Positions 1 to 31,185 of a stretch of DNA of 31,185 nt are shown here, one piece after another. The number at the start of each line of letters is the position of its first letter. Position 1 is the stretch's first letter. Source of the DNA: a virus; the IMG/VR virus record IMGVR_UViG_3300046006_000420, positions 1 through 31,185 of that record, one strand, 5' to 3'. The translations under genes were made by a program, and so were the position numbers. The notes under the pieces are model-generated. The model was not told the origin of the DNA. It did no database searches and saw only the letters and a program-made list of their open reading frames with translations.

Positions 1-513
1 GATGAGCGTATCTGGTACTACGGCACGCTAAACCGCACAGCTTGGCTGGACAGTGCCTTGCGTGTAGAGCCTATGGCGACAACGTATAACGCCCAGCTTT
101 TGTACCACGAGACTGGTGTAGATGACGGCACAACCAACCCGCCTTCGCCTATTACTGCGTACGTGCAGTCTTCTGACTTTGACATTGGGGACGGCCACAA
201 CTTTGGCTTTGTTTGGCGCATCATCCCAGACGTGACCTTTGATGGCTCCTCGGTAAATGCCCCCGCGCTGGACTTCACGGTTCGGCCACGGCAATTCCCC
301 GGCTCCAACTACGGCAACTCAAACAACCCAACAGTCGTTAGCAATCAGTCTTACGCGGGACAGCGTACGTACAACGTGCAGCAGTTCACTGAACAGGTCT
401 ATGTCCGGGTCCGGGGTCGCCAGATGGCGTTTAAAGTTAGCTCCGACACGCTGGGCACGGCATGGCAATTAGGCGTCCCCCGCATTGAAGTGCGTCCGGA
501 CGGCAGGAAGTAA
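1..513 (+). CDS. Probable head-tail completion / DNA stabilization-like virion protein, C-terminal part
   Basis: The frame is open from the first base and ends at TAA 511-513, so this is the last 170 residues of a larger protein whose start is outside the window. The visible part is rich in aromatic and beta-prone residues. It ends with VRVRGRQMAFKV followed by GTAWQLGVPRIEVRPDGRK, a type of ending I associate with large beta-structured podovirus proteins such as P22 gp10-like stabilization or tail-hub proteins. That assignment comes from memory of the family style and not from a catalytic motif. It is followed after 2 bases by the next gene, so the two are probably co-translated late genes. 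An internal ATG at 73 also exists but there is no ribosome site that would make it the true start. Confidence 0.6.
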   Translation, partial: DERIWYYGTLNRTAWLDSALRVEPMATTYNAQLLYHETGVDDGTTNPPSPITAYVQSSDFDIGDGHNFGFVWRIIPDVTFDGSSVNAPALDFTVRPRQFPGSNYGNSNNPTVVSNQSYAGQRTYNVQQFTEQVYVRVRGRQMAFKVSSDTLGTAWQLGVPRIEVRPDGRK

Positions 514-515
514 GC

Positions 516-830
516 ATGAGCAACCCCCTATTCCGTGCTCCCCGCCTACCCACTCCCCCGGTTGAATACGATCAGAGGTTCATGGAGGCTTTGCTTAATG
601 CCTTTCGTCTGTACTTTAACCAGTTGGACAACCCCGGCTCCGTTCTGGCCTCAACGCAGGAAGTCAACGGGCTGATTACCACTGCGCTAAGTTTTAGCCA
701 GCCAGACCCCACGACACCGGGGACTTTGCGAATTAGCTTGCCAACCCAAGTAAATTTAGCGGCTGGCGATCTAAAGACAGGTGACGTTTACTACGACACC
801 TCCACATTTGTGTTAAAGGTAGCCCCGTGA
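516..830 (+). CDS. Small conserved phage protein of the virion module
   Basis: This 104-residue protein starts at ATG 516, two bases after the previous stop, with AGGAAG just upstream. The N-terminal half (RLPTPPVEYDQRFMEALLNAFRLYF region, residues 9-35) is predicted mainly helical and is followed by a polar linker. The C-terminal part is beta-prone and ends in KTGDVYYDTSTFVLKVAP, a style seen in small tail or fibre-associated proteins. No enzyme motif is visible. The position between a virion protein and Gly-rich structural genes suggests a minor structural or assembly role. The exact role is unknown. Confidence 0.65.
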   Translation: MSNPLFRAPRLPTPPVEYDQRFMEALLNAFRLYFNQLDNPGSVLASTQEVNGLITTALSFSQPDPTTPGTLRISLPTQVNLAAGDLKTGDVYYDTSTFVLKVAP

Positions 831-864
831 TACCATCAAACTACCCCCGATTTCAGAGGCAACC

Positions 865-2856
865 ATGAATCAAACTGCACAAGGGCTTGCTGCGCTTGGC
901 CGAGGCCCAGACACCATGCTCGTCCACATGGCCCCGAGCGAAGTTGCGAGCCTACAAGCCCTTGCGGAGAAGCACGGAACCTCCTTGACAATCAATCCGG
1001 AAACAGGTTTGCCGGAGGCACTCAGTCTAAAATCCCTTTTGCCAATGGTGGCGGGTTTTGCGCTTGGCCCTGCGGGCTTTGGACTGATGTCTTCTGTTGG
1101 CGCGGGCCTTACAGTTGGCGGCATTTCGGCGCTCACATCGGGCAGTTTGCAAAAAGGCCTGATGGCAGGTCTGGGCGCGTACGGCGGTTCTGGACTAGGC
1201 GAAAGTTTGATGGGCGCAGGTACAAACGCGCTGTCTTCTTCCGCCGGAACTAACGCAGTTGTACCCCCCGCCGCTGAATCAATTGTTCCCCAAGCCGTTA
1301 TGCCTGCGACGACTAATGTTGCGGCGGCAACTCCGGATATTTTTGGGGGCACGGCAAACGAAGTGGCTAGCGCATATGGGTATTCACCAATACCCGCAAC
1401 CAATGTGGCGCAAGCAGTCACAACAACAACGCCAGCACCTAATTTAGCGGATTTGGTTCCGCAAGCCGGACCTTCGACCGGCGATTTTGCGCGTTTTGAC
1501 CGCGCTTTTAGCCCCGGCTTAGGTGCCAGCCCAACGGACAAACTCGGCGCGGGTTTTCAGGCGGTAACAGACAGCCCCGGTGCCGCGTGGGAGTTTGCTA
1601 AAAAGAACGCCATGCCGCTCGGTGCTCTTGGTATTGCGGCGCTTTCCGGTATGGAGCAAGAGGGAGGCGGCGAAGGACCACCACAACATCCGGGCATGAT
1701 TCGTCCGTACACGTACTCCCGTACCAAAAACAAAACCGCGTTCCAAGACGTGGCGGGCGCACCGATGTCGTCCAAAGAGCGTCAATACTTCAATGATGCG
1801 TACATAGCAGGGACTCCCTACAAGGCTCCCGGCCCTGAATACATGGCTGCTGGCGGTCCCGTTGAGGCTATGTCGAACGCAAACGTAATTGGCTCCGACA
1901 CGGGCTACCCGCAGTCAGACATTCGTAATGGTGCGTATTCCAATCCGTACCAACAGCCCGTGGCTCAGAACGTAGTAACCGGCGTGCAAGGCGCGGGCAT
2001 TAACCCGTACACGGGGCAGATGGCGTTTGCTGGCGGGGGAATTGTGAATTTTGACAATGGCGGCTCTGTTGGTGGTTACACGTTTAACCCGAATACATCC
2101 TTATACGAGCGCGACGCCAACGACTCTATTTACGAAAACGACAGCATTGGCGGGTACGCATTTGACCCCCGCACCGGGACGTTTACAAAGGCAGGGCTTA
2201 AACCCGTTGTAGCACCTGCACCCACTGCAACTGTTGGGGATATGAGTGTTGGCGGTGGCGGTAGTGACAGCTATTACAACCCAACTCCCGGCCCAAGCCA
2301 GTACTCAAGCCCATACGCTGCAAATTCTTTGACCGGCGGATTGGTGCCGAGCCTCATAGGTATGCAAGAACCCGCGTTTAATGTGCCAGTGGAAGATATG
2401 GGAACGTACGCCGCCGCAAAAAATGACGCTATAGCCGGGCTTTCTGCGCATCAATCTGCTCAAGCCGAGGGCGGTGAAGGCATTGGAGGGGGGGATATTA
2501 GCGGCCAAAGCGAAGGAACTCCAGCACTTGCGCGTGGTGGTTTAATGGCACTTGCCCAAGGTGGCATGTCCAATCTTGGCAGTTACTCCGATGGCGGCAG
2601 GCTTCTGCGCGGCCCCGGTGATGGCGTGTCTGACAGCATCCCTGCAATGATTGGCCGGAAACAGCAAGCCCGCCTTGCCGATGGTGAGTTTGTGGTGCCT
2701 GCGCGTATCGTGTCCGAGCTGGGTAACGGCTCCACCGAAGCTGGCGCTCGTCAGTTGTACGCCATGATGGATCGGGTGCAGAAAGCCCGCAAGAAGTCGA
2801 TTGGCAAGGGCAAAGTAGCAACAAATTCCCGCGCAGCAAAGCTGCTGCCAGCGTAA
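865..2856 (+). CDS. Gly/Ala-rich internal virion or tail-associated protein (putative)
   Basis: This 663-residue protein starts at ATG 865 with AGAGG upstream. Residues about 65-115 are a Gly/Ala-rich hydrophobic stretch that could enter or cross a membrane. The middle (about 120-600) is low-complexity, rich in G, A, N, P, Y and S. Scattered GG motifs (AGGPVEAM, GGGIVNFDNGG near residues 390-400, ARGGLMALAQGG) resemble those in the next two proteins. The C-terminus carries DGEFVVPARIVSEL and GNGSTEAGA (residues about 606-628), a motif I recall from many phage structural proteins, then a basic helix. No enzymatic motif is seen. An internal or ejected virion protein is the most likely role, and a tail component is possible. 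Confidence 0.7.
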   Translation: MNQTAQGLAALGRGPDTMLVHMAPSEVASLQALAEKHGTSLTINPETGLPEALSLKSLLPMVAGFALGPAGFGLMSSVGAGLTVGGISALTSGSLQKGLMAGLGAYGGSGLGESLMGAGTNALSSSAGTNAVVPPAAESIVPQAVMPATTNVAAATPDIFGGTANEVASAYGYSPIPATNVAQAVTTTTPAPNLADLVPQAGPSTGDFARFDRAFSPGLGASPTDKLGAGFQAVTDSPGAAWEFAKKNAMPLGALGIAALSGMEQEGGGEGPPQHPGMIRPYTYSRTKNKTAFQDVAGAPMSSKERQYFNDAYIAGTPYKAPGPEYMAAGGPVEAMSNANVIGSDTGYPQSDIRNGAYSNPYQQPVAQNVVTGVQGAGINPYTGQMAFAGGGIVNFDNGGSVGGYTFNPNTSLYERDANDSIYENDSIGGYAFDPRTGTFTKAGLKPVVAPAPTATVGDMSVGGGGSDSYYNPTPGPSQYSSPYAANSLTGGLVPSLIGMQEPAFNVPVEDMGTYAAAKNDAIAGLSAHQSAQAEGGEGIGGGDISGQSEGTPALARGGLMALAQGGMSNLGSYSDGGRLLRGPGDGVSDSIPAMIGRKQQARLADGEFVVPARIVSELGNGSTEAGARQLYAMMDRVQKARKKSIGKGKVATNSRAAKLLPA

Positions 2857-2873
2857 ATACTTGAGGAATACAG

Positions 2874-3974
2874 ATGACTACACCAACACAATCAACGATA
2901 ACGCAGACCAGCATCCCAGACTACGCCAAGCCGTATGTTGAAAAAATGCTCGGCAAAACGGAAGCGCTTTCTGAGACTCCTTACCAGACCTACGACCGCG
3001 AACGTATAGCCGGGTTTACCGACTTGCAGAATAAAGCGTTCCAAGGCGCTCAAGGGATGCAAACTTCTGGCCTAACGGGTCTTGGCGGGCAGTATGCGGG
3101 CGCGGCCACATTGGGCGCGTTGGGGACAAACTACGACCCGACCCAGTTTCAAGCGGGATTCAATCCGTCACAATTTCAAGGCGGACAGTTTGGGCAGCAA
3201 GATGCCCAGCAGTACATGTCTCCGTACATGCAAAGCGTTGTTGACATACAACAACGAGAAGCCCAGCGCCAAGCAGACATTGCCGGTACTGGCCGCGCTG
3301 CGCAGGCTACACAACAAGGTGCGTTCGGTGGTGGCCGTCAAGCCGTTATGGAAGCCGAAGCTGCGCGTAATCTGGCAACCCAGAAGGGCGACATCCAAGC
3401 GCAGGGCTTGCAGTCCGCTTACCAGCAGGCTCAGGCGCAGTTCAATGCAGACCAAGCCCGCCGGATGCAGGCCCAACAGTACGGAGAGCAATCCAGACAG
3501 TACGGCGCTGGTCTTGGTATGCAAGCGCAGCAGCTTGGCGAGCAGTCCAAACAGTACGGCGCTGGTCTCGGTCTCCAAGGTCTTCAAACGGCTCTTCAAG
3601 GTGCCGGTCAATTAGGTGCGCTTGGCGGCCAGCAGTTTGCTCAGGGCATGGACATCAACAAGCTCCAACAGTCTTACGGCACGCAGCAACAGCAGCAACA
3701 GCAGAACATCCAGTCGCAACAGTACCAAGACTTCCTGAACCAGCAGAACTACCCGTACAAGCAGTTGGCGTTTCAATCCGATATGCTGCGCGGTTTGCCG
3801 CTGTCACAGGCGTCTTCACAGATTTATCAAGCACCTCCATCGGCACTTTCTACAGCAGCAGGTCTGGGTACGGCTGCACTGGGTGCGTCTAAACTAGGAA
3901 TGTTCGCCAAAGGCGGCGCAGTGCAACAACGCCCTGCCGGGCTGGCCGAGTTGGCAATTTCCAGAATGGCGTAA
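2874..3974 (+). CDS. Gln-rich virion-associated protein with internal repeat (putative)
   Basis: This 366-residue protein starts at ATG 2874 after GAGGA, 17 bases beyond the previous stop. The N-terminus (TSIPDYAKPYVEKMLG, then YDRERIAGFTDLQNKAF) is of a kind seen in phage internal proteins. Residues about 120-300 are Gln/Ala-rich and should form helices or coiled coils, including a duplicated 18-residue unit containing QYGAGLG (residues about 201-236). The C-terminus has an Ala/Leu hydrophobic helix followed by FAKGGAV and a final amphipathic helix. The GG motif near the end links it to its neighbours. No catalytic motif is seen. It is probably an injected or internal virion protein. Confidence 0.7.
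   Translation: MTTPTQSTITQTSIPDYAKPYVEKMLGKTEALSETPYQTYDRERIAGFTDLQNKAFQGAQGMQTSGLTGLGGQYAGAATLGALGTNYDPTQFQAGFNPSQFQGGQFGQQDAQQYMSPYMQSVVDIQQREAQRQADIAGTGRAAQATQQGAFGGGRQAVMEAEAARNLATQKGDIQAQGLQSAYQQAQAQFNADQARRMQAQQYGEQSRQYGAGLGMQAQQLGEQSKQYGAGLGLQGLQTALQGAGQLGALGGQQFAQGMDINKLQQSYGTQQQQQQQNIQSQQYQDFLNQQNYPYKQLAFQSDMLRGLPLSQASSQIYQAPPSALSTAAGLGTAALGASKLGMFAKGGAVQQRPAGLAELAISRMA
3474..3581 (+). repeat. Two tandem 54-bp in-frame repeats
   Basis: Two adjacent 18-codon units, 3474-3527 and 3528-3581, encode QQYGEQSRQYGAGLGMQA and QQLGEQSKQYGAGLGLQG. The DNA copies differ at several third positions and a few first positions, so the duplication is not very recent. It lies in the Gln-rich helical part of the 366-residue protein and changes its length by whole heptad-like turns. 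Confidence 0.85.
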
Positions 3975-3983
3975 GGGTAAACC

Positions 3984-5567
3984 ATGATTAACATTAGCCC
4001 AACAGAAAAGCAACTGATTGCGATGACGCCTTCGCAGCGGAAGCAGTACGTGCAAATGCACAAGAACAATCCGTACATCGTGTCTATGGCGCTGAACATC
4101 GACAACCACGAAAAAGCGATCCGCTTGGCGGATCAGGCACGCAATATACCTGCCGAGCAGCCCAAAGTTGTTGACCAGTTTCTTGCCCAAATGGGTACCC
4201 CTCCCCCGCCGCAGATGCCCCAAGCGCAAGCCCAGCCAATGCCGGAAGACGTAGGCATCGGCGCTCTCCCCGCGCCCAACATGCAGGGCATGGCCGAGGG
4301 CGGCATCGTAGCTTTTGGTAATGGCGGTGATGTGCCGGGCTTTGCGGGCGGTGTATATGTTGGTGAAGGCGGCGAGTATTCTGCGGACCCCCTGACTGCG
4401 GAAGAACTTGCCCAGCGCGACCCTCTTGCTCGCCTGAAACAGTTTAGCGCATGGGCCGGACGAAACGTCGAACGCGACCCGGTTACGGGTGAGGTAACAC
4501 GTAAAGCAAACATAGCAGCGCCCGTCATGGGGCCAGCAGTGTCTGCCGCCTACCCAGATGAAACTCGTCGAGGCGCTGCCGCTAATTTGCTACCTGCCGC
4601 TCCCGGCGGCAAGCCTCCTCCCGTTGCTGGTGCTGGTGCTGGCCCCGGTGCTGGCGCTCCCCGTGCGGCTGCTGCCGCTCCGGCAGGCTTGTCGTACCTT
4701 GACCAGTTGAAGAAGGCCCAGACAGCGATGGGGCCAGCCGTGAACCCCGAGCAGGCGGCAATGGAAAAGCTCGTGGGCGAGCGCAACCTAGGCGCGACTG
4801 AAGCCAAGAAAGAACTTGAGGCTGACATTGCATCCCGTGCTGACCAGTTCAAAGGCCGGGAAGAACGTATCGGCAAGCGCGAAGCCGAGCTGGGCAAGCA
4901 AAAGGACTCGAACACAGGCATGGCATTCCTTGAAGCCGGTCTGGCCATGATGCAATCCAAAGGTCGGGGCTTGGCTGGTATTGCCGAAGGCGCTGGCGTT
5001 GGCCTCAAACAATACTCGTCCGGCCTCAAAGACTTGAAAGCGGCGCAAGAGAAACTGGACGACGCCCGTGATCGCACAGACGAGTTGAAACAGAACCAGT
5101 CCACGATGGACAAGAGCGCCGTACGCGCCGCAAACAAAGACATTCGGGACGCGTCTATGGCCGGGCAGCAGTCTCTGATCGACGCTCGCATGAAGATTTA
5201 CGGCGAAAATAAGGCAGATGCTCGCGCAGCGGTTACCAGTGACATGGCGGTTAGTCAGGCTGCATTGGATCGTCAGAACCGAATCCAAGTTGCCAGTATG
5301 CCGGGCGACCAGCAAAGAATGCTCACGGCGCTTGGCGGTAAAGGCGGGCTCGAAGCGGGTCTTGCAAAAATGCAGGAAATCCAAGCTGACAAGACCGGCG
5401 CTACTTACGCTAAGTTGTTCACAGAAACTGTGGCAGAAGCAAACAAAGCAGGCACAACCCCGCCGACAGCCGCACAGTTTGCAGCGAGCTTGCGCCAACT
5501 GGCAACGGCAATGAATCCTGCAAAAGTTCCTCCACCAGTAAACGCCACTAGTGCGTCACGCACCTAA
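3984..5567 (+). CDS. Putative internal virion / ejection protein with coiled coil
   Basis: This 527-residue protein starts at ATG 3984 with AAGGG upstream, 9 bases after the previous stop. Residues 1-65 form a helical conserved-looking head (MINISPTEKQLIAMTPSQRK). A Pro/Gln linker follows, then the motif EGGIVAFGNGGDVPGF (residues about 105-120), which is shared with the 663-residue protein. Residues about 200-235 are an Ala/Pro/Gly low-complexity linker, and residues about 250-400 are strongly helical and charged (coiled coil). A Gly/Ala/Met-rich patch sits near 305-330. No lysozyme or protease signature is visible. Its place just before the giant protein suggests that the two are packaged and delivered together. 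Confidence 0.7.
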   Translation: MINISPTEKQLIAMTPSQRKQYVQMHKNNPYIVSMALNIDNHEKAIRLADQARNIPAEQPKVVDQFLAQMGTPPPPQMPQAQAQPMPEDVGIGALPAPNMQGMAEGGIVAFGNGGDVPGFAGGVYVGEGGEYSADPLTAEELAQRDPLARLKQFSAWAGRNVERDPVTGEVTRKANIAAPVMGPAVSAAYPDETRRGAAANLLPAAPGGKPPPVAGAGAGPGAGAPRAAAAAPAGLSYLDQLKKAQTAMGPAVNPEQAAMEKLVGERNLGATEAKKELEADIASRADQFKGREERIGKREAELGKQKDSNTGMAFLEAGLAMMQSKGRGLAGIAEGAGVGLKQYSSGLKDLKAAQEKLDDARDRTDELKQNQSTMDKSAVRAANKDIRDASMAGQQSLIDARMKIYGENKADARAAVTSDMAVSQAALDRQNRIQVASMPGDQQRMLTALGGKGGLEAGLAKMQEIQADKTGATYAKLFTETVAEANKAGTTPPTAAQFAASLRQLATAMNPAKVPPPVNATSASRT

Positions 5568-5582
5568 CTGGCATAATTCCAA

Positions 5583-5615
5583 GCAGGGGCTAGTACGGCG
5601 CTACCCCTGCCTTTT
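5583..5615 (+). terminator. Candidate rho-independent terminator or attenuator
   Basis: GCAGGGG (5583-5589) pairs with CCCCTGC (5604-5610), extended by TAG/CTA across one bulged C, leaving a 7-base loop. The 3' arm is followed by CTTTT. It sits between two co-directional virion genes, so it may only reduce read-through into the giant gene. The T tract is short. Confidence 0.5.
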
Positions 5616-5638
5616 CAGCCGAACAATTTGGTGAACAC

Positions 5639-8600
5639 ATGGCAAAAGCACTCCCCCTTCCAGACGGCACAACTGTAGCTATTCGTGAGGGGGAAACCCC
5701 GGCCCAGACATGGGAGCGTGCGCAACGCATGTATCCCGAAGCGTTTGGAAACGTAGAAGAAAAAGCCAAACCAACACAGGACACCACCGGATTTAAAGCC
5801 GCTGCTTCCGCTGGCGCTACTCGTTTGGGCGGTGAGTTTGAACTACTCAAAGGCAAGCTCGGCGTAAAGAGCGAAACCGAAGCGCAAAAAGAATACGAAG
5901 CCGCGCAAAAACGCGCACAAGAGCGCTTTACACCCACTGAAAAAGGCTGGACGGAAGCGCCGTTCCAAAAGTTCAAAGAAACCCTTGGCGGCTCCGTTCC
6001 GTATATGGTAGCGCCTGCTGCCGCGGGTCTGGCCGCATTGGCTGCACCTGTAGCCGCTCCCGTAGCTGCCGGTCTTGGGTTGCTGGGCGCGGGTGCGGTA
6101 TCTACCGGCCAGTTCACCGGCTCCAATCTTGCCGCGCAAATGGAAACAGGCAAGACGCTGGAGGAAGCCAGCCTCGGCAAGGCGGTCGGCGCAGCGATTC
6201 CACAGGCGTTGATTGATACGGCAGCTATGGCGCTCTTGCCCGGTGTGGGCAAGCTCTTCGGCTCTGTAGGCTCCAAGCTAACCGCAGAACAAGCCAAAGC
6301 AATCGCCTCACAGACACTGGCCCGCACCGTTGCGGATTACACAGCCAAGACCGGCATGGCCATGGGGCGCGAAGGTGTTACGGAAGTTGCACAACAGGTT
6401 CTTGAGCGTTTGCAGGCAGGTTTGGAAATTACCGACCCCGAAGCCCGCAAAGAGTACATTGACAGCTTCATTGGCGGCGCTGTCTTGGGTGGCGCAATTG
6501 CCCCTGTTGGCCGTGCATTTGAACGCGGTGGTGCCAAAAGTCAGGCCGCTGCTGAAGACCGCAAAACAAAACTTGCTGCAAGCGCAGAAGAGCAGCGCGT
6601 TGCCTCTGAAGCCGCTGCCAAAGAGGAAGCGTTCAGAAATTCCCCTGACTACGCGCTTAAAGTTGCAGAAGACTACGCCGCTGCCGAAAAAGCTAAAGCC
6701 GACTTACTGGCCCAAAAACGCACGATTGTTGAAGGGTCGCCTACTGAGACTGCGGACAAAGCGTTTAACACGATTATTACCAAACAGCTTCAAGCGCAAG
6801 CGCCGGAGCTTAAAGCGCTCGGTGACGAATATGTCCGCCTTGAGCCAACCATCAAGGATGCTGCCGAGCAAAAGCGTATTGCGGCCCTGACGCCTGAAGA
6901 GTATTCGCTGGAGCAGATGAAGCAGGTCTCTGTACCCGAAGGCGTCTCGACCACGACGGGCGAGCAAGAAAAAGCCGCGCCCCCGGAAGACGCATACGTG
7001 GCAGACCGGATTGCGCTGGCCAAAGACCAGACAAACGACACCGCCGATGTCGGTGACTATGTTGACTACTTGATGGCCAACCAGCGCATGGCGCAGAGTA
7101 TCGTAGAGAATCAGACAGCGCTGCCCGGCCTCAATCGTGAGGAACAGAACGCTGTTCGCGGCGGTTTGAAACTGCAACTGCAAGAGGTTGCTCGGCAACG
7201 CGCTGCCGCAGCTCAAGCCGGTACTGCCGCATCTCAAGCTCGTGTTGGCACCGTAGAGGAAGAAGAACAAGCCGCCATCGAAGAACAACGCCGTGCGGAC
7301 GAAGCTGAAGCTACCCGCATGGGAACGGAACGCGCTGACGCAGAACGCCAAGTTCGTATCGCTCCTGAAGTTGAAGGTATTCAGCGTCTGGGCAAAGCGC
7401 CCGAAGGCACATGGAGTTCTGCTAACGCGGACGCTATTTTCCGCAGCATGTACCAAAAGCAGGCGGACGAGAAGCAAGTTGATAAGCTTCTGTCAACGCT
7501 ACCCATGCGCTCTATCAGCACCCCCGGTCAAATCTATTCCGGTATGGGGTTTGAGGCAGCAAGCCGCCGTGACTTGCTTACCCGCATGGCCGTTGCCAAA
7601 GCGCACGCTGGCGTGGAAGACGTGACGCAGCTTCGGCAAGAACTAGCCGCGCTCGACTCTCGCCCCGCGCAAAATACCGATATTGCGGAACGCCTCCCCG
7701 GTGAGGGCGTGCTTCCCGAAGCAGAAAAGAAAACCATTGCGGCTGAGAAACATGCTGACTGGCAGAGCCAGACCCTGCGCGAGTTCATTCGGTTCCTCCA
7801 AGACCGCAAGCAAGGCAAAGTGCGCGGCACGCTGCGGGCTAACCGCGAAGAACGTTTGGCCAAGGCGTCTGTTGAATTCAAAGAGGCGTTTGCTAAAAGC
7901 CACCTTGAAGAGATTGGGGCGCGACTGGATGCGTTTGGCCTCCCACCACTGACTGCGGTTGAGAAGAAGATTGCCGAAGGCCGCGTCATGCGAAACCTGA
8001 ACGAGCTGGAACAACGCTGGGGCGAGGCTCCGGCCAAGGCACCTGCGGGACAGAAAGCGTTTGCTGCGCCTGTGCAAGCTGTGGAAGTTCTGCAAGAGCA
8101 GATTCGCAGCGGTATGTTCAAAACGATCAACGATGCTGCTGAGCGAATCAACTTGTCACGGCGTGGAGACAAGGCCGGAAAGACTCGCACGGCTGAAGGC
8201 GGCGCACGCATCGCTACGCCTGACGAACTCAAACTTCGCGCCGAGTCCACCGTTCCAAAAGACGACAAGCGTATTGCTACCGAGTTGGCAACGCAGTTGC
8301 GGGATACGCTGGATCAGCGAACTTATGCTACGCCAGAACAGCCATCACCCGCAGGCAAAGGGGGTTCTAATCGCGCAGACATGGCGCTTACTTTTGGCGC
8401 TCAAGAGCGCGGGATGCGTGCGGATATTGCCAGTCGCGCAGAGTCTCTAGACGAAGACACCAAAGACTTTGTGCGCCTTGCAGCCGATACGTTAGACCAG
8501 ATCGAGGACAAAGCGCTTATCACACGCCTCAAAGAAGGTTTGCAAGACGTGGCTGAAGGCCGCAAAGTCAGCGCACTGACGCAGCAAGAACTCAAAGACT

Positions 8601-11600
8601 TTGTAGCCACTCGTGCCAAGGATGTGCAGAGCACCACGCGCCCCGGCGCTACCCCGGAAGAGTTGCAACGCACCAGCGCCCAGCCGCAAATGTCGTTGGC
8701 GGGGTTTGACGAAGTTGGAGAGCGTACTCAGCGTGCTACACCTAAGAACTTCCAGAAGATGCTGGACTCCAAGGATGTGCAGGGTATGCGTGCGGCCATT
8801 GCAAAAATGCGCACCGACAACATTGAAGCAATTCAAGAAGCCGCACGTAACACCCCGGCTGCGCTGCGTGCATCACGTACCGCCAAAGCTCGTGTAGCGT
8901 ATAACGCGGCACTTGCACAGGAACAGAAAAACTCTTCAGTTGTCAGTAAGCTAAAAGCCGTGTTCACAGAAGAGCGTGCGGGCGCAAGAGAAGTTGTTGA
9001 CGCGCTGCAAAATCAACTTGTTGGTTTGCAAAAAAGAATTGACGAAGTTGCCGAAGTTCGTTCGATGTTAGGAAAAGAAACAAACGACATGGCGTTGATG
9101 ATACAAGCGCCAAGTGTTTTGGGGCAGGAAAAAGCACTTCAAAAACGTTTGAAAGAAACGCAGACTGCTTTGGATTTTGCTAAAGATTTGGTTGTTGCCG
9201 TAGACAAACAAAACGCTGCCAGTGCGACGTTGTATGACATGCTCACTAAAGAAGTCACAACTACTACAGAAGTTCAACGTACTAGAGCGGGTGGATTTAG
9301 ATCAGCGGGGGGTAAGTTCCAAGCGTTCGAAAAACAGCAGCGGCGGGGCGAGCAAGCGGTTGAGGATGCGCGTAAAGAGCTAGATGCTGCTGAAAGGGCG
9401 GAGCGTGAAGCTGCCGTAGAGGTTAAAGAAACTAAGTCGGTACAGTCAGAGTTCCGCGATGCGGCGCAACGTGCTCGTGAAGGTTTGGACTTGCCCGGAC
9501 TGCGCAGCACGGTTGATACGACCAAGATGCGGACGCAGATTAGCAACATCCGCAGCGCTATGGGATCGCTCGATGCTCAACTCAATGCGGAAACAGACCC
9601 CGTTAAGAAAGCAGCTATCCAAGCAAAGATAGACGCTACGGCGGCTAAGCTAGAAACTGTTTACGCGGACGCCCCGCGTATCACGACGGCTATTGCTGAA
9701 AAAGACCAGCTCTTGTTTGAGCAGACGTTTGACGACGTTCATATTGCCGCTTACGACAAGCAGATGGCCAAGGCACGCATCAAGGGCGGCGAGTACGGCC
9801 CCGCACTAGCCAGCCGCAAACAAGGCGCAGTTGCGCGAAGCGGCCCGTTGACGGTACAGACCGGCGAGAAGCGTGCAACTCCGGCAACTGAAATGGCCGG
9901 TAGCGCTCTTGAACGCGTTGCGCAGGAACGTGCCGCGCTGCGTGAGTTGGAAGACCGCGTTGCGTTCTTGCGCAAAGAAGGCAAAGATAAAGTTAAGGGG
10001 CGGCTGACGGATGCCTTTAAAGCGCTGCAAGAGAAAGTTGCAAAACAAAAAGCGGTTGTTGCAGAAACGGAAGACGCACAGAAAGCCCTCGTTGCTGCTG
10101 TGCGCGATGTAAGTAAAGAAGGACGTGAAGCACGCAAAGAAACGGGCGGGACTGAAGGCGGGCGATTCCCTGAACGTCGCGCAGGAAATGTTTTGTTCCG
10201 CACAACCACTCGTGGCGGTCCTACGTTGGCTACCGAAGAAGTGTCAGATATTGCAGATCGCATCACCGCTGACTGGAAGAACGCTCCTGAAATTGTTGTA
10301 GTGGCAACGGAGAACGAACTGCCGCTGCGCATATTGGGGCAGCTTGTCAAGCGCGAAGCCACCAAAAACACGCCCGGCTTGTTTGATATTCCAAGTGGCA
10401 AAGTGTATTTAATTGCCAGCAATCTTCGTAGTGCCCAAGATGTGGTGCTTACGGTTGCGCACGAAGCAACAGGCCACTACGGTCTGCGCGATTTACTTGG
10501 CGGCGACTACACCCGCACGATGGACAGCCTCTACGCAGGCAACCCGGATGTGCGTAAAAAAGCCGACGCGAAGCTGTCAAAAGAACCTGAACTAACTCAG
10601 CAGGTTGCCGTTGAAGAAGTGCTGGCCGACATGGCCGAGACGGGCGGTGTTACGCCCGCTGAGAAAAGCGCCTTGCGCCGTATCTACGATGTTCTTCGTA
10701 ACTGGTTCCGCACCACCTTCAAGCTGCCAAACGTCACCGATGCGGAAGTCCAACAGCTTGTTGCCAACGCCCGCAAGCAGGTCATTGAGGGCGGCGAGAA
10801 AGCAGAAGGCATGGCACCGAGCGGCGAAATACTGCGCCGCACTAAACAGACGGAGCCAGCTAACGCACTTGAAGCGCTGGCGCGGGACATTACAACACAG
10901 CCCAAAACATTTAAGGAAAAGCTTGGCAGCAATTTTGCACTGCAAACCGAAATGCAAGCCGTGGACATGCGTGCCGGTTTGCGCGAGACGCTCCGCTTTG
11001 GAGACGACAGTCTGTTTACCCAAGCCATGTACCATGTGCGCAAGGCCGAGCAAAAGATGGCGCAGATGTTCACGGTCATGAATAGCGGCCCGTTGGTGTC
11101 GTACAAAGACGAGAAAGGGCTTGTCGGCTACCGAAGCTCTAACCAGAACAGCGCTCGTGATGTGTTCGATGCCATCGCTGACATACCTGTGGACGACCCG
11201 CAGTTGAAAACCAACATCGCACAGGCGTATCTAGTTGCTATCCGCGCAAACAACAAAGGGCTGTCGAAACTGGACCTCGGTGAACTGGGCGTTACACAAG
11301 AAGCCCTTGACGCTGCCTTGGCCGCTGCCGATGCCGACCCTGCCCTGAAAACCGCACTGGAGACCGTGCGCCGCAAGTACAACGCTTACAACAAGGGCTT
11401 GATTGAGTTTCTTGCTTCGACTGGCCGCATCTCTAAGAAGACAGCAGCCGACTTGCTGAAAGACGGCGATTACGTTCCGTACTACCGTGTGCGCGACAAC
11501 GGCATGGCGGAGCTAAACTTTGGCAACAATGTCACGTTCAACGTGGGCGACATCCGCCGCCAGCCATACCTTGCGGAGCTTAAAGGTGGCCAGACCAAGT

Positions 11601-13492
11601 TGCTGCCCCTGAACGAAGCCATTCAGCAAAACACATTGTTGCTGACGGACATGGCGCTGACCAACAATGCTGCGAAGAGCGTTGCGTACGGTTTGCAAGC
11701 GCTGGGCAAAGGCATGGGTCCAGTCGATCCCAGAACAGGCAAGCCTAGCAACTTGATGCCAATTAAAACTGGTCCGGGTCCTGCTGACGCACGCACCATT
11801 CGTTTCTTCCAAGAGCCTGACCCAAGCGACCCGAAAGACACAGGCGAGCGCCACTTGCTTGTCAATACCAAAGGCACCGCAGCCGAAGGCATCCCCGCCG
11901 AGCTGGTCGTGCAAAGCCTGGAAGGAGCAAGCCTTGCGCTTCCCGGATTCCTCAAGCTGGGCGGAGCTGCTGCCGATCTGCTGCGTGCTGGTGTGACGCG
12001 CACGCCTTTGTACATTGCCCGCAAACTTGTTCGTGAGCCGATGGCTGCGGCCTTTACGGGTGGTCTGAACACCAACGCGTTCTCGGCGGTCTTCAAAGCA
12101 GGTGCTGAGTTTGTACGCATGAGCCGTGGCACTAGTGACGCACAGGTTAAACTGATCGAGAAGGGCTTGATTCAGTCCAATATTTTCGCAGGCGACATGT
12201 CTGACATGAAGAAGATGGCTCTTCAGCTTGCCAGCGGCAAAGACCAGAGCGCATTCGACAAAGTACTGGCCGCAGCCGACCGATACGCAATGCGTGCTGA
12301 TGCTGCCACACTGGCGCTGGTACTCAAGAACGCTGAAGAGAACGGGCTGTCAGAAGTCGAAGCCGACATGATGACGATGGAGTCGATGAACTTCTACAAG
12401 CGTGGGCTTTCGCCTACGCTGCAATACGCCAGCCGTTTGATCCCGTTCTTCAACGCGCAGATTCAAGGTCTGAACGTGTTGGTTAAAGCTGCACGGGGCA
12501 ACATGCCGTTCGAGGAGCAGCAGCAAATCAAGCGCAAGTTCTTCAACAACGCCATGCTGCTAATGGCTACGGGTCTTGTGTACGCAATGGCGATGGAGGA
12601 CGACGAGACCTTCCGCAACGCCCGCCCACGGGACAAGTACTCCAACTTCTTCCTGCCTATCCCGTTTGTGGATGAGCCAGTTAAACTGCCCATTCCGTTT
12701 GAAGCCGGTTACTTCTTCTCGCTGGCTGTGGCTGCCGTTGACGGTATGCGTGCCGAGACCGATGGCAAGGCGCAGTTTCAAGCGCTGCGTGACTTGTTTC
12801 TAGGTTCTATTCCCGGCTACTCGTCAATGGGCATTCCTCAACTTGTTAAACCGGCGTTTGAAGTATGGGCCGACAAGAATTTACTGACAGGTGCCCCCGT
12901 GGAACCTCGCCGTTTGCAGGGCGTCAACATTGAGGAGCGGTACCTTGCGACCACCACAGAGCTTGCCAAACAGATGAGCAAGGCGGTGCCAATCCTGTCG
13001 CCTGTTCAGATCGAGCACATTGTGCGCGGGTATCTGGGCGTGCTGCCCTTGGTGGCTGCGGCGGGAGCCAACAGTTTGTTTGAGGGTGAGAAAAAGGCGG
13101 AGAAACCCGAAAGCCGTGCGTCTGAGTTACCGTTGATTGGCACCGCGTTCCAAAAAAAGTACGGTGGTGGCGATGCCGACGTGGTATACCGCGAAGCGCA
13201 AGACGCCATTGAGGCTCGCAACACATTTAACAAGATGCTCAGAGAAGGCCGCAGAGAAGACGCCGTTGCTTACCGCGAGGAGAACAAGGCTGATCTAGCT
13301 ATGGCTTCCGCTGCGGGGCAGTATCGGCAAGTGGTTGGTCGCATCAACGAGGACATCCGCCGCACGCAAGATCGCACTGACTTGACACCACAAGAAAAAC
13401 GCATCCGTCTGGATGCGCTGGATAAAGCCAAACAGGAACGCGCCGATGCGTTTATTAGTCTTTCACGCAAAGTGGCGGAGCGAACAAGCTAA
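5639..13492 (+). CDS. Giant polyvalent-type ejection protein with zinc-peptidase-like domain and LPD38-like C-terminus
   Basis: This 2617-residue protein starts at ATG 5639. Residues 1-40 (LPDGTTVAIREGETPAQTWE) are a small head often seen on phage injection proteins. Hydrophobic Gly/Ala segments follow at about 121-158, 182-205 and 275-292. Long charged helical and coiled-coil stretches fill about 300-560 and 1050-1480. Residues about 1545-1720 look like a zincin: H1608-E-A-T-G-H1612 with a downstream VEEVLADMAE (E1659/E1660, D1664) that could supply the third zinc ligand. Residues about 2110-2380 (TPLYIARKLVREP, then LIPFFNAQIQGLN and a hydrophobic helix) resemble large polyvalent protein-associated domain LPD38. 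Polyvalent proteins are known to enter cells with phage or plasmid DNA and to bear protease, antirestriction or other effector domains. I infer that this one is packaged and ejected. The zincin might act on the wall, on host defence, or on the protein itself. Confidence 0.8.
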   Translation: MAKALPLPDGTTVAIREGETPAQTWERAQRMYPEAFGNVEEKAKPTQDTTGFKAAASAGATRLGGEFELLKGKLGVKSETEAQKEYEAAQKRAQERFTPTEKGWTEAPFQKFKETLGGSVPYMVAPAAAGLAALAAPVAAPVAAGLGLLGAGAVSTGQFTGSNLAAQMETGKTLEEASLGKAVGAAIPQALIDTAAMALLPGVGKLFGSVGSKLTAEQAKAIASQTLARTVADYTAKTGMAMGREGVTEVAQQVLERLQAGLEITDPEARKEYIDSFIGGAVLGGAIAPVGRAFERGGAKSQAAAEDRKTKLAASAEEQRVASEAAAKEEAFRNSPDYALKVAEDYAAAEKAKADLLAQKRTIVEGSPTETADKAFNTIITKQLQAQAPELKALGDEYVRLEPTIKDAAEQKRIAALTPEEYSLEQMKQVSVPEGVSTTTGEQEKAAPPEDAYVADRIALAKDQTNDTADVGDYVDYLMANQRMAQSIVENQTALPGLNREEQNAVRGGLKLQLQEVARQRAAAAQAGTAASQARVGTVEEEEQAAIEEQRRADEAEATRMGTERADAERQVRIAPEVEGIQRLGKAPEGTWSSANADAIFRSMYQKQADEKQVDKLLSTLPMRSISTPGQIYSGMGFEAASRRDLLTRMAVAKAHAGVEDVTQLRQELAALDSRPAQNTDIAERLPGEGVLPEAEKKTIAAEKHADWQSQTLREFIRFLQDRKQGKVRGTLRANREERLAKASVEFKEAFAKSHLEEIGARLDAFGLPPLTAVEKKIAEGRVMRNLNELEQRWGEAPAKAPAGQKAFAAPVQAVEVLQEQIRSGMFKTINDAAERINLSRRGDKAGKTRTAEGGARIATPDELKLRAESTVPKDDKRIATELATQLRDTLDQRTYATPEQPSPAGKGGSNRADMALTFGAQERGMRADIASRAESLDEDTKDFVRLAADTLDQIEDKALITRLKEGLQDVAEGRKVSALTQQELKDFVATRAKDVQSTTRPGATPEELQRTSAQPQMSLAGFDEVGERTQRATPKNFQKMLDSKDVQGMRAAIAKMRTDNIEAIQEAARNTPAALRASRTAKARVAYNAALAQEQKNSSVVSKLKAVFTEERAGAREVVDALQNQLVGLQKRIDEVAEVRSMLGKETNDMALMIQAPSVLGQEKALQKRLKETQTALDFAKDLVVAVDKQNAASATLYDMLTKEVTTTTEVQRTRAGGFRSAGGKFQAFEKQQRRGEQAVEDARKELDAAERAEREAAVEVKETKSVQSEFRDAAQRAREGLDLPGLRSTVDTTKMRTQISNIRSAMGSLDAQLNAETDPVKKAAIQAKIDATAAKLETVYADAPRITTAIAEKDQLLFEQTFDDVHIAAYDKQMAKARIKGGEYGPALASRKQGAVARSGPLTVQTGEKRATPATEMAGSALERVAQERAALRELEDRVAFLRKEGKDKVKGRLTDAFKALQEKVAKQKAVVAETEDAQKALVAAVRDVSKEGREARKETGGTEGGRFPERRAGNVLFRTTTRGGPTLATEEVSDIADRITADWKNAPEIVVVATENELPLRILGQLVKREATKNTPGLFDIPSGKVYLIASNLRSAQDVVLTVAHEATGHYGLRDLLGGDYTRTMDSLYAGNPDVRKKADAKLSKEPELTQQVAVEEVLADMAETGGVTPAEKSALRRIYDVLRNWFRTTFKLPNVTDAEVQQLVANARKQVIEGGEKAEGMAPSGEILRRTKQTEPANALEALARDITTQPKTFKEKLGSNFALQTEMQAVDMRAGLRETLRFGDDSLFTQAMYHVRKAEQKMAQMFTVMNSGPLVSYKDEKGLVGYRSSNQNSARDVFDAIADIPVDDPQLKTNIAQAYLVAIRANNKGLSKLDLGELGVTQEALDAALAAADADPALKTALETVRRKYNAYNKGLIEFLASTGRISKKTAADLLKDGDYVPYYRVRDNGMAELNFGNNVTFNVGDIRRQPYLAELKGGQTKLLPLNEAIQQNTLLLTDMALTNNAAKSVAYGLQALGKGMGPVDPRTGKPSNLMPIKTGPGPADARTIRFFQEPDPSDPKDTGERHLLVNTKGTAAEGIPAELVVQSLEGASLALPGFLKLGGAAADLLRAGVTRTPLYIARKLVREPMAAAFTGGLNTNAFSAVFKAGAEFVRMSRGTSDAQVKLIEKGLIQSNIFAGDMSDMKKMALQLASGKDQSAFDKVLAAADRYAMRADAATLALVLKNAEENGLSEVEADMMTMESMNFYKRGLSPTLQYASRLIPFFNAQIQGLNVLVKAARGNMPFEEQQQIKRKFFNNAMLLMATGLVYAMAMEDDETFRNARPRDKYSNFFLPIPFVDEPVKLPIPFEAGYFFSLAVAAVDGMRAETDGKAQFQALRDLFLGSIPGYSSMGIPQLVKPAFEVWADKNLLTGAPVEPRRLQGVNIEERYLATTTELAKQMSKAVPILSPVQIEHIVRGYLGVLPLVAAAGANSLFEGEKKAEKPESRASELPLIGTAFQKKYGGGDADVVYREAQDAIEARNTFNKMLREGRREDAVAYREENKADLAMASAAGQYRQVVGRINEDIRRTQDRTDLTPQEKRIRLDALDKAKQERADAFISLSRKVAERTS

Positions 13493-13686
13493 GCAGCGCG
13501 GTCGGGGAGGCGATAGAACCACACCCCGATGATGCCGTCCCGGATGCCCGCAATAGCGCGGGCATCTCGGTATCTAAGAGCTTGGTTAAGCCCCTTGACG
13601 CGCACGGCTTCCGTGTCGAGGCAGGGGACGAAGAACCCCTGCCCGCGTTCAGTCTTGTCCCACGGGAACTGAATTGAGTAGCTCAT
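13489..13686 (-). CDS. Small conserved phage protein (FPWDK family)
   Basis: This 65-residue protein starts at ATG 13686 with AAGGA six bases upstream. It overlaps the end of the primase-helicase gene by 38 bases and its TAG overlaps the TAA of the convergent giant gene. The sequence SIQFPWDK, GFFVPCLDT and GIIGVWFYRLPD is compact and mixed alpha/beta. I recall small phage proteins with this FPWD...FFVPCLDT pattern but know of no assigned function. Being last in the - strand operon, it is translated with the replication genes. Confidence 0.75.
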   Translation of the reverse strand: MSYSIQFPWDKTERGQGFFVPCLDTEAVRVKGLNQALRYRDARAIAGIRDGIIGVWFYRLPDRAA

Positions 13687-16582
13687 GGTCCTTCTCGGTT
13701 ACAAGGCGTGAAATCTTCAGCACTGCCACGCGCATCTGAGGGCCACGGGTCTTGGCGGTCATGTCCTTCTTGGAGATTTCCGTCACCTTGAACATGTCCC
13801 CAAGCTGGCGCTTGAAGTCAGCGTAGCCGAAGCTCATGTTGGCGCAGCAAGCCTTGAGCATACTCTGCTCGATGAAGTAGTCGATGTACCCCGGCGTTGT
13901 GCCGTGCTCGATGCGCCCCATGATGCGTGAGCGGGTAGTCGAGTCATCGACCTCCTTGCCGTTGCCAAGCTCTGCCAGAACGCGGTTGCCCTCGATGTGG
14001 CGGATAACGATGAAGTGGCCGTAGTGTTCACGGGTATAGGCGTTCAGGACATCTTCAGCGCTGCGGGCGTTGCCCTTGATGTTGTTGCGCATACCTGTGA
14101 CGATGCCGTGCAGGAACTCAATGATCTTGCCCATGGGGATGTCCACAACACCCGCGTGTTCCTTGGACAACAAGATGCCAGCGCCGACCAACTCGGCAAT
14201 ACCCGCCATCCAGAAGCGCTCGTCATTGGTGGCGTCAAACTCTTTGTACATGTTCGACACAATCTCGGGCACCAGCGTCTTGAGCATCTCGACGTTCTTG
14301 GCCATGTATTCGACCAGCATGTGGCCAGCCACAGCGTAGTTGTGCTGCAAAGACTTGACGATCTCGATCTCATGCGGCTCCCACTTCAATGGCTGGTCCA
14401 TGATGAACTCCAGCAAGCGGCGCAGCTCGCCCTCGGATGCGTGGTTGCGGCCCCCAGTGAGCATGTCCACGGCGTGGGTGTTAGACGACATGATTGCCAC
14501 GGTCATCCATGTGGACAGGTTCAGGCGCTCTTTGTTGGAGCCGGACTCCATGCGCTCCTTGCCACGGCCCTCGGTCATATCCAGCAGGAACTCTGGGAAC
14601 CACTCGAAGTTGTTGCGGTTCTTGCTGGTGATCTCGTCCGTAATCAACGGGTTGCTGTTGAGCAGGCCCAAGCGCTGCTGCATGGCTACGGGGGATGTGC
14701 CCTTGCCTGTGCGGTAGTGGGTGGGGTGGCCCCAGACGGATGCGGCTGCTTCCAGCGCCAGCGTCTTGCCCGTGCCGGACTCGGTTGAACCGCAGTGGTA
14801 GGTCATGCCGTAGATACCTGTGAAGCGCATCAGTGGCGCTCCAGCACCGGCAAGCATAACGGCCAAGTGGGCGTACATCTTCTTGTGGATGAGCAGGTTA
14901 ATGAATGCTCGCCACGCCTCGATGGTGCCGGTCGGCTTGGTGTTTGCCACGATGTTCTCCAGCCCCGCCATGGGGACCGAGACAGGCGCTGCTGTCTTGC
15001 TGTAAATCTTGCCAGCGAAGACGTAGGTATCGTCTTCTTGCCAGCCATAGTTTGATGGCACTTTAACGGCTGCCTTGCCGGTACTAGCTTGTTCCACACA
15101 TGCCCTAACATATTCAAAAAGGTTTTTGTCGTTACCAGCGCCGAAGGCGGCGATGATGTTTTGTTGAGCCAGCGATTTAACTGTCTCGTCTCTGCTCACT
15201 ACCGCCCGCTGCGGGATTGTGATTGTTGCTGGCCCCTCGGGTCTGAGCGCCAGCATGTGAACGGTGTGGTCACCGTTAGTGTTCAGGATGTCAACCACGA
15301 ACAGGTCGTAAGGCAGGAGCATCACTTGCTTCTTGGATGTGTTGCCGTCGGCGTCTTCCATCGACTTCTCGGAGAACACGCCGCCCTTGGAGCCGTAGCC
15401 GAACCCACGCGGAGGCGTAGGGCGCAGCAGCTTCTTGACCTCGGGGGCAATGCTCGGGCTTTCGGACGGGATGACGATCTCAATTTCCTTCTCCTCAGTC
15501 TCGACAGCGATCTCTCGCCCAAGCGCCAAGGGGTTGGTAATTTTGCCGAAGTGTTGACACCCGTCACACACGCCGGGGTTCTCGCTCTCGAACTTCACGC
15601 ACGGGTACGGCCCCTTGATCTGGGCCTGCTTCTCGCGCATCCGCACCTCGTCGTAGGGATGCAACTCACTGAGCCACACCGCTGCGCGGTCGCCGTCCGA
15701 ACACTTCTGGGCAATGCTCAACCAGCCACGCCAGAGCGGCTCCATGCCGTCATCTTCTGCGTTCTCAACGAAGTGCTTGAGCTGGGCGCAGCCGATACCC
15801 TTCTTGGTCTTCAGGTAGATCGTGCCGAACTTGGTCGTGCTGTTCTCGAACAGCTTGGCTCCGGCCATCGTTGCTGGTACAGCAGGCGCTGCATCTGGGC
15901 GCTTACCCGGCAGACCCAACGCGGACGTTGCCGATACTGGAGCAATCGTAGTCAGCTTGGCCGCAATGGCTTGGCTGATGGTGTCGAAGTCGAACCTGTC
16001 ACCCTCGGCCAGCAGCTTGACCTGCTTGGGTTCACCATACTTCCACGACCCGTCATCGTTCTTCTTGAAGTTAAACGTGTCAGGGATGCGCAGAACTCGG
16101 GCGGCGTCCGCCGTCACAGTCATATCGATGTTGAGCTTTTGCTGCTTGCACAGGCGCTTCAAGTTCTCGGCAGTGGGCTTCCACACAGCCACATCGATGT
16201 CTTCGGTGAGCGGCCAGTAGCAGTGCAACCCGCCGCCAGAGAACACGATCCACGGAGCACCAAGCGCGTCCAAGCCAGTATCGGCAAGGAACGCACCAAG
16301 CGCCAGTGCAGCTTGCTTCTTGGAGGCGTAGCCGTCCATGTCGATAAACAAAGACTTGATGAAGCGTGCGTTCTCCGCAGTGCGCTTGCCTGCTGTCTCA
16401 AACGTAGCCAGCGCGAAGTAAACATCCTGCTGCGCTTCGACCCAGCCTTCTACGGCAGGTGTGATCTCTTCCAGAGCGTTGACATATACGTGCTTCTTTT
16501 TGTTTTTGCTGAATCCTGCCGCACAGTAAACCCCTGTAGTCGGGGACGGCAGAACAACCGCAAGGAATTCAAGCGGGGTCAT
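13649..16582 (-). CDS. Primase-helicase: archaeo-eukaryotic primase fused to DUF927-like ATPase
   Basis: This 977-residue protein starts at ATG 16582 with AAGGA upstream. Residues about 75-175 carry primase-polymerase motifs: D81-M-D83 for metal binding, SGGGLHCYW with H120, and ARVLRIPDTFNFK with R162/R165. A cysteine group follows (C328, C339, C342, with H344) and may bind zinc. The C-terminal half is a P-loop ATPase: Walker A TESGTGKT with K606 and Walker B LITDEIT with D649/E650, followed by an arginine-containing SEGELRRLLEF segment typical of ring helicases. It should synthesize primers and unwind the fork in one chain, replacing separate DnaG and DnaB functions. No other replicative helicase is in the window. 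The DUF927 label is from memory of the fold and layout. Confidence 0.9.
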   Translation of the reverse strand: MTPLEFLAVVLPSPTTGVYCAAGFSKNKKKHVYVNALEEITPAVEGWVEAQQDVYFALATFETAGKRTAENARFIKSLFIDMDGYASKKQAALALGAFLADTGLDALGAPWIVFSGGGLHCYWPLTEDIDVAVWKPTAENLKRLCKQQKLNIDMTVTADAARVLRIPDTFNFKKNDDGSWKYGEPKQVKLLAEGDRFDFDTISQAIAAKLTTIAPVSATSALGLPGKRPDAAPAVPATMAGAKLFENSTTKFGTIYLKTKKGIGCAQLKHFVENAEDDGMEPLWRGWLSIAQKCSDGDRAAVWLSELHPYDEVRMREKQAQIKGPYPCVKFESENPGVCDGCQHFGKITNPLALGREIAVETEEKEIEIVIPSESPSIAPEVKKLLRPTPPRGFGYGSKGGVFSEKSMEDADGNTSKKQVMLLPYDLFVVDILNTNGDHTVHMLALRPEGPATITIPQRAVVSRDETVKSLAQQNIIAAFGAGNDKNLFEYVRACVEQASTGKAAVKVPSNYGWQEDDTYVFAGKIYSKTAAPVSVPMAGLENIVANTKPTGTIEAWRAFINLLIHKKMYAHLAVMLAGAGAPLMRFTGIYGMTYHCGSTESGTGKTLALEAAASVWGHPTHYRTGKGTSPVAMQQRLGLLNSNPLITDEITSKNRNNFEWFPEFLLDMTEGRGKERMESGSNKERLNLSTWMTVAIMSSNTHAVDMLTGGRNHASEGELRRLLEFIMDQPLKWEPHEIEIVKSLQHNYAVAGHMLVEYMAKNVEMLKTLVPEIVSNMYKEFDATNDERFWMAGIAELVGAGILLSKEHAGVVDIPMGKIIEFLHGIVTGMRNNIKGNARSAEDVLNAYTREHYGHFIVIRHIEGNRVLAELGNGKEVDDSTTRSRIMGRIEHGTTPGYIDYFIEQSMLKACCANMSFGYADFKRQLGDMFKVTEISKKDMTAKTRGPQMRVAVLKISRLVTEKDHELLNSVPVGQD

Positions 16583-16596
16583 TAAAGTCCTTGGGG

Positions 16597-16779
16597 TTAC
16601 ACGAACAGGTCGAGCTGCTTTTCGTCGCGGACAGGGTGTTCGTTGATGGGCGCTATGCGGCAGAAGCGTGAGTACAGTTCAAACTGGAGGTCAGTAGGCA
16701 GACCCGCCATAGTCCACTGGTTGTCGCAAGCCAAGATCAGCTCGCGGTTGCTCAGGCTTGAAGGTTGTAGTGATGACAT
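16597..16779 (-). CDS. Small phage protein, unknown function
   Basis: A 60-residue protein starts at ATG 16779 (MSSLQPSS), with GGGG six bases upstream. An ATG four codons earlier (16791) is possible but has no better ribosome site. It overlaps the end of the HTH gene by 28 bases and lies 14 bases before the primase gene, so it is translated in the same operon. The sequence SNRELILACDNQW then GLPTDLQFELYSRF is helical, and the C-terminus ends in KQLDLFV, which resembles a short beta-clamp-binding motif (QLDLF). That could tether it to the host sliding clamp. The clamp idea is an inference from the short motif alone. Confidence 0.7.
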   Translation of the reverse strand: MSSLQPSSLSNRELILACDNQWTMAGLPTDLQFELYSRFCRIAPINEHPVRDEKQLDLFV

Positions 16780-17030
16780 ATTTTTCCCCATGCCTCGTCG
16801 GCAGAGCGTGAATCTTGAAGGAACTTGAGCAGCGTTTCAACGCGGTGCTCGTACGCAGGGAAGATGTCCCCGCCTGCGAACCAGTTGTATGCGGTCTGGC
16901 GTGTGACGCCTAGCGCTATTGAGATGCGAACGACAGAAAAGTTATGGTGAACAGCCCAACGTCCGAGCTGATTGCCCGGAGTCTTTGGCGCACGCATAAC
17001 CATGTCGATTGTTTTTTGTGAGTAAGCCAT
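16752..17030 (-). CDS. Cro/CI-type helix-turn-helix regulator
   Basis: A 92-residue protein starts at ATG 17030 with only a weak ribosome site. Residues about 25-52 (WAVHHNFSVVRISIALGV then TRQTAYNWFAGG) form a typical Cro/CI-like HTH with recognition helix TRQTAYNW. The rest is helical and could mediate dimer formation. It lies downstream of the longest non-coding stretch in the window, which contains two direct repeats, so autoregulation of the primase operon is likely. Its role as repressor or activator cannot be told from sequence. Confidence 0.85.
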   Translation of the reverse strand: MAYSQKTIDMVMRAPKTPGNQLGRWAVHHNFSVVRISIALGVTRQTAYNWFAGGDIFPAYEHRVETLLKFLQDSRSADEAWGKICHHYNLQA

Positions 17031-17103
17031 AGTGGTATTAAGAGCGCTGGGACACGCAGGGCAGGAAACGCAGTCATGGATGTGTAAGTCTGTATTTAAC
17101 GAC

Positions 17104-17139
17104 GCAATTTACAACCGCCGACCCATGCAATACAACCGC
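17104..17139 (-). promoter_or_regulatory. Candidate promoter and operator repeats upstream of the HTH gene
   Basis: On the - strand, TTGTAT (17130-17135) and TGTAAA (17108-17113) are separated by 16 bases, which fits a sigma-70 promoter. They lie inside two direct repeats, GCAATTTACAACCGC (17104-17118) and GCAATACAACCGC (17127-17139), 23 bases apart in + strand reading. The repeats cover the -35 and -10 boxes and so could be operators for the adjacent HTH protein. The wider stretch 17031-17165 holds nothing else I can support. Confidence 0.4.
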
Positions 17140-17165
17140 TGCCTGCGGCCCAGCGAAACTTTTAT

Positions 17166-17399
17166 TTACGGATTAACTGTACTCACAGATCCCGTCTTGC
17201 CGCGTGTCCACAGCATGAGGCTGATCCGTTTAGCTCCCGCCTTCAACAGATCATCAACCGTGTAGACGGCGATGCCCTGCCTTGGGTAGCCGGGGCCGAC
17301 AAAGAGACTGTCATTGCGGTAGTGTGGAAGATATGTCACACCATTAACTTGGTAGCCGTAGTTGTCCACGCGAGGCGCGGTGTCGTGTGTTGTTGTCAT
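17166..17399 (-). CDS. Small phage protein, unknown function
   Basis: This 77-residue protein starts at ATG 17399 with AAAGGA upstream. The sequence is mixed alpha/beta with many Tyr and Gly residues (NYGYQVNGVTYLPHYRND, then GIAVYTVDDLLKAGAKRI). There are no cysteines, membrane segments or catalytic motifs. It lies 22 bases after the candidate single-strand-binding protein gene and before the promoter region of the HTH gene, so it ends a transcription sub-block. It may be an accessory replication protein, but that is only context. Confidence 0.7.
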   Translation of the reverse strand: MTTTHDTAPRVDNYGYQVNGVTYLPHYRNDSLFVGPGYPRQGIAVYTVDDLLKAGAKRISLMLWTRGKTGSVSTVNP

Positions 17400-17421
17400 T
17401 TTTTTCCTTTGATGTTAAGGG

Positions 17422-18396
17422 TTACTCGTCATCCCAGTCAGCGACCACATCGGCCAGCGCTTTCTTGCCGGGCACAGCGGTTGGCTTTGCCGCCGCTGCC
17501 TTCTTCACGACTGGCTCTTCGTCTTCCTCGTCTGCCACTTCAACCACGGGGGCTGGCTTGGCCTTGGCCTTTGGCTTCGGTGCGGGTGCTTCGTCTTCTT
17601 CCTCGACTTCTGGTGCTGGTGCAGCCTTGGCAGCGGGAGCCTTGCCCTTGAGTGCGTCCGCAGGCTTGCCCATGTCCATACCAGCGGCGTCCATCGTGAT
17701 GGCCTTCTTGGCTTCGGCGGTGTCGCCCTGCTTGGTGGCTTCAGTGAACTCGTCATCGGTCAACCAGCGCATGGCTTTGAAGAACAACTTGGGGGACTCG
17801 CTGGCAGTGTCGAACTTCATACGGGTCACAACAGTGCTGGGGTCAACGCCTTGGGCCACGAGCCAGCGAGCGTACGCTTGCAGTGGGCGGTTGTCGCCTT
17901 CTTCCTTGCCGAAGATCGAGGTGGCTGGCAGGGACAACTGCATCACATCGCCTTCAATGTTGTTGGCCAGCGTCACGGCCAAGCGCTGCTGATAACGGCA
18001 GGCACGGCTATTGCCTTGACCGGAGCCCGCCACGTTCTGTGGGCAGGAGGCGCAGGTGTCGGACTGCTTGGCCTTGCTCTTCGGGTCAGGCTTGTCGCCG
18101 TCATTGGACTGGCAGTCAGGTGCGGTAGCGGTTGCGTCCTTGTCGTACTTGGCTGCGTAGAACACGCGGGCCACCTTCGGGGCGGCCTTGACGATCACCA
18201 CATCGAGGAAGCGCTCATCGACTGCTGCGATTTCTTTGCCGTCAGAGATCAGACGGAACACACCGCCTTTGATCGACACGCGCTTACCGCTGGCACCAGC
18301 ACCGCCACCCGCAAGGGCTTTGGCAATGTCAGACATCTCGGCCTTGCGTGCAAACGCTGGGACTTGGGAGGGGTTAAAAAGGGCTACGTTGCTCAT
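17422..18396 (-). CDS. Putative single-strand DNA-binding protein with Cys4 site and acidic tail
   Basis: This 324-residue protein starts at ATG 18396 (MSNVALFNPSQVP). Residues about 38-230 look like a globular beta-rich domain. C95, C115, C118 and C133 form a possible zinc site (C-x19-C-x2-C-x14-C), comparable in idea to the zinc site in T4 gp32. Residues about 235-310 are a Lys/Ala/Pro/Glu linker, and the chain ends in ADVVADWDDE, an acidic tip with an aromatic residue like those of SSB, gp32 and T7 gp2.5, which recruit partner proteins. It is flanked by the primase and SNF2 helicase regions. No direct SSB motif is certain, so the name rests on architecture and context. Confidence 0.6.
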   Translation of the reverse strand: MSNVALFNPSQVPAFARKAEMSDIAKALAGGGAGASGKRVSIKGGVFRLISDGKEIAAVDERFLDVVIVKAAPKVARVFYAAKYDKDATATAPDCQSNDGDKPDPKSKAKQSDTCASCPQNVAGSGQGNSRACRYQQRLAVTLANNIEGDVMQLSLPATSIFGKEEGDNRPLQAYARWLVAQGVDPSTVVTRMKFDTASESPKLFFKAMRWLTDDEFTEATKQGDTAEAKKAITMDAAGMDMGKPADALKGKAPAAKAAPAPEVEEEDEAPAPKPKAKAKPAPVVEVADEEDEEPVVKKAAAAKPTAVPGKKALADVVADWDDE

Positions 18397-18407
18397 GGGG
18401 TTCTTTC

Positions 18408-18812
18408 TTACTTGCTTGGTTTGCGAACGGAAATATCGTACTCAGCGTTGGAGTTGAGTCCGGGTGGCAGGGTGCCGGGGTTTTCTTCGAGGAACTGCTT
18501 CATGTTGCCCTGAGCAATTCGTTTCTCGAACAGATCGAGCGCGTCATGCTGCGTCACAAAGGTCTTGAACGAATCCCAGTCCGATGTTGAGTAGCGTGTC
18601 TTGATCGACATGACAACTGTGCCTTGCGGCGTGTTGACGGATGTGACACCAAGCGCTTGCATCTGGTCTTTCATTGCGTGCTTGATGTCGTCTTGCGTGG
18701 CCTTGAGCATCTCCACTTTCGTGTCGTACTCCTTGGTCAGCAGTTCGATTTCGCTGCGAATCTTTCGGTAGACCTTCGCCAGCTTGTCGAGGGGGATGAC
18801 TGGTGTAGTCAT
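18408..18812 (-). CDS. Conserved phage coiled-coil protein of the replication module
   Basis: This 134-residue protein starts at ATG 18812 (MTTPVIPLDK) with AGGAG seven bases upstream. An in-frame ATG at 18875 would add 21 residues, but it lies in the promoter region and has no ribosome site suited to it. Residues 8-50 are a charged coiled coil (KVYRKIRSEIELLTKEYDTK). The C-terminal part, TRYSTSDWDSFKTF and RIAQGNMKQFLEENPG, with LPPGLN near the end, is a pattern I recall from many phages, always without a known activity. It sits between the SSB candidate and the SNF2 helicase, so a role in DNA replication or recombination is likely. Confidence 0.8.
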   Translation of the reverse strand: MTTPVIPLDKLAKVYRKIRSEIELLTKEYDTKVEMLKATQDDIKHAMKDQMQALGVTSVNTPQGTVVMSIKTRYSTSDWDSFKTFVTQHDALDLFEKRIAQGNMKQFLEENPGTLPPGLNSNAEYDISVRKPSK

Positions 18813-18847
18813 GGGCTTCTCCTGTTGTTGTTTGTCTAAGGTTGGAC

Positions 18848-18875
18848 AGTGTACACACGTTCTGGTTCTTTGCAA
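18848..18875 (-). promoter_or_regulatory. Candidate sigma-70 promoter for the 18812 gene
   Basis: On the - strand, TTGCAA (18870-18875) and TACACT (18848-18853) are 16 bases apart, in the 68-base gap between the SNF2 helicase gene and the next gene. The predicted start is about 25-30 bases before the AGGAG ribosome site. It would give the SSB candidate and primase genes extra transcription. Confidence 0.5.
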
Positions 18876-18880
18876 CTCCT

Positions 18881-20443
18881 TTATTTTTTAATTTCCATGT
18901 TGAACATTTCGGTCAAAAGTGAGTGGCTGCTCACATTACTTTGCAGTGCCTTGAACATCTTCTTCTCGATGGGACTGCCCTCGATGTGGATGACCGTCAC
19001 CTTGTCAGAGTCCTGACCCTTCCTGTCAGCTCGTGCAATGCACTGAACGTACTGCTCAACAGACATCAACGGTCCGTAGAACACAACGGTGTCAGCAGCA
19101 GTTAGGGTAATCCCGTGTGCCGATGCTTGCGGTTGCATCACGAGGACTCGCGGGTCGGCTTCCGTTTGGAAGCGCCTGATGATGTCCGCACGCTTGGTCG
19201 GTGTCACGCCGCCGTGGATGCACTCAGCGCTGATGCCCTTCTTGCGCAAGTGCGTATGCAGTGCGTCAATGCTGGAGCGGAACAGCGCAAAGATCAAAAC
19301 CTTGCGGTCAGTCTCCTCAAGGATTTCTTCAATGACACTCATGCGGGGGCTGGCGTCAAACTCTACTACCTCATGGTCGTCCGTGTAGGCAGCGCCGCAA
19401 CTGATCTGGAGCAGCTTGGACACGCTAGCTGCGGCATTGACCGCGCTGATTGTCTCCCCCGCCGCATGGATCATCATGCTGTCCTTGAGCAAGTTGTAGT
19501 ACTTGGCCTGCTGCGGCGTGAGCGCTACCTCTCGCGTTACTGTGACGACTGGCGGCAAGTCCAGACACTGCGCTTTGGTGAACCTGATGGCCGGTTGTAG
19601 CGCGTCATGCACTAGGTTCTTTGCGTCAGGCTTTGGTGCCCACTTGAACATGGTGATCTTGTTCATCACTTTGTCGCGCCATGCTGTGAAGAACTTCGGA
19701 ACGCCCTCCGGGTTCACCAGCTTGGCCAAGCCATACGCATCGACCGGGGACTGTGACGCTGGAGTTCCCGTCATCATCCACAAAAAAGTCTGGGGCTTGA
19801 TGATTGTTGATAGGGACTTCCACCGCTTGGTGCTCATGGTCTTGTACGCATTGGCTTCATCAACGATAACCAGATCAAACTTGCCGTTGGCCACGATCTC
19901 ACTGGCGATCAGGTTCAAGCCCTCGTAGTTGGTGATGACGATCTCGTAGTTCTTCTGAATCATCTCGATGCGACGCGATGCTTGCGGGTGGTGGGCAATG
20001 ATGGCCGAGCGGTGGATGACGCTGTTGCTAATGTCTCCCATCCACGCCGACTGCATGATCGACAACGGGCACAAGATAAGTACGCGCCGAATCTCTCCGC
20101 GTTTCATTAGGTAGTCCGCAGCCCACAGCGCACTGAGCGTCTTGCCTGTGCCGGGTTCACTGAACACGAAAGCCTTGCGGTTGAGCGTCAGGAACGATGC
20201 CGTTTCAATCTGGTGTTCCATCGGCGTGTAGCGTCCGGGCCAGTCGTACTTGCGTGTGATTGGCGATGGCAAGTTCTTGACGCCGAGGTTCTTGAGAACC
20301 CTGACTTCATCCAACCCCCAGAACACCGCTACCGAACTTGATCCGTCATCGTGCTCCTCAACTACCTTGCTTCTCGGAATTACCCGATATTTCTCAGGGC
20401 TGCGCGTACGCAAGAGCAGCGCCTTGTTGTCGATAATTTCCAT
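18881..20443 (-). CDS. SNF2-type DNA helicase / translocase
   Basis: This 520-residue protein starts at ATG 20443 with GGAGAAG upstream. Superfamily 2 motifs are in order: Q78 upstream of motif I, SEPGTGKT with K101, motif Ia LILCPLS, motif II VDEAN (D195/E196, DEAN rather than DEAH), motif III TGTPAS (225-230), motif IV KVLIFALF, motif V ASAHGITLTAAD and motif VI QCIARADRKGQ with R471/R474. This is the complete set for an ATP-driven double-strand DNA translocase of the SNF2 group. Length is near minimal, with no added chromatin or nuclease domains. In phages such enzymes are thought to help recombination or replication restart. It lies immediately after an HNH protein gene. Confidence 0.92.
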   Translation of the reverse strand: MEIIDNKALLLRTRSPEKYRVIPRSKVVEEHDDGSSSVAVFWGLDEVRVLKNLGVKNLPSPITRKYDWPGRYTPMEHQIETASFLTLNRKAFVFSEPGTGKTLSALWAADYLMKRGEIRRVLILCPLSIMQSAWMGDISNSVIHRSAIIAHHPQASRRIEMIQKNYEIVITNYEGLNLIASEIVANGKFDLVIVDEANAYKTMSTKRWKSLSTIIKPQTFLWMMTGTPASQSPVDAYGLAKLVNPEGVPKFFTAWRDKVMNKITMFKWAPKPDAKNLVHDALQPAIRFTKAQCLDLPPVVTVTREVALTPQQAKYYNLLKDSMMIHAAGETISAVNAAASVSKLLQISCGAAYTDDHEVVEFDASPRMSVIEEILEETDRKVLIFALFRSSIDALHTHLRKKGISAECIHGGVTPTKRADIIRRFQTEADPRVLVMQPQASAHGITLTAADTVVFYGPLMSVEQYVQCIARADRKGQDSDKVTVIHIEGSPIEKKMFKALQSNVSSHSLLTEMFNMEIKK

Positions 20444-20458
20444 TGCTTCTCCATATTC

Positions 20459-20704
20459 TTATTTTGAGCTGGCGCGGTTCTTGGCAACGCTCTGCATTCG
20501 CAGGTTGCTCTTGGCCGATGTGCCGCCGCTCTTGAGTGGCTTGATGTGGTCAACATCTTTGCCGTCACCCTTGGCTGCTTCACCCGTCTTCTCCATGATG
20601 CGCCGCGCTTTGACACGCTCCGCACGGTTGGCGATCTGGGCAGGCTTGCCGTGGAACTCGGTGTACTCTTTCTTGTAGTCGCGCTTGCTGGTTGGTTGTG
20701 CCAT
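20459..20704 (-). CDS. Small HNH-type endonuclease
   Basis: This 81-residue protein starts at ATG 20704 with AAGAGG upstream. The C-terminal half carries VDHIKPLKSGG then SAKSNLRMQSVAKNR, with H53, N67 and N76 as the candidate H-N-N catalytic triad and D52 before the first His. It lacks the CxxC zinc knuckles of larger HNH proteins. The N-terminal 45 residues are basic and helical and may bind DNA. Only 15 bases separate it from the SNF2 helicase gene. It may nick DNA for replication, recombination or packaging. Nothing marks it as a homing enzyme because it does not interrupt another gene. Confidence 0.85.
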   Translation of the reverse strand: MAQPTSKRDYKKEYTEFHGKPAQIANRAERVKARRIMEKTGEAAKGDGKDVDHIKPLKSGGTSAKSNLRMQSVAKNRASSK

Positions 20705-20707
20705 GAT

Positions 20708-21376
20708 TTACCTCTTAGTGTTGAACTCGCAGCCAGTGCAGGGGCACCAGCCGCAGAGCGGGGTTCGTGTGGGGTTCCACACATCGTTCGATACTGACGC
20801 CTCAATCTTAGCGACTCGCTCCCGATAACGCCACCACTCAGCATCGGCTTCGTCAACCGCCATGCTGTGCTTGACCATCGAGTTCTTGACCACGAACAAA
20901 AGCGCAGAGTTAACCTTGCGTACGTGCGGGAAGTGCTTGAACACCATCAGGGACATCAGGCGTAGCTGGTCGCGGTCTGGGTACTTGTCGTTGCCCGTCT
21001 TATAGTCCACCACCCACGCTGTCATGTTCTCGTCGTCAATGATGAGCAAGTCGGCAATACCCCGCGCCCATGCATCCTTGGACTTCCAGTCGCATACCTG
21101 CAAGTCCTGCGTCAGCGCCATCTGAAGCTCCGCGATCTTGCGACCCGGCTTGGCGATCAGCGCATCGAGCGTGTCCTTGACGAACTCGAACTCAGGCGGT
21201 ATGGGTGTGCCATCAGCCACGTAGTCTTCTGCGGCCTTGTGTAGTACCGTTCCGTAGCGCGTTGCCTCAGTCTCAACGAAGGGGTAGTTCTTGAGAATCT
21301 TGACTTCGTGGTAGCGGCGGGCGCAGCCTTCGTAGTCCTTGAGGGAGCTGTGGCTCCACGTTACTTTCTTGGTCAT
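20708..21376 (-). CDS. PD-(D/E)XK exonuclease, Cas4/RecB-like, with cysteine cluster
   Basis: This 222-residue protein starts at ATG 21376, which shares one base with the stop of the gene before it. Nuclease core: WSHSSLKDYEGCARR near the start (C18), YGTVLHKAAEDY with H46, E83, GIADLLIID with D109, VVDYKTG with D124 and K126, and Q137. The C-terminus has C208, C211, C213 and C216 (CGWCPCTGC). With C18 these could hold an iron-sulfur cluster, as in Cas4 and AddB nucleases. Its likely job is end resection for recombination or repair beside the phage helicases. No Cas1 or CRISPR repeats are present, so an adaptation role is not indicated. Confidence 0.88.
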   Translation of the reverse strand: MTKKVTWSHSSLKDYEGCARRYHEVKILKNYPFVETEATRYGTVLHKAAEDYVADGTPIPPEFEFVKDTLDALIAKPGRKIAELQMALTQDLQVCDWKSKDAWARGIADLLIIDDENMTAWVVDYKTGNDKYPDRDQLRLMSLMVFKHFPHVRKVNSALLFVVKNSMVKHSMAVDEADAEWWRYRERVAKIEASVSNDVWNPTRTPLCGWCPCTGCEFNTKR

Positions 21377-21693
21377 TAAAAACTCGCTGAGTTGATGGCC
21401 TTGGTAAGCCGGTGTGCGAACTCGGTGACGAACTTCTCGTCGCGGTTCAGGGTGTGTCGCTCCATAGCGTGCAGGATGGCGTGGGTTACTTCGTGCCAGA
21501 ACGTCTCTTGCACTTGCTCGGGTGCAAACTTCTTGCGGGTCACGTTGCTGCGCAGCCCCAGCTTGATCGTCTGCGCGGGGTAGTTTACGTACCCCATGCG
21601 TTTCTTCTCCAGCATGGCCTCCACGATCTCGACTGAGTACTGCTTATTGCCAATGCGCATCTTGCGCGGTATCGGTGCTTTTACTGTTGCCAT
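21376..21693 (-). CDS. Small HExxH zinc-metallopeptidase-like protein
   Basis: This 105-residue protein starts at ATG 21693 with a strong AAAGGAG site, and its TAA shares a base with the next ATG. The helix QETFWHEVTHAILHAME holds H67-E68-x2-H71, and the following helix EKFVTEFAHRL (E91) can supply the third ligand. This resembles the minimal core of ImmA/IrrE or SprT-like domains without the usual extra domains. A beta strand pair precedes it (IGNKQYSVEIVEAML). It sits between the polymerase and the Cas4-like nuclease, so it might act on DNA-bound proteins or a repressor. The substrate is unknown. Confidence 0.8.
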   Translation of the reverse strand: MATVKAPIPRKMRIGNKQYSVEIVEAMLEKKRMGYVNYPAQTIKLGLRSNVTRKKFAPEQVQETFWHEVTHAILHAMERHTLNRDEKFVTEFAHRLTKAINSASF

Positions 21694-21704
21694 CTACTTC
21701 TCCT

Positions 21705-23675
21705 TTAATTTTTAGCCAAGCCGTAACGCTTGTGTGCGCCCCCGTCAGCGGCCAGCGGTATGCCCGGCATGTACTTCGGCTCCATAGTCATCTGCGCCAA
21801 GACCCATGTCTTAGCGTCAACAACGTCCTTATCTGGCACAACGACAATCTGCTCGTCATGCACTGTTCCCGCCACGAAGTACTTCTTCGCGGTTCGCAGC
21901 ATCCCATCAGTCATCACGCATCTCGCTACGCCCTGCGTGACATTGTTGGTTATTTTTCCTGCGTACAGTTTAGTCTCATCTTCTCCGTATGTCCACTGCA
22001 ATCTGCCCTTCTCGTCTTTCCCCGGCTTCAGGTCAGGGTACAGCAGGCTCATGCCAGAGGGCAGCACGATCTCCCCCTTCTTGAACGTCACGCACTTGTG
22101 GGTGTACTCCTTGCCTTCGTACAGGCTGTACTGGATCAGGTGCCCGAACAGGTTCCACAACGCCACCACAGGCTCGGCAGTCAGGCGGTACTTGTCGATG
22201 ATGGCCTTGGCCGCGAGACAGTGGATGACCAACTCCGTCATGGTGCAGATGTGCGGAATCTCTTCGAGCTTCTTGATGTTGTCATCCCAGTCCAAGAACT
22301 TAGCCGCCGCTTCGGCAGTTACGCCTAGAGTTTTGGCCGCGTCTTTGGTATAGCGCACGGGCGGAGCACCCAGAAAACCGACCAATAGCTGCGCTGCAAA
22401 CGCTGCCCAACCTAACTGGTACCCCGCACCAATAAGTGCGCTCTTGGCCGCTTGTCGCTCGACAGGATGCGTGTCCTTGGTCATTCCGGGTATGTTAAAC
22501 ATCCGTGCCCCGAACAAGGCGTAAGCGTCTTGCCCCGACCTAAAAATGTCGAGCAGCCCATCGTAGTCAGCCAGCCACGCCAACACACGCGGCTCGATCT
22601 GGGACAAGTCACCGACAACAATGGTGTGCCCGTGCGGTGCCATGATCGACTTGCGCAGGAACGAGCCGCGCTTTAAGTTCTGCATGTTGATGGCGCTGCC
22701 TTTGCTGGCCGTCCACCTGCCCGTGCTGGCCCCGTAGTAGCTGAGCGGTACCGGCAACGCTCCACGCTTGCTGATGTCGAGGAACCGTTGAGCACGCGTA
22801 CGTTCTGTAGTTGATTTGACTGCCAGTCTTGCTTCGCATAGATGCGCAACGTCCTCATTTTCTCCGTTGAGCAGCGCTTGAAACATAGCGTCATTCTTAG
22901 CGAGAGCAAGCGTGCTCTTGCCGGTTGCCTTACTAATCTTGCGCGGCGCTGGTATGCCGAGCGCTTCCAATGCTGCTGCAAACTTAGGGTTCGATGCCAG
23001 TACAGCCTCGTCCAAGCCGAGCCGATGTAGTAGTTGCTCACGTTTTTCCTTTTCCGTGTGGAGTGCGTCCGTCAGCATGGCGCTGTCAAGACTGAGCACT
23101 GGGTTCGTGTACATCTTGAGCGTCATGTCGATGAGCCGGAGTTCCTTCGCTGGGTACCCTTGAACAAGGCGCTCGAAAATTCGCTCGCAAAGATATACGT
23201 CGTGTTTGCAATATTCTGCAAGCTCAAGTTCCATGTTCGCGTCCAGCTTGGCCAGACCATCGGTACTGTATACGGCGGTCCCTTTGGCGGGAAGACCAAA
23301 AGCTGCTGCAAGTCGGGCGAGACTGTTGCCAACCTCAACGCCACGCAAAGCTCGCGCCATTGACAGGGTGTCGAAGATGAAACAGGGGTGGATGTCGTAC
23401 TCCCAACCCAGTATGGATACGTCGAACTGTGCGTTATGAGCAAGGATAGCGGTTCGTCCCCAATCATACTGTTGAAGGTATTTATGTAGGTCTCGTCCTC
23501 GTACCCACTCAATTGGCTCATCGCTTCCGTATACATGTACGCAAGCTCCGAATGCGTGGAATCTTTCATGGCGTATGTACTCCTCGGTTGTCATCATGGA
23601 CAGTGAGTAGCCGGTCTTGCGGTCCCACACTGTCTCGAAGTCAATGCTCACGATCTGGTCGTAGGGGGCGCTCAT
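21705..23675 (-). CDS. DNA polymerase, family A, with 3'-5' exonuclease
   Basis: I chose ATG 23675 (MSAPYD, 656 residues) because it forms an ATGA overlap with the preceding stop. ATG 23687 would add four residues. The exonuclease domain shows SIDFETV (D12, E14), LAHNAQFD and YCKHDV. The polymerase domain shows motif A VVGDLSQIE (D356, E361), motif B from R407 and K411 to Y419, and motif C VHDEQ (H606-D607-E608). Motif B is odd: the residue matching E. coli Pol I F762 is I415, and the Gly after Tyr is Gln. There is no 5'-nuclease domain. It should be the phage replicative polymerase, with the primase-helicase downstream in the same operon. Confidence 0.95.
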   Translation of the reverse strand: MSAPYDQIVSIDFETVWDRKTGYSLSMMTTEEYIRHERFHAFGACVHVYGSDEPIEWVRGRDLHKYLQQYDWGRTAILAHNAQFDVSILGWEYDIHPCFIFDTLSMARALRGVEVGNSLARLAAAFGLPAKGTAVYSTDGLAKLDANMELELAEYCKHDVYLCERIFERLVQGYPAKELRLIDMTLKMYTNPVLSLDSAMLTDALHTEKEKREQLLHRLGLDEAVLASNPKFAAALEALGIPAPRKISKATGKSTLALAKNDAMFQALLNGENEDVAHLCEARLAVKSTTERTRAQRFLDISKRGALPVPLSYYGASTGRWTASKGSAINMQNLKRGSFLRKSIMAPHGHTIVVGDLSQIEPRVLAWLADYDGLLDIFRSGQDAYALFGARMFNIPGMTKDTHPVERQAAKSALIGAGYQLGWAAFAAQLLVGFLGAPPVRYTKDAAKTLGVTAEAAAKFLDWDDNIKKLEEIPHICTMTELVIHCLAAKAIIDKYRLTAEPVVALWNLFGHLIQYSLYEGKEYTHKCVTFKKGEIVLPSGMSLLYPDLKPGKDEKGRLQWTYGEDETKLYAGKITNNVTQGVARCVMTDGMLRTAKKYFVAGTVHDEQIVVVPDKDVVDAKTWVLAQMTMEPKYMPGIPLAADGGAHKRYGLAKN

Positions 23676-23905
23676 GCAGTACCCCACACCAAAGTTGTCT
23701 TGCGTTTGTCGGACTTTGGAAAGAACACCAGCGAGAAGACGGGGAAATCTACAAGCTCGTTGGGGTCTAGTCTCTCGCCGTTACAGATCACAGCGCCTTG
23801 TTGCAGCAGCCTTCGTAACTCGCCGTTGCTCATTTGCGTGCAGGGGGTTTCTGTGGACATTGGTAGTGCAGGGCGAAGCTGGTTCAGGTATTGCAGTGCG
23901 GTCAA
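23672..23905 (-). CDS. Small S4-like phage protein with TTG start
   Basis: This 77-residue protein starts at TTG 23905, with AAGGAG eight bases upstream and a TTGA overlap with the previous stop. It ends in ATGA overlap with the polymerase. The centre SNGELRRLLQQGAVICNGE (residues 26-44) resembles the helix-loop-strand core of S4 RNA-binding domains, where RR-x2-Q-G-V and NG are hallmarks. The C-terminus DFPVFSLVFFPKSDKRKTT is hydrophobic then basic. Proteins of this look occur in many phages as hypothetical proteins. An RNA- or nucleic-acid-binding role is an inference from the short motif. Confidence 0.75.
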   Translation of the reverse strand: MTALQYLNQLRPALPMSTETPCTQMSNGELRRLLQQGAVICNGERLDPNELVDFPVFSLVFFPKSDKRKTTLVWGTA

Positions 23906-24180
23906 TTAAATTTCTCCTTGGCTGGCGCGTCCACTGTGGCCGTGAACGATGTCAGGTTGTAGGCGTAGTTAATCATGTTGGCAGCAGGTATCTCGTCGCA
24001 GTTGACGGTACACATTGCGATCTGGGTTGTGCCGTCTTTGCCGAACAGCAGCACCGCCTCATGGTCCTCGTCTATAAAGCAGCGCACCACGCGGCTGATG
24101 ATTAGCTTGAGGTAGTCCCGCTCGGCATCGTCCAGCCCGTTGATTGCTTTGTCAATCTCTTCTCGTGTCATCTCATCCAT
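23902..24180 (-). CDS. Small phage protein, unknown function
   Basis: This 92-residue protein starts at ATG 24180 with AAAGGAG seven bases upstream, inside the end of the VRR-NUC gene. A second ATG at 24171 would make an ATGA overlap but has no ribosome site. Residues 1-35 are acidic and helical (EEIDKAINGLDDAERDY). A beta-rich half follows (HEAVLLFGKDGTTQIAM, then EIPAANMINYAYN). Cysteines at about 34, 57 and 61 do not form a clear pair pattern. No function is assigned. It is translated with the polymerase and VRR-NUC genes. Confidence 0.75.
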   Translation of the reverse strand: MDEMTREEIDKAINGLDDAERDYLKLIISRVVRCFIDEDHEAVLLFGKDGTTQIAMCTVNCDEIPAANMINYAYNLTSFTATVDAPAKEKFN

Positions 24181-24461
24181 TGCAGCTTCTCCTTTAACTC
24201 GTCTATGTTTGATTCGTTGACCACCATCGCCATACCACCGGCTGTGCGTATGGCGGCTAACTCTCTGTCTTGTAGGGCCGTGGTGACCCCCTTACCTGCC
24301 TTGCATTCGATGGCAATGAAGCGCCCCCCGAAGCAGCAGATGATGTCCGGTATCCCGGCACGCCCGAAGCCGTTGGCCGCAGGCATGAAGTAGTAGATAC
24401 CGAACTCAGTCAGCAGCCTACGCACTTCGGCTTTTACTTTACCTTCGGGGGTTTGTGCCAT
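24168..24461 (-). CDS. VRR-NUC domain nuclease
   Basis: This 97-residue protein starts at ATG 24461, sharing a base with the previous stop. The core of the family is complete: TPEGKVKAEVRRLL with E12, GRAGIPDIICC with P38-D39, FIAIECKAG with E52 and K54, and Q64. It has the usual length of stand-alone phage VRR-NUC proteins. Relatives cut branched DNA such as Holliday junctions, and in phages they often accompany an SNF2-type helicase. That makes a joint role with the 18881-20443 gene product plausible. Confidence 0.93.
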   Translation of the reverse strand: MAQTPEGKVKAEVRRLLTEFGIYYFMPAANGFGRAGIPDIICCFGGRFIAIECKAGKGVTTALQDRELAAIRTAGGMAMVVNESNIDELKEKLQWMR

Positions 24462-24691
24462 TATTTTTCCTGCCTTTCGCGCACTTCAATAAGACCTGCT
24501 AACCCTTGGGTAACCAGCTCAATAGGCAGATTAGTTACGACCATGATGCGTGCCATGCAGCTCATCAGTCCACTCATAGCAACGTGGGGCGGTTCATTTT
24601 TAATAACGTCAAAGATGGCGTTAATAAGCGCCCCGGTTTGCTCCAGTTGTTTATGCACCCGCCGGGTTTCCTCAATGTCTTGGTTAATCAT
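24461..24691 (-). CDS. Small helical phage protein, unknown function
   Basis: This 76-residue protein starts at ATG 24691 (MINQDIEE), in ATGA overlap with the previous stop and with GGGGGAT upstream. An in-frame GTG at 24703 is possible. The protein is almost all helix. It has a hydrophobic stretch SGLMSCMARIMVVTNLP (residues 40-56) that is too polar and short for a sure membrane segment. The charged C-terminus ends in EVRERQEK. No motif is recognised. Confidence 0.7.
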   Translation of the reverse strand: MINQDIEETRRVHKQLEQTGALINAIFDVIKNEPPHVAMSGLMSCMARIMVVTNLPIELVTQGLAGLIEVRERQEK

Positions 24692-24987
24692 ACTATCCCC
24701 CACTCAACAAACGTAACGCCTTTATGCTGCGCAAGGGTCAGATCGCTTTCTCCCCCGCAAAGTTCACAAAAGAAATTTATGCGTACGCCGCCTCGACGGC
24801 TGCTCGGATTTAACACAGTGTCGCTTGCTACCAGCGCTGTCTTGGTTTGGTAACCGGCCACTGTGGTGTGGAGCGTTTGTTCTGCGTCTTCGTAGCGTGT
24901 GTATACGTTGACATTGCCGTGGTGCAAGTAGTTTCCCTCGCAATGCGGGCACAGCAGCACGTTGTCTTCATCAATTTTGATTTCCAT
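24688..24987 (-). CDS. Zinc-ribbon protein
   Basis: This 99-residue protein starts at ATG 24987 and overlaps the previous stop by one base. C13-P-H-C16 and C74-E-L-C77 form a two-knuckle zinc ribbon, with a long beta-rich insert between them. Short phage zinc ribbons bind nucleic acid or host transcription proteins, but the partner here is not indicated. H22 and H23 lie close to the first knuckle. Confidence 0.82.
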   Translation of the reverse strand: MEIKIDEDNVLLCPHCEGNYLHHGNVNVYTRYEDAEQTLHTTVAGYQTKTALVASDTVLNPSSRRGGVRINFFCELCGGESDLTLAQHKGVTFVEWGIV

Positions 24988-25202
24988 CAGCTCACCTCTT
25001 TAAGTTTCTGCATGTAGTGCTTGGCCTTGCCTGCGTCATCACTGCCTTCTTTGCGGCCAGCACGCATGGCGTACTTGATGATGTTGCCCTTGAGAAATCC
25101 TTGGAACTCCTCCGGGGTAAGCACCGCTTCCATCAGCGCCCACGGCTGGATGGGCATGTCCTTGTAGTGGCTACCGCTGACTTGTACTTCGTCGGCGTTC
25201 AT
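24987..25202 (-). CDS. DUF3310 protein (T7 gp1.7-related)
   Basis: This 71-residue protein starts at ATG 25202 in ATGA overlap with the gene before it. VSGSHYKDMPIQPW at residues 8-21, GNIIKYAMRAGRK at 39-51 and KAKHYMQKL near the end match the DUF3310 pattern (GSHY-x-IQP, GN-IKY-R, K-x2-HY). The family includes the T7 gp1.7 nucleotide kinase region, and its members are usually found in phage nucleotide or early operons. A role in nucleotide metabolism is thus possible but not shown. Confidence 0.92.
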   Translation of the reverse strand: MNADEVQVSGSHYKDMPIQPWALMEAVLTPEEFQGFLKGNIIKYAMRAGRKEGSDDAGKAKHYMQKLKEVS

Positions 25203-25525
25203 ATCTTCTTTCCTTTCGAGAGTTGTGCTTTGCTGTAAATGGTAAATGCTTTGGGCTTCATGGCGACCACGGCTGCGGTCTTGCTGGAGATGCCGAGGGT
25301 TCCGTAGTGTGGGTCCGTCTCTCGCTTCTTCTCAACGGCTTTAGACGCGGCCTCACTGCGCTTGTAGTCACCGGGCGGCAGCAGGGGCTTGCCACCACGG
25401 CGCTCTTTCTCTTCTTCGGTGAAGCGCATGTAGTCAAACGGACTGGCTGGGGGCTTGGGGGTGAGGTCTTTCAAAACAAAACATCCTTTGATGGGGTCAT
25501 AACGGGACAGGCTGGCTAGTGTCAT
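25199..25525 (-). CDS. Small basic phage protein, unknown function
   Basis: This 108-residue protein starts at ATG 25525 with AAGGAGAAA upstream and an ATGA overlap. The N-terminal stretch SLSRYDPIKGCFVLKDL is beta-prone. The middle (TPKPPASPFDYMRFTEEEKERR) is a Pro-rich linker and a charged helix. The rest is basic and low in hydrophobic residues, which suggests a flexible nucleic-acid-associated protein. No domain is recognised. Confidence 0.7.
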   Translation of the reverse strand: MTLASLSRYDPIKGCFVLKDLTPKPPASPFDYMRFTEEEKERRGGKPLLPPGDYKRSEAASKAVEKKRETDPHYGTLGISSKTAAVVAMKPKAFTIYSKAQLSKGKKI

Positions 25526-25689
25526 TTCTTTCTCCTTTTTATTGCGCGATTAATTACTGAGTGGCTCACGTCGAATCTGCGGGCTATCTCTCTGGCGCTG
25601 ACGCCTTGGTCATGCAATGCGTACACACGACTGATCGACAACTCTCTTGGCGGTCTGCCAGCGCCATTTCTCTTACCGCCGTGGGTCAT
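25522..25689 (-). CDS. Small helix-turn-helix protein with GGKRxGAGRP head
   Basis: I place the start at ATG 25689, giving 55 residues ([18 protein letters not shown]). A GTG at 25776 and an ATG at 25743 would add an unconserved-looking extension that overlaps the preceding gene. The head [10 protein letters not shown] is common in small phage DNA-binding and terminase-like proteins. Residues 25-50 (DQGVSAREIARRFDV, SHSVINRAIKR) form a resolvase-type HTH. It lacks any catalytic domain, so it is a DNA-binding protein and perhaps a regulator. The ribosome site is weak. Confidence 0.75.
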   Translation of the reverse strand: MTHGGKRNGAGRPPRELSISRVYALHDQGVSAREIARRFDVSHSVINRAIKRRKK

Positions 25690-25888
25690 GGGGTTCGGGT
25701 CGCTTCTTGGGTAGTGGGCACCAGTGGGTGTAAAAGGATACATCACCACCAAGCGTTCCGTACTGAGCAACGCCACCTATTGACAGCAGTTGCAGCTTGA
25801 CGCTACGCGGCGTGTCCTTGTCGATGGGTAGCCAGTAGGTGTCCGTTGCTACCGCCACGGTTTTCGTTGAGTTAAGTGTGTGCGTCAC
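25673..25888 (-). CDS. DUF551-like small protein, GTG start
   Basis: This 71-residue protein starts at GTG 25888 with AAGGA ten bases upstream, inside the end of the sigma-like gene. Residues 18-64 show [11 protein letters not shown], a central strand pair and [13 protein letters not shown]. This is the W-P...THW-PLP pattern of DUF551 proteins, which are common in phages. The function of DUF551 is unknown. No other motif is visible. Confidence 0.72.
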
Positions 25889-26411
25889 GTTGTGCTTTCC
25901 TTAGTTTCGCGTGGTGTAGTGCCTCTTGGCGCTTGACTTCATACTCTATGGCCTCTCGGCGTAGTCGAAGCATGTTAGAGCGTGCTCGCTCATCCAAGTC
26001 AAAGGCCATGCGCAAGTCCGAGCTTTTTGAAGGATGTCGCAGGCTTTTAAGTGCCTTGGCCTCGATCTGGCGAATGCGCTCCCGCGACAAATCAAAAACT
26101 TGGCCCACCTCTTCGAGCGTATAGTCCGTGTGAACATCAATACCGAACCGCAGCTTGAGAACTTTGGCTTGTCTTGGCGTCAGGGTGTCAAGGACTGCAT
26201 GAAGCAGCTTGAGGATGTCCCTGTTCTCCAACACATCTTCAGGACTGTCAGTCTCTTCTACGTCCGCAGGTAGGTTCGGCAACTCAGGCATGTCGTGGTC
26301 GTTCTTGTAGCCGAGGTAGTAGTAACACTGCCGCAGCTCATAGCTTGCACCCGCCAGCGTTCCGTAAGGTAGGCTGTGCCCTTTGAACACCTTATTTCTG
26401 GGGAACGACAT
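25872..26411 (-). CDS. RNA polymerase sigma factor region-4-only protein
   Basis: I choose ATG 26411 (MSFPRNK, 179 residues), with GGGAG upstream. ATG 26441 has no ribosome site. Residues 64-130 are a close match to sigma-70 region 4: [51 protein letters not shown]. The recognition helix is nearly that of housekeeping RpoD. There is no region 2 (-10 binding, DNA melting) or region 1.2/3. The N-terminal 60 residues are unrelated to sigma factors and the C-terminal 45 are a basic coiled coil. It may bind the beta flap or -35 boxes and redirect host RNA polymerase, as an activator, co-sigma or anti-sigma. Confidence 0.88.
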
Positions 26412-26535
26412 GCGCGTCTCCCAAAGGTGATGTCTCTCCATCAGTCACGCATTTGCCGCCCGCGTTTGGCGTACTTACCGGCTCGTTAGGAAATCCGTAA
26501 AAAGCCTGTGAACCGGCTGCAATCTCTATTGTCAT
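26392..26535 (-). CDS. 47-residue phage protein
   Basis: A short frame starts at ATG 26535, in ATGA overlap with the previous stop and with AAGGAGAAG upstream. It reads [19 protein letters not shown] and ends GDAHVVPQK before TAA 26392-26394. It overlaps the sigma-like gene start by 20 bases. The ribosome site equals that of the two genes before it, which argues that it is translated. It could be a leader that couples translation to the sigma-like gene. No domain is recognised. Confidence 0.65.
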
Positions 26536-26675
26536 GTGTTCTTCTCCTTGAGTTGTTTAACAACGTCCTCAAATCTATCCAACCACCACGATGCTGTCTT
26601 GCCCTCAAGCAGGGGATTGTTCTGGGCGGGACGCATTTCTTTAATGGCTTGCAAAACCTTGTCGTAGTCACTCAT
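26532..26675 (-). CDS. 47-residue phage protein ending in KEKNT
   Basis: The frame starts at ATG 26675 (MSDYDKVLQAIKEMRPAQ) with AAGGAGAAG upstream, and it ends at TGA 26532-26534 in ATGA overlap with the next gene. It is helical, with a Trp pair (TASWWLDRFEDVV), and its last residues KQLKEKNT match the ends of the two preceding genes. The start and stop are both within copies of one repeated junction sequence. No function is recognised. Confidence 0.7.
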   Translation of the reverse strand: MSDYDKVLQAIKEMRPAQNNPLLEGKTASWWLDRFEDVVKQLKEKNT

Positions 26676-26842
26676 GTGTTCTTCTCCTTGAGTTTTTTGC
26701 GTAGGGCTAATATCTCTTCAAGCATGGCCTCCATGTCTTTAGACGCTTCCATATGAAACGGGCTGACGGGCTTACAACTAGCCATTGACCGCATCATGGC
26801 GATAGCCAGACGGATGTTTCGTTCGCTGATCTTCTTGCTCAT
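26672..26842 (-). CDS. 56-residue helical phage protein ending in KEKNT
   Basis: The start is ATG 26842 (MSKKISERNIRLAIAMM), with AAGGAGAAG upstream and ATGA overlap. The frame continues upstream to 26911 but that part overlaps another gene and lacks a ribosome site. The protein is helical and Met-rich, with MEASKDMEAMLEEILALRKK forming a likely coiled coil before the shared end KLKEKNT. No function is recognised. Confidence 0.7.
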   Translation of the reverse strand: MSKKISERNIRLAIAMMRSMASCKPVSPFHMEASKDMEAMLEEILALRKKLKEKNT

Positions 26843-27189
26843 GTGTTCTTCTCCTTGAGTTTGGCTTCGATGGCTCGAATGAAGTCTGCTGGCTTTACTC
26901 CTATAGACCATGCGGCTCTGTGAAAATTGTCAACCTCTACCTCCGACAGCCCTACCCACTGGCGCTCCTGCGCTGGCTGTGCTTCAATCTCTTGGCCCAG
27001 CTTAGTCAGCGTCCACAGCGCACGCTCTTGCTTCATGCCTTGTTGTCTGCCTTGCTCAAATGCGTCTGGCTGTGCCAAGGCCATGCCGCCAACAACGTCG
27101 ATCAGCCTGTGTATCTCAGCCACCAGCGCGGCTGTCGTTTCAACGTCTACTGGGACTACGGCCCCAGACATTAGCCATTCTTCTTTCAT
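26839..27189 (-). CDS. Helical phage protein ending in KEKNT
   Basis: This 116-residue protein starts at ATG 27189 in ATGA overlap with AGGGG upstream. A helical first part (TTAALVAEIHRLIDVVGGMA) is followed by a Gln-rich charged helix and a C-terminal unit VGLSEVEVDNFHRAAWSIG, VKPADFIRAIEAKLKEKNT. The last unit recalls short repeats found in many phage accessory proteins, where LSDEEI is followed by FARAIEAKLKEKN. The KEKN end is thus part of the module and not random. Function unknown. Confidence 0.75.
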   Translation of the reverse strand: MKEEWLMSGAVVPVDVETTAALVAEIHRLIDVVGGMALAQPDAFEQGRQQGMKQERALWTLTKLGQEIEAQPAQERQWVGLSEVEVDNFHRAAWSIGVKPADFIRAIEAKLKEKNT

Positions 27190-27383
27190 GCTTGTCCCCT
27201 TGCTCGGATGGCCTGAGCCAAAGTATCGCCAGCGTATTCCACACTGTCCTCACACACCTTCGCACACGCCTCGTTCTCTGCTGCTGCGACAAGGGCGGCG
27301 AAGCGTTCAAGCCCTTCGACATCGAACTCCAGCCCTCCTACTGTGTATTTCCGCGCCATACGGATGATGTCTTCTTGTTTCAT
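27186..27383 (-). CDS. Small phage protein of the EACAKVCE type
   Basis: This 65-residue protein starts at ATG 27383 in ATGA overlap. Helical segments LEFDVEGLERFAALVAAAE, then NEACAKVCEDSVEYAGDTL and AQAIRARGQ are a pattern I recall from many phage accessory proteins, where a similar AAIRARG end is common. C40 and C44 are spaced like a helix-borne pair. No function is known. Confidence 0.75.
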   Translation of the reverse strand: MKQEDIIRMARKYTVGGLEFDVEGLERFAALVAAAENEACAKVCEDSVEYAGDTLAQAIRARGQA

Positions 27384-27619
27384 TCTTCAAACCCCAACTC
27401 TTTCTTGAACGCAGACAATGCCAAGATGAGGTCATAGGCTTGCGCGTAGTCGAGACAAACGTAGTAGTCCTGATGTGTTGACCTGTGTGATGGGAACTTG
27501 GCAATGTAGCCGTTGCCTGTGTCTTCAAGCTGGCACAGCGTTTCACCAACACGATAGTAACCTTCTCCTGCCACCACTCTGGATGTGACACCGGCTCGTT
27601 GAATAATTTCTGTTGTCAT
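27380..27619 (-). CDS. Small phage protein, unknown function
   Basis: This 79-residue protein starts at ATG 27619 (MTTEIIQRAGVTSRVV), in ATGA overlap with the membrane protein gene before it. The longer frame to 27724 is ignored because it covers the neighbour. The N-terminal half is beta-rich (GYYRVGETLCQLEDTGNGY), and the C-terminal helix YAQAYDLILALSAFKKELG is amphipathic. No domain is recognised. Confidence 0.7.
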   Translation of the reverse strand: MTTEIIQRAGVTSRVVAGEGYYRVGETLCQLEDTGNGYIAKFPSHRSTHQDYYVCLDYAQAYDLILALSAFKKELGFEE

Positions 27620-27882
27620 ATCAGCAAACTCCAAATCCAAACGCCAGTAAAGAACAACAGGATGCAGACCACGGCCAGCGCACCCATGATCGCGGTAAGC
27701 ATCACCGTGCCAACTGTCTGCCATGTGTCTGGCACGGGCTTGATGTCAGAGGGGATTGCTGGGTACGGCTTGACCTTACGCGACTCTTTCACCATTCCCG
27801 CCGTGTCGTACTTGCAGTCCCAGATGCACTCGGGCAAGTGCGGGCAGTCGATGCGGCCCGTGTCGCAGTAGCGTTTTGTCAT
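27616..27882 (-). CDS. Small membrane protein with Cys-rich head
   Basis: This 88-residue protein starts at ATG 27882 in ATGA overlap. The head has C6, C13, C19 and C23 (DCPHLPECIWDC), which could bind a metal or form disulfides. Residues 57-88 are strongly hydrophobic (GTVMLTAIMGALAVVCILLF) and should form one or two membrane turns. No signal peptidase site is seen. It lies far from any lysis gene, so holin or spanin roles are not supported. An early superinfection-type role is possible. Confidence 0.78.
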   Translation of the reverse strand: MTKRYCDTGRIDCPHLPECIWDCKYDTAGMVKESRKVKPYPAIPSDIKPVPDTWQTVGTVMLTAIMGALAVVCILLFFTGVWIWSLLI

Positions 27883-28070
27883 TTCGCCCTCTCTTTCAGC
27901 ATGAAGTCAGCAATGATGTACGCCGCTTTAGCAATATCAAACGGGTCTGTGCTGCTGTTAACAATAAGCCCCTCCATCGCCTTCGCCGCAAAGTAGTCGC
28001 GCAGGGTCATGCCTACATCGCAGCAGTCTGTGTCCAGCGGAAACGCTGGGCCACCTGTTTCGTCAATCAT
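27879..28070 (-). CDS. Small phage protein of the GGPAFP...GMTLRDYFAA type
   Basis: This 63-residue protein starts at ATG 28070 in ATGA overlap with the gene before. It contains TGGPAFPLDT near the start, then GMTLRDYFAAKAMEGL (residues 20-35) and a C-terminal helix. This layout is frequent in phages and prophages of Gram-negative bacteria and is annotated as hypothetical there. Function unknown. Confidence 0.8.
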   Translation of the reverse strand: MIDETGGPAFPLDTDCCDVGMTLRDYFAAKAMEGLIVNSSTDPFDIAKAAYIIADFMLKERAK

Positions 28071-28297
28071 GCTGCCTCCTTAACTTCTTCGGTAGTAGTC
28101 ACAGCCATGTACGCCTTCAGGCGCTTGACACGGTTCTTGTTGTAGGTCACTAGTGCTTGGGCGTACTCGACACCCGTCTCTGCGCGTAGCAGTGCCATCT
28201 CAGCCTCGGCAAGCTCCCACACAATGGCTTGCGCTGGTGTTACGGACTTGACCATGCAGCGGAACTCGGCCCACATATGTTTAAGTATTTGTGTCAT
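28067..28297 (-). CDS. Small helical phage protein
   Basis: This 76-residue protein starts at ATG 28297 (MTQILKHMWAEF) with GGAT upstream. A TTG at 28309 is a less likely start. The body is a long charged helix (VWELAEAEMALLRAETGVEY, then AQALVTYNKNRVKRLKAYM), a pattern I recall in several phages, and probably oligomerises as a coiled coil. It is joined to the next gene by an ATGA overlap. Function unknown. Confidence 0.75.
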   Translation of the reverse strand: MTQILKHMWAEFRCMVKSVTPAQAIVWELAEAEMALLRAETGVEYAQALVTYNKNRVKRLKAYMAVTTTEEVKEAA

Positions 28298-28301
28298 CTT
28301 G

Positions 28302-29156
28302 TTATCCAAACATGGTTTGCAGTTCGCGGTACAGGGCGTGCGCTTCCTTGACGCTCAGGGTTTCAAGCACCTGCTTGGCCGTAAGGGGTTGCGCAGGGGT
28401 TGCGGTAGGGGTTGCGTTGAGCGCAGTGATGCCTCCTGATGCCGCGTGGCGGTTCTTGATAGCCTGCACATCGATGATTACTTTCGGCGTGGATGGCGGG
28501 GGTGGGGATGGCTGGGGCGGCGGGGACTGTAGGCGGACTGTTAGCTTTTCGGATAGCGCAGCAAGCCTCTTTTCTTTGGCCTTCTTGGCGGCAACCTCGG
28601 CCTTCTCTTTTTTGGCCATGTACGCGGACGACTTCAATGGGCGGAACGTGGTAACCAGTGTGGTCAACCTGCCGTCCTTGTCCTTACCGAGCAGCCCTTG
28701 GCGGAGCATCTGGGCAAAGATAGATGTGGTAGAGCTGCGCTTGAAGCCGAGATGCGCTAGTGCGTTGCACGCCTGCGCCGTGGTTGTGTATGGGTTGTCC
28801 CGAATGTACTCAAACGCTCTTTGCGTTACGCCGTTGATTACGGGGAACAGGCGCCTGCCTTTGGGTTTGGTTGGCTCAGGCTTCGGTGTTGATAGGGAGT
28901 CGTCATCGTCCCCCCACGCATCCAGTGCAGCCTGTACATTGGCGTGGTGTGTCTTAACTTCGTTCATTGCTTTCTCCTGTTGTTGAGCGTACTTCTGTTG
29001 TGCCTCTGCTATGAGGCGTCTTGCTTCGACGGCTCCCGCCGATAGCGGGCCTGATGGGGGCTTGTCGCTGCCGTGTAGCAGGCGATTTATTTTTTCTTCC
29101 GGCATTATTTGAATCCTTGGGCGTGGGTTGTGTACCGCACGATGCTTCATTGTCAT
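28302..29156 (-). CDS. Putative winged-helix DNA-binding protein with Pro-rich linker
   Basis: I use ATG 29156 (284 residues), with AAGGAG upstream. A GTG two codons earlier is possible. Residues about 35-75 are helical, followed by an acidic patch (WGDDDDS). Residues about 100-175 (FPVINGVTQRAFEYIRDN, TTTAQACNALAHLGF, LLGKDKDGRLTTLV) resemble a winged helix: three helices then a two-strand wing. After a Lys/Ala-rich helix comes a Pro-rich run and a final helix region (SVKEAHALYRELQTMFG). It may be a regulator or replication-initiation accessory. The domain call is from pattern only. Confidence 0.7.
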   Translation of the reverse strand: MTMKHRAVHNPRPRIQIMPEEKINRLLHGSDKPPSGPLSAGAVEARRLIAEAQQKYAQQQEKAMNEVKTHHANVQAALDAWGDDDDSLSTPKPEPTKPKGRRLFPVINGVTQRAFEYIRDNPYTTTAQACNALAHLGFKRSSTTSIFAQMLRQGLLGKDKDGRLTTLVTTFRPLKSSAYMAKKEKAEVAAKKAKEKRLAALSEKLTVRLQSPPPQPSPPPPSTPKVIIDVQAIKNRHAASGGITALNATPTATPAQPLTAKQVLETLSVKEAHALYRELQTMFG

Positions 29157-29207
29157 GGTCACTCCTTAATAAACGAACTCATTGTCCACTATTAGACATG
29201 TTAGTGA

Positions 29208-29435
29208 CTACTCTTTTTTGTAGGTAATTTCCCACCCTAGTGCCTCCAAGATCATCTCGATGCTTATGTCCGGCATGAGCTGGTGCGTGACGAGCGCCTT
29301 CTTGTTGACCTTATCGAACTGGATGATCGTGCCCGAGCGCGGCACCATCCACACCCCGCCGTCCTTTACTTTGTCGATGAGGTTCTGCGTCCATGCCTTG
29401 GCCTCGGCCATGCCTTGCGGTTGGTGAATGTTCAT
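29208..29435 (-). CDS. Small phage protein, unknown function
   Basis: This 75-residue protein starts at ATG 29435 (MNIHQPQGMAEA) with GGAG upstream and ATGA overlap with the micro-membrane gene before it. A TTG at 29447 is rejected. The sequence AKAWTQNLIDKVKDGGVWMV, PRSGTIIQFDKVNKKALV and a C-terminal helix suggests a small alpha/beta fold. No function is recognised. A 51-base gap with no clear element follows before the next gene. Confidence 0.75.
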   Translation of the reverse strand: MNIHQPQGMAEAKAWTQNLIDKVKDGGVWMVPRSGTIIQFDKVNKKALVTHQLMPDISIEMILEALGWEITYKKE

Positions 29436-29530
29436 ACGGTTCTCCAAACAAAAAGATCAAAGCCGACCACGAGGATGGCCAGCACTAGGGTTGCTGCGTA
29501 GACGATGGTGAGTAGCGGGGAGTCTTTCAT
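29432..29530 (-). CDS. 32-residue single-pass membrane microprotein
   Basis: The frame starts at ATG 29530 in ATGA overlap with the previous gene and ends with TGA 29432-29434 in ATGA overlap with the next. It reads MKDSPLLTIVYAATLVLAIL and ends FDLFVWRTV. Residues 6-27 are a continuous hydrophobic helix. The overlap of both ends with coding neighbours and GGAAG upstream make translation likely. It might regulate a host envelope protein or only couple translation. Confidence 0.7.
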   Translation of the reverse strand: MKDSPLLTIVYAATLVLAILVVGFDLFVWRTV

Positions 29531-29835
29531 TTCTTTACTTCCCATGTAAGTGTGATGCCGCTGCCGCCGTAGTTGCCCAGATCATAGTTAGCCATGACCA
29601 GCTTCTCCAGTGTGTAGGGGTCTATGTCCCGCCCAGTCAGGTAGTGGCCCAGCGGTATCACGCCGTCGATGCCCCGACTTACGTCACTGAACACTATCCA
29701 CTGCTTCGTGCCTGTCAGGGACTTGGCCAAGCCAGTCGTGTCCTGCGCTAACTCTGCGCTGTTGTCTTGCACCTCGGCAACCATGCGCTGCCCGTGTTCG
29801 TCATACCCTCGGCCTGTGTTCCATTGATGTTTCAT
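29527..29835 (-). CDS. Small phage protein, unknown function
   Basis: This 102-residue protein starts at ATG 29835 with AAGGAG six bases upstream. It begins MKHQWNTGRGYDEHGQRMVA and has a helical centre, then IPLGHYLTGRDIDPYTLEKL and a Gly-rich strand ending TLTWEVKK. The first part (WNTGR-Y-GQR) is a pattern I recall from phage proteins without known function. A hairpin lies just before its ribosome site and may tune its expression. Confidence 0.72.
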   Translation of the reverse strand: MKHQWNTGRGYDEHGQRMVAEVQDNSAELAQDTTGLAKSLTGTKQWIVFSDVSRGIDGVIPLGHYLTGRDIDPYTLEKLVMANYDLGNYGGSGITLTWEVKK

Positions 29836-29852
29836 TTACTTCTCCTTAAAGC

Positions 29853-29874
29853 GCAGCCTGAGACGGCAGGCTGC
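29853..29874 (-). other. Perfect 8-bp hairpin before the 29835 gene
   Basis: GCAGCCTG (29853-29860) and CAGGCTGC (29867-29874) are exact inverted repeats with a 6-base loop. In the - strand transcript the hairpin lies after the peptidase gene and is followed by GCTTTAAGGAG, so it has only a short U run. It could be a weak terminator, an RNA-stability end or a processing site. Confidence 0.55.
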
Positions 29875-29890
29875 TAACCGATGACACTCG

Positions 29891-30997
29891 TCAGACTTCG
29901 CAGTGAACTGTGTCGAACAGGGACAGCAGCACAGTATCGGCATCGTAAACAGCGCAGTCATCCATCGCTTGCATCAGCACCTCATCGGTGAGCATCCGCT
30001 TGTTCAAGAACTTGAGCGCCATGTCTGGGTCTTCTGGGTACGCAGCCTCTGCGATCATCTCAAGCAGGTCGTGGTGCATCCCACGCAGCGCGTCACGGAT
30101 GCAGTCCTCAAGCATCTCGTTGTCCGTGTACCCATACGCCCCGTCATCGGCCCACTTGCCGTCCCATCCGGTCAGGCTTGCGGTGCTGTACATACTCTTC
30201 CAATTGCCCTGCATGACAGGCTCGATGTAGGTAGGGTCACGCTCGACAGGCAGCGCATCCCACTTGATCTTGATGGCAGCAGCAGCCAGCGCCGTGAAGT
30301 GGAAGATGTCGAGCGTCTCGCGGTCTGAGTGCTCGTTGTCGTAGCCAACGCTGATGTTGGTGCATTCGGGGATGATGTCCGTGAACTCGGCAGTGTCGGT
30401 GTACACACCTGTGTCATCGCCCAGATACATCAGCACACCATCAGCGCACAGCTCACCGGACAGCGTGGCAGCGAACTCGTCAGAGCAGCACCTACCCCAG
30501 CCCTGATGCGTGATGACGCTATCTATGCCCCGCCTGTCGAACGCAATGGCACGATCAAAGCAGGCCAGCAACTCGGGGCTATGGTCGGCAAGGTATTTCG
30601 CACCAATACCGCCGCGCTCCTCGCCCTGCGTGAAGATGTAGTAACCCGGCACATGCGCATGAAGCATGTGCATAAGCATTGCGCACCCAGCACCATCATC
30701 CGCGCCAAGGCAGGCACCATCGGCGTACCACATGCCCTGCGTCTTCCTGATCTTGTTGGGGCCAGTTTCACGATGCACTGTGTCCACATGGGCTACGAAC
30801 AATGTCCGGCTAGTGTCGTCAATGCGTGCGTCTACATGCAGGTTGCCACACTTGTCATAGCTGACGGCGATGTGATTGCGCTTGGGTAGGTGCGAGTGCA
30901 GCCAGTCCGTGAACTCAATTACAGCGTGTGTGCCATGTGGCCGCTTCATTGACAGCGCACGGGAGAGGGTCTTGGAGAGAATAGATTTCTTGTTCAT
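29891..30997 (-). CDS. M20/M28-type zinc peptidase
   Basis: This 368-residue protein starts at ATG 30997 with AAGGA upstream and ATGA overlap. The two-zinc site is complete: FVAHVDTVH with H70 and D72, GADDGAG with D100, GEERGG with E126 (general base) and E127, FDRRG with D154, and H223 in GYDNEHSDRETLD. This matches aminopeptidases or deacylases of the M20/M28/M42 clan. Residues 240-368 are an added acidic helical region. There is no signal peptide, so it acts in the host cytoplasm or in the virion. Its substrate could be a peptide or an N-acyl amino acid. It is unusual in a phage early region. Confidence 0.88.
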   Translation of the reverse strand: MNKKSILSKTLSRALSMKRPHGTHAVIEFTDWLHSHLPKRNHIAVSYDKCGNLHVDARIDDTSRTLFVAHVDTVHRETGPNKIRKTQGMWYADGACLGADDGAGCAMLMHMLHAHVPGYYIFTQGEERGGIGAKYLADHSPELLACFDRAIAFDRRGIDSVITHQGWGRCCSDEFAATLSGELCADGVLMYLGDDTGVYTDTAEFTDIIPECTNISVGYDNEHSDRETLDIFHFTALAAAAIKIKWDALPVERDPTYIEPVMQGNWKSMYSTASLTGWDGKWADDGAYGYTDNEMLEDCIRDALRGMHHDLLEMIAEAAYPEDPDMALKFLNKRMLTDEVLMQAMDDCAVYDADTVLLSLFDTVHCEV

Positions 30998-31185
30998 GTT
31001 GATTCCTTAGTTGTTACTGTGGTCGGTGTCTTGTCTTCTTCATCGTCTGTCTCGGGCAGGTAGTCCTCGTGGTATGTCTCGCCGTCAATCTCGACAGGCG
31101 TGTCGTCATCGTGCAAGTACCAGTTGCCAGACCCAGCGCACTCCCACGCCTCATCTTCGAGCGCCCACTCGCTGTCGTACAGCCC
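30994..31185 (-). CDS. Acidic phage protein, C-terminal part
   Basis: The frame is open from the right edge and ends with TGA 30994-30996 in ATGA overlap with the peptidase. The 63 visible residues are rich in Asp, Glu and Trp (GLYDSEWALEDEAWECAGSG, then YLHDDDTPVEIDG) with HEDYLPETDDEED near the end. The segment resembles a small zinc-ribbon-like end whose cysteines are partly missing. The start lies outside the window. Confidence 0.65.
   Translation of the reverse strand, partial: GLYDSEWALEDEAWECAGSGNWYLHDDDTPVEIDGETYHEDYLPETDDEEDKTPTTVTTKEST

Follow-up and report, generated by a model that had tools for sequence, protein, structure and literature searches.

The window, by which we mean the whole stretch of viral DNA analysed (31,185 nucleotides, a 31-kb virus record that is possibly a fragment), carries a block of replication genes on its minus strand, and within this block lies the candidate gene for a single-strand-binding protein (SSB) described here. 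The features of the locus are as follows.

13649-16582, minus strand: primase/helicase (DUF927), from profile matches; found downstream in 81/83 contigs.
17422-18396 including the stop codon, minus strand: candidate SSB gene, 324 amino acids, ATG start, from the open reading frame and its relatives.
17425-17454, minus strand: acidic Trp tip ADVVADWDDE, residues 315-324, from sequence and conservation.
17473-17691, minus strand: Ala/Pro/Lys/Glu-rich linker, residues 236-308, from the conservation profile of 22 sequences.
17692-18288, minus strand: predicted OB-fold core, residues 37-235, from the model of the window protein and a high-confidence homologue model.
17998-18114, minus strand: putative metal-binding insertion from C95 to C133 (C95, C115, C118, C133), invariant in 48/48.
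18343-18396, minus strand: conserved N-terminal peptide, residues 1-18, from conservation in 22 sequences.
18408-18812, minus strand: partner gene, 134 amino acids from its ATG, DUF7307/phrog_13900 and weakly Mu Gam-like, from profile matches; context 127/127.
18881-20443, minus strand: SNF2-type helicase, from profile matches; found upstream in 99/99 contigs.
20708-21376, minus strand: PD-(D/E)XK exonuclease of the same replication block, from profile matches.
21705-23687, minus strand: family A DNA polymerase of the same replication block, from profile matches.

The initial annotation had taken 17422-18396 as an open reading frame and had ascribed to its product four cysteines, a long linker and an acidic tip with a tryptophan, and all of this was borne out. 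The frame is real, is read from an ATG on the minus strand and encodes 324 amino acids; 11 bases separate its start from the stop codon of the upstream neighbour. C95, C115, C118 and C133 sit where they had been placed and are invariant in all 48 non-redundant core sequences, as are P93, G100, P103, N121, P157, S160, P202 and F206. In 22 sequences the mean frequency of the top residue is 0.81 over residues 37-235 and 0.77 over the tip (residues 315-323) but 0.61 over the variable linker (residues 236-308), which is rich in Ala, Pro, Lys and Glu; the protein ends in ADVVADWDDE. The N-terminal peptide (residues 1-18) reaches 0.86, with low model confidence in this segment. The first 30 residues of the window protein have a net charge of +1, which is negative in many relatives. 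Promoter and terminator signals did not rise above those from shuffled sequences. Elsewhere in the window, a single 2617-amino-acid reading frame (5639-13492, plus strand) runs opposite to the replication block and probably encodes a giant virion protein, its function being a guess, and an M20/M28-type peptidase gene (phrog_4191; 29891-30997, minus strand) has the same orientation as the block.

The window protein matches PHROG 27714 (E 2.5e-29) and PHROG 23155 (E 8.5e-12), both listed as "unknown function", and these profiles are matched by 48 and 44 of the 48 relatives, respectively. Pfam contains no family that matches it, and matches to NCBIfam profiles were at chance level. One scan of IMG/VR with the window protein gave 226 relatives, the top 80 of them being retained, and scans with Rollin, Xp15, Rhizobium-phage and clade-alignment queries added more; the 48 sequences aligned share less than 93% mutual core identity, and reading frames cut by a contig end as well as the named phages' own records were left out of the alignment. 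Relatives are present in 16 named phage records, with identities of 24-37% and without exception labelled hypothetical or uncharacterised, and a search with the KPP25 member led to 29 records, including Stenotrophomonas phage AXL3, Thermoanaerobacterium phage THSA-485A, Faecalibacterium phage Epona and Meiothermus phage MMP7. The proteins are up to 555 amino acids long, and their linkers can be much longer than that of gp32. In bacterial genomes no relative was found with the window protein as query and one Bradyrhizobium contig with the clade alignment; among 398 genomes of the phylum of that contig, the only one with a relative was this genome itself. A plasmid search gave one Paraburkholderia record and two Clostridia elements. 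Because of this near-absence from bacterial genomes the family looks like a phage family, not a chromosomal one. Among open-licence PMC papers we found none that names the family of PHROGs 27714/23155 as an SSB. This large phage family is so far unnamed and unannotated.

Gene order around the family members is highly conserved. It was counted in 128 distinct contigs, after 20 of 148 loci had been dropped as repeats of a contig. Where the contig had room, the DUF7307/phrog_13900 gene lay directly upstream of the family member in 127/127 cases, the SNF2 helicase farther upstream in 99/99 and the primase/helicase downstream in 81/83, the two misses being Xp15, which has its primase on the other side, and a close relative (L092). 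The values for 47 non-redundant loci are 46/46, 36/36 and 32/34, respectively. Epona has a similar order of SNF2 helicase, Gam-annotated protein, homologue and primase/helicase. The partner gene at 18408-18812 matches PHROG 13900, "minor head protein", and is called "D-alanyl-D-alanine carboxypeptidase" in other records; its constant position within this block together with weak matches to Mu Gam and DUF7307 suggests that both labels are wrong. In Rhizobium phage RHph_TM3_14A a "putative integrase protein" (L086:15117-18200) occupies the position at which relatives have the primase/helicase.

The replication block had been described as lacking any other SSB gene, and this holds for the families tested, in the window and in its main-branch relatives. 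PF00436 was matched in 0/26 records (the window and 25 relatives), with 10/14 control genomes responding, and in 0/7 further phages (φC31, AXL3, THSA-485A, Epona, MMP7, ctUtU524 and PW916). PF08804 was matched in 0/26 records at E <= 1, its sole responding control staying below the cut-off, and PF10991 in 0/26 records and in no control either. In the window and 24 relatives, phrog_112 and phrog_1192 were both matched in 0/25 records, whereas their controls, T7 and T4, respectively, matched. The absence thus refers to these five families and to records of which some may be fragments. A possible rival SSB, the "DNA binding protein" gp47 of Xp15, was discarded because of its match to pyrimidine dimer glycosylase (PF03013). 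The initial annotation had also named a true SSB gene elsewhere in the genome as evidence against its proposal. None of the tested families turned up in the window or the main branch, but three distant relatives from gut elements do have an SSB-family gene nearby: a protein matching PF00436 is encoded near the family member in L263, L270 and L271 (E 1e-4, 1.6e-4 and 1.1e-11), the first two matches being below the curated cut-off. In these three the family member is therefore not the only SSB.

The AlphaFold model of the core of the window protein has a pLDDT of 76.9 and a pTM of 0.72; that of a homologue from another branch (L106) has a pLDDT of 90.5 and is the better of the two. Structural Z scores, calculated for Foldseek's own candidates only, place the φC31 directionality factor gp3 on top for the window protein (9teh_I in 9teh, Z 8.4, 154 residues, 4.0 Å), followed by the OB domains of BRCA2 (Z 7.0), RB69 gp32 (Z 6.7, 144 residues, 4.2 Å) and gp32 with Dda (Z 5.5). 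For L106 the best matches are T4 gp32 (Z 7.5, 160 residues, 4.3 Å) and RB69 gp32 (Z 7.5, 163 residues, 4.5 Å), with the gp32 alignment spanning positions 37-250 of the model; then come gp3 (Z 6.6), two more gp32 entries (Z 6.0 and 5.9) and BRCA2 (Z 5.0), and all remaining matches have Z <= 3.7 and are mostly RPA, MCM, CST and SSB-like OB domains. The scores for a gp32-like OB core, 6.7 and 7.5, are below 8, the tool's caution level, under which Z may reflect a common arrangement and is weak on its own, but they stand well above the other rows, which at rank 50 have fallen to Z 2.1 and 2.7 for the two models. Foldseek matched neither model to a PDB entry at E <= 0.001; among viral models it gave 19 matches at this threshold, none listed under a functional name. 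Sequence searches of the PDB found nothing at E <= 10 with the single protein and chance-level matches with the family profile (best E 0.52). A profile-profile comparison with gp32 was not significant (E 0.15 and 0.10 in one comparison, equalled by 6 and 4 of 60 shuffled profiles). The initial annotation had called for an OB fold and had seen a gp32-like layout without obvious sequence relationship. The predicted models agree with this: their best matches are gp32 and other OB domains, gp32 cores lead for the better model, and no sequence match to gp32 is significant.

The family shares with gp32 (PF08804, phrog_224, phrog_1192), which is the top structural match along the full domain model of L106, a single core, a cysteine-rich insertion with a CxxC motif and an acidic tail with a conserved tip. 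Unlike gp32, the window gene does not match PF08804 and has no clearly basic N-terminal domain; the net charge of +1 over the first 30 residues makes a weak case for a gp32-like basic B domain. The zinc ligands of T4 gp32 are given as His64, Cys77, Cys87 and Cys90 (PMC3012046). In one gp32 profile alignment, the score of which is not significant, C115xxC118 stands opposite C87xxC90 of gp32, and C95 coincides, as judged by eye, with Cys77. By analogy with the His/Cys3 site of gp32, the four invariant cysteines, a different ligand set, would hold a structural metal ion, probably zinc; given the insignificant profile score, we only infer this structural zinc. Two distant members, AXL3_43 (L258:10894-11793) and PW916 (L269:5773-6672), have lost the CxxC motif and have Lys-rich basic tails, and are thus natural variants without the full cysteine set.

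Except in KPP25, AXL3_43, ctUtU524 and PW916, whose tails are basic, the family has an acidic C-terminal tail with a conserved tip. The branch of the window protein has WDDE or something close to it as its tip, and the Rollin branch GWDD or SWDD; Xp15 and Effie end in Trp. In the Rhizobium branch the tip is LDDMLNNLL or similar, which resembles the end of T4 gp32, LDDLLNDL. T7 gp2.5 and Enc34 ORF6 (PF21265, PF10991) are likewise phage SSBs with an acidic tail, and the end of the Enc34 protein, WDEDEV as read from a printed primer (PMC5686142), resembles WDDE, but the window family has no HMM match to them; the word "zinc" is absent from the main text of the Enc34 paper (PMC5686142). The THSA branch was surveyed in 10 proteins, with MMP17 (H93) left out. 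Three of the 10 have IPF or LPF at the very end or one residue before it, THSA-485A (DEENIPF), Epona (DKDLPFV) and L266 (DGELPFD), four end in LPA (L263, L264, L265, L270), L271 has LPH, MMP7 has MPLDV and L267 has no such tip. SSB-family proteins usually end in LPF, and the tip of E. coli SSB is of this IPF/LPF type. Distant relatives thus resemble bacterial SSB in their tips, whereas the window family has no HMM match to PF00436. An acidic [ILMV]PF tip is found in four of 2,749 distinct reading frames of at least 120 amino acids in the loci, namely the three family members from THSA-485A, Epona and L266 and a 918-amino-acid protein of Epona, a primase/helicase by its length and record. The gene for the latter (L260:10496-13252), which adjoins the homologue ending in DKDLPFV, likewise has an SSB-like tip, DDTDDLPF. 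A looser pattern was found in 21 of 2,791 reading frames, grouped by eye into nine family members, three SSBs, the 918-amino-acid protein and eight others. The SSB-family proteins of the three gut elements (L263:257-661, L270:2493-2891, L271:3569-3943) end in LPG or LPE. Their tips, DGDREPLPG, DGDRESLPE and DGEREPLPG, are nearly identical to those of the family members in the same elements, NGDYEKLPA, NGDCEQLPA and DGEREELPH, which supports an SSB-type tip in the family.

The family itself, its invariant cysteines, the gene order, the fold similarity of the models and the conservation of the tip were obtained by computation. The best reading is that of a new, unnamed family of gp32-type phage SSBs, and at a probability of roughly 80% the window protein would be such an SSB that coats single-stranded DNA while the genome is copied. 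The fold of the models, the invariant cysteines, the gene context, the tips and the absence of the tested SSB families from the main branch all speak for it. The initial annotation had spoken of a new type of SSB; the family is indeed new, but its kind, to go by the predicted gp32 fold, is already known. It is not placed in PF08804 because that profile is not matched. Speaking against an SSB are the lack of a significant gp32 match, the gp32 Z scores below 8, the four basic tails, the CxxC motif lost twice and the SSBs beside three members. Under the SSB reading, one OB-fold domain (about residues 37-235) would bind single-stranded DNA, the insertion with its four cysteines being stabilised by a metal, probably zinc as in gp32. 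The flexible acidic linker would hold out the short tip (ADWDDE), which, by analogy with gp32 and gp2.5 (PMC5686142, PMC3012046), may compete with DNA for the cleft and recruit partners. Judged by gene order, the likeliest partners would be the adjoining primase/helicase, the polymerase or the SNF2 helicase. A role in cooperativity is possible for the conserved N-terminal peptide.

The alternative we take most seriously, although it is unlikely, is an OB-fold recombination mediator or accessory protein for single-stranded DNA; it would act together with the Gam-like partner and the SNF2 helicase, the fork being coated by host SSB. This fits the fact that the Gam/DUF7307-like gene and the SNF2 helicase are strictly linked to the family, but linkage to the primase/helicase is nearly equal (81/83); BRCA2 OB domains among the structural matches and the SSB-family genes near members in L263, L270 and L271 also speak for a mediator, whereas the main branch encodes no SSB of the tested families and the tips are of SSB type. 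Least probable, and in our view hardly credible, is that the domain has no OB fold at all, resembles gp32 through a generic arrangement of beta-sheets and belongs to a zinc protein with another function. The poor Foldseek E-values in the PDB, the modest Z scores (6.7-8.4) and the lack of a significant sequence link would allow this, but the models of two distant members lead to one small set of structures, all of them ssDNA-binding proteins or gp3, scores drop to 2.1 and 2.7 by rank 50, and tips and gene context agree independently.

Likewise improbable is a recombination directionality factor like φC31 gp3 (PF18897), the target of which would be an integrase instead of single-stranded DNA. 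gp3 ranks first among the structural matches of the window protein (9teh_I, Z 8.4) and third among those of L106 (Z 6.6), and three of the 48 core sequences weakly match PF18897 (best E 0.0016), which gp3 itself matches. However, the window gene does not match PF18897, which was found in 0/26 records and in no control, and the lead to this Pfam family (Gp3-like) was dropped after 0/10 proteins matched on re-scan. The profile comparison of the window family with gp3 was not significant (E 0.13), and gp3 differs in having no long linker and a known activity on integrase. Moreover, the large serine recombinase PF07508 was matched in 0/25 family records (the window possibly being a fragment), in contrast to the φC31 control, so a directionality factor does not fit the main branch, and AXL3 is reported to have no lysogeny genes (PMC7504290). 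Serine recombinases are annotated in THSA-485A and Epona, and there a second role is possible.

Returning to the gp32-type SSB, it is tempting to speculate that the window family, T4 gp32 and φC31 gp3 all go back to a single phage SSB, that gp3 was recruited to regulate an integrase or still does so as a second role, and that SSB tail tips are exchanged as short modules that fit the replication partners of each host or phage. We put this forward tentatively, as a possibility somewhat short of even odds. The gene for gp3 lies before a 2.4-kb gene that is followed by the DNA polymerase, and the HHC...CGCP segment of gp3 is conserved in 10/10. A report that gp3 fails to bind att-site DNA in the absence of integrase (PMC3132441) counts against a common origin of gp3 and SSBs but is silent on single-stranded DNA; among open-licence PMC papers we found none linking gp3 to an OB fold.

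If the gp32-type reading is true, a widespread unnamed gene central to a conserved phage replication block would have a function, and several sequenced phages of Pseudomonas, Xanthomonas, Acinetobacter, Rhizobium and Stenotrophomonas would be supplied with their missing SSB. The differing tips would form a natural series of SSB tips for testing the choice of partners, and the origin of the φC31 directionality factor, a switch used in genetic engineering, would become testable.
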